Positions 1-64,000 of a stretch of 64,000 bases of DNA are shown piece after piece. The DNA comes from an uncultured Eubacteriales bacterium (GTDB lineage Bacteria; Bacillota; Clostridia; Oscillospirales; Oscillospiraceae), in contig ONGR01000007.1 of NCBI GenBank assembly GCA_900317425.1, forward strand, positions 1 to 64,000, given 5' to 3'. The notes below the pieces were generated by a model, which was not told the DNA's origin, searched no databases, and was given only the letters and a program-made list of their open reading frames with translations. A program made the position numbers and the translations under genes. How positions within the stretch are numbered: the first letter of the stretch is position 1; every line of letters starts with the position of its first letter.

Positions 1-232
1 TCTCTGCAATAATAACGACGTAAGCTCTTGTTTTCGGACATTCCGGTTCAGAAATTTTATCTAAATTCTCAATAATGGATACAAAGGCCTGATGAACGGC
101 GTCTTCTGCATCCTGTTTGTGGTTCAGGATCTGCATTGCCGTGTAAAACATGAGGCCTCTGTACCGCTCATATATTTTCTCGAACTTGGACTTATCGTCC
201 TCCGACTCTATCATGGAGAGGTAGATCAGCAT
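1..232 (-). CDS. Sigma-70 family sigma factor, N-terminal part (cut by window edge)
   Basis: Only the first 77 codons are inside the window; the gene continues beyond the left edge. The start ATG at 232 sits behind a strong GGAGGTGAT ribosome site (236-244, minus strand). The visible protein has the region 2 pattern of small Firmicutes sigma-70/ECF-like factors: YERYRGLMFYTAMQIL followed by QDAEDAVHQAF. Such factors occur both on chromosomes and on mobile elements, so it is unclear whether this one belongs to the element to its right. Target promoters cannot be inferred. Confidence 0.75.
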   Translation of the reverse strand, partial: MLIYLSMIESEDDKSKFEKIYERYRGLMFYTAMQILNHKQDAEDAVHQAFVSIIENLDKISEPECPKTRAYVVIIAE

Positions 233-255
233 GATATCACCTCCGTGGTTTTGTC

Positions 256-264
256 AGTATACCA
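256..264 (-). promoter_or_regulatory. Extended -10 promoter of the sigma factor gene
   Basis: On the minus strand the sequence reads TGGTATACT, an extended -10 (TGn plus a TATAAT-like hexamer), about 20 bases before the ribosome site of the sigma factor gene. No convincing -35 is visible, which fits an extended -10 promoter. Confidence 0.5.
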
Positions 265-519
265 TAATTGTCGAAAAAAAGGAAGCACGGCAATAGTTGC
301 TCAGATAAAAACACATTGCCGTAGTTGAATACAGCTAGTAAGGCAGCGTCTGCTTCTGAAAAGAGGCTTTTTTACCCTTTTGGAGTTGTTCCATAGAGAA
401 CAGCGACGTTTTCGGGACAATGAATTTGCTAAACTTTTTTCAGAGAGCGGGAACAATCGGCCTGCTTTTGCGCCGTTAAAAAGTAGAGAGGACTTCTCTC
501 GGAAAGGAGGTGAAAGAAA

Positions 520-1416
520 ATGGCAGTTATGAGAATGAAAAACGGCACCCCGGTGCCCATGCGAAATGCGGAGTTTATCCCCGTGTACTATTTTATTCCA
601 CGGCGCATCCTGGAGGCGTGCGGTGCAGAATTGAACGCACTCCCCCGCAATCCGCAGAAAATCCTGCGCAACAAAACAGCCTGCGATCTCATCGAAAGAG
701 ATTTGTTCCGTCTGTTAATCGTGGATGCCGTGGCCTATATGGTCTGGCCCTATATGGGCTTCACGGAGTATATGGAAGTCTATTCCGGTGACGATCCCGC
801 CTGGCGTCTCGCCCATTGCCCGGAGATCTGGGTGCAGGAACTGACCGACGAAGGGATCCTTCCCTCGGCGGAATCGTTTTTGAGGCAGGCCAACGAGGAG
901 TTCGGCTATGTTTCTGAGGATGAAATCGACACGGTGCTGCGGTTCATTGTCCCGCAGGCCATGAAGCGACACCATATCGGCGAGGTTATCCAGGTAGCGC
1001 AGGAATACCGCTGCTTCGAGGACTTTGATTTTCGGAAGAGTAATCAGAAGACGGACTTCATCCGCCAGTGGTACCACACCCGCACAAGGCATCCCATGGT
1101 CTCTTTGGAGGGGTTCCGCGACGCCTATGCTGAGAACCACGATGGACAGGAATGGGATGCACCGGATTCCTCGCAGGATGTGCAGGAAACTGTAACGTCG
1201 CAGGCTACAGTGAACCAGTTCAAGGCGACGCTCAGTGAAAAGGACATGGCGATTCTGGAGATGCGCATGCAGGGCTATACGCTGGAGGAGATCGCCGAAA
1301 AGTTGGGCTATAAAAATCACAGCGGCGTGCTCAAAAGGATCCGCAAAATCGGGCAAGCTTATGAGGTCTTCACCGGCGAGGATCTGGGCTTTGAGGATGT
1401 TGAATACGAGAAATGA
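520..1416 (+). CDS. HTH protein with sigma region 4-like C-terminus
   Basis: This 298-residue protein starts at the ATG at 520, seven bases after a strong AAAGGAGGTG site. I do not recognise the N-terminal two thirds. Around residues 235-280 there is a helix-turn-helix resembling sigma-70 region 4 or LuxR-type domains: LSEKDMAILEMRMQGYTLEE, then EKLGYKNHSGVLKRI. It is the first gene of a plus-strand run leading to mobC and the relaxase, so it may regulate the mobile element or act as an atypical sigma-like factor. The function is inferred from the HTH only. Confidence 0.6.
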   Translation: MAVMRMKNGTPVPMRNAEFIPVYYFIPRRILEACGAELNALPRNPQKILRNKTACDLIERDLFRLLIVDAVAYMVWPYMGFTEYMEVYSGDDPAWRLAHCPEIWVQELTDEGILPSAESFLRQANEEFGYVSEDEIDTVLRFIVPQAMKRHHIGEVIQVAQEYRCFEDFDFRKSNQKTDFIRQWYHTRTRHPMVSLEGFRDAYAENHDGQEWDAPDSSQDVQETVTSQATVNQFKATLSEKDMAILEMRMQGYTLEEIAEKLGYKNHSGVLKRIRKIGQAYEVFTGEDLGFEDVEYEK

Positions 1417-1480
1417 CACCTATCGACGGAAATTGGTAGGTGTCATTTTTATGCCCAAAATCAGAAAGGAGGAGAGAGAA

Positions 1481-1738
1481 ATGATTTGGAAAATCAACCC
1501 GTTACAGCGTCAACGGGTCAACAGCTTGGTGCGCCGGTTATGCAGCTGCTACAATGGCGGCAACTGCATTCTGCTGGACGACGGCGAGCCCCACAGGTGT
1601 GTACAGCTGATCAGCCGATCCGGGATCACCTGCAGGCACTTCAAAAGAACTGTGCTTCCCGCAGATCGGGAGCTGTACGACCAGCTCAAAAGATATAACG
1701 GAAAAGGAGTGTTGCAGCATGAGAATCATGAGCGGTGA
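1481..1738 (+). CDS. Cysteine-rich VLP domain protein
   Basis: An 85-residue protein with the cysteine spacing CSCYNGGNC, then single Cys residues near positions 41 and 51, followed by the VLPADRELYDQL segment that gives the Cys-rich VLP family its name. The family is common on clostridial mobilizable elements; its role is unknown and the cysteines suggest a small metal-binding fold. An upstream in-frame ATG at 1451 exists, but the AGAAAGGAGG site (1463-1472) favours 1481. The stop overlaps the region just before the next gene, so the two are probably cotranscribed. Confidence 0.75.
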   Translation: MIWKINPLQRQRVNSLVRRLCSCYNGGNCILLDDGEPHRCVQLISRSGITCRHFKRTVLPADRELYDQLKRYNGKGVLQHENHER

Positions 1739-1744
1739 TGCGGA

Positions 1745-2065
1745 ATGAACATCAAAAATGTAAAGGTTCGCTTCAACCTGGAAAAGGAGAATGACCGCAG
1801 GGCATATGAGTATCTGAAGGAATCAGAGACCTCGTACAACAAGGCGGTCATTTCTGCCATCTGCGGATATATGGACCTGTCGGAAAGCAAGGCCACAGAG
1901 GATGCTTTTCTTGAGCGGGTCATTCAAACCATCCGCCAGGAGACGGCGTCGATCAATCCGCTCCGCGGATTGCTGCAGCTGATGCAGGCGCAGCCGACTC
2001 CCACAGCAGAGGAAACGGAAGACGAGAATAACCAGGCGGTGCTTGATTTCCTGGCCAGCTTCTGA
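1745..2065 (+). CDS. ParR-like ribbon-helix-helix protein
   Basis: A 106-residue protein whose N-terminus (VKVRFNLEKENDRRAYEYL, then SYNKAVISAI) resembles plasmid centromere-binding ParR/StbB proteins, which carry a ribbon-helix-helix near residues 5-45. The rest is acidic and probably poorly ordered. ParR normally works with a ParM actin-like ATPase; none is seen in this window, although the element continues to the left. It begins six bases after the Cys-rich VLP gene. An alternative is a general RHH regulator of the element. Confidence 0.55.
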   Translation: MNIKNVKVRFNLEKENDRRAYEYLKESETSYNKAVISAICGYMDLSESKATEDAFLERVIQTIRQETASINPLRGLLQLMQAQPTPTAEETEDENNQAVLDFLASF

Positions 2066-2427
2066 TGGGCCACTTATCTCCGGTTTTGGGTCCAATGTGA
2101 CGGCAGTTCCCGGCAGATTTGCCCCCGCACAAATCGAGCGGGGCCACAAAGCCGCCATACCGACGACACTTGCGCAAAAAGTAGCGTCAATACCTCCGAA
2201 AAGCGGAGCAAGGTTATGTACTGCATGAGCTAGAACGATGTAAGGGTTATTTGAAGCAGCGCAAGACACAGAAATCATATGTATACGGCCTCATGGTCTG
2301 TCTTACACGGTAACAAGCAGGGACTTTGTGTGCCAAAGTCCCATCAGAATCCACCCATGACTGGGTGGATTCCCTCTTTGGGGGACAACCTCCCCCAATC
2401 CCCCTGGCATGAAAGGAGTTGATGAGA
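2066..2427 (+). other. Non-coding region with candidate origin of transfer
   Basis: No gene is seen in these 362 bases between the ParR-like gene and mobC. The right half holds three consecutive perfect inverted repeats: 2320-2328/2334-2342 (9-bp arms, 5-base loop), 2348-2357/2362-2371 (10-bp arms, 4-base loop) and 2378-2384/2392-2398 (7-bp arms, 7-base loop). Hairpins directly upstream of mobC and a relaxase gene are typical of oriT, so the nick site is probably here; the exact nic position cannot be read. Confidence 0.6.
2320..2398 (+). repeat. Three tandem hairpins, probable oriT core
   Basis: Three different perfect stem-loops lie within 79 bases, separated by 5 and 6 bases. The last, TTGGGGG/CCCCCAA, is followed by a C-rich stretch and the mobC ribosome site. 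Relaxosome proteins such as MobC bind inverted repeats of this sort. They could also act as terminators for the upstream genes, but none is followed by a T-run. Confidence 0.6.
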
Positions 2428-2703
2428 ATGGGGAGAGATATGAGAATCGCCGTCCGTGTGACGGCAAAAGAGAAAGAACGGATCCAAACCAAGGCCCGCA
2501 AGTGCGGGCTGAGCACAACGGAATATGTGAAGCAGAGAGCGTTGGGATATGAGCCGCGAGGGATTCCGCCCAACGTTCTTTTTGCTTTCCTCGAAAAGCT
2601 GGGCGAGCTGGCCGATCAGGCCAACTCCCCGGAGTTGGACGAGGAGATTGGGGCCTTGCTGCAGCAGATCGCCGCTGTGCTTCTGCTGCCGGAGAAGGGG
2701 TGA
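2428..2703 (+). CDS. mobC: MobC-like relaxosome accessory protein
   Basis: A protein of about 91 residues starting MGRDMRIAVRVTAKEKERI, the ribbon-helix-helix N-terminus typical of MobC proteins; the segment KARKCGLSTTEYVKQRALG supports this. MobC binds oriT and helps the relaxase load. The start is ambiguous: TTG 2419, ATG 2422, ATG 2428 and ATG 2440 are all in frame after the AAAGGAG site at 2412-2418; 2428 gives the most usual spacing. The stop overlaps the GTG start of the relaxase, implying translational coupling. Confidence 0.75.
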   Translation: MGRDMRIAVRVTAKEKERIQTKARKCGLSTTEYVKQRALGYEPRGIPPNVLFAFLEKLGELADQANSPELDEEIGALLQQIAAVLLLPEKG

Positions 2704-4070
2704 TCCCCATGGCTGTCACCGGCTTCTGGCCCATCTACAAAAACCTGAAGGCGACGCTGGACTACGCAGACAACCCGGACAAAACCACGCCGAAAGAATA
2801 TGTGGATGACGATCTGTACGCCGCCCTGCGCTATGCGGGAAACGACAACAAAACAGACAAGCAGCTATACGTCGGCGGCATCAACTGCTCCCGCCAGAAC
2901 GCCTTTGCGGAGATGGTGGCCGTACAGCGTCGCTTCGGCCTGCGGGGCAAGGTGGTGGGCTATCACGGGATCCAGAGCTTCCGGGAGGGCGAGGTGACAC
3001 CGGAGGAAGCGTTCCAGCTTGGCAAGGAAACGGCGCGTCGGATGTGGGGCGACCGATACCAGGTCCTCGTCACCGTGCATCTGAACACGGAGAATCTCCA
3101 CTGTCATTTCGTGGTAAACCCCGTGTCGTTTATAGACGGTTCCAAGTTCCAGAACAAGATTGGGGATCATAAAGAACTCCGTCGCGTATCGGATGAGATC
3201 TGCAGAGAGCGCCGGCTGTCTGTTCTGGAGAACAGCAGCTTCTACGGTAACAAAAAAGCGTACTGGGTCAACAAGGCCGGAAAGAAGACCCATCGGGATC
3301 TGCTGCGGGAGGACGTGGAGTACTGCTTGACCTATGCCGGCAACATGGACCAGTTTGTCAGCCAGCTGCGAGGGCTGGGTTACGAATACGACTACAGGCG
3401 CGGATCTGTCCGTGCTCCCGGCTGGGAGCGGGCTGTGCGATTGCGCAATCTCGGCTATACCACCGAAAGTCTTCAGGAGCGTTTCAAGGACAACCTATAT
3501 TCCCCCGACCACTACTACCAGTGGAACGCCCATCTGCCATACCGACCGAAGCGGTTCCCGCTGCTGGAGTTGGAGCGGAAGCTGCAGTTCTCCGTGGAGC
3601 ACTCCCACGATACCGCCACGGTGCTGGTGGACCTGCTGTTTCTCATGCTGTTGCTGCTCTTGCAGCTGCAGCGAGATGAGAACACGAAGGTCAGGCCCCT
3701 ATCCCCGGCCCTTCGGCAGGAGATAGCTCGTTTTGAGGAACTGCAGCAGGAATACCGATTCCTGGCAGACAACGGGATTCACTCGGCGAATGATTTAGCC
3801 GACAGCATCGCGGATCTGTCACAGCAAATAACAGCTCTGGAAACACAGCGGCAGAAGTGTCGCAACCAGTTGAGAAGAAATACCGATCCGGCACGAGAGA
3901 CCGCGCTGAAAGGAGAGGCAAAGGCCATCTCAAAGGAGCTGGTGCCTCTGCGGGAGAAGCTGCGCACCGCACAGCGCATTGCACTGCGCTATCCCGAAAT
4001 ACAGAAAACATTAGAAACCGAGCGGGCCATGGAAATGACGGCCCGCGCCAGAGAAAGAGAGAGGAGTTAA
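2700..4070 (+). CDS. Relaxase / mobilization nuclease (MOBP type)
   Basis: A 456-residue relaxase that would nick oriT and carry the strand during transfer. Near the N-terminus LDYADNPDKT (about residues 20-29) matches the motif with the putative catalytic tyrosine (Tyr22). YHGIQSF (88-94) and HLNTENLHCHF (His127, His134, His136) form the metal-binding three-histidine motif of MOBP/MobV-like enzymes. Residues about 306-325 are very hydrophobic, and the C-terminus is coiled-coil-like. The GTG start at 2700 overlaps the mobC stop; an ATG at 2709 is the alternative. No type IV secretion genes are seen, so mobilization by a helper element is likely. Confidence 0.85.
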   Translation: MIPMAVTGFWPIYKNLKATLDYADNPDKTTPKEYVDDDLYAALRYAGNDNKTDKQLYVGGINCSRQNAFAEMVAVQRRFGLRGKVVGYHGIQSFREGEVTPEEAFQLGKETARRMWGDRYQVLVTVHLNTENLHCHFVVNPVSFIDGSKFQNKIGDHKELRRVSDEICRERRLSVLENSSFYGNKKAYWVNKAGKKTHRDLLREDVEYCLTYAGNMDQFVSQLRGLGYEYDYRRGSVRAPGWERAVRLRNLGYTTESLQERFKDNLYSPDHYYQWNAHLPYRPKRFPLLELERKLQFSVEHSHDTATVLVDLLFLMLLLLLQLQRDENTKVRPLSPALRQEIARFEELQQEYRFLADNGIHSANDLADSIADLSQQITALETQRQKCRNQLRRNTDPARETALKGEAKAISKELVPLREKLRTAQRIALRYPEIQKTLETERAMEMTARARERERS

Positions 4071-4073
4071 AAC

Positions 4074-4913
4074 ATGAAACAAACCAATATTGCCATTACC
4101 AGCCTGCACCCCTTTGCAGGCAACCCCTACCAGGTCCGGGACGATGCGGAGATGGACGCTCTGATCGAGAGCATCCGGGAATACGGCATCTACACGCCGC
4201 TGATCATACGCCCCATGGAGGGTCAGGAAAACGAATACGAGGTGATAAGCGGACACCGCCGCTTGCACGCCGCAAAGAAGGCAGGGCTTTCCGAAGTCCC
4301 TGCCTTGATTTATCCCCTGGACCGCAACGCTGCCGCCATCGCGGTGGTGGACAACAACCTGCACCGGGAGCACATCCTTCCCAGCGAAAAGGCATTCGCC
4401 TACAAGCTGAAAATGGATGCGCTCCGGCACCAAGGCAAAACCTGTGGACAGGTTGGCCACAAGTCCAGGGATGATGTTTCTGAGACAGAAAGCGGACGGC
4501 AGATCCACCGCTATATCCGGCTGACCAACCTTATCCCGGCACTGCTGAAGCTGGTAGACGAAGAACGCATCGCCTTCTCCGTAGCCGTAGAGCTGTCGTA
4601 CCTGCATCAATCCACGCAGGAGCATATTGCGGAGATCTATGGCCGGGATGAGGCGACGCCCTCCTATTCCCAAGCGGTGCGAATGCACAGGGAGAACGGT
4701 CTCAGCTTTGAGGGCATTTCCGATGAGCGGGTGGAGACCATTATGTCCGAGCAAAAGCCCAATCAGAAGGAGCGGGTATCTCTTCCGGTGGAGCAGCTTC
4801 GTCGCTACTTCCCCAAGCACTACACCCCGCAGAAGATCCAGGACGCCATTCTGAAGCTGATGGAAGAGCAGTACCGGCAGCGGGAGCGCAGCCGCGACCG
4901 AGACACGCGATGA
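4074..4913 (+). CDS. ParB/RepB/Spo0J family partition protein
   Basis: A 279-residue ParB-type protein. The N-terminal domain has NPYQVRDD, then IRPMEGQ and the nucleotide-binding box ISGHRRLHAAKKAG (residues 58-71), and NNLHREHILPSEKAFAYK, all typical of ParB CTPase domains. An HTH region follows around residues 150-190. It starts 3 bases after the relaxase stop. No ParA is present in the window; on integrative elements lone ParB-like proteins may support maintenance of the excised circle or regulate genes. Its stop overlaps the leader of the excisionase gene. Confidence 0.85.
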   Translation: MKQTNIAITSLHPFAGNPYQVRDDAEMDALIESIREYGIYTPLIIRPMEGQENEYEVISGHRRLHAAKKAGLSEVPALIYPLDRNAAAIAVVDNNLHREHILPSEKAFAYKLKMDALRHQGKTCGQVGHKSRDDVSETESGRQIHRYIRLTNLIPALLKLVDEERIAFSVAVELSYLHQSTQEHIAEIYGRDEATPSYSQAVRMHRENGLSFEGISDERVETIMSEQKPNQKERVSLPVEQLRRYFPKHYTPQKIQDAILKLMEEQYRQRERSRDRDTR

Positions 4914-4927
4914 GGGGAGGGATACAG

Positions 4928-5122
4928 ATGGAGAATCGTTATCGTTCCCTGGAGGAGCTGCCCATGGTGCTTACCGTGGAGGACCTGATGCCCATTCTGA
5001 GCATCGGACGCAACACAGCCTATGAGCTGATTCGCTCCGGCCAAATTCGCAGTGTGCGGGCTGGACGGAAGATCCGTGTGCCAAAGGAGGCCATTGCGGA
5101 GTACCTGTCCCGGCAGGCGTAA
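4928..5122 (+). CDS. Excisionase-family HTH protein
   Basis: A 64-residue MerR-like winged-helix protein: LTVEDLMPILSIGRNTAYEL, then IRSVRAGRKIRVPKEAIAEYL, the standard excisionase/HTH_17 layout. It probably binds the element ends and directs the integrase toward excision. The GGGGAGGG site at 4914-4921 selects the ATG at 4928 over the earlier ATG at 4910. It lies 88 bases before the integrase gene, the usual xis-int order. Confidence 0.8.
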   Translation: MENRYRSLEELPMVLTVEDLMPILSIGRNTAYELIRSGQIRSVRAGRKIRVPKEAIAEYLSRQA

Positions 5123-5210
5123 CACAGAAACCACACATTTGCAAATGTACCGCACATCGGGCTATCATGAAAGCGCATGATTCCCGCTGTGCGGTGGAAA
5201 GGAGGATAAA

Positions 5211-6395
5211 ATGCCGCGCGGCAAAAAGAAAGGCGCGTCCGGCGCGGGTTCCATCCGCAAAAAGATCGTGACGCGAAACGGAAAACAATATCAGTATTGG
5301 GAAGCCCGTTACACCTCGGGCTACGATCCCGGCACCGGCAAGCAAATCCAAAGAACAATTACCGGAAAGAGTCAGAAGGAGGTTGCTGAAAAGCTTAGGA
5401 GCGTAACTTCGGACATCGACCACGGAACCTATATCGCACCGAGCAAAATGACAGTCGGCGAGTGGCTGGAAATTTGGAGCGAGACGTATCTGGGGGGAAT
5501 CAAACCCCGCACGGTTGAGATTTACAACTGCAGCATCCGCGTTCACATCAAGCCTGCGCTTGGCGCAATCCGCTTGGAGGAACTGAATGCGCACACGATC
5601 CAGAAGTTTTATAACGACTGCTCGAACAAGGGCCTCTCCCCGAAATCCGTAAAGAACATCCATGGCGTCCTGCATCGGGCGTTGCAGCAGGCCGTCCTAA
5701 TCGGCTACCTGCGGTTTAACCCAACATCTGCCTGTGTCCTGCCCCGCACCCAACGGAAGGAGCTGCGTCCGCTGGATGATGAGCAGATCGCCGCTTTCCT
5801 GAAGGAGATCCACGGCGACAAAGACGAGGCCCTTTTGGCGCTTACCCTTTTCACCGGACTGCGTGAGGGCGAGGTCCTTGGCCTCCGTTGGGAATGCGTT
5901 GACTTCTTCCGAGGGACGATCACAGTCAATAAGCAGCTACAGTATAAGCACAATGGCAACGGCGAGTACCAGCTCCAGCCAACCAAAAACAGCAAAAGCC
6001 GTGTAATCGTTCCGGCGACATTCGTTATGAAAATGCTGCGGAAGCACCGCTCTGCCCAGCTTGAATGCAAACTCCGCGCCGGCCAGGCGTGGGAGGACTC
6101 CGGTTTTGTATTCACCGATGAGCTGGGCCATCATCTGAAAACCTGGAATGTCTATCGCAGCTTCAAACGCACAGCGTCAGCCATTGGCAGGCCGGATCTT
6201 CGCTTTCATGACCTGCGCCATTCTTATGCAGTCGCGGCCATTCGCGCCGGCGACGATATTAAGACGGTACAGGGAAATCTGGGGCATGCCACAGCGGCAT
6301 TCACTTTGGATGTTTACGGCCATGTGACAGATCAGATGAAGCAGGCCAGTTCAGCTCGGATGGATCGCTATATTGAGTTCGTCAGCGGCCAATAA
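5211..6395 (+). CDS. int: Tyrosine recombinase (integrase)
   Basis: A 394-residue phage/ICE-type tyrosine integrase. An AP2-like arm-binding N-terminus (residues about 10-70) is followed by a core-binding SAM-like domain (80-170) and the catalytic domain. The catalytic residues are visible: Arg218 (TGLREGE), a lysine at 259 or 262 (TKNSKS), His333 and Arg336 (FHDLRHSY), His359 (GNLGHA) and the nucleophile Tyr369 (LDVYGHV). It starts after a strong GGAAAGGAGG site. The gene points toward tRNA-Thr 117 bases away, so that tRNA is the probable attachment site. The enzyme appears intact. Confidence 0.93.
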   Translation: MPRGKKKGASGAGSIRKKIVTRNGKQYQYWEARYTSGYDPGTGKQIQRTITGKSQKEVAEKLRSVTSDIDHGTYIAPSKMTVGEWLEIWSETYLGGIKPRTVEIYNCSIRVHIKPALGAIRLEELNAHTIQKFYNDCSNKGLSPKSVKNIHGVLHRALQQAVLIGYLRFNPTSACVLPRTQRKELRPLDDEQIAAFLKEIHGDKDEALLALTLFTGLREGEVLGLRWECVDFFRGTITVNKQLQYKHNGNGEYQLQPTKNSKSRVIVPATFVMKMLRKHRSAQLECKLRAGQAWEDSGFVFTDELGHHLKTWNVYRSFKRTASAIGRPDLRFHDLRHSYAVAAIRAGDDIKTVQGNLGHATAAFTLDVYGHVTDQMKQASSARMDRYIEFVSGQ

Positions 6396-6512
6396 GGGTA
6401 AACGTAAGGGAAAACACTTTTCATGCCACTTATATGCAGAACTATTTGGTGCGGAATGACGTCAAAAAATAAAATAATCCCTTGGAATTGAAACAATTCC
6501 AAGGGATTCCAA
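6396..6512. other. Probable element end / attachment region
   Basis: The stretch between the integrase stop and the 3' end of tRNA-Thr holds no gene. Integrases of this type usually recombine within the 3' end of a tRNA gene, so one attachment site is expected at about 6500-6560. The other copy would lie left of the window, so the direct repeat cannot be checked here. Confidence 0.45.
6479..6505 (-). terminator. Terminator downstream of the tRNA genes
   Basis: A perfect 12-bp stem (6479-6490 with 6494-6505) and a 3-base loop are followed on the minus strand by a T-rich run. It would end transcription of the tRNA-Asp/tRNA-Thr unit and may also stop integrase transcripts from the other side. 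Confidence 0.8.
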
Positions 6513-6588
<76 letters not shown>

Positions 6589-6591
6589 ATA

Positions 6592-6668
6592 TGGCGACCA
6601 AGATGGGGCTCGAACCCACGACCTCCAGCGTGACAGGCTGGCGTTCTAACCAACTGAACTACTTGGCC
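6592..6668 (-). tRNA. tRNA-Asp (anticodon GTC)
   Basis: A 77-nt cloverleaf with encoded CCA; acceptor stem GGCCAAG with CTTGGTC, anticodon loop CTGTCAC between CCAGC and GCTGG. It lies 3 bases upstream of tRNA-Thr and shares its promoter. Confidence 0.95.
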
Positions 6669-6699
6669 AAGGTTGCGTTTTTTGAAATCGAGCTTATTT

Positions 6700-6728
6700 A
6701 ATATAGCAAACAGAACCGGAATTGTCAA
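6700..6728 (-). promoter_or_regulatory. Promoter of the tRNA-Asp/tRNA-Thr unit
   Basis: On the minus strand TTGACA (6723-6728), a 17-base spacer and TATATT (6700-6705) lie about 30 bases before tRNA-Asp. This is close to the vegetative sigma consensus. Confidence 0.85.
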
Positions 6729-6744
6729 TAGGAAAATCGGAATA

Positions 6745-6809
6745 TTTTAAAAAAATCTGATTTCGTCAGATTCGGTCGAACCCCCTGTCCGAAAAATCCG
6801 GACAGGGGG
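6745..6809 (-). terminator. Terminator of the cobalamin operon
   Basis: Two hairpins follow the cbiC stop. The first has an 11-bp stem (6781-6791 with 6799-6809). The second, 6754-6760 with 6766-6772, is followed on the minus strand by a run of T and is the likely intrinsic terminator. Confidence 0.8.
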
Positions 6810-6816
6810 TGTTTTC

Positions 6817-7449
6817 TCACTCCCGGCCCAGCAGATACAGCAGGGCGTTGCAGATGGCTGCGGCCACGTTGCTGCCGCCCTTGCGGCCCTGAGCCACGAT
6901 ATAGGGCACGCCGGCCTCCATGATCAATTCCTTGGCCGGCACCACGTTCACGAAGCCCACCGGCACACCGATGATCAGCTCCGGCTTCAGCTTGCCGCTC
7001 TCAATGAGCTCGTAGAGCCGGATCAGCGCCGTGGGGGCGTTGCCGATGGCAAAGATCAGCGGCCGGTCGATGGAACAGGCCTTGTCCATGGACGCCACCG
7101 CCCGGGTGGTACCGTTCTCCTTGGCCATCCGGGCCACGTCCTCATCGGCCATGAAGCAGAACACCTCGCCGCCGTGGCGGGCCAGGGCCTTCTTGTTGAT
7201 GCCGGATTTTCCCATATTGGTGTCGGTGACGATGCAGGCGCCCCGCCGGATGGCGTCCAGCGCCTTTTTCACCACATTGGGGGAAAAGCACAGGCTGTCG
7301 GCGTACTCAAAATCCGCCGAGGTGTGGATGACCCGCTTGATGATGGGTGCCAGCTCCGGATCCAGCGGATGGGGCAACTCCGACTCAATGATCTCAAAGC
7401 TGCGCTTCTCGATCTCCGCAGGGGTCACCTGCTCAAATTCCCATTTCAT
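6817..7449 (-). CDS. cbiC: Cobalt-precorrin-8 methylmutase
   Basis: CbiC moves the C-11 methyl group to C-12, giving cobyrinic acid or its cobalt form. The 210-residue length is typical. Family features include [17 protein letters not shown] with the active-site His near residue 42, [19 protein letters not shown] and the GVPVGFVN loop. The start ATG overlaps the cbiP stop (ATGA). It is the last gene of the operon and is followed by a double hairpin terminator. Confidence 0.95.
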
Positions 7450-8939
7450 TCCGTCACGCCCTCCTCCAAAATGCGATAGATCATCGCCATATCCAAATTG
7501 CCGCGCACCGCGTCGGCCAGCAGGTCGTACTGCTGCTCCTTATAGGCGGCGTAATCAAAGGTGGTCAGCTCGCTCTCGTCGATGCCCTTTCGGCGGCACA
7601 GCATGCTCAGCACCGCCCGGCGGCAAGACTCCGTATCGAAAAAGCCGTGGAGATAGCTGCCCCAGACGTGGCCGCTGACGCAGCCGTCCCGGTGTCCGTT
7701 GTCCAGCTGTACCAGGTACCGGGCGTCGGGATCCAGGGTGGTCTCCCCCATGTGGATCTCGTAGCCCTCCAGCTCCACGCCCACCAGCTCCGTCAGCTCG
7801 CCGCCGGCCATCACCTTGCCGGAGACGCGGGTGCGGTGCTTCTCGGCGGCGAAATCCGTCTCCATGGGCAGCAGGCCCATGCCGTCCACGCTGCCGCCGC
7901 CCTCGGCGCCGCAGCTGTCGGTGATCCGCCGGCCCAGCATCTGGTAGCCGCCGCAGATGCCGCAGATGGGCGTGCCGTTCGCGGCCCGCTTCTTGATGGC
8001 GGCCTCCAGGCCGCACTGCCGCAGCCACAGGAGATCCGCGATGGTGCTCTTGGTGCCGGGCAGGATGATGAGATCCGGGTTGCCCAGCTGCCGGGCGGAG
8101 CTGACGTACCGCACGCCCACGCCCGTGGTGGCCTCCAGGGCCGAGAAATCGGTAAAGTTGGAGATATGGGGCAGCCGGGGCACGGCGATATCCAGCTTGG
8201 CGGATACCTTCCGGGCAAATCGCTCCGTCAGGCTGTCCTCGTCCTCGATGTCCACCTTCAGGTAGGGCAGAGCGCCGATGACCGGCTTGCCGGTCAGATC
8301 CTCCAGCATCTTCAGGCCCGGCCGCAGGATCTCCACGTCGCCCCGGAACTTGTTGATGATGGTGCCCTTGACGAGACGTTTCTCCTCCTCTTCCAGCAGG
8401 GCGATGGTGCCGTAGAGCTGGGCAAACACGCCGCCCCGGTCGATATCGCCCACCAGAAGGACCGGCGCCTTCACCATCTTGGCAAGACCCATGTTGACGA
8501 TATCGTCGGTCTTCAGATTGATCTCCGCCGGAGAGCCGGCGCCCTCGATGACGATGATGTCGTTCTGCTCGGCCAGGGTGTTGTAGGCCCTCATGATGTC
8601 CGGGATCAGCGTCCGCTTCATGGCGAAGTACTCCACCGCCGACATATTCCCCAGCACCTCGCCGTTGACGATGACCTGGGAGCCCACGTCCGTCACCGGC
8701 TTGAGGAGGATGGGATTCATCAGCACCGACGGCTCCACGCCGCAGGCCTCCGCCTGCACCACCTGGGCCCGGCCCATCTCCAGACCCTCCCGGGTAATAA
8801 AAGAGTTGAGGGCCATGTTCTGACTCTTGAAGGGCGCCACCCTGTAGCCGTCCTGCCGGAACACCCGGCACAGTCCCGCCACCAGCAGGCTCTTGCCCGC
8901 GTTGGACATGGTGCCCTGCACCATGATCACCTTAGCCAT
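7446..8939 (-). CDS. cbiP: Cobyric acid synthase (glutamine-dependent amidase)
   Basis: CbiP amidates positions b, d, e and g of adenosylcobyrinic acid a,c-diamide using glutamine and ATP. The N-terminal dethiobiotin-synthetase-like half has the P-loop GTMSNAGKS (residues 9-17) and [10 protein letters not shown]. The C-terminal class I glutamine amidotransferase domain has [12 protein letters not shown] with the catalytic Cys near 330 and SYLHGFFD with the catalytic His. At 497 residues it is full length. It overlaps cobD upstream and cbiC downstream. Confidence 0.95.
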
Positions 8940-9969
8940 ACAGCACCTCCTTCAATGCCTCGATCAATATCTCATTCTCCGCCCGGGTCTTGATCCCGAT
9001 GCGGAAATCCTTCTCATCCAGTCCCGTAAAGCCGGCGCACCTGCGCACCATGATGCCCCGCTCCAGCAGAGGCTGATAAATGGCTCGCTCCCCGCGAAAG
9101 AGCAGATAGTTGGCCTGGCCGGGATAGACCGTCAGGGCCAACGCCGTCAGCTGTTCCGTCAGCCACCTCCGCTCCTCCGCCACAAAGGACCGGGTGCGCT
9201 CCATCCAATCCCTCTCCCCCAAGGCCGCCAGGCCCGCCCGCTGGGCCACGGTGGAGACGCTCCACTCGGCGCCGAAGGCGGCGACCCGGTCCAGCAGGTC
9301 AGCGTCACTGCCCAGCAGGAAGCCCAGACGCAGCCCCGCCATGGCGTAGGTCTTGGTGAAGGCCCGGAGGATCAGCAGCCGGGGATACTTTTCCAGGAGG
9401 GGGATCAGTGACTGCCCGTGGGTGAACTCGATGAAGCACTCGTCCACCACCAGATACGTCCCGTTTTCCTCGCACCTGGCCGCGATCTCGGCCAGCAAGG
9501 CCGGGTCACACAGCCGCCCCGTGGGGTTATTGGGGTTGCAGAGGAACAGCAGATCCACGTCGGTTGTCAGCGCCGCCAGAAAGCCCCGGTCCAGGGCAAA
9601 GCCGTTTTCCCGGCGCAGCAGATAGGTCCGTACCGCCCCGCCGTACAGGGCGGCGCTGCGGCCGTACTCGGAAAACGTGGGTGCCGGGGTCAGCACGATC
9701 CGGGGCCGCAGACAGGCGCACAGCCGGAGGATCAGGTCCGACGCGCCATTGCCGCAGAGGATTTGCTCCGCCGCCACGCCGTAACGGATCGACAGCGCCG
9801 AGCGCAGGCGGCGGCAGTAGGGGTCCGGGTAGCGGCTATCCTCCGCGCCGCCGCTGCCGATGGCCATTTGCACCGATTCCGGCATGCCCAGGGGGTTGGT
9901 ATTCACGGAGAAGTCCAGACGGATCTCCCGTCCGCCGTAGATATCCCCGCCGTGCTCATAGGGCCGCAT
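8932..9969 (-). CDS. cobD: Threonine-phosphate decarboxylase
   Basis: A PLP enzyme of the class I/II aminotransferase fold (345 residues) that converts L-threonine phosphate to (R)-1-amino-2-propanol phosphate, the nucleotide-loop linker used by CbiB. The N-terminus HGGDIY with [10 protein letters not shown] is characteristic of CobD rather than of histidinol-phosphate aminotransferase. [10 protein letters not shown] and the PLP-binding Lys206 (FTKTYAMAG) are visible. It overlaps cbiB by 14 bases, and the next step acts with the cbiB product, so position supports the assignment. Confidence 0.9.
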
Positions 9970-10912
9970 AGATACACATCCTTTCCACCAGCGCCAGCAC
10001 CAGCATCAGCGCCGATGTTACAAACAAAAGCCCGTGGGAGCGGCGGATATCCTCCACCTCGATGGGGCGGAGATTGTCGCCGATGTAGGGCTTCTTGTGG
10101 ACCACGCCGAAGTATTGGGCGTCACCCGCCAGGCGCACGTTCAGCGCCCCGGCCATCACCGCCTCGGTCTGGGCGGAGTTGGGGCTGGCGTGGTTGCGGC
10201 GATCCCGCCGCCAGATGCGCCGGGCACTTTTGGCATCCATGGCGCACAGGGCGCTGCCGGCGATCATCAGCAGGGCCGACAGCCGGGCGGGAATGTAGTT
10301 CATCACGTCGTCCAGCCGGGCGGCGCAGGTGCCGAAATGCTCATACCTCTCGTTGCGGTAGCCCACCATGGAGTCCATGGTGTTCACCGCCTTGTAGAAG
10401 CAGCCGCCCAGGGGCCCCAGCAGCATCATCCAAAAGAGGGGGGCCACCTCCCCGTCGGAGGTGTTCTCCGCCACCGTCTCCACAGCGGCGCGGGTCACGC
10501 CGGCCTCGTCCAGCACCTCCGTGTCCCGGCCCACGATCATGCTGACCGCCTGCCGGGCGTCCGCCAGAGTGCCGGTCGTCAAGGCGTCGTAGACCTTCAA
10601 GCTCTCGTCCCGAAGGCTCTTGGCCGCCAGGCACTGCCACACCAGGACCGTGGCCAGGGCCAGATAGACCCACCGGTTCAGGCGCCACGCCCCGTACAGC
10701 ACCGCCGCCGGCACACCCGCACCGACAAGGATGGTGCCGATGACCAGCAGCACGCCGCCCAGGCGCTTGCTGCCCAGGGGATAGAGCCATTTCTCCAGCC
10801 GTGCGATCACCGCGCCGAACCAGCGCACCAGATGGGGCCAGCCGTGGGGATCGCCCAGCAGCAGATCCAGCCCGAAGCCCAGCAGCAGCGCCGCCGTGTT
10901 AATCAGCCACAT
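9956..10912 (-). CDS. cbiB: Adenosylcobinamide-phosphate synthase
   Basis: An integral membrane protein (318 residues, several hydrophobic segments) that attaches aminopropanol phosphate to adenosylcobyric acid. Family signatures include GFGLDLLLGDPHGWPHLVRW at the N-terminus, RDTEVLDEAGVTRAAVETVA and the NTSDGEVAPLFW stretch. It lies between cbiA and cobD with 14-base overlaps at both ends. All steps from cobyrinic acid to cobinamide phosphate are therefore encoded side by side (cbiA, cbiP, cobD, cbiB). Confidence 0.95.
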   Translation of the reverse strand: MWLINTAALLLGFGLDLLLGDPHGWPHLVRWFGAVIARLEKWLYPLGSKRLGGVLLVIGTILVGAGVPAAVLYGAWRLNRWVYLALATVLVWQCLAAKSLRDESLKVYDALTTGTLADARQAVSMIVGRDTEVLDEAGVTRAAVETVAENTSDGEVAPLFWMMLLGPLGGCFYKAVNTMDSMVGYRNERYEHFGTCAARLDDVMNYIPARLSALLMIAGSALCAMDAKSARRIWRRDRRNHASPNSAQTEAVMAGALNVRLAGDAQYFGVVHKKPYIGDNLRPIEVEDIRRSHGLLFVTSALMLVLALVERMCIYAAL

Positions 10913-12224
10913 ATCCTGCCGCCTTTCTCACAAAATTCTCCGCAAACGCGGGGTTGGCCGGGAAAAAGAGATGGGGGAACCCGGCGTACAGCGTCTCCCC
11001 GGCGTGGACACAAGGCCAGCTCCGCTTACCGGAGGGCTTGGCCGCCGTAAAGGCGTCGCCGTTGTCGGCGCTGTCGTAGTAATGGAACTCGTGGGCCCGG
11101 ATGCTCTCCCCCGTATGGCACAGCAGGTTGTCACGCTCCGCCGTCAGGTTTACATAACCAAACCGCTGCAGTTTTTCCGTTCGGAAGGCCGGTGCGTGGA
11201 TCACGCCCGCCATCTCCGCGCCGTCCAGAGTGTCATGGAGATAGAGGAAACCGCCGCACTCGGCCACGGCGGGCAATCCGCCCTCAATGGCCCCGCGGAT
11301 CTCGTCCTTGATCGGGTTTGCAGACAGTTCCTGCAGATACAGCTCCGGATAGCCGCCGGGCAGGTACAGGCCGCCGATATTCTCGGGCAGGTGTTCGTCT
11401 TTCAATGGGCTGAAATACACCAGCTCACAGCCCAGCTCCTCCAGAAGCCGCAGATTCTCCTCGTAGAGGAAACAGAACGCCCGGTCCCGGGCCACCGCGA
11501 TGCGCACGCCCTGGGCAATGGGCTCCGCGGCTTGCGGCCGGGGCAAAGGCGTACCCTCCGCCGCCAGAGCCAGGATGCCGTCGATATCCAGGCACTTCTC
11601 CGCCAGCGCGCCCAGACCGTCCAGCCGCTGTTGAAGATCGGCGATCTCCCCGGCGGTGATGAGGCCCAGATGACGGCTGCCGATGGTGGCCTCTTCCGCC
11701 CGGGGCAGATAGCCCAGAGGGCGAAGTTCCGCCTGCTCCGCGATCTTCTTCAGATCGCCGTAGAGCATGGGCGAGGCGTTGTTGAAGATGACGCCCCGGA
11801 TGCCGCTGTCGGGCCGGAAATCCCGGAAGCCCTGCAAGATGGCCCCCGCCGAGGTGTACATTCCCCGGACGTTCACCACCAGGACCACCGGCGTGTCGGT
11901 GGCCTTGGCAGCTTCATAGGTGCTGGCACGGCCGTCGATGCCGATGCCGTCATAGTAGCCCATGACGCCCTCCAGCACGGAGAGCTTGTCCAACCCGCCG
12001 CCCAGCTGACAGCGCAGCTGATCCGGCGTGCTGAAAAAGGGATCCAGATTCCGGGCCGGTACGCCGATGACCTCCCGGTGGAACATGGGGTCGATATAAT
12101 CCGGGCCGCACTTGAAGGACTGTACCGGCAAACCCCGGTTCTTCAACGCCCGCAGAAGAGCGCAGGTCACCGTGGTCTTGCCGCAGCCGGAGTTGGTTCC
12201 GGTGATGAGGATCCGGTCATTCAT
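10899..12224 (-). CDS. cbiA: Cobyrinate a,c-diamide synthase
   Basis: CbiA amidates the a and c carboxylates of (cobalt-)cobyrinic acid. The 441-residue protein has the P-loop GTNSGCGKTTV near residues 8-18, KCGPDYIDPMFH, and a C-terminal glutamine amidotransferase domain with AVAECGGFLYLHD (catalytic Cys near 330) and RAHEFHYY. It starts with MNDRILITG overlapping the cbiET stop, and its end overlaps cbiB. Confidence 0.95.
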   Translation of the reverse strand: MNDRILITGTNSGCGKTTVTCALLRALKNRGLPVQSFKCGPDYIDPMFHREVIGVPARNLDPFFSTPDQLRCQLGGGLDKLSVLEGVMGYYDGIGIDGRASTYEAAKATDTPVVLVVNVRGMYTSAGAILQGFRDFRPDSGIRGVIFNNASPMLYGDLKKIAEQAELRPLGYLPRAEEATIGSRHLGLITAGEIADLQQRLDGLGALAEKCLDIDGILALAAEGTPLPRPQAAEPIAQGVRIAVARDRAFCFLYEENLRLLEELGCELVYFSPLKDEHLPENIGGLYLPGGYPELYLQELSANPIKDEIRGAIEGGLPAVAECGGFLYLHDTLDGAEMAGVIHAPAFRTEKLQRFGYVNLTAERDNLLCHTGESIRAHEFHYYDSADNGDAFTAAKPSGKRSWPCVHAGETLYAGFPHLFFPANPAFAENFVRKAAGYVAD

Positions 12225-13407
12225 TGCTGCCGCCTCCGCTGATGATAAAAATGGGGTTCTGGGCCATCATCATGTGGAGGCCCGCCACGGTTTTCGCCGC
12301 CGATACCCCCACCTGCACCACCTCCGCCGTCAGGCCGTGGGCGGCAAAGGCGCCCAGCGCCGCCTGGACGCTCTCCAGGGCGATGGCGTTGACCACGATC
12401 CGGGCGCGGGGATTCTTTCCCAGCACCGTGTCGAAGATGGCGTTCATATTCTTTCCGCTGCCGCCCACGAACACCACGTCCAGCGGCGGCAGCTCTTCCA
12501 GCGCCTCCGGCGCGCCGCCGTGGCCCACCGTTACGTTGCCCAGATGGAAGGCTGCGCAGTTTTTCTCCGTCAGCGCCACGGCCTCCTCGTTCTTGTCGAT
12601 GGCGTAGACGTGGCCGCGCCAGGCCGCCAGCGCCAGCTCTACCGTCACCGACCCGGTGCCGCAGCCCACGTCGCAGCAGACGTCATCGGGCCGGGGCAGC
12701 AGCTTGCTCATGGTGACGGCACGGATCTCCGCCTTGGTCATGGGCACGTCGCCCCGGACGAATTCCCCGTCCGCTATGCCGAACCGCACCCGGCTGTCGG
12801 GGGCGGGATTCTCGATCCGCAGCACCGCCAGGGAGCCCACATCAGCCCCCGTCAGTTCTGCCACGGTCGTGGCGCGGATGGACTCCCCCGCCATGCCCAT
12901 ATTCTCGCCCACCTGTACCGTCAAATCGCCGAAGCCCGCCCGGCACAGGGCCTCCGCCAGCCCCCGCACGTTGCCGCCGGTGAGGGCGAAAGTGGCGCTA
13001 TTGCGCCGCACGGTGTCCACCAGGTTGCCGCTGCGTCCGTGGCAGCTGACAAGGGCGGTGTCCTGCCAGGTCTTGCCCAGCCGGGCGGCGAGGTAGTTCA
13101 GGGAGGAGATGCCGGGAAGCACCTCCACCTGACAGTCGGTCAGCTCCTCACAGAGCTTCGTGGCGGCGCTGTAGAACCCGGTGTCACCGGACACCAGCAC
13201 GGCAAACCGCCCCTCGTCATACTTCGCCAGCACCGGACGCATCTTTTCCGCGGTATAGACCGGCTCGGAGCGCTTATGCAAATAGGCGTAGTCCGCCAGC
13301 ATACGGGGCGCGCCGAAGAGCACGCCGGCCCTCTCGATGGCACGCAGGCCCTCCGCCGTCACGGTGTCCGGCCCCATGCCAGTGCCTACGATGGTCACAG
13401 TTTTCAT
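12217..13407 (-). CDS. cbiET: Fused cobalt-precorrin-7 (C5,15)-methyltransferase / decarboxylase
   Basis: A 396-residue fusion equivalent to CobL. Residues 1 to about 200 are a tetrapyrrole methylase (IVGTGMGPDTVTAEGL; SGDTGFYSAA), the CbiE part. Residues about 205-396 are a Rossmann SAM-methyltransferase of the CbiT type (MTKAEIRAVTMSKL; VCCDVGCGTGSVTVELA), which methylates C15 and decarboxylates the ring C acetate. In many anaerobic-pathway bacteria CbiE and CbiT are separate. Stop and start codons overlap both neighbours. Confidence 0.93.
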   Translation of the reverse strand: MKTVTIVGTGMGPDTVTAEGLRAIERAGVLFGAPRMLADYAYLHKRSEPVYTAEKMRPVLAKYDEGRFAVLVSGDTGFYSAATKLCEELTDCQVEVLPGISSLNYLAARLGKTWQDTALVSCHGRSGNLVDTVRRNSATFALTGGNVRGLAEALCRAGFGDLTVQVGENMGMAGESIRATTVAELTGADVGSLAVLRIENPAPDSRVRFGIADGEFVRGDVPMTKAEIRAVTMSKLLPRPDDVCCDVGCGTGSVTVELALAAWRGHVYAIDKNEEAVALTEKNCAAFHLGNVTVGHGGAPEALEELPPLDVVFVGGSGKNMNAIFDTVLGKNPRARIVVNAIALESVQAALGAFAAHGLTAEVVQVGVSAAKTVAGLHMMMAQNPIFIISGGGSNE

Positions 13408-14156
13408 ATCGTACCTTCCTCAATGCGGCGCAGCCACTCCGCCGCTGTCAGTCCGTCGGCGTCCCGGGGCCGGGCCAGTACCGCCACCGTCATGCCGCAA
13501 TTCCGGGCGGCGGCCAGCTTCTCGGCAAAGCCCCCTGCCCGGCCCGACTCCTTGGTGATGAGAATATTCGCCCCGGCGGCGCGGAACATGGCCTCGTTCA
13601 ATTTCTCAGAAAACGGGCCCTGCATGCAGATGATGTGTTTGGCGGGGAAGCCGGCGCTCAGGCAGTCCTCCAATCCCTTTTGGGACGGCAGGATCCGAAG
13701 CCAAATCCGTTCCTCGCTTCCCGGCACGGCGCTGAGCGCCCGGGCCTCCTTGGAGCCGAGAGAGGAGAAGATCACGCCCTCCTGCCCGGAGAGCCAGCTG
13801 ATCAGCGCCGCCATATCCGGGAAGGACAGGCAGTCCGCCTCCATCTGGGATTCCCGCCGCACCCGGCGGTATTCCATCCCGGTGGCGGCGCAGGCGTTCT
13901 GAATGCTGCGGCTCACGTCGTCGGCATAGGGATGGGTGGCGTCCAGCACCAGCCGGGGCCGTTCCCGCTCCATCAGCGCCGCCATGGCGGCCTCGTCCAG
14001 GCGCTCAGCGTGGACGGCCAGCGATCCACCCTCCTCCAGCAGGGATTCCCCGTACTCCGTGGCCACGCAGACCATGGCGGGGATACCCTTCTTCTTCAAC
14101 GCTTCAGCCAGCACCCGGCCCTCGGTGGTGCCGCCGAACAGCAGAATATCAACCAA
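13404..14156 (-). CDS. cbiJ: Cobalt-precorrin-6A reductase
   Basis: CbiJ (CobK-like) reduces the macrocycle of (cobalt-)precorrin-6A with a nicotinamide cofactor. The N-terminus ILLFGGTTEGRVLAEAL is the diagnostic nucleotide-binding motif, and LDATHPYADDVSRSI matches the conserved DATHP(F/Y)A box. At 250 residues it is full length. The start is a TTG at 14156, within the end of cbiH; no ATG fits the conserved N-terminus. Confidence 0.92.
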   Translation of the reverse strand: MVDILLFGGTTEGRVLAEALKKKGIPAMVCVATEYGESLLEEGGSLAVHAERLDEAAMAALMERERPRLVLDATHPYADDVSRSIQNACAATGMEYRRVRRESQMEADCLSFPDMAALISWLSGQEGVIFSSLGSKEARALSAVPGSEERIWLRILPSQKGLEDCLSAGFPAKHIICMQGPFSEKLNEAMFRAAGANILITKESGRAGGFAEKLAAARNCGMTVAVLARPRDADGLTAAEWLRRIEEGTI

Positions 14157-14880
14157 GGCGATACCCCCTGGGGGTCACCATCCTGCCGCCGATGTTCCGC
14201 GTCATGGAGTTGCCGATGAACACGGTGGTGAACATATCCACCGCGGTATGGCGCAGCTCGCCCAGCGTCAGTACCCGGAAGTCCTCGCCCTCCCGGCCGA
14301 TCTGCATGGCAAGACCGCAGACGGTGGTCTCCGGCAGGGTCTCCAGCAGGATGTCGCAGGCCCTTTGCAGGTAGTCGGTGCGCTTGTGGCTGCCGGGGTT
14401 ATAGAGACTCATGCAGAAGTCGCCCTGTGCCGCACAGCGCAGCCGCTTTTCGATGGTCTCCCAGGGCGTCAGCAGATCGCTGAGGCTGATGACGGCGAAG
14501 TCGTGGCCCAGCGGGGCGCCCAGGATGGCGCCGCCGCTGAGGGCCGCCGTCACGCCGGGGATCACGGTGATCTCCACGCCGCCGTACTCCTCCGCCAGCT
14601 CATAGATGAGCCCCGCCATACCGTAGACCACGCTGTCGCCGCTGCACACCAGGGCCACGTTCCGCCCCTCGGACGCCAGGGCCAGCGCCGCCCGGCACCG
14701 CTCCGTCTCACGGGTCATGCCGGTGTCCTTATACTCCTTGTCGGGATAATAGGGCCGCACCAGCTCCACGTACTTGCTGTAGCCGATGATGATATCGGTC
14801 TGAGCCAGCGCCTCGTCCGCCTCCAGCGTCATGCCGGCGCGCTTGCCGGGGCCGATGCCGATCACATACAGTTTATTCAT
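14149..14880 (-). CDS. cbiH: Cobalt-precorrin-3 (C17)-methyltransferase
   Basis: A tetrapyrrole methylase of 243 residues that methylates C17 and triggers ring contraction. LYVIGIGPGKRAGMT at the N-terminus, SGDSVVYGMAGL and VIPGVTAALSGGAILGAP with a following LGHDFAVISLSD are typical of CbiH/CobJ. LYNPGSHKR is also a family landmark. Its ATG overlaps the cbiG stop and its 3' end overlaps the TTG start of cbiJ. Confidence 0.93.
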   Translation of the reverse strand: MNKLYVIGIGPGKRAGMTLEADEALAQTDIIIGYSKYVELVRPYYPDKEYKDTGMTRETERCRAALALASEGRNVALVCSGDSVVYGMAGLIYELAEEYGGVEITVIPGVTAALSGGAILGAPLGHDFAVISLSDLLTPWETIEKRLRCAAQGDFCMSLYNPGSHKRTDYLQRACDILLETLPETTVCGLAMQIGREGEDFRVLTLGELRHTAVDMFTTVFIGNSMTRNIGGRMVTPRGYRLG

Positions 14881-15869
14881 AGTTCCTCCCCAAACGATAG
14901 TTTTGGTTCTTCAATGGCCAGTGCCACGGTGACACCGTTGCCCGCCTCCTTCTGGCTCAGCAGCCGTCCGCCGCTCCGCAGCACCGCCGCGCGCTCGCAG
15001 ACGTTGTCCACGCCGGTGGTCTTTTTCACGAAGGCCGAGCCGGAGAAGCTCCCCGGCACAGCCGCCAGCTCCGCTGCGCTGTAGGTAGAAAGCGGCAGGC
15101 CGCGGCTCCGGCAGAACGCCAGCAGGCCCGGCTCGTTTGCCTTCAGGTCGATGGTGGCCACGGCCTTCACGGCGGCGGCGTGGCAGCCGCTCTTGCGCAG
15201 GGCGGCGTCTAAGGCCTCCTGAATGGTCTCCGCCGCCGTGCCCCGCTTGCACCCGATGCCCACGGTGACGATCTTCGGCACCAGACGCAGGGCCTCCGCC
15301 CGGCCACGGGTACGGTGGGTGATGAGGATGTCGTAGCCCTCCTCGTCCGCCTCCACCTGGGCCGGCAGATGGCCGGAGATGGGGTACAGGCTCTTGAGTT
15401 TCACGGTCTCCCCCGCCAGCAGACGGGCGGAGATCCACTTGATCCGCTCCGGATTGGCCACGGTGAGTCCCTGGTTTCTTGCCCAGGAATCCACGGCGAA
15501 GAGGCCGTGGACGTCGGTGGCCGTGGTGACCACCGGCAGGGCCCGGACGCACCGGGCCAGGCGGACAGCCAGCTCATTGGCCCCGCCCAGATGGCCCGAC
15601 AGGATGGGGATGGCAAAGGTGCCCAGCTCGTCCAGCACCACCACCGCTGGGTCGTGGACCTTGGTGCGCACGTATGGCGCGATAGCCCGGACGGCGATGC
15701 CCGCCGCGCCGATGAAGACCAGCGCGTCGTTTGCACCAAAGGAGCGCCCCGTCCAAGATGCCAGACCGCCCTTCTCGCAGCGGTCCAGCGTCATGCCCGG
15801 CTCCGCCTCCTGCAGGCGGCGGCCCAGGGCCATGCCGCAGTCGGTAAAGGCGATGGCCGCGATCCTCAT
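14877..15869 (-). CDS. cbiG: Cobalt-precorrin-5A hydrolase
   Basis: CbiG opens the delta-lactone of cobalt-precorrin-5A and releases acetaldehyde, a step specific to the oxygen-independent pathway. The 330-residue protein has the N-terminal segment ALVFIGAAGIAVRAIAPYV, the middle LSGHLGGANELA, and the C-terminal domain beginning VTVGIGCKRGTA. Its presence with cbiD marks this as an anaerobic cobalamin route. ATGA overlaps couple it to cbiF upstream and cbiH downstream. Confidence 0.94.
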   Translation of the reverse strand: MRIAAIAFTDCGMALGRRLQEAEPGMTLDRCEKGGLASWTGRSFGANDALVFIGAAGIAVRAIAPYVRTKVHDPAVVVLDELGTFAIPILSGHLGGANELAVRLARCVRALPVVTTATDVHGLFAVDSWARNQGLTVANPERIKWISARLLAGETVKLKSLYPISGHLPAQVEADEEGYDILITHRTRGRAEALRLVPKIVTVGIGCKRGTAAETIQEALDAALRKSGCHAAAVKAVATIDLKANEPGLLAFCRSRGLPLSTYSAAELAAVPGSFSGSAFVKKTTGVDNVCERAAVLRSGGRLLSQKEAGNGVTVALAIEEPKLSFGEEL

Positions 15870-16621
15870 CGGGTGGCCTCCCGGAACTCGGTGGAGAAGT
15901 CCGCCGCGTACAGCCGGGACAGGTCGTATTCGCCCTCCAGGCAGCGGCCCACCACGATGAGGGCCGTCTTGCGGACGTTGTTGGCCTGGGCCGTCTCGTA
16001 GAGGGTGCTCACCGTGCAGCGCATCACCTTCTCGTCCGGCCAGGTGGCCTTGTAGACGATGGCCGCCGGGGTGTCGGCGTCATAGCCGCCGGCCATCAGC
16101 TCGGCGGACAGCTCCTGCAGCAGCCCCGTGCTCAGGAAGATCACCATGGTGGCGCCGTGGGCGGCGAAGGAACGGATGCTCTCCCGCTCCGGCACCGGCG
16201 TCCGGCCCGCCATGCGGGTGATGATCACCGACTGGGACACGTTGGGCAGGGTGTACTCCGCCTGCAGGGCCGCCGCGGCGCCGCAGAAGCTGGACACGCC
16301 GGGGCACACGTCATAGGTGATGCCCAACTCGGTCAGCCGGTCCATCTGCTCCCGGATGGCCCCGTACAGGCAGGGGTCGCCGGTGTGGAGCCGCACCGTC
16401 ATCTTGTTCTCCTTCTCCGCCCGCTCCATCTCGGCGATGACCTCCTCCAGCGTCATGGTGGCGCTGTTGAAGATCTCGCAGCCGGGCTTGGCATAGTCCA
16501 GCAGGGTGGGATTGACCAGGGAGCCGGCGTAGATGATGACGTCCGCCTGCTCCAGATAGCTCTTGCCCCGGATCGTGATGAGATCCGCCGCGCCGCTGCC
16601 GGCGCCCACAAAATGAATCAT
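15866..16621 (-). CDS. cbiF: Cobalt-precorrin-4 (C11)-methyltransferase
   Basis: A 251-residue tetrapyrrole methylase that methylates C11. It starts MIHFVGAGSGAADLITIRG and has HTGDPCLYGAI and CPGVSSFCGAAAAL, typical of CbiF/CobM. The ATG at 16621 lies 8 bases after GGAGG (16630-16634) and forms an ATGA overlap with the cbiD stop. An upstream in-frame ATG at 16636 would extend it by 5 residues but lacks its own ribosome site. Confidence 0.94.
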   Translation of the reverse strand: MIHFVGAGSGAADLITIRGKSYLEQADVIIYAGSLVNPTLLDYAKPGCEIFNSATMTLEEVIAEMERAEKENKMTVRLHTGDPCLYGAIREQMDRLTELGITYDVCPGVSSFCGAAAALQAEYTLPNVSQSVIITRMAGRTPVPERESIRSFAAHGATMVIFLSTGLLQELSAELMAGGYDADTPAAIVYKATWPDEKVMRCTVSTLYETAQANNVRKTALIVVGRCLEGEYDLSRLYAADFSTEFREATR

Positions 16622-17757
16622 ACTTGTTTCCTCCAATTCTCCATCAAACGCTCCGCGTTTTCGCTCTTATGCAACAGTCCGCCCAGGTCCTCCCGGTTGG
16701 TGAACAGCACGTAGCCCATCTCGACGCCGGGGGGTACGCGCCGCTCCAGCGTGGCCTGGATCCGCTGTCCCAGCAGGGCACAGACCGCGTCCTTCAGCCC
16801 CGCCTCCTGCAGGATCTCCAGGGCCGCGTCGGTGGTCACGCAGTCCACCACCCGATGCAGGGTGTCCAGATCCGCGCCGCACAGCAGGGCGCAGGCCGTC
16901 AGCGTCTCCATCCGTCCGTCGCCGGCGGAGGAGTGGGTGTTGGTCTGGCCGATGCCCAGCTTCACCAGCTTGCCGATGTGGCCCACCAGCAGGATCTCCT
17001 TAAAGCCGCACTCCACGGCGGCGTTGATGGCGTCGCCGATGAAGTTGGAGCAGCTGACGCACTCGTCCACGTTCAGGTGCAGCTTGTCCGCGGCGAAGTC
17101 CCGGCCGTAGTTCCCCGGCGTCAGCAGCAGACGGTGGGCGCCCTTGGCGGCCAGCTGCCGCAGCTCCAGGGCGATGGTGTCCACCAGCGCCTGGTTGCTC
17201 ATGGGCTCCACGATGCCGGAGGTACCCAGCACCGAGATGCCGCCCTCGATGCCCATCCGGGGGTTGAAGGTCCTCGATGCCAGCTCCCGGCCCATGGGGA
17301 TGGACACGGTGACGGCGACGCCGCCGTCATAGCCCGCCTCCCGGCAGACCTGGGCAACGTTCTCGGCGATCATCCGCCGGGGCGTGGAGTTGATGGCCGC
17401 CGCCCCCACCGGCTGGTCGAGGCCCGGCCTCGTCACGCGGCCCACGCCCTCGCCGCCGTCGATGGTGATGCCTGACGCCGTCTTTTCCGCCCGGGCAAAG
17501 ACCAGGATCCCGGCCGTCACGTCCGGATCGTCACCGGAGTCCTTCCGCACGGCGCAGCTGGCGGAGGCGCTGTCCCACTCCTGCTCCAGAATGTCCAGCG
17601 TCAGCCGGATGCCCTTGGGCGTATCCAGCGCCACGCTGTCCACCCTCTCGCCGGTCAGCAGCATTTTGACAGCCGCTTTGGCGGCGCCGGCGGCGCAGGA
17701 GCCGGTGGTGTAGCCGCAGCGCAGCAGTTTTCCGTTGATATTTCTCGTGATATCCAA
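16618..17757 (-). CDS. cbiD: Cobalt-precorrin-5B (C1)-methyltransferase
   Basis: CbiD methylates C1 in the anaerobic pathway. The diagnostic N-terminal motif LRCGYTTGSCAAGAAKAA is present, along with GGEGVGRVTRPGL and LLVGHIGKLVKLGIG. The frame is open back to an ATG at 17856, but that stretch runs through the leader hairpin and lacks a ribosome site. A TTG at 17757 gives the usual 12-15 residues before the GYTTGSCA motif, so 379 residues are annotated here. It is the first gene of the operon. The GGGGG in the hairpin arm just upstream may be its ribosome site. Confidence 0.88.
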   Translation of the reverse strand: MDITRNINGKLLRCGYTTGSCAAGAAKAAVKMLLTGERVDSVALDTPKGIRLTLDILEQEWDSASASCAVRKDSGDDPDVTAGILVFARAEKTASGITIDGGEGVGRVTRPGLDQPVGAAAINSTPRRMIAENVAQVCREAGYDGGVAVTVSIPMGRELASRTFNPRMGIEGGISVLGTSGIVEPMSNQALVDTIALELRQLAAKGAHRLLLTPGNYGRDFAADKLHLNVDECVSCSNFIGDAINAAVECGFKEILLVGHIGKLVKLGIGQTNTHSSAGDGRMETLTACALLCGADLDTLHRVVDCVTTDAALEILQEAGLKDAVCALLGQRIQATLERRVPPGVEMGYVLFTNREDLGGLLHKSENAERLMENWRKQV

Positions 17758-17789
17758 AACAAAGACCCCCGGCAGCGAACTGCCGGGGG
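17755..17789 (-). terminator. Leader hairpin before cbiD (terminator or ribosome-site sequestor)
   Basis: A perfect 10-bp GC-rich stem (17766-17775 with 17780-17789) and CGAA/TTCG tetraloop are followed on the minus strand by TCTTTGTTTT. The 3' arm ends in GGGGG, 9 bases before the probable TTG start. It could therefore act as an intrinsic terminator or hide the ribosome site. Confidence 0.75.
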
Positions 17790-17920
17790 AAATCAGGCAA
17801 AGGGCATGGTGACCCGCCGTCATATCCTCCGGTGTCCGCAAAGGAATATGAAACATGGAACCCGGCTGTCACGGTAACGCACTTGCGAGGGAATTTCACC
17901 CTTCTTACCCATCTATTTCG
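17758..17920 (-). promoter_or_regulatory. Candidate cobalamin riboswitch leader of the cbi operon
   Basis: About 160 bases separate the predicted transcription start from cbiD. On the minus strand GGTGAAATTCC (17890-17900) matches the conserved GGTGAAAATCC of cobalamin riboswitches. TTACCGTGA (17869-17877) follows at the same distance as the conserved CTACTGTGA-like box. A B12-box candidate (GGACACCGG) is weaker. The expression hairpin at 17766-17789 completes the layout. The match is by eye and the class assignment is moderate. Confidence 0.6.
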
Positions 17921-17925
17921 AAGAG

Positions 17926-17955
17926 ATTATATCGTGATGCGGCACCCCTTGTCAA
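17926..17955 (-). promoter_or_regulatory. Promoter of the cobalamin operon
   Basis: On the minus strand a perfect TTGACA (17950-17955), an 18-base spacer and a perfect TATAAT (17926-17931) lie directly after the glycosyltransferase stop. The -35 sits inside the palindrome CCCTTGACAAGGG. Confidence 0.88.
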
Positions 17956-17981
17956 GGGAAATCCGCATCCGTCCTCCACCC

Positions 17982-19331
17982 TTACAGGAAGCGGTCCATC
18001 CGGCCCATGAAGCTGTCGTAGCTGCTCATGGCGTCGGCGTTCATCTGGTCCTGAATCTGCTGCACCACCTGCTGCTGCAGCTGGCGGCTGCGGCTGCTGA
18101 TATCCATCAGGTTGGCCATGCCCCGGAAGAACTCGTCGGAGAATTTGTCACGCTCCGGGTACATCCCCCGGCGGAAGTTGTTGATGACGGTGAAGTACCG
18201 CTCATAGGCCCGGCTCACCGCCTCCTCCCAGGAGACGTAGATCTCCCGCTGGGCGCCCTCGCCCACCCGGCCCATGACCTCCGGGGTCTTCAGGATCTGC
18301 CGCAGCTTGGCCGCCATGGAGTCGGCGTTCTCCTCGATGAGAAAGCCGCTCTCGCCGTCGGTGACGTCCTCCGCCGCGCAGCTGCCCGCCACCAGCACGC
18401 TTCCGAGGCCGCAGGCCGCCGCCTCCCGGACCACCAGGCCGTTGGTGTCGAAGGTGGAGGGGAAGAGGAACAGATCCGCCCGGCAGTACCACGCCCGGAT
18501 CCGGTTCCGGTCCCGGATCGCCGGGGAGAACAGCACCCTGCCGTCCAGACCCAGAGATTGGGTATAGACCTCGATCTCGTCCTTGTCGTTGCCGGCGCCC
18601 ACGAACACCATGCGGAAATCCGTTCCGTCGTCTGCCAGCTTCTTTAATGCGTCCAGAATGATCCGGATGCCCTTGTACCACATCATGCGGCCCACGAAGA
18701 GGAACACAGGGGCCCCCTGAGGCAGATCGTAACCCGCCGTCACCTGTTCCACCAGGGCGTCGTCCACCCGGCCTCTGGGGAAATCCACGCCGTTGGGCAT
18801 GACGATGTAGTCCCCCTTATACCCCAGCTTGCGCAGGTTCTCCCCGGCGCCCCGGCTGACCACCCACACCTCGTCGCAGGCGGAGATGTTCTCCGCCAGG
18901 ATCCTGGCGGCGCCCTCCCGGAGCAGCTTGCCCCGGACGGCGTTGGCGATGTCGATGTCGAACTTGGTGTGATAGGTGAACACCACCGGCACCCGGATCC
19001 GCTCCCGCAGGGCCCGGGCCAGTACGGTGGAGGTGATGGGACAGTGGCTGTGGATGATGTCGAACCCCCCCGTCTCCAGCTGCTGGAACACCTGGGAGGA
19101 GAAGGGCATCCCGGCCCGGTAGCCCACCAGCTTGGTCATGTCCACGCTGGGATAGCGCACCACCGGGAAGGGGAAGGCGCTGTCGTCGGCGTCGGGATAG
19201 TAGGGGGTCACCACGGTGGCCTCCCCGTGCTGGCGGGTGATGATATCGGCATAGTTGGTGACGGCGTTGGCCACGCCGTCGATGGCCGGCGGAAACGAAT
19301 CGTTGATGAGACACACCTTCAGCTTGTTCAT
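17982..19331 (-). CDS. Glycosyltransferase family 4 protein
   Basis: A 449-residue GT-B enzyme. The N-terminus KVCLINDSFPPAIDGVANAV and HSHCPITSTVLARAL resemble GT4 enzymes such as diacylglycerol glucosyl/mannosyltransferases. The C-terminal domain has FVGRMMWYKGI and the EX7E-type segment PSTFDTNGLVVREAAACG. The last 60 residues are helical and glutamine-rich, beyond the usual GT core. The likely role is glycolipid or cell-envelope glycan synthesis; the substrate cannot be read. The ATG at 19331 follows AAGGAGG; an in-frame TTG at 19349 is less likely. Confidence 0.85.
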   Translation of the reverse strand: MNKLKVCLINDSFPPAIDGVANAVTNYADIITRQHGEATVVTPYYPDADDSAFPFPVVRYPSVDMTKLVGYRAGMPFSSQVFQQLETGGFDIIHSHCPITSTVLARALRERIRVPVVFTYHTKFDIDIANAVRGKLLREGAARILAENISACDEVWVVSRGAGENLRKLGYKGDYIVMPNGVDFPRGRVDDALVEQVTAGYDLPQGAPVFLFVGRMMWYKGIRIILDALKKLADDGTDFRMVFVGAGNDKDEIEVYTQSLGLDGRVLFSPAIRDRNRIRAWYCRADLFLFPSTFDTNGLVVREAAACGLGSVLVAGSCAAEDVTDGESGFLIEENADSMAAKLRQILKTPEVMGRVGEGAQREIYVSWEEAVSRAYERYFTVINNFRRGMYPERDKFSDEFFRGMANLMDISSRSRQLQQQVVQQIQDQMNADAMSSYDSFMGRMDRFL

Positions 19332-19361
19332 AGCAGCCCCTCCTTGCAATCTCTGCCCTCT

Positions 19362-19390
19362 ATCTTACAGATATCCCGCCCGTTTTGCAA
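19362..19390 (-). promoter_or_regulatory. Promoter of the glycosyltransferase gene
   Basis: Minus strand: TTGCAA (19385-19390), 17-base spacer, TAAGAT (19362-19367), about 30 bases before the start codon. Confidence 0.6.
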
Positions 19391-19422
19391 CAGAAAAAAC
19401 GCCCCGACGTCCCCGTCCCCCG

Positions 19423-19452
19423 TTGACGCACGCCGCCCCTGTTTGTTACAAT
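19423..19452 (+). promoter_or_regulatory. Promoter of the AIM24-family gene
   Basis: TTGACG (19423-19428), an 18-base spacer and TACAAT (19447-19452) precede the gene by about 40 bases. Confidence 0.7.
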
Positions 19453-19492
19453 GGATCTATCAAACCAATAAAATCAAAGGAGGAGTACCGAT

Positions 19493-20179
19493 ATGAAATA
19501 TGAGATCCAGGGCGATAATCTTCCTGTCGTGATCTGCGACCTGGAGGCCGGCGAGAGCATGATCACCGAGGGCGGCTCCATGGCGTGGATGAGCCCCAAC
19601 ATGAAGATGGAGACCTCCGGCGGCGGCTTCGGCAAGGCCCTGGGCCGTCTGTTCTCCGGCGAGTCCCTGTTCCAGAACGTCTATACCGCCCAGGGCGGCC
19701 CCGGCGTCATCGCCTTTGCCTCCAAGTTCCCCGGCGCCATCAAGGCCGTGGAGATCACCCCCGACAAGCCCATCGTGGTGCAGAAGTCCTCCTTCCTGGC
19801 CGCCACCCGGGGCGTGGACGTGTCCATTTTCTTCCAGAAGAAGATGCGCGCCGGCTTCTTCGGCGGCGAGGGCTTCATCATGCAGAGGATCTCCGGCCGC
19901 GGTCTGGTCTTCCTGGAGATCGACGGCTCCGCCGTGGATTACGAGCTCACCGCCGGTCAGCAGATCGTGGTTGCCAGCGGCAATCTGGCCATGATGGATG
20001 AGACCTGCTCCATGGACGTGCAGGCCATTGCCGGCATCAAGAACGTCCTCTTCGGCGGCGAGGGCCTGTTCAACACCGTGATCGAGGGCCCGGGCTGCAT
20101 CACCCTCCAGACCATGCCTCTGTCCTCCTTCGCCGAGCTGATCGCCCGCTACATCCCCACCGACAACAGCAGCAACTGA
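19493..20179 (+). CDS. AIM24 / TIGR00266 family protein
   Basis: A 228-residue beta-rich protein. It shows the pattern of the family: MKYEIQGDNLPVVICDLEAG with GGSMAWM, glycine-rich segments (TSGGGFGKALGRLFSGES), VAATRGV-like and FGGEGFIMQRISG-type repeats, and a final glycine-rich GEGLFNTVIEGPG. The molecular role is not known; members have a double-stranded beta-helix-like fold. It stands alone, with its own promoter and a strong terminator. A GGAGGAG site precedes the ATG. Confidence 0.9.
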   Translation: MKYEIQGDNLPVVICDLEAGESMITEGGSMAWMSPNMKMETSGGGFGKALGRLFSGESLFQNVYTAQGGPGVIAFASKFPGAIKAVEITPDKPIVVQKSSFLAATRGVDVSIFFQKKMRAGFFGGEGFIMQRISGRGLVFLEIDGSAVDYELTAGQQIVVASGNLAMMDETCSMDVQAIAGIKNVLFGGEGLFNTVIEGPGCITLQTMPLSSFAELIARYIPTDNSSN

Positions 20180-20198
20180 TCCCCCCACCGCGTCATCA

Positions 20199-20237
20199 GG
20201 CGGCTGCCGCAGATTGCGGCAGCCGCCTTGTTTTTTT
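20199..20237 (+). terminator. Terminator of the AIM24-family gene
   Basis: A perfect 12-bp stem (20199-20210 with 20216-20227) and 5-base loop are followed by TTGTTTTTTT. Confidence 0.92.
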
Positions 20238-20255
20238 GACCGGTTCTGTTATAAT
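20228..20255 (+). promoter_or_regulatory. Promoter of the peptidase operon
   Basis: TTGTTT (20228-20233), a 16-base spacer and a perfect TATAAT (20250-20255). The -35 overlaps the U-run of the preceding terminator, a compact arrangement. Confidence 0.55.
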
Positions 20256-20292
20256 GAGGAGTACTGCATATTACCCCGAAAGGAGCCCGCCC

Positions 20293-23196
20293 ATGAACCT
20301 CCGCGACAGCCTCCACGGCTTTACCGTCACCCGCGTCCGCCATCTGGCGGATATCCACGCCGATATGGTGGAGATGATCTATGCCAAAAACGGCGCCCGC
20401 CTCATCTGGCTGGACCGGGACGACACCAATATGACCTTCTCCATCGCCTTCAAGACCATCCCTGCCGACGATACGGGCGTGTTCCACATTCTGGAGCACT
20501 CGGTGCTCTGCGGCTCCCGGAAGTTCCCGGTGAAAGAGCCCTTTGTCAACCTGCTCCAGACCTCCCTGCAGACCTTCCTCAACGCCATGACCTTCCCGGA
20601 TAAGACCATGTACCCGGTGGCCAGCCGCAACCGGAAGGATTTTCTCAATCTGGTTGACGTCTATATGGACGCTGTGCTGCACCCGGCTATCTATGATCAG
20701 CCGGAGATCTTCCGCCAGGAGGGCTGGCACTACGAGTGGGATCCGGACGGCAGACTCGTCTGCAACGGCGTGGTCTACAACGAGATGAAGGGCGCCTATG
20801 CCTCGGTGGACACCCAGCTGGGCACCCAGCTCAACCGGATGCTCTATCCCGACACCTGCTACCGCTACGATTCCGGCGGCATCCCGGAGCATATCCCGGA
20901 GCTGACCTATGAGCAGTTCCTCGCCTGCCACCGCCGGTTTTATCACCCCTCCAACGCCTATATCATCCTGGACGGCCGGATCAATCTGGACGAGGTGCTG
21001 TCCCTGCTGGACGGCTATCTCCGGGACTACGACGCCGCGGCGGTGGATTTTGACATCGCCGACCAGCCCCCTGTGACCCCCTCCTTCTATGAGGGGTGCT
21101 TCCCGGCCGACGATCCGGAGTCCGACGGGCTCCGGGGCCAGTATACCGCCGGATTCCTGTACGGCACCTTCCGGGACCGGGAGGAGGCCCTGGCCATGGA
21201 GGTTCTGGGGGACGTGCTGTGCGGCACCAACGAAGCGCCCCTGCGCAAGGCGGTGCTGGACGCGGGTCTGGCGGAGACCATCAGCTTCTCCGGCAGCGAG
21301 GACGCCTCCAAGTACCAGCTGGCCGCCCTGACCGCCCAGAATATCGACGACAACGACCTGCCCCGTCTGCGCCGGACCATCCGCGACACGCTGGAGCATC
21401 TGGCGGAGAGCGGTCTGGACCGGGGCCAGCTACACGCCTCCGTCAACGCCATGGAGTTCTCCATGCGGGAGCGGGACTTCGGTAGCACCCCCAAGGGGCT
21501 GGTGTTCGCCATGCTGATGCTGGACACCTGGCTCTACGGCGGCGATCCCGCCGCGAAGCTGGAGCTGGGCGACGTATTCGACCGGCTCCGGGAAAAGATC
21601 GACGGCGGCTATTTTGAGGAGCTAATCCGCACCGCCCTGCTGGATAACCCCCACCGGGCCGAGGTCTATCTCTCCCCCTCCGCCACGTTGGGCGAGGAGC
21701 GGCAGCAGGCCCAACAGGATGCCCGGGACCGCCTGGCCGCCGGCTGGGACGCCGCCCGGAAACAGCGCGTCACCGAGGAGCAGGCCCTCCTCCTGCGGCG
21801 CCAGCAGGCGCCGGATACCCCGGAGCAGCTGGCCACCCTGCCCCGTCTGTCCCTCACCGACGTGTCCGACACCCCGGATCCTCTGCTGCTGGACCGGCGG
21901 GAGGTGGACGGCCGCACCGTCATCCTCTCCCACGCCGACACCGATCACATCGTCTACGGCGACCTGTACTTTGCCGCCGGTGATCTCACGGAAGATGAGG
22001 TCAGCGCCGCCGCCTTCCTGGCCAATCTGCTGGATGAGATGGACACCTCCCGCCGCGGCAACGCCGAGCTGCAGCGGCTGCTGAAGGCCGATCTGGGCGC
22101 CTTCAGCGCCAGCCTCCATCCCTACGGCAGGCTGGGCCAACTGGACGTCAGCACCCCTTATCTGGTCATCGGCTTCAGCGTGCTGGAGCGGAAGCTGGAC
22201 CAGGCCCTGTCCCTGGTGGGCGAGATCCTGGGCGACTGCCTGTTCCGGGACCGCCAGCGGGCCGGTCAGCTCCTCCGCCAGAAAAAGCTGGCCATCTACG
22301 AGAATATCATCGACAGCGGCAACTTCTACGCCGCCACCCGGGTGGCCGCCTCCTTTTCTGCCCGGGGCGTCATCAACGAGTACGCCGCCGGTCTGGAGCA
22401 GTATCGCTGGCTTTGCCGGGCGGAAAAGCAGCTCGCCGACGACCCCGATGCGTTTCTCCGGCAGATGGAGGCCCTCTACCGCCGGATTTTCGTCCGCAGC
22501 CGCCTGACGGTGAGCCTCACCGGCGACGAGGCCGTGACCACGGCCTTTGCCCCCCGGCTCATCGCCGCCGTCCGAGACGGCGACGGCCCCGGACCGGACC
22601 ATGTTTACCGCCCCTTCCCCGTGACCCGGCAGGGCATTGTCATCCCCGCCGACGTCAGCTTCGCCGCCCTGGGCAACAACCTCTATCGCCGCGGCATGGC
22701 CTATCACGGCCAAATGGGCGTGGCCTCGGCGGTGTTGTCCTACACCTACCTCTGGAGCGTGATCCGGGTCCAGAACGGAGCCTACGGCGCCGGTATGTCC
22801 GTGGGCGATCTGGGCGAGGTGCGGCTGAGCACCTACCGGGACCCCAACCCCGCCGCCTCTCTGGAGGCATTCCTCTCCGCCGGCGCCCATCTGGCGGAAA
22901 ATGCCCCGGACAGCCGGGCTCTGGAGAGCCTGATCATCGGCGCCGTCGGCGAGACGGATCCCCTGAAGACGCCCCGGGGCCGGGGCAGGCTGGCCGCCGT
23001 CTGCCACCTGGTGGGGGCGGACGACGAGCATTTCCGGCAGATCCGCCGGGAGATGCTGGCCACCCGGCCTGAGGACCTCACCGCCTTTGCCCGGCAGCTT
23101 CAGGATCTCTGCGCCGAGGCCGCCATCTGCGTCATCGGCAACCGGGAGCAGGTAGAGAAGTGCGGTCACTTGGACGAGATCGTCCCCTTGACTTGA
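20293..23196 (+). CDS. M16C family metallopeptidase (presequence-protease-like)
   Basis: A 967-residue two-lobed zinc peptidase of the falcilysin / presequence protease branch. The inverted zinc motif is HILEH (His65, Glu68, His69), followed by SVLCGSRKFPVKEPF, a hallmark of M16C. The long form contains both halves of the clamshell in one chain. It probably degrades small peptides in the cytosol; no signal peptide is seen. The ATG at 20293 follows GAAAGGAG. M32 carboxypeptidase and azlCD follow closely, suggesting a peptide-breakdown operon. Confidence 0.92.
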   Translation: MNLRDSLHGFTVTRVRHLADIHADMVEMIYAKNGARLIWLDRDDTNMTFSIAFKTIPADDTGVFHILEHSVLCGSRKFPVKEPFVNLLQTSLQTFLNAMTFPDKTMYPVASRNRKDFLNLVDVYMDAVLHPAIYDQPEIFRQEGWHYEWDPDGRLVCNGVVYNEMKGAYASVDTQLGTQLNRMLYPDTCYRYDSGGIPEHIPELTYEQFLACHRRFYHPSNAYIILDGRINLDEVLSLLDGYLRDYDAAAVDFDIADQPPVTPSFYEGCFPADDPESDGLRGQYTAGFLYGTFRDREEALAMEVLGDVLCGTNEAPLRKAVLDAGLAETISFSGSEDASKYQLAALTAQNIDDNDLPRLRRTIRDTLEHLAESGLDRGQLHASVNAMEFSMRERDFGSTPKGLVFAMLMLDTWLYGGDPAAKLELGDVFDRLREKIDGGYFEELIRTALLDNPHRAEVYLSPSATLGEERQQAQQDARDRLAAGWDAARKQRVTEEQALLLRRQQAPDTPEQLATLPRLSLTDVSDTPDPLLLDRREVDGRTVILSHADTDHIVYGDLYFAAGDLTEDEVSAAAFLANLLDEMDTSRRGNAELQRLLKADLGAFSASLHPYGRLGQLDVSTPYLVIGFSVLERKLDQALSLVGEILGDCLFRDRQRAGQLLRQKKLAIYENIIDSGNFYAATRVAASFSARGVINEYAAGLEQYRWLCRAEKQLADDPDAFLRQMEALYRRIFVRSRLTVSLTGDEAVTTAFAPRLIAAVRDGDGPGPDHVYRPFPVTRQGIVIPADVSFAALGNNLYRRGMAYHGQMGVASAVLSYTYLWSVIRVQNGAYGAGMSVGDLGEVRLSTYRDPNPAASLEAFLSAGAHLAENAPDSRALESLIIGAVGETDPLKTPRGRGRLAAVCHLVGADDEHFRQIRREMLATRPEDLTAFARQLQDLCAEAAICVIGNREQVEKCGHLDEIVPLT

Positions 23197-23217
23197 CAGA
23201 AACAGGAGGAATCGGAA

Positions 23218-24720
23218 ATGACACTGGAACAGGCCAAAGAAAAACTGATGGATCTGCAAAAGACCATCACCGCCTACAACCACGCCCTGGGACTGCTGTT
23301 CTTTGACGGCGCCACCTCGGCCCCCCGGGGCACCGCCGCCAACCGGGGCCAGACCATGTCGGTGCTGAGCCAGGCCCTGTACCGGCTGAACACCCGGCCG
23401 GACACCGTGGAGCTGCTGGCCTTTTTGGACGAGAACCGCAGCGCGCTGAATGAGCGGGAGCAGCGGATGGTGGATCTTCTGCGCAAGGAGGGCCGCAAGA
23501 TGGAGCGGATCCCGGCGGAGGAATACATGGCTTTCCGCCGTCTGAGCGTGGAGGCCAACGCCGTGTGGCGCACCGCCAAGGAGCAAAGCGACTTCGCCCT
23601 CTTCGCCCCCTATCTGCAGAAGCGGTTCGATATGTCCCGGAAGATCGCCGGCTACTGCGCCCCGGACGTGGATCCCTATGACTTCTGGCTTAATGACAAC
23701 GAGGAGGGCATCAGCCGCGCCCTCTGCGACGACTTCTTCGCCTCCGTCCGCAGCCGCATCGTCCCCCTGCTGCAGGCGGTGCAGTCCCGGCCCCAGCTGG
23801 ATAACGCCATCATCAAGGGCCGTTTCCCCGTGGCTCCCCAGGCCGTTCTGGCCCATAAGCTGATGGACGTCCTGCAGCTGGATCCCCTCCACGTGGGCCT
23901 TGCCACCACGGAGCATCCCTTCACCACCAGTCTGGGCTCCCATCTGGATGAGCGCATCTCCACCCACTACTATGAGGAGGACTATTCCTACTCCATGTTC
24001 AGCATCATCCACGAGGGCGGCCACGCCCTCTACAACACCGGCAGCGACGATTCCCTGGCCTACACGGTGCTGGACGGCGGCGTGTCCATGTGCGTCCACG
24101 AGAGCCAGAGCCGGTTCTATGAGAACTATCTGGGCCGCAGCCGGGCCTTCTGCGAGTACCTGTTCCCCGTTCTGCGGGAGATCTTCCCGGAGCATCTGAA
24201 AAACGGCACGGCGGAGGCGTTCTACCGGGCCATCAACCGGGTGGAGCCCACTCTCATCCGCACCCAGGCCGACGAGCTGACCTACTGCCTCCACGTCCTG
24301 GTACGCTATGAGCTGGAGAAGCGGGCCATGGCCGGGGAGCTGGCCGTGGCCGATATGCCGGACGAGTGGAACCGCCTCTACAAGGAGTACCTGGGCATCG
24401 ACGTGCCCAACGACCGCCGGGGCATCCTCCAGGACAGCCACTGGGCCGACGGCTATCTGGGCTACTTCCCCTCCTACGCTCTGGGCAACGCCTACGGCGC
24501 CCAGTTCCTGCGGAAGATGAAGGAGACGGTGGACGTGGACGGCTGCCTCCGCCGGGGCGATCTGAGACCCATCAACGAGTGGAACCGCCAGCACATCTGG
24601 CAGTACGGCTGTCTCTACCGCCCCGCCGATCTGTTCCGCCGGGCCACCGGGGAATCCTTCGACCCCACCGTCTACGCCGACTATTTGGAGCAGAAGTACA
24701 CCGCTCTGTACGATCTGTAA
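23218..24720 (+). CDS. M32 family metallocarboxypeptidase
   Basis: A 500-residue zinc carboxypeptidase (thermostable carboxypeptidase 1 family) that trims amino acids from peptide C-termini. The HEXXH motif is present as IIHEGGHALYN (His265, Glu266, His269), and downstream HESQSRFYENYLGRS supplies the third zinc ligand region. DGATSAPRG and ALGNAYGAQF are family landmarks. It begins 21 bases after the M16 gene, behind an AGGAGGAA site. Confidence 0.95.
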   Translation: MTLEQAKEKLMDLQKTITAYNHALGLLFFDGATSAPRGTAANRGQTMSVLSQALYRLNTRPDTVELLAFLDENRSALNEREQRMVDLLRKEGRKMERIPAEEYMAFRRLSVEANAVWRTAKEQSDFALFAPYLQKRFDMSRKIAGYCAPDVDPYDFWLNDNEEGISRALCDDFFASVRSRIVPLLQAVQSRPQLDNAIIKGRFPVAPQAVLAHKLMDVLQLDPLHVGLATTEHPFTTSLGSHLDERISTHYYEEDYSYSMFSIIHEGGHALYNTGSDDSLAYTVLDGGVSMCVHESQSRFYENYLGRSRAFCEYLFPVLREIFPEHLKNGTAEAFYRAINRVEPTLIRTQADELTYCLHVLVRYELEKRAMAGELAVADMPDEWNRLYKEYLGIDVPNDRRGILQDSHWADGYLGYFPSYALGNAYGAQFLRKMKETVDVDGCLRRGDLRPINEWNRQHIWQYGCLYRPADLFRRATGESFDPTVYADYLEQKYTALYDL

Positions 24721-24745
24721 GAAAAACGAAAAAAAGAGAGAGAAT

Positions 24746-25468
24746 ATGAGAGAGAAATCACCCTTTGTTCGGGGCCTTGTGGATGGCCTGCCCATCGCCG
24801 TGGGCTATTTGTCCGTGGCCTTCGCCTTCGGCATCTATGCCGTGGGCAGCGGCCTGACCATGTGGGAGGCCACCCTCATCTCCGTCACCAACATGACCTC
24901 CGCCGGACAGCTGGCCGGCGTGCCCATTATCGCCGCCGGCGGCTCCCTGCTGGAGATCGCCGCCTCCCAGCTGGTCATCAATCTGCGCTATGCGCTGATG
25001 TCCGTCTCCCTGTCTCAGCGGCTGGACGGGTCCATGACCGTCCCCCACCGAATGGCCGTGGCCTTCTGCAACACCGATGAGATCTTCGCCGTGGCGGTGT
25101 CCCGGCCCAACCTGGTGGGCTGGCGCTATCTGTACGGCCTGATCCTGGTACCTGCCCTGGGCTGGAACCTGGGTACCTTCATCGGCGCCGCCGCCGGCGA
25201 CCTGCTGCCGGCCTTCGTCACCACGGCTCTGGGTATCGCCATCTACGGTATGTTCCTGGCCATCATCGTCCCCCGGATCCGGGAGGACCGCCCCACCGCC
25301 CTATGCATCCTGCTGTCGGCGGCGCTCAGCTGTCTGTGCCGCTATCTGCCGCCGCTGTCGATGATCCCCCAGGGCTTCGTCATTATCATCTGCGCCGTCA
25401 TCGCCAGCGCCGTGCTGGCCGCCGTGGCCCCCATCGACGTGCCGGAGGAGGTGGAAAGCCGTGCGTGA
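24746..25468 (+). CDS. azlC: AzlC family branched-chain amino acid exporter subunit
   Basis: A 240-residue membrane protein with the typical AzlC start (VDGLPIAVGYLSVAFAFGI) and TSAGQLAGV, then several hydrophobic segments. With AzlD it exports branched-chain or related amino acids. It lies 25 bases after the carboxypeptidase gene, so it may relieve amino acid excess produced by peptide breakdown. It overlaps azlD by 8 bases. Confidence 0.92.
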   Translation: MREKSPFVRGLVDGLPIAVGYLSVAFAFGIYAVGSGLTMWEATLISVTNMTSAGQLAGVPIIAAGGSLLEIAASQLVINLRYALMSVSLSQRLDGSMTVPHRMAVAFCNTDEIFAVAVSRPNLVGWRYLYGLILVPALGWNLGTFIGAAAGDLLPAFVTTALGIAIYGMFLAIIVPRIREDRPTALCILLSAALSCLCRYLPPLSMIPQGFVIIICAVIASAVLAAVAPIDVPEEVESRA

Positions 25469-25790
25469 CTATCCCTTCTGGCTTTACCTCCTGGTGATGG
25501 CCGGGGTCACCTACCTGATCCGCATGCTACCGTTGGTGCTGGTGAAAAAGCGGATCCACAACCGCTTTCTTCTCTCCTTCCTGTACTACATCCCCTACGC
25601 CGTCCTCACGGTGATGACGGTCCCGGCGGTGCTCTACGCCACAGGCAGCATCGTCACCGCCGCAGTCGGCATCGTGGCGGCCGTGGCCCTGGCCTGGCGT
25701 CGCCGCAGCCTCATCGTGGTGGCGGCAGGCGCCGTGGCCGGCGTGCTGCTGGCCCAGCTGGTAATCCTCTACGTCGTTCCCCTCTTCTAA
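25461..25790 (+). CDS. azlD: AzlD family transporter subunit
   Basis: A 109-residue membrane protein starting with GTG at 25461, after a GGAGGAGG site inside azlC. The pattern VTYLIRMLPLVLV, then FLYYIPYAVLTVMTVPAVLY is typical of AzlD. It has about four membrane segments and is the obligate partner of AzlC. Confidence 0.9.
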   Translation: MRDYPFWLYLLVMAGVTYLIRMLPLVLVKKRIHNRFLLSFLYYIPYAVLTVMTVPAVLYATGSIVTAAVGIVAAVALAWRRRSLIVVAAGAVAGVLLAQLVILYVVPLF

Positions 25791-25792
25791 AC

Positions 25793-25829
25793 AAAAAAGT
25801 GCGCTGCACGGTGTGCAGCGCACTTTTTT
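25793..25829. terminator. Bidirectional terminator between azlD and the metal ATPase gene
   Basis: An 11-bp GC-rich stem (25799-25809 with 25813-25823) is flanked by a run of A on the left and T on the right, so it can end both converging transcripts. Confidence 0.92.
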
Positions 25830-25837
25830 CTATTCAC

Positions 25838-27748
25838 TCACAGATCCTTCACGAACAGGCACCGGATGGCGTTGAGCACCGCCAGGATCATCACACCCAC
25901 GTCCGCCGCGATGGCCAGCCACATCCCGGCCAGGCCGGTGGCCGCCAGCAGCAGGCACACCAGCTTCACGCCCAGGGCGAAGGCGATGTTCTCCTTCACG
26001 ATCCGCAGGCACTTCCGGGAGATGCGGATGGCTTTGGCGATCTTCAGCGGATCGTCGTCCATCAACACCACGTCCGCCGCCTCGATGGCGGCGTCGGAGC
26101 CCAGAGCGCCCATGGCAATGCCGATGTCCGCCCGGGACAGGACCGGCGCGTCGTTGATGCCGTCGCCCACAAAGGCAAGACGCCTCTTTTCGCCGCAGTT
26201 CTTCAGCAGTTCCTCCACGCAGGCCACCTTGTCCGCCGGCAGCAGCTCGGCCCGGTAGTCCGTCAGTCCCACGTCCGCCGCCACCTTTTTTGCCACGCTC
26301 TCGGCGTCGCCGGTGAGCATGACCGTTTTCTCCACGCCGGCGCGGCGCAGCTCCGCCATGGCCCGGCGGGAGGTCTCCTTCATCTCGTCGGCAATGACGA
26401 TATGGCCGCAGTAGGCCCCGTCCACCGCCACGTGGATGATGGTCCCCGCATGGTGGCAGGGCCGGGGCTCCAGGCCCAGCCGATGCATCAGCTTCTCATT
26501 GCCCACGGCAACGGAAACGCCGTCCACCCGGGCGGTGACCCCGTGGCCGCCGATCTCCTCCACGTCGGTGACGCGGCTCTGGTCGACAGCCTTTCCGTAG
26601 GCCTGCCGCAGGCTTTTGCTGATGGGATGAGAGGAGTGGCACTCAGCCAGCGCCGCGTATTCCAGCAGCTTCTCATCCTCCAGGGGGCTGTGGTGCACAC
26701 CGGTAACGGCGAAGTTGCCCTTGGTGATGGTGCCGGTCTTATCAAAGGCCACCACCCGCACCCGGGACAGGGTCTCCAGATAGTTGGAGCCCTTGATGAG
26801 GATGCCCTGGCTGCTTGCCCCGCCCAGACCCGCGAAAAAGCTGAGCGGAATGCTGATGACCAGCGCGCAGGGACAGCTGATCACCAGGAAGGTGCAGGCG
26901 CGCAGGATCCAGTCGGCCCACAGGGCGCCTGCGGCGGCATAGCTCTCCAGCCCCACCCCCGTGATCATGCAGAACAGGGGCGGCAGCACCGCCAGCGCCA
27001 GGGCGCCGCAGCACACGATGGGGGTATAGTACCGGGCGAATTTGGAGATGAAATTCTCGGATTTGGACTTCCGGGAGGCGGCGTTCTCCACCAGATTCAG
27101 GATCTTGGAGGCGGTGGACTCGTCAAATTCCCGGGTGGTGCGGACCTTCAGCACGCCCGTCATGTTGACGCAGCCGCTGAGGATCTCGTCGTCCACGTCC
27201 ACGTCCCGGGGCCGGCTCTCGCCGGTGAGGGCGGCGGTGTTCAGCGTGGAGCTGCCCTCCACCACGATGCCGTCCAGCGGTACCTTCTCTCCCGGCTGCA
27301 CCACGATGACGCTGCCTACCTCCACCTCGTCCGGATCCACGCGCCGGAGCTCTCCGTCCTCCTCCACGTTGGCGTAGTCCGGTCGGATATCCATCAGCTC
27401 GGTGATGTTTCGGCGGCTCCGGCCCACGGCGATGCTCTGGAACAGCTCGCCCACCTGATAGAGCAGCATAACGGCCACGCCCTCGCCGTACTCCCCCAGG
27501 GCGATGGCGCCGATGGTGGCCACGGCCATGAGGAAATGCTCGTCAAACACCTGGCGGTTCCGGATACCCCGGAACGCCTTGCGGAGAATGTCGTGCCCCA
27601 CCACCAAGTAGGGGATCAGGAACAGGAGGAGCAGCGCCCATTTCGGCAGCTCCACCGCCACGATTTTCTCGGAGATCAGGTACAGCGGCACAAAAAACAC
27701 CGCCGCCACCAGGATCCGGATCAGCAAATTCTTCTGCTTTTGATTCAT
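25838..27748 (-). CDS. P1B-type heavy metal ATPase (Zn/Cd/Pb class)
   Basis: A 636-residue metal exporter. It has the membrane CPC motif (SCPCALVIS, residues 291-299), TGES (175-178), the phosphorylated Asp336 (DKTGT) and the SSHPIS motif. The last membrane helix DVGVMILAVLNAIR fits the Zn/Cd/Pb class. Unlike many relatives there is no N-terminal metal-binding domain; a separate HMA protein is encoded just upstream. The ATG at 27748 follows GAGGCGG; a GTG at 27754 is an alternative. Substrate assignment is by motif only. Confidence 0.93.
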   Translation of the reverse strand: MNQKQKNLLIRILVAAVFFVPLYLISEKIVAVELPKWALLLLFLIPYLVVGHDILRKAFRGIRNRQVFDEHFLMAVATIGAIALGEYGEGVAVMLLYQVGELFQSIAVGRSRRNITELMDIRPDYANVEEDGELRRVDPDEVEVGSVIVVQPGEKVPLDGIVVEGSSTLNTAALTGESRPRDVDVDDEILSGCVNMTGVLKVRTTREFDESTASKILNLVENAASRKSKSENFISKFARYYTPIVCCGALALAVLPPLFCMITGVGLESYAAAGALWADWILRACTFLVISCPCALVISIPLSFFAGLGGASSQGILIKGSNYLETLSRVRVVAFDKTGTITKGNFAVTGVHHSPLEDEKLLEYAALAECHSSHPISKSLRQAYGKAVDQSRVTDVEEIGGHGVTARVDGVSVAVGNEKLMHRLGLEPRPCHHAGTIIHVAVDGAYCGHIVIADEMKETSRRAMAELRRAGVEKTVMLTGDAESVAKKVAADVGLTDYRAELLPADKVACVEELLKNCGEKRRLAFVGDGINDAPVLSRADIGIAMGALGSDAAIEAADVVLMDDDPLKIAKAIRISRKCLRIVKENIAFALGVKLVCLLLAATGLAGMWLAIAADVGVMILAVLNAIRCLFVKDL

Positions 27749-27771
27749 CGTCACCGCCTCTTTCCCGCAGT

Positions 27772-27803
27772 ACAGCCGGCACGGCTCTTATCGCGCCGGC
27801 TGT
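27772..27803 (-). repeat. Hairpin between the HMA and ATPase genes
   Basis: Perfect 9-bp arms (27772-27780 and 27795-27803) in the 59-base gap. There is no T-run on the minus strand, so it may be a processing or stability element that separates expression of the two genes. Confidence 0.5.
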
Positions 27804-27807
27804 TGTC

Positions 27808-28026
27808 TTACAGATAGATCTCGCAGTCGTCCTCCACCTTTTTGCAGTTGCGGCGCACGTTCTGCATCACGGTCGCCACGTCGGCGCCCTCTTCAAACTC
27901 CACCTTCATCTTCAGCGTCATGAAGCTGACCGTGCAGTCCTTGACGCCCTCGGTCTTCTTGGCGGCCTCCTCCATCAGGTTGGCGCAGTTGGCGCAGTCC
28001 ACTTCGATCTTATAGCTTTTCTTCAT
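27808..28026 (-). CDS. Stand-alone HMA-domain metal-binding protein
   Basis: A 72-residue single heavy-metal-associated domain with the metal site VDCANCANLM (Cys11, Cys14), followed by the typical EGVKDCTVSFMTLKMKVEF strand-helix pattern. A second cysteine pair near the C-terminus (NCKKVEDDC) is less common. It probably delivers metal to the adjacent ATPase or buffers it. The ATG at 28026 follows GGGGGAGGG; an ATG at 28044 is a less likely start. Confidence 0.88.
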   Translation of the reverse strand: MKKSYKIEVDCANCANLMEEAAKKTEGVKDCTVSFMTLKMKVEFEEGADVATVMQNVRRNCKKVEDDCEIYL

Positions 28027-28051
28027 ATCGATGCCCTCCCCCACTCATTAT

Positions 28052-28108
28052 ATGAACGTTTGCTCATGTGTTCATGCAACATTATACTCTCTTTACAGCC
28101 TATGTCAA
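28052..28108 (-). promoter_or_regulatory. Promoter and candidate ArsR/SmtB-type operator of the metal efflux genes
   Basis: Minus strand TTGACA (28103-28108), 16-base spacer and TATAAT (28081-28086). Just downstream, 28052-28067 is an imperfect palindrome ATGAAC-4-GCTCAT, with a further GTTCAT at 28069-28074, resembling sites of metal-sensing ArsR/SmtB repressors. No such regulator is encoded next to it. Confidence 0.6.
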
Positions 28109-28147
28109 CAGGCGGCGCCATATTTTTTAAAAAACGGCGCAACAATG

Positions 28148-28169
28148 CCCGGGGCCGGTTGGCCCCGGG
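28148..28169 (-). terminator. Hairpin downstream of citXG
   Basis: A perfect 9-bp GC stem (28148-28156 with 28161-28169) just after the citXG stop. A TTTTTT run lies a little further along the minus strand, next to a second small stem. Confidence 0.65.
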
Positions 28170-28178
28170 TCCTCTGAT

Positions 28179-29549
28179 TCAACGCTCACTCTCCGCCCAG
28201 TCGTGGAGGAAATACGTCACCGCCAGCAGGTCGGCGCAGCCGCCGGGGGACAGATTCCGGGCGATGAAGTCATTATCCAGCCTGGCGATCTCCGCCATGG
28301 AGGGCATGGGCTCACGCTCCAGCAGGGCGCGGGCCTCCTTTGCCGCCTGCCGGGCACCGTCCAGGCCGCCCCGGGCGATCATGTTGGTGTCGGTGCCCCG
28401 GGCGATGAGAGGCAGCAGGGCGATGGCCCCGGCGTCATTGCGGCTGCGCCCGGCGGCCAGCGCGGCTTCAAAGGCAGGCAGTGCCAGCTCCGCTACGCCG
28501 GGCAGGCCGTCAGCCACCTCGCCCCGGATGCCCCGCAGCCCGTGATCCCGATAGAGCCGCTGGCCCACCGTGAGTTTTTCACCGGGAATCGTCTCCACGG
28601 CGGCCCAATCCGCCTCCACGGCGGTTTTTGTCATGGCGGCGCACTCCTCCAGGATCCGCTTCACGTCCCGGCAGGGCTCCTCGGGCCGCCACAGGCAGCC
28701 CACCGCGCCGCAGACCGTGCCCAGGGTGAAGATGGCGCCCTTGTGGGTGTTCACACCGCCGGTGGCCGCCAGCATGGCATCCTCCGCCTCCAGTCCGGCA
28801 CCCCGGAGCAGGGCAAAGGTCTCCGCCTGCGGCTGATCGGCCGTCTCCTGCCCGATCTGCACGCACCGCTTCCAATAGGGTGCCAACGCGGCGATGCTGG
28901 CCCGGAACGTGGCCAGATCCATGTCCCGGTGACTGCCGCTGTTGGCCCGGTCCACCAGGCCCGGCTTGGGGGTGGTGTTCACCTCATCCGTCAACGCGCG
29001 GGTGGCCAGGGCGGCCGCGGCGTCGGCGTCCGCCTCCTCGAAATATTCTGTCAGGATCCGCCTCGTGGCGCTCTGCAGCTCCGTCACGGTGTGGAGCCGC
29101 CGGGAGGCGCAGCCCCGGCCCGGGGCCCCGCAGACGATGCAGTTGCGGTCACCGCCGCCCACCTGCCCCCGGTCCAGCTTGGTCCCGTCGCCATTCAGCA
29201 CGTCCATGTCGAAGAGACGGCCCAGGGTCGTGTCGTCCTCGATCCCGGCGCAGATCCGTTTCACCGCCAGGGGGCCCCCCTCCACGGCGCAGTACAGCTG
29301 ACAGCCGGTGGCGGAGCGTTCCTCCTCCCAGCAGCGCACCGGCAGCAGCCCGTCTTCCAGCGCCGCCTTCAGCTGTCGGCAGCCGGCGTTAAAGGCCCGG
29401 CGGATGAGAGGAGAATCCTTCACCGGCCCGGCAATATTCATGGTAAAGGAGATCATCGGCCCGCCGTACTGCTCCAGCAACTCATGCTGCCGGGCCACCC
29501 GGCGCTCCCGGGCCTCCAGGACCTCCCGTAATGTCACTTCCCGTTCCAT
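28179..29549 (-). CDS. citXG: Fused CitX-CitG: citrate lyase prosthetic group synthesis and transfer
   Basis: A 456-residue fusion. Residues 1 to about 180 are CitX (apo-citrate lyase phosphoribosyl-dephospho-CoA transferase), with the motif LGRLFDMDV. Residues about 190-456 are CitG (triphosphoribosyl-dephospho-CoA synthase), with NTTPKPGLVDRANSG and TGGVNTHKGAIF. Together they make the cofactor and attach it to Ser14 of CitD. The ATG at 29549 follows AAGGAG; the frame is open further upstream but that part is not conserved-looking. It follows citC by 14 bases. Confidence 0.92.
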   Translation of the reverse strand: MEREVTLREVLEARERRVARQHELLEQYGGPMISFTMNIAGPVKDSPLIRRAFNAGCRQLKAALEDGLLPVRCWEEERSATGCQLYCAVEGGPLAVKRICAGIEDDTTLGRLFDMDVLNGDGTKLDRGQVGGGDRNCIVCGAPGRGCASRRLHTVTELQSATRRILTEYFEEADADAAAALATRALTDEVNTTPKPGLVDRANSGSHRDMDLATFRASIAALAPYWKRCVQIGQETADQPQAETFALLRGAGLEAEDAMLAATGGVNTHKGAIFTLGTVCGAVGCLWRPEEPCRDVKRILEECAAMTKTAVEADWAAVETIPGEKLTVGQRLYRDHGLRGIRGEVADGLPGVAELALPAFEAALAAGRSRNDAGAIALLPLIARGTDTNMIARGGLDGARQAAKEARALLEREPMPSMAEIARLDNDFIARNLSPGGCADLLAVTYFLHDWAESER

Positions 29550-29563
29550 GGACAACTCCTTGT

Positions 29564-30592
29564 TCAATGATGGCACACTTCTTTCTGCTTCTGAATGGCC
29601 GCGATCACCGGCGCGGCCTCGGCCGAGGCGAAATACGCCGCCGTAGCAGGGGGCAGCATGTCGGCCACCGCCGCCAGCTCCCCGTCGTGGATGGCCTGGC
29701 GGACGGTGCTGGCGCTGACCACCCGATCCCCGGCCATGAGCCGCGGGATCACCCGGCACGCCACGCCCACCTCCGGCAGGCGCTCCGCCATGATGCGGTT
29801 ATAGAGGGCGGTGACGCCGCTGTCCGGCTCCTCCCCCACGTAGCGCACCGTGACGCCCAGCGTCTGGGCAATACGGCCGAATACTGTCAGGTCCAGCTTG
29901 GCGTGGGCCGCCGCCACGGTATCCTCGTCCTTGAGAAAATAGCTGGGGAAGGTGGCGGCGCTGATGATATACGGCCCGGAATCGTGGCAGATCACGTTGG
30001 GCAGATGAGCCACACCTTCCCGGACCAGACGGCGCCGCACGGCAAAGGGAATGGGGCCCGCCTCCTCGCTGAGGACGAACAGGTGCACCGTGTCGCTCTC
30101 CGCCGCGGCCCGCTCCACCAGGTGCTGGTGGCCCCGGGTAAAAGGGTTGGCGTTCATCACCACGGCGGCGGAACGGCCCTCCCGCCGGGTCCGGGCCAGC
30201 GCGCGGCAATAGTCGGCAAAGCCGGTGCGGCGGTTCTCCATAAACACCAGTTCCCCGTCCACCCGGGCGATCTCATAGAAACCCAGGTCGGCGAAGAACC
30301 GGGCGCTGGCCGCCTTGGTGTAGAGAAACACGTGGGTGTTGCCCCGCTGGGCCTGGACCTCCATCAGGTGGCTGACCACCTGATTCAGCAGGCCCTCCCC
30401 CTGGCGCTCGCCGGAGACGGCCAGACAGCGGATGGTGTTGCCGAAGCAGCTGCCGGTGGCGATCAGCTCGTCGTCGTCAAAGATACCGCAGGTATAGTCC
30501 AGATGCCCGTCCCGGCGGATCCCCACCCGGGAAAGCAGGGCGTCCACCTGCTCTATGGCCCGCCGGTGGGCGGGAGAGATCGAAGTCAGCAT
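29564..30592 (-). CDS. citC: [Citrate (pro-3S)-lyase] ligase
   Basis: CitC acetylates the thiol of the citrate lyase acyl carrier subunit with ATP and acetate, activating the complex. The 342-residue protein has an N-terminal GNAT-like part (ATGSCFGNTIRCLAV; FFADLGFYEIARV) and a nucleotidyltransferase part with VMNANPFTRGHQHLVE. The ATG at 30592 gives the normal length. It is separately promoted from the lyase operon and cotranscribed with citXG. Confidence 0.93.
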   Translation of the reverse strand: MLTSISPAHRRAIEQVDALLSRVGIRRDGHLDYTCGIFDDDELIATGSCFGNTIRCLAVSGERQGEGLLNQVVSHLMEVQAQRGNTHVFLYTKAASARFFADLGFYEIARVDGELVFMENRRTGFADYCRALARTRREGRSAAVVMNANPFTRGHQHLVERAAAESDTVHLFVLSEEAGPIPFAVRRRLVREGVAHLPNVICHDSGPYIISAATFPSYFLKDEDTVAAAHAKLDLTVFGRIAQTLGVTVRYVGEEPDSGVTALYNRIMAERLPEVGVACRVIPRLMAGDRVVSASTVRQAIHDGELAAVADMLPPATAAYFASAEAAPVIAAIQKQKEVCHH

Positions 30593-30628
30593 ATCCGGCC
30601 ACCACCTCGTCTGAAATGTTATGGTCCG

Positions 30629-30637
30629 ATTATACCA
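30629..30637 (-). promoter_or_regulatory. Extended -10 promoter of citC-citXG
   Basis: The minus strand reads TGGTATAAT, an extended -10 with a perfect hexamer, 37 bases before the citC start. The -35 region is weak. Confidence 0.65.
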
Positions 30638-30670
30638 GAAAGATGGCCAAAGAAAAAGCACTATCCGCAC

Positions 30671-30705
30671 AAAAACCCGTCCGGCACTGGCCGGACGGGT
30701 TTTTG
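30671..30705 (-). terminator. Terminator after the citrate transporter gene
   Basis: A perfect 10-bp stem (30676-30685 with 30690-30699) and 4-base loop, flanked by A5 and T5, so it can work in both directions. Confidence 0.92.
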
Positions 30706-30720
30706 AAAAACAGATCGCGT

Positions 30721-32124
30721 TTACAGGGGCATGATGCCCATCACAACGGCAACCAGCATGCAGAGGATGGAGAAGATCCACACGTAGAAGAAGCTTGCCT
30801 TGATGTGGTCCTTGATATCCACGTCCGCAAGGCCCGTACCCAGCAGGGTGGCGGGCACCATGGGGCTGATGAAGGTGGCGCAGTTGCGGCAGACCACCAT
30901 GGCCACGGCGATAGGCAGGGCGTTGACGCCGAAGGCCTGGCCGATGCCGATGATAACGGGCAGCATACCGTAGAAGTAGCTGTCGGTATCGAAGGCCAGC
31001 GCCAGAGGCACGGACAGGATGCCGATGATCAGCGGCAGGTGCTGGCCCAGGGCGTGAGGCAGCGCGGCGGAGACCAGGTTGGCCAGGCAGCGCACCACAG
31101 AGGGGATGGCGTCAGCGGGCAGCTCCATGGTCTTGGCGGCGATGACCTTGCCGTCAGCGCCCATGCTGGAGGTCAGAATACCCATCAGCACGGCGGCGCC
31201 CATCAGGGTGGAGCACATCATCAGGGCAGGACCGGCATGGAGATTGATGATCTTCTTGTGCATCTTGGCGGTAAAGCCGTAGTTGACGAACAGGGCGATG
31301 GCGCAGCCCAGCATGAAGGGGAAGTAGCTGGGAAACACGTCCCAGATCAGCATGGCGATGACGGCCAGCGTCAGCAGGATGTTGAAGATGAACAGCTTGG
31401 GGCGGGCCAGCTCATTCTCCTGGGTCGCGGCCTGCTCCTCGATGACCACCTCACCGTTCTCCATGGCCAGCTTGCCGTGGAGGCCCGCGCCGCGGGCCTT
31501 CTCCTGGAAGCCGGAGAGGACAGCGTGGACCAGAGCCAGAACGATACCGAAGATCTGGATGGGCAGAATGGTCTTCCACAGGGCGCCGGCCTCCATGCCC
31601 AGCACGGACGCGGCGCGCATGGTGGGGCCGGCCCAGGGCATCAGGTTCAGCACGCCCATGGACAGCACCGCGATACGCAGCAGGGTGGTGGGGCGCATAT
31701 GCATCCGCTTGTAGACGGGCAGCATGGCGGGGATGACGATGCAGAAGGTGGAGGCGCCGCCGCCGTCCAGATGGCCGACCAGCGCGATGATGGCGGACAC
31801 CACCGCCACGCCCACAACGTTGTCACCCACCAGCTTCATCAGCTTGCCGATGATCACGTCAAACATGCCGGCGTCGGTCATGATGCCGAAGTACAGCACG
31901 GAGAACACGAACAGAGCCGCGGTGGGGCCGGTGCTGGAAAAGCCCGATTTGATCATGGCCGCGATCTGGTCGAAATCGTACCGCCCGCCCAGCACCAGGA
32001 TCAGGCCCAGGATGGCGGGCCAGACGATAAAGGCAATGGCCGGCTGAGTCTTGCTCTTGAACAGCGTCACCACGATGGCAACGATACAGAGCAGACCAAG
32101 GATACCAACAATAGGATCGGTCAT
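30721..32124 (-). CDS. CitMHS-family citrate transporter
   Basis: A 467-residue membrane protein with about 11-12 hydrophobic segments, in the citrate-Mg/H+ symporter (CitMHS) family. Features include VGHLDGGGASTFCIVIPAMLP, LMPWAGPTMRAASVLG and FDTDSYFYGMLPVI. A charged cytoplasmic loop lies near residues 205-245. It starts 35 bases after citF behind GAGGAAAA, so it is expressed with the lyase and probably brings in citrate, possibly as a metal complex. Confidence 0.88.
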   Translation of the reverse strand: MTDPIVGILGLLCIVAIVVTLFKSKTQPAIAFIVWPAILGLILVLGGRYDFDQIAAMIKSGFSSTGPTAALFVFSVLYFGIMTDAGMFDVIIGKLMKLVGDNVVGVAVVSAIIALVGHLDGGGASTFCIVIPAMLPVYKRMHMRPTTLLRIAVLSMGVLNLMPWAGPTMRAASVLGMEAGALWKTILPIQIFGIVLALVHAVLSGFQEKARGAGLHGKLAMENGEVVIEEQAATQENELARPKLFIFNILLTLAVIAMLIWDVFPSYFPFMLGCAIALFVNYGFTAKMHKKIINLHAGPALMMCSTLMGAAVLMGILTSSMGADGKVIAAKTMELPADAIPSVVRCLANLVSAALPHALGQHLPLIIGILSVPLALAFDTDSYFYGMLPVIIGIGQAFGVNALPIAVAMVVCRNCATFISPMVPATLLGTGLADVDIKDHIKASFFYVWIFSILCMLVAVVMGIMPL

Positions 32125-32159
32125 ACAATTTTCCTCATTTCTCTATATTTGTTTTTGCT

Positions 32160-33716
32160 TTACACGGTATAGGGCTTGATCTTGCGGACCACGTCCAGGA
32201 TGGTGCCGTCGCGGGCTTCCAGCACGGCCACCACCTTGTCCTCCCACTCCAGATCGTCGGGGCGGCCCACCAGGGAGTAGGCCTTCTCCTTCAGCTCCTC
32301 GATGGGCACGTGCTTGATGCCGGCGGCATCCAGGCACTCGATCAGATCCTGGCGCAGGGGGTTCACGGCGATGCCGTAGTCGGTGACCACCACGTCCACG
32401 CAGTCGCCGGGAGTGGTGACGGTGACCACGTGCTCACACACGGTGGCCATGCGGCCGCGGATCAGCGGGGTGACGATGATGCAGCACTTGCTGCCGGCCG
32501 CCGTGTCGGGATGGCCGCCGGGTGCGCCGCGGAGCACGCCGTCGGAGCCGGTGAGCACGTTGACGTTGAAGTCGGTGTCCACCTCCAGGGCGGCCAGGAC
32601 CACGAAGTCCAGCTTGTTGACGAAGGCGCCCTTGTTGGCGGGGTTGGCGTACTGGGAGGCGGACATCTCAAAGTGGTTGGGGGTCTGGTTGATGCTGTTC
32701 ACCGCGTCCAGATCGAAGTCCTGCACGTCGATGACCTTGCCCACCTTGCCCTTCTTCAGGAGCTCCACCATGGGGCCGCAGATACCGCCGATGGCCCAGC
32801 CCATCTTGATGTTCCGTTCGTCCATGTACTTCTCCAGGAACAGGTTGGCGGCCAGAGAGGGACCGCCCACACCGGTCTGGAAGGAGAAACCCTCCTTGAA
32901 GTACGGGGTGGAGGCGATGACGCGCGCCACGTCCTCGGCCATCATCAGATCCCGGGGATTCTGGGAGATGCGGGCGGCGGCGGAGGCGATCTTCTTGGGA
33001 TTGCCGATGGAATCCACCACCACCACGGCGTCCACGTCGATGGCCTCCACGCTGGCGGGCATGTTGGGGAAGTCCACCAGGCAGTCGGTGACCACCACCA
33101 CGTGGTCGGCGTATCTGGCGTCGGTCATGGCATAGCCCATAGAGCCGCAGTTGCTCTTGCCGCCGATGCCGCGGCAGTTGCCCACGCAGTCGCTGGTGGG
33201 GGCCGCCACGAAGGCGATGTCGATATGTACCTCGCCGCCCTCAATGGCGCGGGGCCGGCCGCCGTGGCTGCGGATGACGGCGGGGGTGGCCAGCTTGCCG
33301 GCGGACACCACCTCGCCCATGCGGCCGCGGATGCCGCTGGTCTGGATGCCGATGACCTTGCCCTGCTCGATGTAATCGGCGATGGGATCGTGGGCGTTGC
33401 CCAGGCTGGTGGCGGCGATGGTCAGGTCCTTCAGACCCAGCTCTTCGATGGCGGCCTTCATGACCATGTTCACCACGTAGTCGCCGTCACGGAGATGATG
33501 GTGGAAGCTGAAGGTCATGCCGTCCCGGGCGCCGCACTGGCGCAGGGCGTCCACCAGCGTCTCCACGATCTTGCTCTCCTGGGGCTTCTCATAGCGGCGG
33601 GTGCGGGGAGACGCCTTCTGGATGTACTTCCCGTCCATGTAGTTTTTGCCCTGGTAGACCTCCTTGCCGTTTGTCAGCAGGAAATCCGGGATCTCTCTTC
33701 CAACAGCGTTCTTCAT
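32160..33716 (-). CDS. citF: Citrate lyase alpha subunit (citrate:acetyl-ACP transferase)
   Basis: The 518-residue CitF subunit exchanges acetyl on the carrier for citryl. Recognisable segments: FSFHHHLRDGDYVVNMVM, GLKDLTIAATSLGNAHDPI, CVGNCRGIGGKSNCGSMGY and the C-terminal VVVTDYGIAVNPLRQDL. The length is usual. The start ATG overlaps the citE stop (ATGA), and it is followed by the transporter gene. Confidence 0.96.
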   Translation of the reverse strand: MKNAVGREIPDFLLTNGKEVYQGKNYMDGKYIQKASPRTRRYEKPQESKIVETLVDALRQCGARDGMTFSFHHHLRDGDYVVNMVMKAAIEELGLKDLTIAATSLGNAHDPIADYIEQGKVIGIQTSGIRGRMGEVVSAGKLATPAVIRSHGGRPRAIEGGEVHIDIAFVAAPTSDCVGNCRGIGGKSNCGSMGYAMTDARYADHVVVVTDCLVDFPNMPASVEAIDVDAVVVVDSIGNPKKIASAAARISQNPRDLMMAEDVARVIASTPYFKEGFSFQTGVGGPSLAANLFLEKYMDERNIKMGWAIGGICGPMVELLKKGKVGKVIDVQDFDLDAVNSINQTPNHFEMSASQYANPANKGAFVNKLDFVVLAALEVDTDFNVNVLTGSDGVLRGAPGGHPDTAAGSKCCIIVTPLIRGRMATVCEHVVTVTTPGDCVDVVVTDYGIAVNPLRQDLIECLDAAGIKHVPIEELKEKAYSLVGRPDDLEWEDKVVAVLEARDGTILDVVRKIKPYTV

Positions 33717-34627
33717 ACCAAATCCCCCTCATACATACCGCAGGCCCGGGCCAGACGGAGCGTGCGCTCGGCGCCGGGAATAAAGGCAATATCGATCATC
33801 TTTCCGTCCACGGTGAAGACACCCACACCGGCAGCGGACTGCTCCCGATAGGCGCGGACGATCTTCTCGGCCTGGATGACCTCCTTCTCGGTGGGGGCAA
33901 AGATCTGGTGGACGAGACGGATCTGCTTGGGGTTGATGAGGCTCTTGCCGTCAAAGCCCATGGCCTTGTTCTGGCGGACCTCGGCCTCAAAGCCCTCGGC
34001 GTCGTCCAGATTGGTGAACACGGTATCGAAGCACTGGATACCGGCGGCCCGGGCGGCGATGAGCATCATGCCGCGGGCGGTGACCATGTCGATGCCGTCC
34101 CGCTGGAAGGTGGTCTGCATGCACTTGCGGAAGTCGCCGCCGGAGATGGCCACGCCGAACATACGGTCGGAGGCGGCGCAGATCTCGTAGGCGTTCAGGA
34201 TGCCCTTGGGGCTCTCCAGGGCGGCCATCAGCAGCGTACGGCCCACCTCCACGCCGAACTCCCGCTCGGCCGCCTCCACGGCTGCCTCCACGGTGTGGAC
34301 GTCGTTGGCGCTCTCGCACTTGGCGATGCGGATGCCGTCGGCTCCGCCGGCCACGCAGACCCGGATATCCTCCTGCCAGTGGGGGGTGTCCAGGCCGTTG
34401 ATGCGGACGATGACCTCGGTGTCACCGTAGTCGATGGTCTTGAGGGCGTGATACAGGGAGAAGCGGGCGGCGTCCTTCTGGTTCTCCGCCACCGCGTCCT
34501 CCAGGTCCAGCATGATGCTGTCGCAGCCGTAGATATAGGCGTCCTTGATGAGGCCCGGCTTCTGGGCGCTCATGAAGATCATGGTCCGGCGCAGGCGGAA
34601 CCGTTCAGGCTTGGGACGAGGGATCAT
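33713..34627 (-). CDS. citE: Citrate lyase beta subunit (citryl-ACP lyase)
   Basis: The 304-residue CitE cleaves citryl-ACP into oxaloacetate and acetyl-ACP. Family features are RRTMIFMSAQKPGLIKDA, DSIMLDLEDAVAENQK and VRINGLDTPHWQEDI, with the metal-binding acidic residues in LDLEDAV. The ATG at 34627 overlaps the citD stop. An in-frame upstream extension is open but not conserved. Confidence 0.96.
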   Translation of the reverse strand: MIPRPKPERFRLRRTMIFMSAQKPGLIKDAYIYGCDSIMLDLEDAVAENQKDAARFSLYHALKTIDYGDTEVIVRINGLDTPHWQEDIRVCVAGGADGIRIAKCESANDVHTVEAAVEAAEREFGVEVGRTLLMAALESPKGILNAYEICAASDRMFGVAISGGDFRKCMQTTFQRDGIDMVTARGMMLIAARAAGIQCFDTVFTNLDDAEGFEAEVRQNKAMGFDGKSLINPKQIRLVHQIFAPTEKEVIQAEKIVRAYREQSAAGVGVFTVDGKMIDIAFIPGAERTLRLARACGMYEGDLV

Positions 34628-34926
34628 CGTACAGCACCTCCCCAGGGAATATTGGCTTGGGACTTGTCGCAGCTGCGGAACACCGCGCACTCCACGCGGG
34701 CTTTCAGCGTGCAGTCCAGGGCGCCCTTGTCCACCACGGTGACGCGGGCATTGTCCACACCCAGACGCTCCAGCGTCTCCAGCACGGTGGCCTTGATCTG
34801 GCGGCCATACTGGTTCATGACGCTGCTGTGCAGCTCCAGAGTCACGCCGCCCTCGCCGGGCTCAATGGTGACCTGGGCATCGCTGGATTCCAGCGTACCG
34901 GCAATGGCCGGCTTCAGAATTTCCAT
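34624..34926 (-). CDS. citD: Citrate lyase gamma subunit (acyl carrier protein)
   Basis: The 100-residue CitD carries the phosphoribosyl-dephospho-CoA group on Ser14, in the conserved GTLESSDAQV context. IEPGEGGVTLELHSSVMNQYG also matches the family. It is the first gene of the lyase operon; AGGAGG lies 10 bases before the ATG. Confidence 0.95.
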   Translation of the reverse strand: MEILKPAIAGTLESSDAQVTIEPGEGGVTLELHSSVMNQYGRQIKATVLETLERLGVDNARVTVVDKGALDCTLKARVECAVFRSCDKSQANIPWGGAVR

Positions 34927-34973
34927 GTGCGTCTCTCCTCCTTGCTCGATATTTATTTCATTACTTTATAAAA

Positions 34974-35006
34974 GTCGGGCACATTATATCATGAAACGTG
35001 CCCGAC
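34974..35006 (-). repeat. Perfect inverted repeat around the citDEF -10 (candidate operator)
   Basis: GTCGGGCAC (34974-34982) and GTGCCCGAC (34998-35006) are perfect 9-bp arms with a 15-base centre that contains the promoter -10. The spacing places the two half sites about 24 bases apart, suited to a dimeric regulator. The sequence could also fold as RNA, but it lies upstream of the predicted start. No regulator gene is adjacent. Confidence 0.7.
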
Positions 35007-35011
35007 AACAA
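34983..35011 (-). promoter_or_regulatory. Promoter of the citDEF-transporter operon
   Basis: Minus strand TTGTTG (35006-35011), 17-base spacer and perfect TATAAT (34983-34988), about 55 bases before citD. Confidence 0.78.
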
Positions 35012-35101
35012 GAAAAAAGTTTGAAAACAAGGCACTAATTTCACAGCGCGCCTGCGGCAGATGCCGCAGGCACGCTGTGTTTCCCTTTTCGTGTTTGCCG
35101 C

Positions 35102-36316
35102 TTACAGCTTGGCCTCCAGACGGCCGCGGATGGCGGCGATGAACTCAGCGCTGGTAACGGCGGTGGCGTGGAAGTCCTGGTCCACCAGGCCCACCAGATC
35201 CTTGGTCATGATGCCGTCGTTCAGCGTCTCCACGCAGGCCTTCTCCAGCTTGTCGGCAAAGGACACCAGATCCTCCAGGCCGTCCAGCTGGCCGCGCTTG
35301 CGCAGGGCCCCGGTCCAGGCGTAAATGGTGGCCATGGGGTTGGTGGAGGTGGCCTCACCCTTCAGGTGCTTGTAATAGTGCTTGGTGACGGTACCGTGGG
35401 CGGCCTCATACTCGGTGGTGCCGTCCGGGGCCACCAGCACACTGGTCATCATGGCCAGAGAGCCGAAGGCGGTGGACACCATGTCGCTCATCACGTCGCC
35501 GTCGTAGTTCTTGCAGGCCCAGATGAAGCCGCCCTTGGAGCGGATGACCCGGGCTACGGCGTCGTCGATGAGGGTGTAGAAATAGGTGATGCCCAACTCC
35601 TCGAACTTGGCCCGGTAGGTCTTCTCGAACTCCTCCTCGAACACCCGCTTGAACTGGCCGTCGTAGATCTTGGCGATGGTGTCCTTGGTGGAGAACCACA
35701 GATCCTGCCTGGTGTCGATGGCGTACTGGAAGCAGGCCCGGGCGAAGGAGCGGATGCTCTTCTCCTTGTTGTGGGCGCCCTGCCACACGGCGGGGCCGTC
35801 CACCTTCTGGACCAGCAGCGTCTTCTCCTCTCCGGATTCACCCTTGAAGGTCATGGTGCAGGTGCCGGGCTCGGTGGTATACATATCCACGCTCTTGTAC
35901 ACGTCGCCGTAGGCGTGACGGGCGATGGTGATGGGCTCCTTCCAGTTCTTCACCACCGGGTGGATGGAGTCGATGAGGATGGGGGCGCGGAACACGGTGC
36001 CGTCCAGGATGGAGCGGATGGTGCCGTTGGGGCTCTTCCACATCTCGGTCAGCTGGGGGTATTCCTCCATGCGCTGCTTGTTGGGGGTGATGGTGGCGCA
36101 CTTGACGGCCACGCCCAGGCGCTTGGTAGCGTTGGCGGCGTCCACGGTGACCTGATCGCGGGTCTCGTTGCGGTGCAGCAGGCCCAGATCGTAGTACTCG
36201 GTCTTCAACTCCACAAAGGGGGTGATCAGCTGATCCTTGATCATCTGCCACAGGATGCGGGTCATCTCGTCGCCGTCCATCTCCACCAGGGGCGTGATCA
36301 TTTGAATCTTGTTCAT
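35102..36316 (-). CDS. icd: NADP-dependent isocitrate dehydrogenase (eukaryote-like type)
   Basis: A 404-residue homodimer-type IDH that makes 2-oxoglutarate from isocitrate. The start MNKIQMITPLVEMDGDEMTRI and segments GTVFRAPI, SIHPVVKNWKEPI, GGFIWACKNYDGDV and AAHGTVTKHYY are those of the type II (mitochondrial-like) family rather than E. coli Icd. The ATG at 36316 follows GGAAGGAG; ATG 36322 and an upstream start at 36340 are alternatives. It starts 20 bases after the aconitase stop, so the two form one operon feeding glutamate synthesis. Confidence 0.94.
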   Translation of the reverse strand: MNKIQMITPLVEMDGDEMTRILWQMIKDQLITPFVELKTEYYDLGLLHRNETRDQVTVDAANATKRLGVAVKCATITPNKQRMEEYPQLTEMWKSPNGTIRSILDGTVFRAPILIDSIHPVVKNWKEPITIARHAYGDVYKSVDMYTTEPGTCTMTFKGESGEEKTLLVQKVDGPAVWQGAHNKEKSIRSFARACFQYAIDTRQDLWFSTKDTIAKIYDGQFKRVFEEEFEKTYRAKFEELGITYFYTLIDDAVARVIRSKGGFIWACKNYDGDVMSDMVSTAFGSLAMMTSVLVAPDGTTEYEAAHGTVTKHYYKHLKGEATSTNPMATIYAWTGALRKRGQLDGLEDLVSFADKLEKACVETLNDGIMTKDLVGLVDQDFHATAVTSAEFIAAIRGRLEAKL

Positions 36317-36336
36317 TGTCATACTCCTTCCCTTAT

Positions 36337-38574
36337 TCACACGCGTGCCGCGTAGTAGTTCATGAGGCAGCCGTCCAGCAGGATGGCCCTCTCATCCTCG
36401 GTCAGGCCCCGGATGTGGAGCAGAATATCCTCCACGGTGCCGTTCTGGCGGATGATCTTGCTGGGGATGTCCTCCTCGCCGTCCTTGATCATGCGGCGGA
36501 CGTCGGGCACAAACAGGCAGTCGCCGGGGTTATACGCGAAGGGTGTGCCCTCGTCGATGGTAAAGGGCAGGATGCCCCAGTTGATGCAGTTGCTGCGATA
36601 GCGCTTGGTGGCGTACTCATAGCAGATGTTGGCGAAGCCGCCCAGCACCTTCTGGCAGGAGGCGGCCTGCTCCCGGGCGGAGCCGTCGCCCGGCCGGTTG
36701 GCAAACACGGCGGAGCCGTACTGTGTGTTGGCCATCAGGACGTTGGCGTCGCCCACCCGGCCCAGGATCTCCCGGACGTGGAAGGGGGAGTCGCCGTGGC
36801 GGCGCTGCCGCTCCATGTTGGCGATCTCCTTGGCACGGGGCACGTAGTCCGGCACGCGGCGGCTGAGGGTGAACTCGGCCATGCGCAGGGGATTGCTGCG
36901 ATAGGAGGAGGTCTCGCCGGAGGGGATCAACTCGTCGGTGGTGGTGACGGGGTCGTGGATGACGGCGGCCAGCTCCACCAGCAGATTCTCGCCCAGCTCG
37001 TACATCTTGGGCCAGTCCGTGATGTTGGGGCCCATCACCAGCTCCACGCTGGGATCGGCCTTACCGAAGCCGTAGTAGACCCGGTTCTTATAGATGGACT
37101 TGTCGAAGTGATACTCGTGGTGGACGGGCTCGTAGTCCACCTCGGTGGCCGGGGTGATGCGGCCGCCGTTGCGGGCCGTGGCGGCGATGGAGCGGGAGTC
37201 CATCAGACACACGGCGGCGAACTGGCCCTCGCCGGGCTTGGAGCCCTCTCGGTTGGGGAAGTTGCGGGTGGTGTGGCGCAGTGACAGGCCGTTGTTGGCG
37301 GGCACGTCGCCGGCGCCGAAGCAGGGGCCGCAGAAGCTGGGCTTGATGACCGCGCCGGCGCCCAGCAGATCGGCGGTGGCGCCTACCTTCATCAGCTCCA
37401 TGGACACGGGCACGGAGGTGGGATACACGGAGAAGCTGAACGGGCCGTTGCCGGTGCTGCCGCCACGGATGATGTCGGCCGCCTCGGTGATGTTGTCGAA
37501 CAGACCGCCGCTGCAGCCGGCGATGACGCCCTGGTCGGCCCAGACACCGCCATCGTGGATCTTGTCGGTCAGATGGACGTGGGCCTTGGGGAAGCGGTGG
37601 GCCGCGTCGTCCTCCACCTTCTTGAGGATCTCCTGGGCGTTATCCAGGAACTCCCGGATGGTCCAGGCGTTGGAGGGATGGAAGGGCAGGGCGATCATGG
37701 GCTCCACCTTATCCAATTCGATGGTGATCATCTTGTCATAGTAGGCGCAGGCGCCGGGCTTGAGCCGGGCGTAATCCTGGGGCCGGCCGTGGGCTTCGTA
37801 GAATCCCCGGGTCACCTCGTCCGTCTCCCAGATGGAGCTGAGGCAGGTGGTCTCGGTGGTCATCACGTCGATGCCGTTGCGGAAGTCGATGGGCAGCTCG
37901 GCGATGCCGGGGCCTGCGAACTCCAGCACCATGTTGTTGACGAACTTGCGCTCGAAGGTGGCCTTCACCAGGGCAATGGCCACGTCGTGGGGCCCCACGC
38001 CCCGGCGGGGCTTGCCGGTGAGATACACCAGCACCACCTTGGGCATGGGAACGTCCCAGGTGTTCTTGAGCAGCTGCTTGGCCAGCTCCGGGCCGCCCTC
38101 GCCCACGGCCATGGTGCCCAGAGCGCCGTAGCGGGTGTGGGAGTCGGAGCCCAGGATCATGGAGCCGCAGCGGGTCAGCTCCTCACGGGCATAGGAGTGG
38201 ATCACGCTCTGGTTGGCGGGCACGTAGATGCCGCCGTATTTTTTGGCGGCGGACAGGCCGTACATGTGGTCGTCCTCGTTGATGGTGCCGCCCACGGCGC
38301 AGAGGCTGTTGTGGCAGTTGGTCAGGGCGTAGGGAATGGGAAATTCCTTCATGCCGGAGGCCCGTGCCTGCTGGATGATACCTACGTAAGTGATGTCGTG
38401 GGACGCCATGGCGTCGAACCTCACCTTCAGTTCCTCGGGGTTGCCGGACACGTTGTGGGCCTGCAGGATCTTCCAGGCCATGGTCTCCTTTTTCGCCGCT
38501 TCCGGGGCGATGGGCACGCTGTCCAGCGGCGCGCCGTTTACCAGATAGACGCCGTGATCGGTCAGTTGAATCAT
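36337..38574 (-). CDS. acn: Aconitate hydratase
   Basis: A 745-residue aconitase with a 4Fe-4S cluster. Cluster-cysteine contexts are visible in VIAGCSGG and PSFCGPCFGAG. LGSDSHTRYGALGTMAVGEG and SRSIAATARNGGR are aconitase-family landmarks, and the swivel domain is C-terminal (RRYRSNC-type and LPFTIDEGTPF segments). It interconverts citrate and isocitrate. It starts with MIQLTDHGVYLVNGAPLDS and is the first gene of the acn-icd operon, directly upstream of citrate lyase, which competes for the same substrate. Confidence 0.93.
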   Translation of the reverse strand: MIQLTDHGVYLVNGAPLDSVPIAPEAAKKETMAWKILQAHNVSGNPEELKVRFDAMASHDITYVGIIQQARASGMKEFPIPYALTNCHNSLCAVGGTINEDDHMYGLSAAKKYGGIYVPANQSVIHSYAREELTRCGSMILGSDSHTRYGALGTMAVGEGGPELAKQLLKNTWDVPMPKVVLVYLTGKPRRGVGPHDVAIALVKATFERKFVNNMVLEFAGPGIAELPIDFRNGIDVMTTETTCLSSIWETDEVTRGFYEAHGRPQDYARLKPGACAYYDKMITIELDKVEPMIALPFHPSNAWTIREFLDNAQEILKKVEDDAAHRFPKAHVHLTDKIHDGGVWADQGVIAGCSGGLFDNITEAADIIRGGSTGNGPFSFSVYPTSVPVSMELMKVGATADLLGAGAVIKPSFCGPCFGAGDVPANNGLSLRHTTRNFPNREGSKPGEGQFAAVCLMDSRSIAATARNGGRITPATEVDYEPVHHEYHFDKSIYKNRVYYGFGKADPSVELVMGPNITDWPKMYELGENLLVELAAVIHDPVTTTDELIPSGETSSYRSNPLRMAEFTLSRRVPDYVPRAKEIANMERQRRHGDSPFHVREILGRVGDANVLMANTQYGSAVFANRPGDGSAREQAASCQKVLGGFANICYEYATKRYRSNCINWGILPFTIDEGTPFAYNPGDCLFVPDVRRMIKDGEEDIPSKIIRQNGTVEDILLHIRGLTEDERAILLDGCLMNYYAARV

Positions 38575-38640
38575 AACGAGCCTCCTGTGATCTTTTTAAT
38601 TGTAATCGCTGCGGCAGCTGCGCCGCCTTTTCTATCTGAT

Positions 38641-38719
38641 ATTTTACCAAACGGAGCAGAAAAGTCGACACTATTTCCCAATAATCCGCATTTTCTGCGA
38701 AATAACCACACTATTTCGC
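38641..38719 (-). promoter_or_regulatory. Promoter region of acn-icd with direct and inverted repeats
   Basis: The minus strand has an extended -10 TGGTAAAAT (38641-38649). Upstream lie two copies of ACACTATTTC (plus-strand reading; 38668-38677 and 38708-38717), exactly 40 bases apart, and the palindrome GCGAAATA-7-TATTTCGC (38697-38719) overlapping the second copy. These look like binding sites for a regulator. Confidence 0.55.
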
Positions 38720-38878
38720 TATTTTTTGTCAATATGAATCCGCTGCCCCCCTTCGCTTCAAAAACGCCGGTTTACCGCGCTAACGAGGTGGAGAATCCCG
38801 CCTCGTTTTGACAGATTTTGAAGGAGAACTTGCAAAATCTGCATGGTAAATTGCACAAAGCCTCCGGGCAAAATGAAA

Positions 38879-38909
38879 GAGCCGGGAGATCGAAAGGATC
38901 TCCCGGCTC
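38879..38909 (-). terminator. Terminator after the M20 peptidase relic
   Basis: A perfect 13-bp stem (38879-38891 with 38897-38909) with a 5-base loop, followed on the minus strand by TTTCATTTT. Confidence 0.85.
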
Positions 38910-38925
38910 TTGTTTCTTGTGTCGC

Positions 38926-39945
38926 TTACCGCTCCATCTGGGCGAACTCCTCCTTGATGGCCTTCAGATGATCGGGGTTTGTCATCAGCTCGATGGCTGT
39001 CATAACAAAGCCCTTGATGAAGTTCATCGAATTATCGAAGGCGCCGGGAGTGCAGGCCATCTCCTCGAACTCCACGGTGTGAGCGTAGTAGTTCTTGCCG
39101 TGGAGAGGTGGGCCCATCCAGCTGTTGAGCTGGATGGCGGGGCACTCGTAGCTGACGTCGCCCAGATCGGACGAGCCCATGTGGGGCACTGCGCCCAGCC
39201 GCCGCATCGGAACGCCCAGCAGCTCCATCTGCCGACAGGCCAGCTCGTTGAGGTACATATTGCTGCAGGTGTCCTTGAAGTCCACCTCATCCGGGGTGAT
39301 CTTCACGGTGGTGCCGGTACCCAGGGCGGCGCCCTTGGCACACTCCTCCACCCGCACCATCAGCTTCTCCAGCTGGGCGGTCTTGCTGCTGCGGATATAG
39401 AACAGCGCGCTGGTGTAATCCGGAATAATGTTGGGCGCCTCGCCGCCGTTGATGATCACGCCGTGGATACGGGCGTCATCCTTGGTCTGCTGGCGCAGGG
39501 CGTTGACCAGATTGAAGAAATTGATCATGGCGTCCAGCGCGTTGAGGCCCTCCTCCGGAGCGGAGGCGGCGTGGGACGATTTGCCGAAGAACTCGAACCG
39601 GCGGCAGAAGATGGCCACGGAGTTGATGGAGCTGCTGTTCTCGTTGGCCGGATGGGCCATCATGGCCACGTCCATGTCGCGGAACACGCCCCGCTTGGAC
39701 ATCTCCACCTTGGTGCCGGCGGTCTCCTCCGCCGGGGTGCCGAAGACGTAGATCTCGGCGCCGTATTCGTCGGCAAACTCACGCATGGCAATGCCGGAGC
39801 CCACAGACATCATGGCAATCAGGTTGTGGCCGCAGCCGTGGCCCAGCTTGGGCAGGGCGTCGTACTCAGCCAGCATGGCGATCTTGGGGCCGGGCTTCTT
39901 GCCCTTGTAGACGGCCCGGTAGGCGGTGGGGAAATCGCCGTACCG
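38926..39945 (-). pseudogene. M20 family amidohydrolase, N-terminus deleted
   Basis: The readable protein resembles M20D amidohydrolases such as aminobenzoyl-glutamate hydrolases: AMLAEYDALP, LGHGCGHNLIA (metal ligands), GTPAEETAGT, HPANENSSSI and GSSDLGDVSY. The family normally has about 60-80 further residues before the AEYDALP block. Here the frame can be followed upstream to YGDFPTAYRAVYKGKKPGPK, then passes into transporter sequence where the frame meets a TGA. The first ATG in frame is at 39876, too late for a full enzyme. It is probably inactive. Confidence 0.8.
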
Positions 39946-40439
39946 GTGATGGAGTCAAAGCCCACCTGCAGGGCAAGTGCGACCATAATGGGGATCAGGG
40001 GGATCATTTCCTCGCAGGCACCCATGATGACGGACAGGGTGGTGATGAGGATCATGACCACGGGGATGATAATCAATTCTTTGCCGCGCAGTTTCCTGGA
40101 CAGGCGCATCAATCCACCTTCGATGGCGCCGCTGTCTTGCAGAAGTCCGATAGAACCACCCACGATGAACACGAAGAAGATGATATCGGACGCCTTGGCC
40201 ATACCACCGGCCAGGGAGGACAGGAAGGTCGTCAGGTTCACGGGAGTCTTGTCAACGTAGTGGAAAGAATCCGGATCGATGATGGTTCTGGTGCTGCCGG
40301 TGTTGGGATCGGTAAAGTCAACTCTGTCATACACGCCCGCGGGGACGATCTAGGTCAGGATCGAGCAGAACAGGATCACCAGCATCAGCAACGTGAATAC
40401 GTGGGGAACTTTAAACGTGCGTTTCTTTTCCGTTGCCAT
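39935..40439 (-). pseudogene. YfcC/DcuC-like transporter, early stop and C-terminal deletion
   Basis: From the ATG at 40439 (after AGGAGGT) the protein reads MATEKKRTFKVPHVFTLLM and continues as a membrane transporter of the YfcC family, usually 450-500 residues. Codon 30 is TAG (40350-40352), where TAC would restore a normal SILTYIVPAGVYD segment. Beyond it the same frame stays open through GGMAKASDIIFFVFIVGGS and VGFDSITGTAI, and then switches at about 39935-39950 into the M20 peptidase in another frame. The gene has therefore both a nonsense codon and a loss of about two thirds of its length. Confidence 0.8.
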
Positions 40440-40849
40440 TTTTTCTACCTCCTAACAAAAAATTGCGCGAGTGCGCTGACTTTTCCCGGCATCCGCGCGT
40501 GGTGCGCCAAACGGTTCTCCGTCTCTCTCGGCCGGCACGTCCATGGTGGTATGGACGTTCTCTCCACCGTACCGCCGTATGGCTCCGTCTTTATCTTGCC
40601 GCAAGAGTTTAACAATGTAAAGCGGAGCTGTATCACGCCCGCTCTTTTTGTGCAAATTGTCAAAAGGCTCCTGCCACAATTTGGCATTTGCACTTATGGG
40701 GGTTCCGCCTCTTCGCCCCGCCGCGGATTGACAGGGGGCCGAATGACCTGTAAAATAGTGCATATAGTATACGGTCAAGCATACAACCCCGCGTCTGTCT
40801 GACGCCGGTTTCCCTATGATTCAAAAATGAAGAGCCGGGAGGAAGGCTT
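40440..40849. other. Intergenic region between the transporter relic and the GH13 gene
   Basis: No gene is supported; short open frames on both strands lack ribosome sites and family features. The region is less G+C-rich than its flanks and contains the divergent regulatory sequences of the two neighbouring units, with one clear plus-strand promoter at 40728-40756. Confidence 0.6.
40728..40756 (+). promoter_or_regulatory. Promoter of the GH13-HAD operon
   Basis: TTGACA (40728-40733), 17-base spacer and TAAAAT (40751-40756), about 90 bases before the start codon; the leader is AT-rich. Confidence 0.8.
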
Positions 40850-42718
40850 ATGGAACAGAACTGGAGAAAAGAATTCCGCGAACGGTACCAGCGGCATGAG
40901 GCGGAGCTGAAGTGGCTCTACCTGGAGCTCTACCACGGTGACGAGCAGGCCTACGCCTATTTTCTCGACATGCTGTACCGGTCCTGGACGGCGCGGAGCG
41001 CCGGGCTGAAGAAGCTGGACCGGAAGCGTCTCCGGGATGCCAACTGGTACAAGGGCCACGAGCTGGTGGGCATGCTGATGTACGTCAACGCCTTTGCCGG
41101 AAACCTGGCCGGGGTCCGGGAAAAGCTGGACTATATCGCCGAGAGCGGCGTCAACTATCTGCACCTGATGCCCCTGCTGGAGAGCCCGGAGGGCCGCAGT
41201 GACGGCGGCTACGCCGTGTCGGATTTCCGCGCCGTCCAGCCCGCCCTGGGCACCATGGAGGATCTGGCCGCTCTGGCGGAGGACTGCCACAGCCGCGGCA
41301 TCGCCGTGTGCCTGGACTTCGTTATGAACCACACCAGTGAGGACCACGAGTGGGCCCGCCGGGCCCGGGCCGGTGAGCGGGAGTTCCAGGAGCGGTATTT
41401 CTTCTTTGACAACTGGGACGTCCCCCGCCGCTATGAGGAGACGGTACCCCAGGTCTTCCCCACCACAGCCCCCGGCAACTTCACCTGGTGTGAAGAGGCC
41501 GGCAAGGTGGTCATGACCACCTTCTACCCCTATCAGTGGGATCTGAACTACGCCAATCCCGCCGTGTTCAATGACATGACGGAGAATATGCTCTATCTGT
41601 GCAACCGGGGCGTGGACATCGTCCGGCTGGACGCGGTGCCCTATATCTGGAAGGAGCTGGGCACCAACTGCCGCAACCTGCCCCAGGTACATACGCTGGT
41701 GCGCATGATGCGCATGGTGTGCGAGATCGTCTGCCCCGGCACGCTGCTGCTGGGCGAGGTGGTCATGGAGCCGTCCAAGGTGGTGCCCTACTTCGGCTCG
41801 GTGGAAAAGCCGGAGTGCCACCTGCTCTATAACGTCACCACCATGGCCAGCACCTGGCACACGGTGGCCACCCGGGACACCCGCCTGCTGCAGCACCAGC
41901 TGGGCCAGGTCTTTGCCCTGCCCCGGGAGTACACCTTCCTCAACTATCTCCGCTGTCACGACGACATCGGCTGGGGTCTGGACTACGGCTATCTGTCCCG
42001 GTTCGGCGCCGACGAGGTGGCCCACAAGAAGTACCTCAACGACTATCTCACCGGCCGCTGGCCCGGCAGTCCCGCCCGGGGCGAGCTCTATAACGACGAT
42101 CCCCGCCTGGGCGACGCCCGTCTGTGCGGCACCACCGCCTCCCTGTGCGGCGTGGAAGCCGCCCGGTACGAGGGGGACGACGCCAAGCTGGACTGGGCCA
42201 TCCGCCAGGACGTGATGCTCCACGCCTATATGTTCACCCTCAGCGGCATCCCGGTCCTCTACAGCGGCGACGAGGTGGGCCGGGAGAACGACTACACCTA
42301 TCACGACGATCCCCTCAAGGCCGCCGACAGCCGCTATCTCCACCGGGGCGATATGGACTGGGCCGCCGCCGAAAAACGGCATGATCCCGCCACGCCCGAA
42401 GGCCGGATCTTCTCCTCCCTGCGCCAGCTGGAAACCCTCCGCGCCGCCCACCGCGCCTTCGACGGACTGGCCGACACGTGGATCATCCCCACCGGAGACG
42501 ACGGCGTACTGGGTATCGGCCGCTACTACAATGGCGAGAAGCTGGTGGCCCTGTTCAACTTCTCCGCCGATCCCCGCCGGGTCAGCGTGATGGAGTTGGG
42601 CGATTTCCACGATCTGCTCACCGGCACGCCGGCGAATATGTCGGATATCTCCATCCCCGCCGGCGGCTTCGCCTGGCTGCTGTGCGACTTTGACGAAAAG
42701 GAGGACGACTCCCAATGA
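40850..42718 (+). CDS. GH13 subfamily 4 (amylosucrase-like) glycoside hydrolase
   Basis: A 622-residue alpha-amylase-fold enzyme. An N-terminal helical domain (1-90) precedes the barrel, as in amylosucrases. Motifs: LDFVMNHTSEDHEW (155-168), GVDIVRLDAV with nucleophile Asp261, LLGEVVMEPSKV with acid/base Glu303, and RCHDDIGWG with Asp371. NWDVPRRYEETVPQVFP and PGNFTW are also typical of GH13_4. Amylosucrases make glucan and fructose from sucrose. No signal peptide, so it is intracellular. It overlaps the HAD gene (ATGA). In this PTS context it may act on sucrose or sucrose 6-phosphate; this is inferred. Confidence 0.88.
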   Translation: MEQNWRKEFRERYQRHEAELKWLYLELYHGDEQAYAYFLDMLYRSWTARSAGLKKLDRKRLRDANWYKGHELVGMLMYVNAFAGNLAGVREKLDYIAESGVNYLHLMPLLESPEGRSDGGYAVSDFRAVQPALGTMEDLAALAEDCHSRGIAVCLDFVMNHTSEDHEWARRARAGEREFQERYFFFDNWDVPRRYEETVPQVFPTTAPGNFTWCEEAGKVVMTTFYPYQWDLNYANPAVFNDMTENMLYLCNRGVDIVRLDAVPYIWKELGTNCRNLPQVHTLVRMMRMVCEIVCPGTLLLGEVVMEPSKVVPYFGSVEKPECHLLYNVTTMASTWHTVATRDTRLLQHQLGQVFALPREYTFLNYLRCHDDIGWGLDYGYLSRFGADEVAHKKYLNDYLTGRWPGSPARGELYNDDPRLGDARLCGTTASLCGVEAARYEGDDAKLDWAIRQDVMLHAYMFTLSGIPVLYSGDEVGRENDYTYHDDPLKAADSRYLHRGDMDWAAAEKRHDPATPEGRIFSSLRQLETLRAAHRAFDGLADTWIIPTGDDGVLGIGRYYNGEKLVALFNFSADPRRVSVMELGDFHDLLTGTPANMSDISIPAGGFAWLLCDFDEKEDDSQ

Positions 42719-43542
42719 GCAGAAAGCTGATCTTTCTGGATATCGACGGCACGCTGACCTCCCCCGGCAGCAACGTGCCGCCTCAGAGCGCTCTGGAGGC
42801 TATCCGCAGGGCCCAGGCCGCCGGTCACAAGGTGGTGCTTTGCACCGGCCGGAACCTGGATATGCTCTCCCCCCTGCTGGCCTACGGGTTTGACGGCGCT
42901 GTGGCCAGCGGCGGCGGCTACGTGGTGTACGGGAATGAGGTCCTCTACGACTGCCCCATGACGGAGGACCAGCGGCTGCTGGCCATGGATCTGCTGGCGC
43001 AGCAGGGCGTCTTCCGCACCATCGAGGCCAAGGACGCCACTTACGGCGACGAGGGCATGGCGGACTTCCTGGGCGCCGTCAGCGGCGGCAACAGCGAGCT
43101 GGTCCGCTGGCGCAAGGCTCTGGAGGACGATCTGAACATCCAGCCCATGTCCCGCTACGACGGCCGCCCCATCTATAAGATCGTCTTCATGTGCGCCGGC
43201 GCCGACCAGCTCAAACCCGCCCGGGAGGCCCTGGAGCGGGAGTTCTGTTTCCTGGTGCAGGATATCTCCGGCGCCAACTATATCAACGGCGAGCTGATCA
43301 ACCGGAAGTTCGATAAGGGTACCGGCGTCCGTCTGGTGGCCCGGGCCCTGGGTGTGGACCTGGCGGACACCATCGGCTTCGGTGACAGCATGAACGACCT
43401 GGAGATGATCCGGACCGTGGGCACCAGTGTCTGCATGGCCAACGGCAGCCCCACCCTCAAGGCGCACAGCACCATGATCTGCCCTGCCGTGGACGAGGAC
43501 GGTCTGGCCCGCGGCTTCGCCCAGCTGGGTCTGACGGAGTGA
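42715..43542 (+). CDS. HAD superfamily hydrolase, Cof type
   Basis: A 275-residue haloacid-dehalogenase phosphatase of the Cof (IIB) subfamily. Motif I is FLDIDGTLT (Asp9, Asp11), motif II lies in VVLCTGRN, and the metal site is IGFGDSMNDLEM near residue 220. Such enzymes dephosphorylate sugar phosphates or nucleotides. Its start overlaps the GH13 stop, so it is probably translated with it and may act on a sugar phosphate of the same pathway. Confidence 0.9.
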   Translation: MSRKLIFLDIDGTLTSPGSNVPPQSALEAIRRAQAAGHKVVLCTGRNLDMLSPLLAYGFDGAVASGGGYVVYGNEVLYDCPMTEDQRLLAMDLLAQQGVFRTIEAKDATYGDEGMADFLGAVSGGNSELVRWRKALEDDLNIQPMSRYDGRPIYKIVFMCAGADQLKPAREALEREFCFLVQDISGANYINGELINRKFDKGTGVRLVARALGVDLADTIGFGDSMNDLEMIRTVGTSVCMANGSPTLKAHSTMICPAVDEDGLARGFAQLGLTE

Positions 43543-43576
43543 GGCGAAAAAAATACCTTCCATTGTCATTTTTTTG

Positions 43577-43605
43577 TTTACTTTGCTGAAGTCATCATGT
43601 AGAAT
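43577..43605 (+). promoter_or_regulatory. Candidate promoter of the PTS genes
   Basis: TTTACT (43577-43582), 17-base spacer and TAGAAT (43600-43605), 60 bases before the EII start. No antiterminator-type hairpin is seen. Confidence 0.5.
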
Positions 43606-43665
43606 TGCAATATCAGGCCTTCGGCTGTCGCCATGGCCGCGAATAAAATAAGGAGAGAAATAACT

Positions 43666-45516
43666 ATGGCCCTCGATTATCGCAAGTGCGCTGAGGAAAT
43701 TTTCTCCCATCTGGGCGGAAAAGACAACATCATCAGCGCGGCACACTGTGCCACCCGTCTGCGTCTCGTGATCGCGGACAACAGCAAGCTGGACGTCAAG
43801 GCGCTGGAGGAAGTGGAGGGCGTCAAGGGCCTGTTCGATTCCAACGGCCAGCTCCAGCTGATCATCGGCACCGGCACCGTCAACAAGGTCTATGACGAGT
43901 TTCTGGCCGTCACCGGTCTGAGCGCCGCCACCAAGGCCGACGTCAAGGCCGCCGCCGCCTCTCGTATGCCCCTGTGGAAGAAGATCCTCAAGACTCCCGG
44001 CGACGTGTTCGTCCCCATCCTGCCCGCCATCGTGGCCTCCGGCCTGATGATGGGTCTGGTGGAAGCCATCCCCAAGTTCGCTCCCGCCTTCGGCACCAGC
44101 GATTGGTTCAGCTTCCTGGATCTGGTGGCCAACACCGCCTTCGCCCTGCTGCCCGTTCTGGTGGCCGTGTCCGCGGCCCGCGTCTTCGGCGGCAACATCT
44201 TCCTGGGCGCCGTCATCGGTCTGATGATGGTCCACCCCGCGCTGATCAACGCCTGGACGGTGGGCAACTACGCCGCCGGCGAGATCCCCACCTGGCACCT
44301 GCTCTTCTTCAATGTCCAACAGGTGGGCTATCAGGGCCACGTGATCCCGGTGATCCTGGCCGTGCTGCTGATGTCCACCGTGGAAAAATGGCTCCATAAA
44401 AAGGTGCCGGAGATGATCGACCTGTTCGTGACGCCTCTTTGCACCGTGCTGATCACCGCCTTCCTCACCTTTACCATCATCGGCCCCGTCTTCTCCGTTC
44501 TGGAGAACTGGGTGCTCGCCGGCGCCAAGTGGCTGGCCAGCTCCCTCATCGGCGCCGCGGTCATGGGCGCCATCTACCCGCTGACCGTGGTCATGGGTCT
44601 GCACCACATGTATAACGTCATTGAGGCCGGCATGATCTCCACCACGGGCCTCAACACCTGGATGCCCATCGCCTCCGCCGCCAACTTCGCCCAGTTCGGC
44701 GCCTGTCTTGCCGTGGCGCTGAAGGTGAAGAACCAGAAGACCAAGTCCGTGGCTCTGCCCTCCTCCCTGTCCGCCTCTCTGGGCATCACCGAGCCCGCCA
44801 TCTTTGGCGTCAACTTCCGCTTCATGAAGCCCTTCATCTGCGGCATGATCGGCGGCGCCGTAGGTGCTCTGTTCGGCTCCCTCTTCAAGCTGGGCGCCCC
44901 CGTCTACGGCGTCACCGGCATCCCCGCCATCCCCGCCGTCAACAACCGCCTTCTGTACATCGTGGAGCTGCTGATCGCCGCCGGCGTGGCCTTCATCCTG
45001 ACCTTCATCGTCTGGAAGGAGGACGCCCCCGCCAAGAAGGAAGCCCCCGCTGACGAGGCGGCCCCCGGCTACGTCCCCACCGCTCCTGTCATCACCTGCT
45101 CTGCCGGCACCGTCCTGCAGCCCACCCCCGGTAAGGTCATCCCCTACACGGAGATCCCCGATGAGACCTTCGCCACCGGCGTGCTGGGCACCGGCGTGGG
45201 CGTGGAGCCCACCGAGGGCATCGTGGTAGCCCCCTTCGACGGCGTCATCTCCTCCGTGGCCGAGACCAGCCACGCTGTGGGCATCGAGGCCAACGGCATG
45301 GAGCTGCTGATCCACGTGGGCGTGGACACCGTGGCCATGAACGGCGACGGCTTCCGCTGCCTGGTGGCCGAGGGCGATCAGGTCAAGGCCGGCGATCCCC
45401 TGATCTTCTTCGACCGTGATAAGATCAAGGCCGCCAACCACCCCGACACCGTGGTGGTTCTGCTGACCAACTCCGACGACTTTGAGGACGTCGCCTATCC
45501 CGGCGTTGCGGAATAA
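43666..45516 (+). CDS. PTS sucrose-type EIIBCA permease
   Basis: A 616-residue three-domain PTS transporter in the order B-C-A. The IIB domain has the phosphocysteine Cys28 in SAAHCATRLRLV. The IIC domain (about 105-450) has many membrane segments and GITEPAIFGVN. The IIA domain has the phosphohistidine near 550 (LLIHVGVDTV). The IIB start resembles sucrose and trehalose transporters, and fructokinase lies downstream, so sucrose is the best guess. The ATG at 43666 follows AAGGAGAG; an ATG at 43633 lacks a ribosome site. Confidence 0.92.
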   Translation: MALDYRKCAEEIFSHLGGKDNIISAAHCATRLRLVIADNSKLDVKALEEVEGVKGLFDSNGQLQLIIGTGTVNKVYDEFLAVTGLSAATKADVKAAAASRMPLWKKILKTPGDVFVPILPAIVASGLMMGLVEAIPKFAPAFGTSDWFSFLDLVANTAFALLPVLVAVSAARVFGGNIFLGAVIGLMMVHPALINAWTVGNYAAGEIPTWHLLFFNVQQVGYQGHVIPVILAVLLMSTVEKWLHKKVPEMIDLFVTPLCTVLITAFLTFTIIGPVFSVLENWVLAGAKWLASSLIGAAVMGAIYPLTVVMGLHHMYNVIEAGMISTTGLNTWMPIASAANFAQFGACLAVALKVKNQKTKSVALPSSLSASLGITEPAIFGVNFRFMKPFICGMIGGAVGALFGSLFKLGAPVYGVTGIPAIPAVNNRLLYIVELLIAAGVAFILTFIVWKEDAPAKKEAPADEAAPGYVPTAPVITCSAGTVLQPTPGKVIPYTEIPDETFATGVLGTGVGVEPTEGIVVAPFDGVISSVAETSHAVGIEANGMELLIHVGVDTVAMNGDGFRCLVAEGDQVKAGDPLIFFDRDKIKAANHPDTVVVLLTNSDDFEDVAYPGVAE

Positions 45517-45558
45517 CAGTCCATCCAAACCTGTGATTACTTAAAGGAGGAATTTCCC

Positions 45559-45819
45559 ATGAAAACATTTGAGTATGTCATCACCGATCCCGTGGGCATC
45601 CATGCCCGTCCCGCCGGCCTGCTGGTCAAGGAGATCAAGAAGTACGCCGGCTCCACCGTCACCGTCAACAAGGGTGAGAAGTCTGTCAACGCGCTGAAGC
45701 TCATGGCCCTCATGGGCATGGGCATCAAGCAGGGCGACACCGTCACCGTCAACGTGGAGGGCGGCGATGAGGAGGCCGTGGCTGCTGCCATCGAAGCCTT
45801 CTTCAAGGCCAATTTCTAA
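45559..45819 (+). CDS. ptsH: HPr-type phosphocarrier protein without the regulatory serine
   Basis: An 86-residue HPr. The phosphorylated His15 is in VGIHARPAG. The segment normally carrying Ser46 in Gram-positive HPr (NLKSIMG in Bacillus) reads NALKLMA here, with Lys47 at the aligned position, so phosphorylation by HPr kinase at that site appears impossible. It is placed between EII and enzyme I, after an AAAGGAGG site, so it probably serves this sugar system. It could be a second HPr in the genome. Confidence 0.92.
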   Translation: MKTFEYVITDPVGIHARPAGLLVKEIKKYAGSTVTVNKGEKSVNALKLMALMGMGIKQGDTVTVNVEGGDEEAVAAAIEAFFKANF

Positions 45820-45830
45820 ATCGGATCTGC

Positions 45831-45864
45831 GAATATGCGGCTGCTCTTTGACAGCCGCATATTC
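45831..45864 (+). repeat. Hairpin between ptsH and ptsI
   Basis: A perfect 13-bp stem (45831-45843 with 45852-45864) and an 8-base loop, without a proper T-run. It may partly terminate transcription or stabilise the ptsH transcript so that HPr is made in excess over enzyme I. Confidence 0.7.
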
Positions 45865-45889
45865 CTATATTTGAAAGGAGAACAACACC

Positions 45890-47569
45890 ATGATTTCCAT
45901 TCAGGGAAAGGGCGTCTCCGTCGGCGTGGCCGCCGGCCCCCTCTACTTCTATCAGCGCGCCAAGAGCACCATCCGCCGCTACACCGTGGAGGACCGTGAG
46001 GCCGAGTGGCAGCGCTTCAAGGACGCTCAGGCCCAGGCCATCGAGCAGCTGGGCCAGCTGGCGGAGAAGGCCCGGGAAGAGGCCGGCGACGAGGCCGCCA
46101 TGCTGTTTGAAACCCACCAGATGATGGCCGAGGATCTGGACTATGAGGAGGCCATCGAAAACCTCATCAAGGAGGAGGGCCAGAATGCCGAGGCCGTGGT
46201 CACCGACGTGGCCGCCCAGTTTGCCGAGATGTTCGCCTCCATGGACGACTCCTATATGCAGGCCCGCGCCGCCGACGTGAAGGATGTGTCCGGCCGCATC
46301 ATCGGCCTGCTGACCGGCGTGGTCCAGGGCGGCATCAACTCCCCCGTGCCCGTGATCCTGGCCGCTGACGATCTGGCCCCCAGCGAGACCGTCCAGCTGG
46401 ATAAGAGCAAGATCCTGGGCTTCGTCACCTCTGGCGGCTCCGGCTCCAGCCACACCGCCATCCTGGCCCGCACCATGGGCATCCCCGCCATCATCGGCGT
46501 GGGCGACCAGCTCAAGCCCGAATACGAGGGCCGCGAGGTCATCGCCGACGGCGGCACCGGCAACGTGGTGGTGGACCCCGACGAGGCCACCCGCGACCAC
46601 CTGATGGCCAAGCGGGCGGAGCTTCTCCGCCGCCAGGAGCTGCTCAACCAGCTCAAGGGCCAGCCCAACGTCACCAAGGACGGCCAGACCGTCCGCATCT
46701 ACTGCAACATCGGCAATCCCGAGGACGTCTATCCCGTGCTGGATAACGACGGCGGCGGCATCGGCCTGTTCCGCAGCGAGTTCCTCTACCTCAACTGCGA
46801 CGACTATCCCACCGAGGATTACCAGTTCGAGGCCTACAAGAAGGTCCTGTCCGAGATGAACGGCAAGGAGGTCGTCATCCGCACTCTGGATATCGGTGCC
46901 GACAAGATGATCGAGTACTTCCACCTGCCCAAGGAGGAGAACCCGGCTCTGGGCAACCGCGCCCTGCGCATCTGCCTGAACCGTCCCGAGATCTTCCGCA
47001 CCCAGCTGCGCGCCCTGTACCGTGCCTCCGCCTACGGCCATCTGAGCATCATGTTCCCCATGGTCACCTCCGTGTGGGAGGTCAAGGAGGCCCGGAAGAT
47101 GTGCGAGCAGGTCCAGAAGGAGCTGGCCGAGGAGGGCGTCCCCTTCTCCAAGGACGTGGACCTGGGCATCATGATCGAGACCCCCGCCGCCGCCGTCATC
47201 AGCGACCGGCTGGCCAAGGTGGTGGACTTCTTCTCCATCGGCACCAACGATCTGACCCAGTACACCCTGGCCTGCGACCGCCAGAACAACGATCTGGGCC
47301 GCTTCTTCAACGCCCACCATCCCGCCGTGCTGCGTCTCATCAAGATGGTGGCCGAAAACGCCCACAAGGAGGGCATCTGGTGCGGCATCTGCGGTGAGCT
47401 GGGCGCCGATCTGGATCTGACGGAGACCTTCCTCTCCATCGGCATCGACGAGCTGTCCGTCTCCCCGCGCTCCGTGCTGCCCCTGCGCCAGAAGGTCCGC
47501 CAGACCGAGGTTGCCGCCTGCCGCGACCGCCTGGTGGACGATCTGATGAGCGATCAGATCACCATCTGA
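45890..47569 (+). CDS. ptsI: PTS enzyme I (phosphoenolpyruvate-protein phosphotransferase)
   Basis: A 559-residue enzyme I that moves phosphate from PEP to HPr. His188 in SGGSGSSHTAILART is the phosphorylation site. The C-terminal PEP-binding barrel has GLFRSEFLYLN, RTLDIGADK, FSIGTNDLTQYTLA and WCGICGELGAD with the catalytic Cys. The domains are complete. It lies 70 bases after ptsH, behind GAAAGGAG, so a complete energy-coupling chain is encoded with one EII. Confidence 0.96.
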   Translation: MISIQGKGVSVGVAAGPLYFYQRAKSTIRRYTVEDREAEWQRFKDAQAQAIEQLGQLAEKAREEAGDEAAMLFETHQMMAEDLDYEEAIENLIKEEGQNAEAVVTDVAAQFAEMFASMDDSYMQARAADVKDVSGRIIGLLTGVVQGGINSPVPVILAADDLAPSETVQLDKSKILGFVTSGGSGSSHTAILARTMGIPAIIGVGDQLKPEYEGREVIADGGTGNVVVDPDEATRDHLMAKRAELLRRQELLNQLKGQPNVTKDGQTVRIYCNIGNPEDVYPVLDNDGGGIGLFRSEFLYLNCDDYPTEDYQFEAYKKVLSEMNGKEVVIRTLDIGADKMIEYFHLPKEENPALGNRALRICLNRPEIFRTQLRALYRASAYGHLSIMFPMVTSVWEVKEARKMCEQVQKELAEEGVPFSKDVDLGIMIETPAAAVISDRLAKVVDFFSIGTNDLTQYTLACDRQNNDLGRFFNAHHPAVLRLIKMVAENAHKEGIWCGICGELGADLDLTETFLSIGIDELSVSPRSVLPLRQKVRQTEVAACRDRLVDDLMSDQITI

Positions 47570-47589
47570 TCCCATACTCCTCACAGTTA

Positions 47590-47620
47590 CAGGGCCGCCG
47601 TTTTCACGGCGGCCCTGTTC
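47590..47620 (+). terminator. Terminator after ptsI
   Basis: A perfect 11-bp stem (47590-47600 with 47607-47617), 6-base loop, then TTC. The T-run is short, so read-through is possible. Confidence 0.65.
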
Positions 47621-47621
47621 A

Positions 47622-47650
47622 TTGACAGAATCCCCTTCCGGCGGTAAAAT
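47622..47650 (+). promoter_or_regulatory. Promoter of the phosphoesterase-fructokinase unit
   Basis: TTGACA (47622-47627), 17-base spacer and TAAAAT (47645-47650), directly after the ptsI terminator and 24 bases before the start. Confidence 0.78.
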
Positions 47651-47673
47651 ACCAATGATAAGGGGTGATGTGC

Positions 47674-48141
47674 GTGAAGATCTGCGTCTTTTCCGATTCC
47701 CACGGGGCGTCGGACGCCATGCTCCGGGCCGTCACCCTGGAATCGCCGGACCTGTGCTTCTTTCTGGGCGACGGTCAGGCCGATCTGGCACCGGTGCAAA
47801 GGGCCTTCCCGGACCTGGTCATCCACGCCGTCCGGGGCAACTGCGACCTGTTCTCCCCCCTGCCGCTGACCCTCTGCTCCACGGTGGACGGCGTGACCAT
47901 CTTTGCCGCCCACGGCCACCGCTGCGACGTCAAGCACGATCCCACGCTGGAGGCGCTCCGTGCCGCCGGCCACGCGGCGGGTGCCGACGTGATCCTCTTC
48001 GGCCACACCCATGAGCCCCGTCTGGAAAACCGCGCCCTCCCCGTTCTTCTCAACCCCGGCTCCCTGAACGGCACACGCCCCAGCTATGGCGTCCTGGTGC
48101 TGGACAGGCGGCGCATCTATTCCCGCATCAAATACCTTTGA
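47674..48141 (+). CDS. YfcE/MJ0936-family metallophosphoesterase
   Basis: A 155-residue calcineurin-like phosphoesterase with the full set of metal motifs: FSDSHG (Asp8, His10), GDGQAD, VRGNCD, AAHGH and FGHTHEP. Relatives hydrolyse phosphodiesters in vitro; the cellular substrate is not known. The start is probably GTG 47674 behind AAGGGGTGA; GTG 47665 and ATG 47668 are alternatives. It lies 18 bases before the fructokinase gene. Confidence 0.88.
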   Translation: MKICVFSDSHGASDAMLRAVTLESPDLCFFLGDGQADLAPVQRAFPDLVIHAVRGNCDLFSPLPLTLCSTVDGVTIFAAHGHRCDVKHDPTLEALRAAGHAAGADVILFGHTHEPRLENRALPVLLNPGSLNGTRPSYGVLVLDRRRIYSRIKYL

Positions 48142-48159
48142 GCACAAAGGAGATACGAT

Positions 48160-49131
48160 ATGGACTACACTCAGTTTGACGTGGTGGCTCTCGGCGAGCT
48201 GCTGGTGGACTTTACCCAGACCGGCATCAGCGCCCAGGGAAACCCCCTCTTTGAGGCCAACCCCGGCGGCGCCCCCGCCAACGTGCTGGCCATGCTCAGC
48301 AAGCTGGGCAAAAAGTGTGCCTTCGTGGGCAAGGTGGGCCGGGACGGATTCGGCGATATGCTGGCCGAGACCCTGCGGAATTCCGGCATCGACAGCCGCG
48401 GCCTCCTCCGGGACGACCACGTCCCCACCACGCTGGCCATGGTCCGCACCCTGCCCGGCGGCGACCGGGACTTCAGCTTCTACCGCAAGCCCGGCGCCGA
48501 TATCATGCTCTCGGCGGAGGACCTGGACGTCCGCCTCCTGCGCCACTGCCGGATCTTCCACTTCGGCTCCCTGTCCCTGACGGATGAGCCCTGCCGCACC
48601 GCCACCCGCCGGGCTCTGGCCATGGCCAGGGACGGCGGCGCCCTGCTCTCCTTCGACCCCAACCTCCGCCTGCCCCTGTGGAACACCCCCAACGACGCCC
48701 GGGAGCAGATTCTCTGGGGCCTTCAGCGCTGCGACATTCTGAAGATCTCCGACGACGAGCTGCTGTTCATGACCGGCGAGTCCGACTTTGACCGGGGCGC
48801 CCATCTGCTCCACCGCCGCTTCCCCAATATCCGCCTGCTGAACGTGACCGCCGGCGCCCAGGGCAGCTACTCCTATTATGACGGCCTGTTCGTGTTCGAG
48901 CCCGCCTGCTCTCTGGGCGGCGTCATCGAGACCACCGGCGCCGGCGACACCTTCTGCGCCTCGGTGCTGAGCTTCGTCCTGGAGCACGGTCTGGACGGCC
49001 TGTCCGGCGACGATCTCCACGCCATGCTGCGCTTTGCCAACACCGCCGCCTATCTGGTCACCACCGGGCGGGGCGCCATCCCCGCCATGCCGGATCGCCA
49101 GCAGGTGGAGGCCCTACTCGCCGCCAACTGA
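48160..49131 (+). CDS. PfkB-family fructokinase
   Basis: A 323-residue ribokinase-fold sugar kinase. NPGGAPANVLAMLSKLG (34-50) with VGKVGRDGFG and the catalytic motif ETTGAGDTF (Asp263) are typical of fructokinases. It would phosphorylate fructose released from sucrose or sucrose 6-phosphate by the locus's glycosidase, passing it to glycolysis. It is the last gene of the sugar cluster and is followed by a terminator. Confidence 0.9.
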   Translation: MDYTQFDVVALGELLVDFTQTGISAQGNPLFEANPGGAPANVLAMLSKLGKKCAFVGKVGRDGFGDMLAETLRNSGIDSRGLLRDDHVPTTLAMVRTLPGGDRDFSFYRKPGADIMLSAEDLDVRLLRHCRIFHFGSLSLTDEPCRTATRRALAMARDGGALLSFDPNLRLPLWNTPNDAREQILWGLQRCDILKISDDELLFMTGESDFDRGAHLLHRRFPNIRLLNVTAGAQGSYSYYDGLFVFEPACSLGGVIETTGAGDTFCASVLSFVLEHGLDGLSGDDLHAMLRFANTAAYLVTTGRGAIPAMPDRQQVEALLAAN

Positions 49132-49153
49132 GCGGCGCACCGAAATATGTCAA

Positions 49154-49183
49154 AAAAGGCGCCCGGTATCACGGGTGCCTTTT
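49154..49183 (+). terminator. Terminator after the fructokinase gene
   Basis: A 12-bp stem with one G-T wobble (49154-49165 with 49172-49183), 6-base loop and a T-rich tail. Confidence 0.85.
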
Positions 49184-49270
49184 CCTTTTCCGCCGGGCCG
49201 CCGTTTTTGTCGATGTAAAGCAACCTCGCTGTAAAGCACGACCAAAATATCATTATTTCCAGTTTTCTTA

Positions 49271-49299
49271 TTTACACGGCGGCGGTTTTTGTATAAAAT
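49271..49299 (+). promoter_or_regulatory. Promoter of the iorAB-ptb-buk operon
   Basis: TTTACA (49271-49276), 17-base spacer and TAAAAT (49294-49299), about 60 bases before iorA, in an AT-rich stretch. Confidence 0.7.
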
Positions 49300-49357
49300 A
49301 ATTATATGTGTCAAAGCATCAATAATCTCAATGAGATATAGAAAGGTGGTCATTCAA

Positions 49358-51112
49358 TTGGATCGACATCTGCTTTCCGGCAATGAGGCCATTGCCAGAG
49401 GCGCTTATGAGGCAGGCGTGAAGGTCTGTTCCGCCTACCCCGGCACTCCCAGCACGGAGATCTTCGAGGAGCTGCCCAAGTACAAGGACGCGCTCTACTG
49501 CGAGTGGGCTCCCAACGAGAAGGTCGCCACCGAGGTGGCCTACGGCGCCAGCATCGCCGGCGTGCGCAGCCTGTGCGCCATGAAGCACGTGGGCGTCAAC
49601 GTGGCGGCGGATCCCATCTTCACGGCAGCCTATAACGGCGTGGGCGGCGGCTTCGTCATCGTCTCGGCGGACGACCCCAGCATGCACTCCTCCCAGAACG
49701 AGCAGGACAACCGCTACTATGCCCGTGCCGCCAAGCTGGCCATGCTGGAGCCCTCGGACTCCCAGGAGTGCCTGGACTTCATGAAGGCGGCCTATGAGAT
49801 CTCCGAGCAGTTCGACGTGCCCGTCCTCTTCCGCACCACCACCCGCGTGGCCCACTCCAAGAGTCTGGTCACCTTCGGCGAGCGGACCGAGCACGAGGCC
49901 CTGCCCTATGCCCGGAACACCCGGAAGTACATCGCCTCCCCCGCCAACGCCATGCTGAACCACCCCAAGGTGGAGAAGAACATGGCCGCCCTGGAGGCCT
50001 ATGCCTGCACCAGCCCCCTGAACAAGATGGAGCTCAACGGCACCAAGATCGGCGTCGTCACCGCCTCCATCGCCTATCACTATGCCAAGGACGCCTTCCC
50101 GGAGGACACCTCCTTCCTGAAGCTGGGCATCACCTATCCTCTGCCCATGGATCTGATCCGCGAGTTCGCCTCCAAGGTGGAGAAGCTCTACGTCATCGAG
50201 GAGCTGGAGGACTACATGGAGTCCCAGATCAAGGCCGCCGGCATCGACTGCGTCGGCAAGGAACTGACGGGCAAGCTCTATGAGCTGAACCCCCAGCTGA
50301 TCCGGGAGCGCGTCTTCGGCGACAAGGCCGAGACCACCGACGTGGGCGTGTCCGCCGTGTCCCGTCCCCCCGCACTGTGCCCCGGCTGTCCCCACCGCGG
50401 CTTCTTCTACACCATGTCCCGCCACAAGGACTTCGTCATCGCCGGCGATATCGGCTGCTACACCCTGGGCGGCTCCGCGCCTCTGAACGCGCTGGACAGC
50501 TGCGTCTGCATGGGCGGCGGCTTCACCGTGGCCATGGGCATGGCCAAGGCCTTTGAGATGTCCGGCCAGACCGACAAGAAGGTCTTCGGCGTCATGGGCG
50601 ACTCCACCTTCTTCCACAGCGGCATGACCGGCGCCGCCGAGATCATCTACAACAAGGGCAACGTGATCCCCATCGTGCTGGATAACTCCATCACCGGCAT
50701 GACCGGCCATCAGGACAACCCCGGCAGCGGCTTCACCCTCCAGGGCGACATCGCCGAGAGCCTGAAGATCGAGGACATCCTCCGCTCCTACGGCTATAAG
50801 AACGTGATCATCGTGGATCCTCAGGATCTCCAGGCTATGGAGCAGGCCGTCCAGGACGCCCTGGCCTCCACCGAGCCGGCGGCCATCATCACCCGCCGTC
50901 CCTGCCTGCTGATCAAGCGCATTAAGCACGACATCGGCAAGTGCGTGGTGGACACCGACAAGTGCATCGGCTGCAAGCGGTGCCTCGGCGTGGGCTGCCC
51001 CGCCATCATCGTGGAGAACAAGAAGGCCCGGATCGACCGGGATCAGTGCGTAGGCTGCACGGTCTGCGCCCAGGTCTGCCCCATGGGGGCCATTTCGAGA
51101 GAGGAAAAGTAA
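49358..51112 (+). CDS. iorA: Indolepyruvate ferredoxin oxidoreductase, alpha subunit
   Basis: A 584-residue TPP enzyme subunit that oxidatively decarboxylates aryl-2-oxo acids to aryl-CoA and reduces ferredoxin. LLSGNEAIARGAYEAGVKV at the N-terminus, CSAYPGTPSTEI, the cluster/TPP region LCPGCPHRGFF and the GDIGCYTLG motif are present. The C-terminal ferredoxin domain has CIGCKRCLGVGCP and CVGCTVCAQVCP, two 4Fe-4S sites. The start is a TTG at 49358 behind AAAGGTGG; no ATG fits. Confidence 0.95.
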   Translation: MDRHLLSGNEAIARGAYEAGVKVCSAYPGTPSTEIFEELPKYKDALYCEWAPNEKVATEVAYGASIAGVRSLCAMKHVGVNVAADPIFTAAYNGVGGGFVIVSADDPSMHSSQNEQDNRYYARAAKLAMLEPSDSQECLDFMKAAYEISEQFDVPVLFRTTTRVAHSKSLVTFGERTEHEALPYARNTRKYIASPANAMLNHPKVEKNMAALEAYACTSPLNKMELNGTKIGVVTASIAYHYAKDAFPEDTSFLKLGITYPLPMDLIREFASKVEKLYVIEELEDYMESQIKAAGIDCVGKELTGKLYELNPQLIRERVFGDKAETTDVGVSAVSRPPALCPGCPHRGFFYTMSRHKDFVIAGDIGCYTLGGSAPLNALDSCVCMGGGFTVAMGMAKAFEMSGQTDKKVFGVMGDSTFFHSGMTGAAEIIYNKGNVIPIVLDNSITGMTGHQDNPGSGFTLQGDIAESLKIEDILRSYGYKNVIIVDPQDLQAMEQAVQDALASTEPAAIITRRPCLLIKRIKHDIGKCVVDTDKCIGCKRCLGVGCPAIIVENKKARIDRDQCVGCTVCAQVCPMGAISREEK

Positions 51113-51115
51113 GCC

Positions 51116-51700
51116 ATGACGAAGAGTAAGAGCGCGCTGTTGGTCGGCGTAGGCGGTCAGGGCGCCATCCTCACCGCAAAAGTATTGGTCAACGGCCTCA
51201 TGAAGGCCGGTTATGACGTGAAAATGTCCGAGGTCCACGGCATGAGCCAGCGTGGCGGCAGCGTCTCCACCCAGGTCCACTGGGGCGAGAAGGTCAACTC
51301 CCCCGTCATCGGCAAGGGCGCCGCGGACATCATCGTGGCCTTTGAGAAGATGGAGGCCGTCCGCTATGCCGACTATCTGAAGCCGGACGGTGTGGTGGTC
51401 ATCAACGACTACGAGATGGCCTCCTCCAGCATCGCCGCGGGGTTGGCCCAGTATCCCGAGGGCTGCCTGGAGGCCATGGAGAAGAACTTCCGCTGCCACG
51501 TGCTGAAGGCCGAGGAGATTGCCCATCAGCTGGGCAGCGTCAAGTGCATGAACATCGTCCTCTTCGGCAGCATGGTCAAGGCCCTGCACATGGAGGATCT
51601 GGTGGACTGGGAGTCCGTCATCGCCGAGACGGTGCCCGCCAAGTTCCGCGAGCTGAACCTGAAGGCCTACCGCGCCGGCTATGACGCGGTGGAGCGGTAA
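51116..51700 (+). CDS. iorB: Indolepyruvate ferredoxin oxidoreductase, beta subunit
   Basis: A 194-residue gamma-type oxidoreductase subunit. LLVGVGGQGAILTAKVL, the SEVHGMSQRGGSVSTQVHWG segment and the typical length identify IorB. It starts 3 bases after iorA and forms the heterodimer with it. Confidence 0.95.
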   Translation: MTKSKSALLVGVGGQGAILTAKVLVNGLMKAGYDVKMSEVHGMSQRGGSVSTQVHWGEKVNSPVIGKGAADIIVAFEKMEAVRYADYLKPDGVVVINDYEMASSSIAAGLAQYPEGCLEAMEKNFRCHVLKAEEIAHQLGSVKCMNIVLFGSMVKALHMEDLVDWESVIAETVPAKFRELNLKAYRAGYDAVER

Positions 51701-51711
51701 GAGGTAGGGCC

Positions 51712-52611
51712 ATGCTGAAAGATTTCAAGGCCCTGCGCGACCGGGTCCAGTCCGGCGCGCCCAAGACCGTGGCCGTGGCCTGCGCCCACGACGCCCACAC
51801 CCTGGAGGCGGTGCTTCACGCCGCCGCCGAGGGCATCCTCCGCTACATCCTGGTGGGCCGCAAGGATGACATCATCCGCATCGGCCACGAGCTGGGCCAC
51901 ACCATTTCCGAGGAGACCATCATCGACGCCGACACCGACGAGGACTGCGCCCGCATCGCCGTGGGTCTGATCCGGGACGGCAAGGCCGACTTCCTGCAGA
52001 AGGGCTACATGCAGACCGCCACCATCCTCAAGGCCGTGGTCAACAAGCAGACCGGCATCGGCACCGGCGGCATCATCTCCCATACCGCCATCATCGAGAT
52101 CCCCGGCTACCACAAGCTGCTGGGCGTGGCCGACGGCGGCATGATCCCCCACCCCGATCTGGAGCAGAAGAAGGGCATTCTCCGCAACGCGGTGGAGGCC
52201 TTCCGGGCTCTGGGCTATGATAGGCCCCTGGTGGCCGCCGTCTGCGCCGCCGAGACCGTCAGCCCCAAGATCCAGGAGACGGTGGACGCCGCCGCTCTCA
52301 AGGAGGCGGCTCTGGCCGGCGAGTTCGGCAGCTGCGCCGTGGAGGGTCCCATCTCTCTGGACCTGGCCATGGACAAGGCCTCCTGCGAGATCAAGCACTA
52401 CGACAGCCCCGTCAGCGGCAACACCGATATCCTGCTGGTGCCCTATATGGCGGTGGGCAACATTTTCGTCAAGGGCCTGCTGCTCTTCGGCGGCACCCGG
52501 ATGGTGGGCGTCGTCACCGGCGCCAAGTGCCCCATCGCCCTCAACTCCCGCAGCGCCAGCTTTGAGGAGAAGTACTACTCCCTCATGGCCTGCGCCGCCA
52601 TCTGCCAGTAA
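51712..52611 (+). CDS. ptb: Phosphate butyryltransferase (acyl-CoA to acyl phosphate)
   Basis: A 299-residue Ptb/Pta-family enzyme that exchanges CoA for phosphate. VAVACAHDAHTLEAVLHAA, ILVGRKDDI, FLQKGYMQTATILKAV and GMIPHPDLEQKKGIL match the Ptb branch. It is placed between iorAB and buk, so besides butyryl-CoA its natural substrates could be aryl- or branched-chain acyl-CoA. It starts 11 bases after iorB. Confidence 0.92.
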   Translation: MLKDFKALRDRVQSGAPKTVAVACAHDAHTLEAVLHAAAEGILRYILVGRKDDIIRIGHELGHTISEETIIDADTDEDCARIAVGLIRDGKADFLQKGYMQTATILKAVVNKQTGIGTGGIISHTAIIEIPGYHKLLGVADGGMIPHPDLEQKKGILRNAVEAFRALGYDRPLVAAVCAAETVSPKIQETVDAAALKEAALAGEFGSCAVEGPISLDLAMDKASCEIKHYDSPVSGNTDILLVPYMAVGNIFVKGLLLFGGTRMVGVVTGAKCPIALNSRSASFEEKYYSLMACAAICQ

Positions 52612-52626
52612 CGGCAAGGAGGAGTC

Positions 52627-53718
52627 ATGTCCTATTTGCAGCTGATTATCAACCCCGGCTCCACCAGCACCAAGCTGGCCCTGTATCGGGACAGCGAGAA
52701 GGTGCTTCAGGAGAGCGTGGACCACAAGCCGGAGGACCTGCAGCAGTATGAGCATATTGCCGACCAGGTCCCCTACCGTCTGGGTCTCATCCGGGACTTT
52801 ATGGAACGCAACCACATCGACGGTCGTCAGCTCTCCGCTGTCATGGGCCGCGGTGGCCTGGTGTTCGGCCTGAAGACCGGCGGCTACCGGGTGGACGACG
52901 CCCTGTGCGAGGCCCTGGTCAACGAGCGGCTGAGCCAGCCCCACGCCTCCAACCTGGGCGGTCTGCTGGCCCGGGCCATCGCCGATGAGTACGGCATCCC
53001 CGCCTACATTTATGACGCCGTCACCTCCGGCGAGCTCACTGAGGTGGCCCAGATCACCGGCATCCCCGACGTGCCCCGCCGCAGCTTCTGCCACGTGCTC
53101 AACAGCCGTGCCATGGCCATCCGCTATGCCAAGGAGCACGGCAAGCGCTATGAGGATCTGAACCTGATCGTGGCCCATCTGGGCGGCGGCGTGTCTGCCA
53201 GCGTCCATGACCACGGCAAGATCGTGGACTCCGTGGGCGACGACGACGGTCAGTTCTCCCCGGAGCGCTCCGGCACCGTGCCCATGCTGCCGCTGATCGA
53301 CCTGTGCTACTCCGGCAAGTATACCAAGGCCGAGATGAAGAAGAAGGTCCGCGGCAAGGGCGGCATGTACGCCCACCTGGGCACCAGCGACTGCCGTGTC
53401 ATCGAAAAGCGTGTGGCCGAGGGCGACAAGCACGCCGACCTGATCTTCCAGGCCCAGGCCTACCAGATCGCCAAGACCATCGGCCTTCTGTCCATCGTCC
53501 TCAAGGGCCGCTGTGACGCCATCATTCTCACCGGCGGTCTGGCCCACTCCAAGCTGCTGACGGATCGGATCACCGATTACGTCCGGTTCATTGCCCCCGT
53601 CTGTGTCCTCCCCGGCGAGAACGAGATGGAGGCCCTGGCCCAGGGCGGACTGCGGATCCTCACCGGAGCGGAGCAGGCCAACATCTATCACATTCCCGAA
53701 AAGGAGGAAACCTTATGA
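52627..53718 (+). CDS. buk: Butyrate kinase
   Basis: A 363-residue acetokinase-family enzyme that makes ATP from acyl phosphate and ADP. IINPGSTSTKLALY, MGRGGLVFGLKTGGYRV, VAHLGGGVSASVH and ILTGGLAHSKLLTD are typical of butyrate or branched-chain acid kinases. It follows ptb by 15 bases behind AAGGAGG, giving the classical ptb-buk pair, and overlaps the aminotransferase gene by 4 bases. Confidence 0.95.
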   Translation: MSYLQLIINPGSTSTKLALYRDSEKVLQESVDHKPEDLQQYEHIADQVPYRLGLIRDFMERNHIDGRQLSAVMGRGGLVFGLKTGGYRVDDALCEALVNERLSQPHASNLGGLLARAIADEYGIPAYIYDAVTSGELTEVAQITGIPDVPRRSFCHVLNSRAMAIRYAKEHGKRYEDLNLIVAHLGGGVSASVHDHGKIVDSVGDDDGQFSPERSGTVPMLPLIDLCYSGKYTKAEMKKKVRGKGGMYAHLGTSDCRVIEKRVAEGDKHADLIFQAQAYQIAKTIGLLSIVLKGRCDAIILTGGLAHSKLLTDRITDYVRFIAPVCVLPGENEMEALAQGGLRILTGAEQANIYHIPEKEETL

Positions 53719-54899
53719 TCTCTCCTCTGATGATGCAGCACGGAAAGACCAAGAGCCGCATCCGCGATCTGTTTGAGTACGGTCTGCGGCAGGCCGCCAT
53801 CGTCGGCAAGGAAAACGTGTTCGACTATTCTCTGGGCAACCCCTCCGTCCCCTCCCCTCCCGAGATCGCGGATACCATCCGTGACCTGATGAGCATGGAG
53901 CCTCTGGCCCTCCACGGCTATACCCCCGCCAGCGGCGCCAAGGAGGCCAAGGAGGCCGTGGCGGCGGATCTGCGCCGCCGCACCGGCGACGACATCGGCC
54001 CCGAGAACATCTTCTTCACCTGCGGCGCCGCCCCCGCCCTCATCTCCGTGATGCGGGCGTTGGCCGTGGAGGACGCGGAGATCCTTCTGCTGGCCCCCTA
54101 TTTCTCCGAATACCCCGTGTTCGCCGCCACCAACGGCATGAAGCCCGTGGTGGTCCCCGCCGACACCCGGGATTTTCAGCTCCACGCCGACCAGGTGGAG
54201 CCCTACATCACCGCCCACACCCAGGCCGTCATCGTCAACTCTCCCAACAACCCCTCCGGCGTGGTCTACAGTCGGAAGGCCCTGGAGGAGCTGGGTGCCG
54301 TCCTCACCCGCAAGAGCGAGGAGTACGGCCACCCCATCTATATCATCGCCGATGAGCCCTACCGTGAGCTGACTTATGACGGTGAGGACGCCCCCTATAT
54401 CCCCGCCATCTATCCCAACACGGTGATCTGCTATTCCTACTCCAAGTCCCTGTCCATGCCCGGCGAGCGCATCGGCTACGTCTGCGTGCCCAACTGCGCC
54501 GCCGACAGCGCCGATCTCTATGCCGCCGTAGCCGGCGCGGCCCGCACTCTGGGCCACGTCTGCGCCCCGTCCCTGATGCAGCGGGTCATCTCCCTGAGCA
54601 CCCAGCTGCGCCCGGACATGGCCTCCTACGACCGCAACCGTATGCGCCTGTACCTGGATCTGACGGACATGGGCTTCCGGTGCATCAAGCCCAAGGGCGC
54701 CTTCTACATGCTGGTGGAGGCCCCCGACGGCAATTCCGAGGCCTTCTCCGACAAGGCCAAGGAGAAGAACCTGCTCCTGGTCCCCGCCGACGGCTTCGGC
54801 TGCCCCGGCTTCGTCCGGCTGAGCACCTGCGTCAGCTACGACATGATCCTGCGCAGTCTGCCCGCCTTCCGGGCCCTGGCCGCGGAGTACGGTCTCTGA
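53715..54899 (+). CDS. PLP-dependent aminotransferase class I/II
   Basis: A 394-residue fold-type I aminotransferase. FDYSLGNPSVPSPPEI, VNSPNNPSGVVYS, IADEPYRELTYD and the PLP lysine in CYSYSKSLSMPGERIGY are visible. Position after iorAB-ptb-buk, with translational coupling to buk, suggests it converts an aromatic or other amino acid to the 2-oxo acid used by IorAB. Substrate specificity is inferred from context only. Confidence 0.9.
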   Translation: MISPLMMQHGKTKSRIRDLFEYGLRQAAIVGKENVFDYSLGNPSVPSPPEIADTIRDLMSMEPLALHGYTPASGAKEAKEAVAADLRRRTGDDIGPENIFFTCGAAPALISVMRALAVEDAEILLLAPYFSEYPVFAATNGMKPVVVPADTRDFQLHADQVEPYITAHTQAVIVNSPNNPSGVVYSRKALEELGAVLTRKSEEYGHPIYIIADEPYRELTYDGEDAPYIPAIYPNTVICYSYSKSLSMPGERIGYVCVPNCAADSADLYAAVAGAARTLGHVCAPSLMQRVISLSTQLRPDMASYDRNRMRLYLDLTDMGFRCIKPKGAFYMLVEAPDGNSEAFSDKAKEKNLLLVPADGFGCPGFVRLSTCVSYDMILRSLPAFRALAAEYGL

Positions 54900-55003
54900 A
54901 AAAACTGTCAACCCAGCGGCCCTGTGCCGCGATTGATACTGTCCGCCAGTCGCTCTGTCGATGACCGGGGTATCCTCTAAAAACATATGGAGGTAACTGT
55001 ATC

Positions 55004-56650
55004 ATGGCAAAAGAATATCCCCTGAACGTGAAGACCCCCCGCTCCCTCACCTACGTGACCCGCAACATCCCCGAAGTGACGGTGGAACAGCGTGAGCGCG
55101 CGCTGAAAGCCACCCACTACAATGAGTTCGCCTTCCCCGCCGGCATGCTGACGGTGGATATGCTGTCCGACTCCGGTACCACCGCCATGACCGACGTCCA
55201 GTGGTCCACCATGTTCCTGGGCGACGAGTCCTACGGCCGCAACAAGGGCTATTACGTCCTGCTGGACGCCTTCCGCGACGTGTTTGAGCGGGGCGGCGAG
55301 AAGAACTGGAAGAAGTCCATCGACCTCATCCGCACCGACTGCCAGGACATCGACAAGCTGATGGATGAGCTGTACCTGTGCGAATATGAGGGTGGCCTCT
55401 TCAACGGCGGCGCCGCCCAGCTGGAGCGCCCCAACACCTTCCTCATCCAGCAGGGCCGCGCGGCGGAGTCCGTCCTCTTCGAAATGGTCAAGAAGATCAT
55501 GTCCCAGCGGTATCCCGGCAAGGTGTTCACCATCCCCTCCAACGGCCACTTTGACACCACCGAGGGCAACATCAAGCAGATGGGCTCCATCCCCCGCAAC
55601 CTCTATAACAAGGAGCTGCTGTACGAGATCCCCGAGGGCGGTGTCTATGAGAAGAACCCCTTCAAGGGCGACATGGACGTGGAGAAGCTGGAGAAACTGA
55701 TCCAGCAGGTGGGTCCCGAGAACGTGCCTCTGATCTACACCACCATCACCAACAACACCGTTTGCGGCCAGGCCGTGTCCATGAAGTCCATCCGTGAGAC
55801 CGCCAAGATCGCCGAGAAGTACGACATCCCCTTCATGTTCGACGTGGCCCGCTGGGCGGAGGACTGCTACTTCATCAAGGTCAACGAGGAGGGCTATGCC
55901 GACAAGTCCATCGCCGAGATCGCCACGGAGATGTTCTCCTACTGCGACGGCTTCACCATGTCCGCCAAGAAGAACGGCCACGCCAACATGGGCGGCATGC
56001 TGGCCTTCCGCGACAAGGGCCGCTTCTGGCGGAAGTTCTCCGAGTTCAACGAGGACGGCACCGTCAAGACCGACGTGGGCGTGCTGCTGAAGGTCAAGCA
56101 GATCTCCTGCTACGGCAACGACTCCTACGGCGGCATGTCCGGCCGCGACATCATGGCCCTGGCCGCCGGTCTCTATGAGGAGTGCAACTTCCACTATCAG
56201 GAGGCCCGCGTCAAGCAGTGCGAGTATCTGGCCCAGGGCTTCTACAAGGCCGGCGTCAAGGGCGTCATCCTGCCGGCCGGCGGCCACGGCGTGTACATCG
56301 ACATGACCCAGTTCTTCGACGGCAAGCGGGGTCACGATACCTTCGCCGGCCAGGGCTTCTCCATCGAGCTGATCCGGCGCTACGGTATCCGCACCTCCGA
56401 GCTGGGTGACTACTCCATGGAGTACGATCTGAAGACCCCGGAGCAGCAGGAGGAGCTGTGCAACGTGGTGCGCTTCGCCGTCAACCGCAGCCAGCTCAAT
56501 CAGGAGCACATGGACTACGTCATCGCCGCAGTGAAGGCCCTCTATGAGGATCGGGAGTCCATCCCCAACATCCGCATCGTCAAGGGCCGCACCCTGCCCA
56601 TGCGCCACTTCCACGCCTTCTTGGAGCCCTATCCCAACGAGGAGAAGTAA
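55004..56650 (+). CDS. Tryptophanase / tyrosine phenol-lyase family enzyme (long form)
   Basis: A 548-residue beta-eliminating lyase. MLTVDMLSDSGTTAMTD, QQGRAAESVLF, SNGHFDTTEGNI, ITNNTVCGQAVS, FMFDVARWAED and the PLP lysine (Lys323) in TMSAKKNGHANMGG match TnaA/Tpl. The C-terminus LPMRHFHAFLEP also fits. Compared with the 456-471 residues of known enzymes it has about 46 extra residues at roughly 96-141. It would release indole or phenol, pyruvate and ammonia. Which amino acid it uses cannot be told. It lies 104 bases after the aminotransferase gene, with no terminator between. Confidence 0.88.
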   Translation: MAKEYPLNVKTPRSLTYVTRNIPEVTVEQRERALKATHYNEFAFPAGMLTVDMLSDSGTTAMTDVQWSTMFLGDESYGRNKGYYVLLDAFRDVFERGGEKNWKKSIDLIRTDCQDIDKLMDELYLCEYEGGLFNGGAAQLERPNTFLIQQGRAAESVLFEMVKKIMSQRYPGKVFTIPSNGHFDTTEGNIKQMGSIPRNLYNKELLYEIPEGGVYEKNPFKGDMDVEKLEKLIQQVGPENVPLIYTTITNNTVCGQAVSMKSIRETAKIAEKYDIPFMFDVARWAEDCYFIKVNEEGYADKSIAEIATEMFSYCDGFTMSAKKNGHANMGGMLAFRDKGRFWRKFSEFNEDGTVKTDVGVLLKVKQISCYGNDSYGGMSGRDIMALAAGLYEECNFHYQEARVKQCEYLAQGFYKAGVKGVILPAGGHGVYIDMTQFFDGKRGHDTFAGQGFSIELIRRYGIRTSELGDYSMEYDLKTPEQQEELCNVVRFAVNRSQLNQEHMDYVIAAVKALYEDRESIPNIRIVKGRTLPMRHFHAFLEPYPNEEK

Positions 56651-56681
56651 GAAAAAGCCGCAATAATCCGTAACCACACCG

Positions 56682-56719
56682 TAAAAAGGCACCTGAAATC
56701 CGGGATTTCAGGTGCCTTT
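56682..56719. terminator. Bidirectional terminator between the lyase and CoA-transferase genes
   Basis: A long stem (about 16 bp, 5-base loop) flanked by AAAAA and TTTT between converging genes. Confidence 0.9.
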
Positions 56720-56738
56720 TCCTATGTGTTTTTCGTCT

Positions 56739-58049
56739 TTACAGCAGCTTGGCCTCTCTGGCGCAGGCTGTCAGCTGATCCCGGAAGTCGGGGTGGGCCA
56801 GAGAGATGACGGCCCGGATGCGGTCCTTCATCAGCAGGGGCTTGAGGTTGATGCAGCCGTACTCCGTTATCAGATACTGGGTATCGGCCCGGGGTGTGGT
56901 CACCGCCGTATAGGGCGGGAAGTAGGGCACGATGCGGCTGTGGCGCTCGCCCCGCTTGTCCACGAAGGTAGAGGTCATGGCGATGATGGACTTGCCGCCC
57001 CGGGACATCTGGGCTCCCCGGACGTAGTCCAGCTGACCGCCCACGCCGCTGAACTGCCGGCCGGTGATGTTGTCGGCGCTGATGGCGCCGTAGAGGTCGG
57101 CGGACATGCCGGTGTTGATGGAGATCATGTTGTCGTTCTGCCCGATGAGATTCATGTCGTTGATCATGGGGAAGGGCAGATAGTACATGTCCTCATTGTG
57201 GTCCAGGAAGCGGTACAGCTTCTCGCTGCCGGAGGTAAAGCCCACCACCGTCTTGCCCGGCAGCAGGGTCTTGCGCCGGTTGGTGACCACGCCCATCTTC
57301 ATCAGATCCATCAGCGGGTCGCTCATCAGCTCGGAGTGGATGCCCAGGTCGTTCCGATCCACCAGGCCGTAACCCACGGCGGTGGCTACGTTGCCGATGC
57401 CCAGCTGGATGCAGGCGCCGTCCGGGATCTGCTCCAGGATGATCCGGGAGATCTGCTTCACCGTCTCGTCCGCCGGGCGGAGGCCGCTCTCGCCCAAGGG
57501 CCGGTCGGACTCCACGATGGCGTCCGCCTCCGTCACGTGGATCAGATTCTGCTCACCGTAGACGTAGGGCGCGCGGCGGTTCACCTCCAGGATCACCGTC
57601 TTGGCCTCATCCGCCATGAAGCGGTGGAGGATCACGCCGGAGGAGCTGAAGCTCATATAGCCGTTCTCATCGGGAGGGGACACCTCCAGAAACGCCACGT
57701 CCGGCACACTGGTCTCATGGCACCAGATGGGGATCTCCCGCAGGTGGACGCTGGTAAAGTCGCCCTGGCCCCGGTCGATGGCGGAGCGCTCCTGGGGCCC
57801 CACGAAAAAGGTGTTGAGCCGGAAGCCCTCGATCTCGCCCCGGAGAAGTCGCAGGGGCTTGAGCACCAGGGAACAGCTGACGGTCAGGTCCCGGATCTCA
57901 TCCTTCCGGTCCGCCAGGGCGTCGCACAGATCGCCTGCGGCGCTGCTGCAGGTGCCGATGAACACGTTGTCGCCGCTCTTGACGCACTTGACGGCCTCCG
58001 CCGCCGTGGTTAGCCGGGCCTGGTATTCCCGCATGGCTTCTTCCTTCAT
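56739..58049 (-). CDS. Acyl-CoA:acetate / 4-hydroxybutyrate CoA-transferase family protein
   Basis: A 436-residue family I-type CoA-transferase of the acetyl-CoA hydrolase/transferase group. Glu240 in LGIHSELMSD corresponds to the catalytic glutamate of 4-hydroxybutyrate and butyryl-CoA transferases. VSPPDENGYMSFSSSGV and FSGVGGQLDYVRGA are also typical. It probably uses acetate as CoA acceptor in acid formation. ATG 58034 has a better-spaced AAGGAAG site than 58049, so the protein may start five residues later (MREYQARL). Confidence 0.9.
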   Translation of the reverse strand: MKEEAMREYQARLTTAAEAVKCVKSGDNVFIGTCSSAAGDLCDALADRKDEIRDLTVSCSLVLKPLRLLRGEIEGFRLNTFFVGPQERSAIDRGQGDFTSVHLREIPIWCHETSVPDVAFLEVSPPDENGYMSFSSSGVILHRFMADEAKTVILEVNRRAPYVYGEQNLIHVTEADAIVESDRPLGESGLRPADETVKQISRIILEQIPDGACIQLGIGNVATAVGYGLVDRNDLGIHSELMSDPLMDLMKMGVVTNRRKTLLPGKTVVGFTSGSEKLYRFLDHNEDMYYLPFPMINDMNLIGQNDNMISINTGMSADLYGAISADNITGRQFSGVGGQLDYVRGAQMSRGGKSIIAMTSTFVDKRGERHSRIVPYFPPYTAVTTPRADTQYLITEYGCINLKPLLMKDRIRAVISLAHPDFRDQLTACAREAKLL

Positions 58050-58086
58050 ATATCGTCACATCCTTCGTTTTATCGATAACTTTGGC

Positions 58087-58115
58087 ATTATACCACAAGA
58101 AGAGGTCCGGCGCAA
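58087..58115 (-). promoter_or_regulatory. Promoter of the CoA-transferase gene
   Basis: Minus strand TTGCGC (58110-58115), 17-base spacer and perfect TATAAT (58087-58092), preceded by TGG (extended -10). Confidence 0.75.
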
Positions 58116-58136
58116 CATCCTGCGCCGGGCTTCGGA

Positions 58137-58982
58137 TCATTTTTCCCGCTCCGGCAGCAGCACCAGCAGCACCGCAGCCAGCAGGATCAGGACGATGCCT
58201 GCGGCAATGCGGACGGTCAGCGCCTCCCGGAACACCAGAATGCCGATCACCACGCCGGTCAGCGGCTCGAAGGTGCTCAGCAGGGAGGCCTTCACCTCGC
58301 CGCAGAGGAAGACGCCGGTCTGGAACAGCACCTGGGCCAGGGCCGCCACAAACACGCCCAGCAGCGCCACCGCCGCCCAGGCCTGCCAGGGCATGGCCAC
58401 GATCAGCTTGCCGCTGACGGCGGAAAACACGCCGATCTCCGCGGTGCACAGCAGGGAGATCCAGAAGGAGATGGTCAGCATGGGGAGGTGGCTCAGGCCG
58501 CTCTTGCCCAGCAGCAGGATATAGAGGGCAAAGGTCACGCCGGAGAGGACCGCGATGGCCATGCCCTCCAGGCCCTCGTTCTGCCCGGGTTGATAGAAGC
58601 AGATGATACCGGCGGCGCAGATGGCCAGGCACACAAGCTGCCTGCCCCGGAGTTTGGTGCGGAAAAAGAGGGTCCCCAGCACCATGACGGACACGGGATA
58701 GGTGAAGTGCAGGGTGGTGGCCAGGCCGGAGCTGACGTACCGATAGGAGCTGTACAGCAGCAGCGGCGTGACACCGCAGAAGACGGACAGCAGCGCCAGC
58801 CGCCGGAACTCCGCCGCCGTGACCCGGAAGGTCAGCTTGGGGGAGAGGGCGATGATCAGCGCCACGGTGACCGTGCCGAAGGCGAAGCGCCAGAAGGCTA
58901 CGGTATAGGTGTTGCTGCCGTAGGCATATGCATTTTTCGTCAGAAGCGGCATGGTGCCGAACAGGACGGCGGAGAGCACCAC
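58137..58982 (-). CDS. EamA/DMT family transporter
   Basis: A 281-residue membrane protein with ten hydrophobic segments in two homologous halves, as in DMT exporters: LFGTMPLLTKNAYAYG, FWRFAFGTVTVALI, TLHFTYPVSVMVLGTLFF, then STFEPLTGVVIGILVFREAL. The start is a GTG at 58982, 8 bases after AGGAG; the frame has a TGA further upstream and no ATG. This leaves a short first helix. The substrate is unknown. Confidence 0.85.
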   Translation of the reverse strand: MVLSAVLFGTMPLLTKNAYAYGSNTYTVAFWRFAFGTVTVALIIALSPKLTFRVTAAEFRRLALLSVFCGVTPLLLYSSYRYVSSGLATTLHFTYPVSVMVLGTLFFRTKLRGRQLVCLAICAAGIICFYQPGQNEGLEGMAIAVLSGVTFALYILLLGKSGLSHLPMLTISFWISLLCTAEIGVFSAVSGKLIVAMPWQAWAAVALLGVFVAALAQVLFQTGVFLCGEVKASLLSTFEPLTGVVIGILVFREALTVRIAAGIVLILLAAVLLVLLPEREK

Positions 58983-59126
58983 AAACAGCGCTCCTGTCTG
59001 TTCCCCCTGCTTTCCGGTCTTTGGCGTGGCGGATCGCCCCCCTTTCTGCTTTTTTCACAGAACACAGTATAACACATCCCGGGCCGTTCGTCTCCACAAA
59101 AATGCGACATCCGGCGAAATTCGGGT

Positions 59127-59142
59127 TGTGTCATTTGACACA
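59127..59142 (+). repeat. Palindrome over the -35 of the GNAT promoter
   Basis: TGTGTCA-TT-TGACACA, perfect 7-bp arms, overlapping the TTGACA hexamer. Its position suggests a repressor site. Confidence 0.6.
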
Positions 59143-59163
59143 CGGGCGGGCGCATCGTATAAT
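59135..59163 (+). promoter_or_regulatory. Promoter of the GNAT gene
   Basis: Perfect TTGACA (59135-59140), 17-base spacer and perfect TATAAT (59158-59163), 31 bases before the start codon. Confidence 0.92.
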
Positions 59164-59194
59164 TTTCTCAACACGATGGAGGGCAGGTGTTCCT

Positions 59195-59638
59195 ATGGAG
59201 CTGGTCATCAAGAAATTCCACGAGCTGACGCCGGATGAGCTGTACGCCATCCTGAAGCTGCGGACGGACGTGTTCGTGGTGGAGCAGAACTGCCCCTACC
59301 CGGAGCTGGACGACCGGGACCAGGCCGCCATCCACGTGTGGCTGCAGGATGAGGAGGGCATCGAGGCCTATCTGCGGGTGATGGACAGGGGCGTCACCCA
59401 GGAGCATGCCGCCATCGGCCGGGTGATCGCCAGAAAACGGCGCTGCGGACTGGGCAGCCGCATCCTCCGCGCCGGCATCGATGTGGCCCGGCAGCAGTTC
59501 GGCGCCGACAAGATCTATCTGGAGGCGCAGGTCTACGCCAAGTCCCTGTACGAAAAACAGGGGTTCCGCCAGGTGTCCGGGGAATTTCTGGAGGACGGCA
59601 TCCCCCACGTGAAGATGGTGCTGGACTGCGGCGCGTGA
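59195..59638 (+). CDS. ElaA-like GNAT N-acetyltransferase
   Basis: A 147-residue GNAT protein of the ElaA type: FHELTPDELYAILKLRTDVF, VVEQNCPYPELDDRDQ, then the acetyl-CoA loop region IGRVIARKRRCGLGSRIL and the C-terminal YEKQGFRQVSGEFLEDGIPH. The substrate is not known. The ATG at 59195 follows GGAGGG with long spacing. It is a single-gene unit with a consensus promoter and a terminator. Confidence 0.88.
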   Translation: MELVIKKFHELTPDELYAILKLRTDVFVVEQNCPYPELDDRDQAAIHVWLQDEEGIEAYLRVMDRGVTQEHAAIGRVIARKRRCGLGSRILRAGIDVARQQFGADKIYLEAQVYAKSLYEKQGFRQVSGEFLEDGIPHVKMVLDCGA

Positions 59639-59650
59639 CGACGTAATGAA

Positions 59651-59685
59651 AAGAGGGAGCAGACTCCGTCTGCTCCCTCTTTTTT
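59651..59685. terminator. Bidirectional terminator after the GNAT gene
   Basis: A perfect 14-bp stem (59651-59664 with 59668-59681), 3-base loop and T-run, between converging genes. Confidence 0.93.
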
Positions 59686-59690
59686 ATCTT

Positions 59691-60641
59691 TTACAAAACC
59701 ACGTTTTTCGGCTCCCCGGCCAACCAGGCCCGGAGATTGTCAAAGACGATCTCCGCCCGGAGGGTCATGGACTCCTTCGTGGCAAAGGCCACGTGGGGCG
59801 TCAGCAGGGTGTGGGGGGCGCGGAGCATCTGGGTGTCCGCCGCCAGCGGGGGCTCGGCGGTGAACACGTCCACGGCGGCGCCGGCGATAACGCCGTCGGC
59901 CAAGGCGCGGGCCAGGTCGTCCTCGTTTGTGACGGGGCCGCGGGCTACGTTGATGAGATAGGCCGTGGGCTTCATCAGGGACAGCTTGGCATAGTCGATC
60001 ATGCCCCGGGTGCTGTCGTTCAGGGGGCAGTGGAGCACCACGAGGTCGGACCGGCGCAGCAGCTCCTCCTGGGACACCTGCTCCACGTAGTCGGGGGCAT
60101 CGTCGTGATGGTGGCGGCTCTGGGCCAGGAGTTGGCAGCCGAAGGCGTGGAACAGCTCGCCGGTGCGGCGTCCGATCTTGCCGTAGCCGATGATGCCCAC
60201 GGTCTTGCCCTTCAGCTCGCAGCCAACCAGGCCGTCCTTGGTGAGGCCGTCGCGGCATCGCTGCTGGACCTGGGGGATATTCCGCAGCAGAGACAGCGCC
60301 ATGCCCAGCACCAGCTCCGACACCGCCTCGTTGGAGTAGCCGGAGGCGTTGCTGACGGTGATGCCCTTCTCCCGGGCGGCGTCCAGGCCCACGTGGTCCA
60401 CACCGGTGAAGGCCACGTCGATGAAGCGCAGCTTTTCGCACCGGCGGATCACGTCGCCGGGCATGGGCATATTGGCGATGATCATGGCGTCGGCGTCACG
60501 GGCCTGGCGCACCAACTGATCGGCGTCGGTGGTTTTGGGGTATTCGGCAAATACCACGCCCTGCTCCTCCAGGGGCTTTTTGAAGGCGGACAGCTCCTCC
60601 GGACTGATGCCCAGGGATTCCATGATCACGACTTTTTTCAT
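59691..60641 (-). CDS. D-2-hydroxyacid dehydrogenase family protein
   Basis: A 316-residue NAD(P)-dependent enzyme. The dinucleotide motif is GIIGYGKIG (149-157), and the catalytic triad is Arg234 (NVARGP), Glu263 (TAEPP) and His283 (TPHVA). It reduces a 2-oxo acid to a D-2-hydroxy acid or the reverse. Given the aromatic amino acid genes nearby, an aryl-lactate role is possible, but hydroxypyruvate or other substrates are equally open. AAAGGAA precedes the ATG. Confidence 0.88.
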   Translation of the reverse strand: MKKVVIMESLGISPEELSAFKKPLEEQGVVFAEYPKTTDADQLVRQARDADAMIIANMPMPGDVIRRCEKLRFIDVAFTGVDHVGLDAAREKGITVSNASGYSNEAVSELVLGMALSLLRNIPQVQQRCRDGLTKDGLVGCELKGKTVGIIGYGKIGRRTGELFHAFGCQLLAQSRHHHDDAPDYVEQVSQEELLRRSDLVVLHCPLNDSTRGMIDYAKLSLMKPTAYLINVARGPVTNEDDLARALADGVIAGAAVDVFTAEPPLAADTQMLRAPHTLLTPHVAFATKESMTLRAEIVFDNLRAWLAGEPKNVVL

Positions 60642-60708
60642 ATCACTTCGTTCCTTTCACAGACGTTTTTATCGCTTGAACATGGCAGGTTTGATGATCG
60701 ACCGGGCG

Positions 60709-61266
60709 TCACAGCCATCTGACCTCGCCGGAGGCGACGTCGTAGACGGCGCCCAGGATGTCCAGATCCGCCGAGGGGATCTCCGGATGATCGGCAAACT
60801 CCCGGCGGATGGTGTCCACGGCGTGGCCCACGTTGAGACAGCAGGCGGCGTCCGGGTCCCGCTCCTCGCCGATGGCGGAGAGGATCTCGTCGGTAATATA
60901 GCGGATGAAGCCGTCTCCCCCGCCGGTGAGGGCGGCGCTGACGGCGCCGCAGCCGGTGTGGCCCAACACCAGGACCAGCTTGCAGTGGAGGTGGGCGGCG
61001 GCATATTCGATGCTGCCCAGCTGGTGTTTGTCCAGCACGTTGCCCGCCACCCGGATCACGAACAGTTCGCCGATCCCGGCGGAGAAGATGCTCTCCGGGA
61101 TCACCCGGGAGTCGGAGCAGGCGATGACGATGGCGTAGGGATGCTGTCCCTCGGCGGCGGTCCGGCGGCGGATGGCCGGGGACACGTCGCCGCCGCTCCG
61201 GGCGGCCGTTACGTACTGCCGGTTGCCTGCGCTGAGACGGTCTACCAGGTCCTGATTCTTGATCAT
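60709..61266 (-). CDS. Beta-class carbonic anhydrase
   Basis: A 185-residue zinc enzyme interconverting CO2 and bicarbonate. Zinc ligands Cys50, His103 and Cys106 are in ACSDSRV and GHTGCGA, with the Asp52-Arg54 dyad. VIRVAGNVLD is typical. It overlaps folC by 4 bases, so it is cotranscribed with folate genes. Confidence 0.94.
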   Translation of the reverse strand: MIKNQDLVDRLSAGNRQYVTAARSGGDVSPAIRRRTAAEGQHPYAIVIACSDSRVIPESIFSAGIGELFVIRVAGNVLDKHQLGSIEYAAAHLHCKLVLVLGHTGCGAVSAALTGGGDGFIRYITDEILSAIGEERDPDAACCLNVGHAVDTIRREFADHPEIPSADLDILGAVYDVASGEVRWL

Positions 61267-63098
61267 CGTGGTTCTCCCCTTCCGTCATTCTCCGTGAATA
61301 CCCGCTCCACCGGCACGTCCCAGGGGCTGGCGGGCAGCTCCGGGTGGCGCTGTGCCTCAAAGGCCACCGCCGCCACCGTGGCGTGGGTGCAGCGGGGCAG
61401 GAAGCGGTCATAATAGCCGCCGCCCATGCCCAGCCGGTGGCCCTGCCCGTCAAAGGACGTGCAGGGGCAGAGCACCAGATCGATCTCCTCCGGCGGCACG
61501 ACCTGTCCCCGCTCCGGATCCGGCTCCGAAATGCCGAATGGTCCGGTGCGCCACGCCTCGTCGCCCTCGCCCGGCGCCACGGCCAGCATCTGCCGGTTTT
61601 CCACGCAGAGGGGATAGACAAAGCGCTTCTTTTCTTCCGCCGTCTCGTTGGCTTTTTCCAGCCCGGTCAGCTGGACCTCGCCCCGGGTATGGCGGTAGAG
61701 CATCACGGTTTTGGCCCGGCGGTATTCCGGAGATGCCAGGATCTGCTCACAGATCCTCCGGGATCTCTCCCGGCGCTCTTCCGGGGTGAGGTCATCCCGG
61801 GCCTTGATCTTCCTGCTGCGGAGCCACTTCCGATAGGCGCCGTTCCACTCGCCCCGGATGGCGCCCACCAGATACAGCGACCCGCAGGCCACCACCGCGC
61901 CGTCCTCCCCCGCCGCGTCCAAAGCGGCCCGGATGGCGGCGGGGATATCGGTCCCGGCTGTGGCTGCGGCGCCCTGTCCCGTCAGATAGGCCGCCAGCTC
62001 CGCCGCCGGCAGCGCCCGGTCGCTCAGGGGCGTCAGACAGACGAAGGACCGGGCCAGGGGCATGAGATACGACAGCATGGCGGGATAGTCCTTGTCCCGG
62101 AGCACGCCCAGGAGAAAGACCACCTTCCGGCCCGGCAGCAGATCGCGGATGCCGGCCGACAGCGCCTGGGCGCACTGGGGGTTGTGGCCGCCGTCCACGA
62201 TGAAGACGGGATGGCGGTTCATCACCTCAAACCGGGCGGGCCAGCTCACGTTTTGGAGCCCCTCCTCCACCGCGATCTCGCGGATCTGCCAGCCCCGGGC
62301 ACGGAGGGCCTCCACCGTCTCCAGCGCCACCGCCGCGTTGTGCAGCTGGTGCTGACCCAGCAAAGACAGATCGTACTCCCGCCCCCGCCAGGCAAATCGC
62401 TGGCCGCCCAGATCCTGACGGATAGGCGTCAGATCGGCAAAATCCACGGCCGTCAGGGGCACGCTTTTCTCGGCGCAGACCTGCCGGATCACCGCGGTGG
62501 CCTCGGCGGGGCCGTCGTAGCACACGGCGTGGCAGCCGGGCTTAATGATGCCGGCCTTGTGGGCGGCGATCTTTTCCAGCGTGTCGCCCAGATACTCCGT
62601 GTGCTCCAGGCCGATGTTGGTCAGCACCGCCACTTCCGGGCTGTCAATGGCGTTGGTGGCGTCCAGGGCGCCGCCCATGCCCACCTCCAGCACCACGATG
62701 TCGCAGCCGCTGGAAGCAAAGTACTCCATGGCGATGGCGGTGACCAGCTCGAACTGGCTGGGGTGGTCGGCCATGGCATCCGCCGCCAGACGCACCCGCT
62801 CCGTGATACGGGCCAGCTCCTCACCGGGGATATTCTCCCCGTTCACCTGCATCCGCTCGCAAAAATCCTGGATGTAGGGGGAGGTATAGAGTCCGGTGCG
62901 ATAGCCGGCCCGCCACAAAATGGCGTCCAGCATGGCGCAGGTACTGCCCTTGCCGTTGCTGCCGGCCACGTGGATGAATTTCAGCCGTTTCTGGGGATCG
63001 CCCAGTCTTGTCAACAGCTCCCGAGTCCGCTCCAGGCCCAGGCGGGTGGTGCTCCAGGTGTAATTCTCAATATATCGGATCGCCTCTTGGGGCGTCAT
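61263..63098 (-). CDS. folC: Fused folylpolyglutamate synthase / 5-formyl-THF cyclo-ligase
   Basis: A 611-residue fusion. Residues 1 to about 425 are FolC (dihydrofolate/folylpolyglutamate synthase), with FIHVAGSNGKGSTCAML (42-58), VLEVGMGGALDATNA and FIVDGGHNPQCAQAL. Residues about 430-611 are a 5-formyltetrahydrofolate cyclo-ligase, with DDLTPEERRERSRRI, GPFGISEP and GMGGGYYDRFL (557-567). FolC adds glutamate to folates, and the second domain returns 5-formyl-THF to methenyl-THF. No stop or frame break separates the domains. folD lies 4 bases upstream. Confidence 0.94.
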   Translation of the reverse strand: MTPQEAIRYIENYTWSTTRLGLERTRELLTRLGDPQKRLKFIHVAGSNGKGSTCAMLDAILWRAGYRTGLYTSPYIQDFCERMQVNGENIPGEELARITERVRLAADAMADHPSQFELVTAIAMEYFASSGCDIVVLEVGMGGALDATNAIDSPEVAVLTNIGLEHTEYLGDTLEKIAAHKAGIIKPGCHAVCYDGPAEATAVIRQVCAEKSVPLTAVDFADLTPIRQDLGGQRFAWRGREYDLSLLGQHQLHNAAVALETVEALRARGWQIREIAVEEGLQNVSWPARFEVMNRHPVFIVDGGHNPQCAQALSAGIRDLLPGRKVVFLLGVLRDKDYPAMLSYLMPLARSFVCLTPLSDRALPAAELAAYLTGQGAAATAGTDIPAAIRAALDAAGEDGAVVACGSLYLVGAIRGEWNGAYRKWLRSRKIKARDDLTPEERRERSRRICEQILASPEYRRAKTVMLYRHTRGEVQLTGLEKANETAEEKKRFVYPLCVENRQMLAVAPGEGDEAWRTGPFGISEPDPERGQVVPPEEIDLVLCPCTSFDGQGHRLGMGGGYYDRFLPRCTHATVAAVAFEAQRHPELPASPWDVPVERVFTENDGRGEPR

Positions 63099-63102
63099 AG
63101 GC

Positions 63103-63969
63103 TCACTCCTCTTTCCGTGCCGCCGCTCTCTCGGCGGCCTCCACCACGTGGGTACACAGCACCGCTGTGGTCACAGCTCCCACGCCGCCGGGGACCGGCG
63201 TGATGGCATCCACCAGGGGCAGTACTTCATCATAGCGGACGTCGCCGCAGAGCTTCTGCTTCTCCTGGCTCCAGCTCACGCCCACGTCAACCACCATCTG
63301 GCCACGGCGCAGATGCTCCGCGCCGATGCTCTCCATCTGCCCGGAGGCGGCGATCACCAGATCCGCCTCCCTGGTGACGGCGGCCACGTCCCTTGTGCGG
63401 GTGTGGCAGACGGTGACGGTGGCGCCGGCGTGCATCAGCAGCATGGCCACCGGGCGACCGATGACCAGAGACCGGCCGATCACTGCCGCCCGCTTGCCGC
63501 AGGGGTCCGCGCCGTAATAGGAAAGCAGTTCCATGACGGCCCGGGCCGTACAGGGCGGGAAGCCTGTGGGACTGCCGGTAAACACGCCGGCCAGGGAGCC
63601 GTCGGTGCAGCCGTCCACGTCCTTCTCCGGGGCTAGCAGCTGCCGGGCCCGCTCGCCGTCGATATGGGCCGGCAGGGGGCGAAACAGCAGAACTCCGTGG
63701 ATGGACGGGTCTTCATTCAGATCCGCCAGGGTACGGAAAAAGGTGTCGCTGTCCACGTCTCCCGGCAGGACCACATTTTTTACCCGGACGCCCACCTGGG
63801 CACAGCGTTTCATGGCGCTGCGCTCATAGGCCAGGTCATCCTCTCTCTCCCCCACCCGGAAAATGGCCAGGGTGGGGATCACGCCCTGCTCCTTCAATCG
63901 CTCAGCCCGCTCCGCCGCTTTTTTCGAAAGGGCTGCAGCCACAGGGGCGCCTTTCCAGATCTCCGCCAT
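63103..63969 (-). CDS. folD: Methylene-THF dehydrogenase / methenyl-THF cyclohydrolase
   Basis: A 288-residue FolD. Tyr48 and Lys54 (AYERSAMKRC) correspond to the cyclohydrolase active site. GVLLFRPLP, FPPCTARAVMELL, GRSLVIGRPVAMLL and GDV...ITPVPGGVGAVTTAVL are typical. The start ATG at 63969 follows GAGGT and overlaps the stop of an upstream gene (TGATG). It supplies methenyl-THF, the product of the cyclo-ligase domain next door. Confidence 0.95.
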   Translation of the reverse strand: MAEIWKGAPVAAALSKKAAERAERLKEQGVIPTLAIFRVGEREDDLAYERSAMKRCAQVGVRVKNVVLPGDVDSDTFFRTLADLNEDPSIHGVLLFRPLPAHIDGERARQLLAPEKDVDGCTDGSLAGVFTGSPTGFPPCTARAVMELLSYYGADPCGKRAAVIGRSLVIGRPVAMLLMHAGATVTVCHTRTRDVAAVTREADLVIAASGQMESIGAEHLRRGQMVVDVGVSWSQEKQKLCGDVRYDEVLPLVDAITPVPGGVGAVTTAVLCTHVVEAAERAAARKEE

Positions 63970-64000
63970 CAGCAATACCTCTCATAGACCGCCGTGTAGA
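63969..64000 (-). CDS. C-terminal end of an unknown gene upstream of folD
   Basis: The open frame reads YTAVYERYC and ends at a TGA that overlaps the folD start. Only ten codons are in the window. The tight overlap suggests it is the preceding gene of the folate operon; its product cannot be named. Confidence 0.5.
   Translation of the reverse strand, partial: YTAVYERYC

Follow-up and report, generated by a model that had tools for sequence, protein, structure and literature searches.

A conserved iorAB-ptb-buk-aminotransferase-lyase unit in an uncultured Oscillospiraceae bacterium: probable fermentation of aromatic amino acids by two routes

In a 64,000-nucleotide stretch of DNA from an uncultured Oscillospiraceae bacterium, analysed here as a whole and called the window, a predicted operon of six adjacent genes probably ferments aromatic amino acids along two routes, one of them oxidative, which would yield ATP and reduced ferredoxin, and the other through a lyase. 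A sequence-only reading had already proposed a fermentation unit of this kind. That proposal stands as the best account of the genes, their families and their conserved order, whereas the novelty claimed for it falls, since a pathway of this type was published in 2026. The features are collected in Table 1.

Table 1. Features of the gene unit and its borders, with the main basis of each assignment
Feature	Position	Strand	Basis
Promoter-like site TTTACA-17-TAAAAT	49271..49299	+	Consensus scan; similar boxes in L034-L037
iorA, indolepyruvate:ferredoxin oxidoreductase (IOR) alpha subunit, likely TTG start	49358..51112	+	TIGR03336 702 bits vs cut-off 650.9
iorB, beta subunit	51116..51700	+	NF005325 250.5 bits vs cut-off 230
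ptb, phosphate acyltransferase family	51712..52611	+	PF01515 118.6 bits vs cut-off 24
buk, butyrate kinase family	52627..53718	+	TIGR02707 447 bits vs cut-off 289
PLP aminotransferase	53715..54899	+	NF005305 490 bits vs cut-off 376; nearest PDB 3ele 'Amino Transferase', 440 bits
Tryptophanase-family lyase, long form, 548 aa	55004..56650	+	NF009709 605 bits vs cut-off 285; PDB 8sl7 'Tryptophanase'
Terminator-like hairpin	56684..56720	+	Consensus scan
CoA-transferase-family gene, convergent	56739..58049	-	PF13336 + PF02550

All six genes lie where they had been placed from the sequence alone, and the spacings given for them are exact: gaps of 3, 11 and 15 bases, a 4-base overlap, and 104 bases before the lyase. 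A consensus scan of positions 49000-56800 also agrees that no plus-strand terminator-like site separates the aminotransferase from the lyase; the only two on that strand lie before iorA (49165-49179) and after the lyase, and the only plus-strand promoter-like site precedes iorA. Position 49271, given as the start of the unit, thus holds as the edge of this site but not as the start of iorA. The likely start of that gene is a TTG at 49358, which is preceded by AGAAAGGTGG and aligns with an ATG at the matching position in three relative loci (L103, L112, L118). Because the numbers of predicted sites on both strands are near the shuffled expectation (promoters, 2 against a mean of 1.6; terminators, 6 against a mean of 4.1), the weight of these signals rests on conservation: boxes like the one before iorA occur upstream of iorA in L034-L037, four further aligned loci from this genus. 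Presumably, one transcript covers all six genes.

The order of the genes is not a peculiarity of this genome. The survey of relatives proposed with the original reading covered 80 named kinase loci, the best of at least 436 confirmed. The five-gene order from iorA to the aminotransferase was found in 21 of them, and the lyase follows directly in 12 of those 21. A chance run of genes was rejected on this recurrence in many genomes. In seven of the 21, the lyase is absent although there is room to show it. Intergenic gaps are near-constant across the aligned relative loci, and the long lyase is present in all five relatives within the genus that carry a window-type iorA, in some of them in pieces. 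These statements on neighbouring genes rest on tblastn matches and HMM scans, as the crude codon-position gene caller often picked antisense frames. Two further loci show the company that these genes can keep: in a Treponema locus, the five genes occur with a Na+:neurotransmitter family symporter, a glutamate-dehydrogenase-family gene and an ordinary tryptophanase-family lyase, while a close copy of the long lyase in another genome (G053) is flanked by a RidA-family gene and a Na+:neurotransmitter-type symporter.

IorA scores above the cut-off of the IOR alpha equivalog model and has its C-terminal 4Fe-4S domain (Fer4); IorB passes one beta equivalog and falls below four other beta models. With ptb and buk directly downstream, a predicted OFOR, acyltransferase and kinase are thus encoded side by side. 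Oxidation of branched-chain substrates by a VOR-type enzyme was considered and rejected: the only POR_N proteins found in the genome are IorA and a 1187-aa PFOR-like frame, so that no VOR is apparent.

Which acyl groups do Ptb and Buk handle? Buk exceeds the butyrate kinase equivalog cut-off, which predicts its family only. Ptb misses the NCBIfam butyryltransferase cut-offs, including that of the phosphate butyryltransferase equivalog (TIGR02706, 276 against 410.5 bits), yet ten of its relatives, IOR-linked or not, fall short of this equivalog likewise, and the curated models therefore do not discriminate. In the kinase tree of the matches listed, the window Buk falls in a clade of 29 entries (support 99/94), of which 26, the window included, are IOR-linked, meaning that iorA or iorB lies within 8 kb of the kinase, and the remaining three lie too close to the end of a contig to be scored. 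The tree leaves out L036, L037 and L213, which duplicate the contigs of L097, L095 and L096 in length and contents, and it carries a long-branch warning (L088, L055, L151 and others). IOR-linked kinases as a whole do not form a single clade, as linkage changes 12 times on the tree. Across the best 80 of at least 436 confirmed loci, iorA or iorB was seen in 42, and 11 of the other 38 were flagged for a nearby contig end. A symporter gene close to buk is no clean marker of the linkage in this set (7/42 IOR-linked against 3/38 other loci), and glutamate-dehydrogenase-family genes occur near the kinase in 4/42 against 0/38. Ptb is 59-98% identical in loci of the window's kinase clade and 37-55% in solitary ptb-buk loci, while IOR-linked Ptb proteins outside the clade (46-60%) are as distant as many solitary ones.

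The context of Ptb and Buk had been taken to point to aryl substrates. The conserved unit, the IOR-tied kinase clade, the missing VOR and published assays of a Clostridium difficile kinase all speak for this, although butyrate use or a reverse direction also fits. We infer that the aminotransferase, IorAB, Ptb and Buk are specific for aryl substrates. It is rather unlikely that the pair is a shared outlet that also, or mainly, converts butyryl-CoA from the cell's own crt-hbd-acd-etfBA genes to butyrate, with the adjacency of iorAB being secondary. The genome does carry crt, hbd, an acyl-CoA dehydrogenase gene, etfB and etfA adjacent to one another, no further Ptb or Buk was found in it, and Buk passes the butyrate kinase model. 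However, no ptb or buk match lies beside the crt-hbd-acd cluster, and the kinase clade is IOR-linked in every listed entry that could be read. The convergent CoA-transferase-family gene beyond the lyase offers another possible exit for butyrate; it scores below the butyryl-CoA:acetate CoA-transferase cut-off (TIGR03948, 342 against 675 bits), and we regard it as a possible alternative acyl-CoA outlet.

The lyase had been read as a branch releasing indole or phenol, and here the indole half fares better. The protein matches the PDB entry 8sl7, named Tryptophanase, end to end with 1062 bits and exceeds the cut-off of the tryptophanase subfamily model PRK13238 (NF009709). Among the PDB matches listed, tryptophanases outscore tyrosine phenol-lyase (Tpl) entries. 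Its C-terminal RHF stretch looks tryptophanase-like, and so does a Leu at the position where tryptophanase has Ile and Tpl has Arg. Tyrosine phenol-lyase was rejected as first choice on its model score (TIGR02618, 274 against 721). Taken from sequence, the lyase suits Trp and indole release better than Tyr and phenol release, and Trp is probably its main substrate. The score far below the TnaA equivalog cut-off (TIGR02617, 297 against 826), together with that for Tpl, would also suit an enzyme that is not a tryptophanase and that either makes phenol from Tyr or uses a different beta-substituted amino acid, for instance Cys or Ser. Given the end-to-end match, the ranking of the PDB entries and the tryptophanase-like residues, we find this quite unlikely.

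In the two-route fermentation that we favour, the aminotransferase, IorAB, Ptb and Buk would convert Phe, Tyr or Trp to the arylacetate and so gain one ATP as well as reduced ferredoxin, which Rnf could re-oxidise; RnfC was found in the genome. The lyase would cleave Trp to indole, ammonia and pyruvate, and the pyruvate could also pay ATP through the PFOR-like protein and the Pta- and Ack-type genes that are present. A plausible split follows: Phe would pass through the oxidative route only, because it offers a beta-lyase no leaving group, and Trp through either.

The forward, catabolic direction of these enzymes is again one that we infer. In the reverse direction, Buk and Ptb would spend ATP to activate arylacetates, IorAB would use reduced ferredoxin for their carboxylation, and the aminotransferase would supply an auxotroph with Phe or Trp. 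Chorismate synthase was found in the genome, but prephenate dehydratase (PDT) and TrpA were not found in this 96%-complete draft, though both families were detected in 14/14 control genomes. Rumen bacteria have long been known to make Phe from phenylacetate. Jiang et al. (PMC13285125) hold each step to be reversible and suggest that IOR paired with an AMP-forming ligase, as in Bacteroides, serves biosynthesis; they assign Ptb-kinase pairs to degradation. The lyase of the unit would, moreover, destroy Trp, and neither a T-box nor any other leader turned up before iorA in Rfam searches of the whole window and of positions 49100-49400, the latter giving two sub-threshold matches at chance level. 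Within the genus, PDT is missing in 16/18 IOR-bearing genomes against 8/14 others (Fisher p 0.10); outside it, the figures are 13/43 against 3/24 (p 0.14), or 10/40 against 6/27 if three genomes in which a long but incomplete IorA meets a contig end (G049, G052, G084) are not counted as IOR-bearing. PDT absence and IOR presence are thus weakly associated, in counts that are weakened by draft genomes and related species. We consider this reverse reading quite unlikely. Slightly less credible still is a two-way valve, in which Phe, Tyr and Trp are turned into arylacetates for ATP when plentiful, Buk, Ptb, IorAB and the aminotransferase run backwards to make Phe or Trp from rumen arylacetates when these amino acids are scarce, and the lyase serves some lineages as an overflow outlet for Trp.

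Finally, we would like to place the unit, read as a fermentation module, among known systems. An oxidative branch with its own Ptb and Buk had been put forward as the novelty, but two papers of 2026 describe OFOR-Ptb-Buk gene sets (PMC13285125, PMC13290082), which makes the locus mainly an informative variant of a known thing. As far as the accessible text of Jiang et al. (2026, PMC13285125) goes, the tyrosine pathway of Clostridium scatologenes (HpdDEFG-HpdJ-HpdK) likewise clusters a 2-oxoacid:ferredoxin oxidoreductase, a phosphate acyltransferase and an acyl kinase and yields ATP and reduced ferredoxin. However, HpdDEFG is a four-subunit VOR-like enzyme, whereas that of the window is IOR-type with a fused alpha subunit, and the cluster includes an arylacetate decarboxylase; the unit in the window has a lyase. 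The C. difficile IOR (Cd2) resembles the window by description, being an IOR-type enzyme whose associated kinase is active on phenylacetate and hydroxyphenylacetate and less so on indoleacetate, but that text mentions no lyase with it. In the gut bacteria Intestinibacter bartlettii and Blautia hydrogenotrophica, DeFeo et al. (2026, PMC13290082) describe multiple OFOR loci accompanied by aminotransferases and by homologues of ptb and buk, and two-gene PPFOR-like enzymes of gut acetogens are active on aromatic 2-oxoacids; here, too, the portion available mentions no lyase, unlike the window. Among relative loci, 23 of 60 carry iorA and iorB side by side as in the window, with a PaaK-type AMP-forming ligase in place of Ptb and Buk. 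The lyase itself is, by sequence and PDB name, like the long-form 8sl7. The feature that stays unusual is that the unit includes a tryptophanase-like lyase, an arrangement for which we found no published description in the open-access literature.

The window thus presents a published pathway type in an uncultured, likely rumen member of the Oscillospiraceae as one compact, conserved unit that ties together oxidative and lyase routes for aromatic amino acids. The swaps seen in relatives, from Ptb-Buk to a CoA-transferase, an AMP-forming ligase or an apparent loss of Ptb-Buk, form a natural series on how arylacetyl-CoA is cashed in. Should the two-way valve prove true, the unit would explain genetically how phenylacetate is turned into Phe in the rumen. 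If it works as we read it, ruminants would receive phenylacetate, hydroxyphenylacetate, indoleacetate and indole from these bacteria.

The six genes iorA, iorB, ptb, buk, an aminotransferase gene and a tryptophanase-family lyase gene lie exactly where the sequence-only reading had placed them, spacings included, and gene calls and profile scores assign the encoded proteins to these families. Substrates, direction and flux we infer from known family chemistry. The aminotransferase would convert an aromatic amino acid to the arylpyruvate by transamination, IorAB would oxidise this to arylacetyl-CoA, reduced ferredoxin and CO2, Ptb would swap the CoA for phosphate, and Buk would turn the aryl-acetyl phosphate into arylacetate and ATP. 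The lyase would split tryptophan into indole, ammonia and pyruvate, which could yield further ATP via acetyl-CoA and acetyl phosphate. An oxidative branch with its own Ptb-Buk, proposed earlier as the novelty, is not new in kind, since gene sets of OFOR with Ptb-Buk are reported in Jiang et al. 2026 (PMC13285125) and DeFeo et al. 2026 (PMC13290082). The former characterise such a trio for tyrosine, assay the kinase adjoining the C. difficile IOR and find Peptostreptococcales IOR and VOR/Hpd cluster sequences often near acyltransferase and kinase/ligase genes; the latter describe, in two gut acetogens, OFOR loci accompanied by homologues of aminotransferase, ptb and buk genes. For a tryptophanase-family lyase as a member of such a unit, we found no description in the open-access literature searched.

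The base formerly taken as the unit's start opens a promoter-like site; iorA probably begins at a TTG downstream, preceded by AGAAAGGTGG. In a consensus scan of 49000-56800, plus-strand terminator-like sites occur only before iorA and after the lyase, in line with the claim that none separates the lyase from the aminotransferase gene, and promoter- and terminator-like sites are about as numerous as in shuffled sequence. Similar promoter boxes align upstream of iorA in four further loci of the genus (L034-L037) despite differing upstream genes (fructokinase in the window and genome G029, aconitase-family in G019, GntR-family in G001), which makes a single transcript spanning the predicted unit likely. 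Another conserved stretch lies 5' of the promoter-like site in genus loci. It is unlike the AT-rich conserved stretch, possibly an operator, between iorA and a divergent LysR-family gene in L101 and L105-L111. This regulator gene precedes iorA in 12 module-type loci (L098, L099, L101, L102, L105-L111, L119; at least 61% identity to the Pfam-confirmed L105 copy), and the fructokinase occupies its place in the window.

Features of the window and of loci in relatives, each numbered in its own sequence
Feature	Coordinates	Strand	Remarks
Promoter-like site, first base	49271		
Probable iorA start (TTG)	49358	+	
iorA to lyase unit	49358-56650	+	
CoA-transferase-family gene	56739-58049	-	converges on lyase; 40% identity to the G035 family member replacing ptb-buk
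G035 (L038)	5619-11812		permease-like gene, iorA, iorB, CoA-transferase-family gene, aminotransferase
G010 (L035)	8080-8210		iorB end, 48 unmatched bases, last buk codons; aminotransferase and lyase follow
Treponema sp. Pcl387_bin1 (L150)	5288-15468		iorA-iorB-ptb-buk-aminotransferase, symporter, glutamate-dehydrogenase-family gene, ordinary tryptophanase-family lyase
G053 (L212)	8144-11901		consecutive RidA-family gene, long-form lyase (79%), Na+:neurotransmitter-family symporter; no IOR in view

How widely is this arrangement kept? Named genomes were scanned for Buk relatives, and the best 80 of at least 436 loci were analysed. The survey suggested by the sequence-only reading finds the five-gene order in 21 of these 80: the lyase follows in 12, no long lyase comes next in 8 (including the Treponema locus, a spirochaete combination resembling the window's), and L118 has two aminotransferase genes. 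L094 and L115 are cut-off pieces, both with the lyase. Across the 23 module-type loci (L094-L112, L115, L118, L119, L121), the lyase is present in 14, missing from 7 whose contigs continue and unseen in 2 with contigs too short to show it (L107, L112). Intergenic gaps are almost constant; among the few deviations, ptb and buk stand 71-173 bases apart in four loci.

In a 92-protein Buk tree, which has long branches, the window kinase falls in a 29-row clade (support 99/94) of Oscillospiraceae, Lachnospiraceae, unplaced Clostridia and one Erysipelotrichaceae-labelled MAG. iorA or iorB adjoins in 26 rows, the other 3 lying too close to a contig end to judge; in the neighbouring 25-row clade, including Flavonifractor and Lawsonibacter, no IOR was seen, with 6 rows near a contig end. 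IOR linkage (iorA or iorB within 8 kb of the kinase gene), visible in 42 of the best 80 loci, changes 12 times on the tree vs 29.3 in shuffles (0 of 500 as low), a figure helped by near-copies, and linked kinases spread over more than one clade. Ptb shares 59-98% identity with that of the window where the kinase belongs to the 29-row clade, 46-60% at the remaining IOR-linked loci and 37-55% where ptb-buk is solitary. Solitary ptb-buk is followed by an aminotransferase gene (48-50% identity to the window's), with no IOR in view, in L130, L132, L133, L139, L140, L143, L146, L148, L149, L155 and L160.

Relatives also differ in the genes that accompany iorAB. A PaaK-type AMP-forming ligase gene lies close to iorAB in 23 of 60 fetched loci (L080 confirmed by Pfam), and in G035 a CoA-transferase-family gene takes the place of ptb-buk. 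Nine genus members (L039, L040, L042-L048) carry a more distant buk directly 5' of iorA, with no ptb in view; a TetR-family gene lies upstream in both loci checked, L039 and L042. G010 without ptb and most of buk reflects either true loss or an assembly error. Genes for Na+-transporting decarboxylase beta subunits lie near iorAB in L052, L057, L058 and L080 (Pfam-checked in L052 and L080).

The lyase has 548 residues and retains the SAKK and C-terminal RHF stretches, which we take to mark the PLP lysine and the tryptophanase-type histidine. Aligned with Proteus vulgaris tryptophanase, it has about 45 extra residues near 96-148. It clears the broad tryptophanase subfamily model, misses the TnaA and Tpl equivalogs, and matches PDB 8sl7 (named Tryptophanase) end-to-end at 1062 bits vs 231 bits for P. 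vulgaris 1ax4. Window-type iorA occurs in five further members of the genus (G001, G010, G019, G025, G029), all of which have the long form, partly in pieces; no close copy was found in the remaining genus members searched, and G053 is the only other one of 99 genomes to carry one. When six module loci are set against the window, the lyase is the best conserved protein (92-99%) and the aminotransferase the least (67-85%). Third codon positions of the lyase gene are kept about as well as those of iorA, iorB and ptb. Together, these patterns point to selection for a functional enzyme.

Could the enzymes run biosynthetically, from arylacetates to amino acids? We consider this unlikely. In its favour, neither TrpA nor prephenate dehydratase was found in the 1.87-Mb, 96%-complete host draft, whose contig 16 is the window, although both families were detected in 14 of 14 control genomes. 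Within the genus, prephenate dehydratase is absent from 16 of 18 IOR-bearing vs 8 of 14 other genomes (p 0.10), a weak link, as it is outside the genus (13 of 43 vs 3 of 24, p 0.14; 10 of 40 vs 6 of 27 with three partial-IorA genomes counted as IOR-less). Catabolism is favoured by the lyase inside the unit, by the symporter and glutamate-dehydrogenase-family genes of the Treponema module, by the latter family's occurrence in 4 of 42 IOR-linked vs 0 of 38 other loci among the best 80 and by kinase assays in C. difficile (PMC13285125). However, symporters (7 of 42 vs 3 of 38 in the same loci) count against a clear call on direction.

Among the best 80 loci, a contig from the Ruminococcaceae MAG RUG12786 is the nearest named relative (L094, Buk 92%), and 11 of the 23 module-type loci have titles naming a ruminant gut site, making a rumen origin of the host likely. 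Two POR_N proteins were found in its genome, the window IorA and one in a 1187-residue frame that is PFOR-like by size. RnfC and chorismate synthase are also encoded, as are, away from the module, a single full-length Pta-type gene and a single Ack-type gene; the search turned up no further gene of the Ptb or Buk type. It also holds a crt-hbd-acyl-CoA dehydrogenase-etfB-etfA cluster, in which both Etf subunits pass acryloyl-CoA reductase electron-transfer models and the other three proteins pass Pfam but score too low for their best-matching NCBIfam models. With this cluster the host can probably synthesise butyryl-CoA, for which the module's Ptb-Buk and the convergent CoA-transferase-family gene are the candidate outlets seen.
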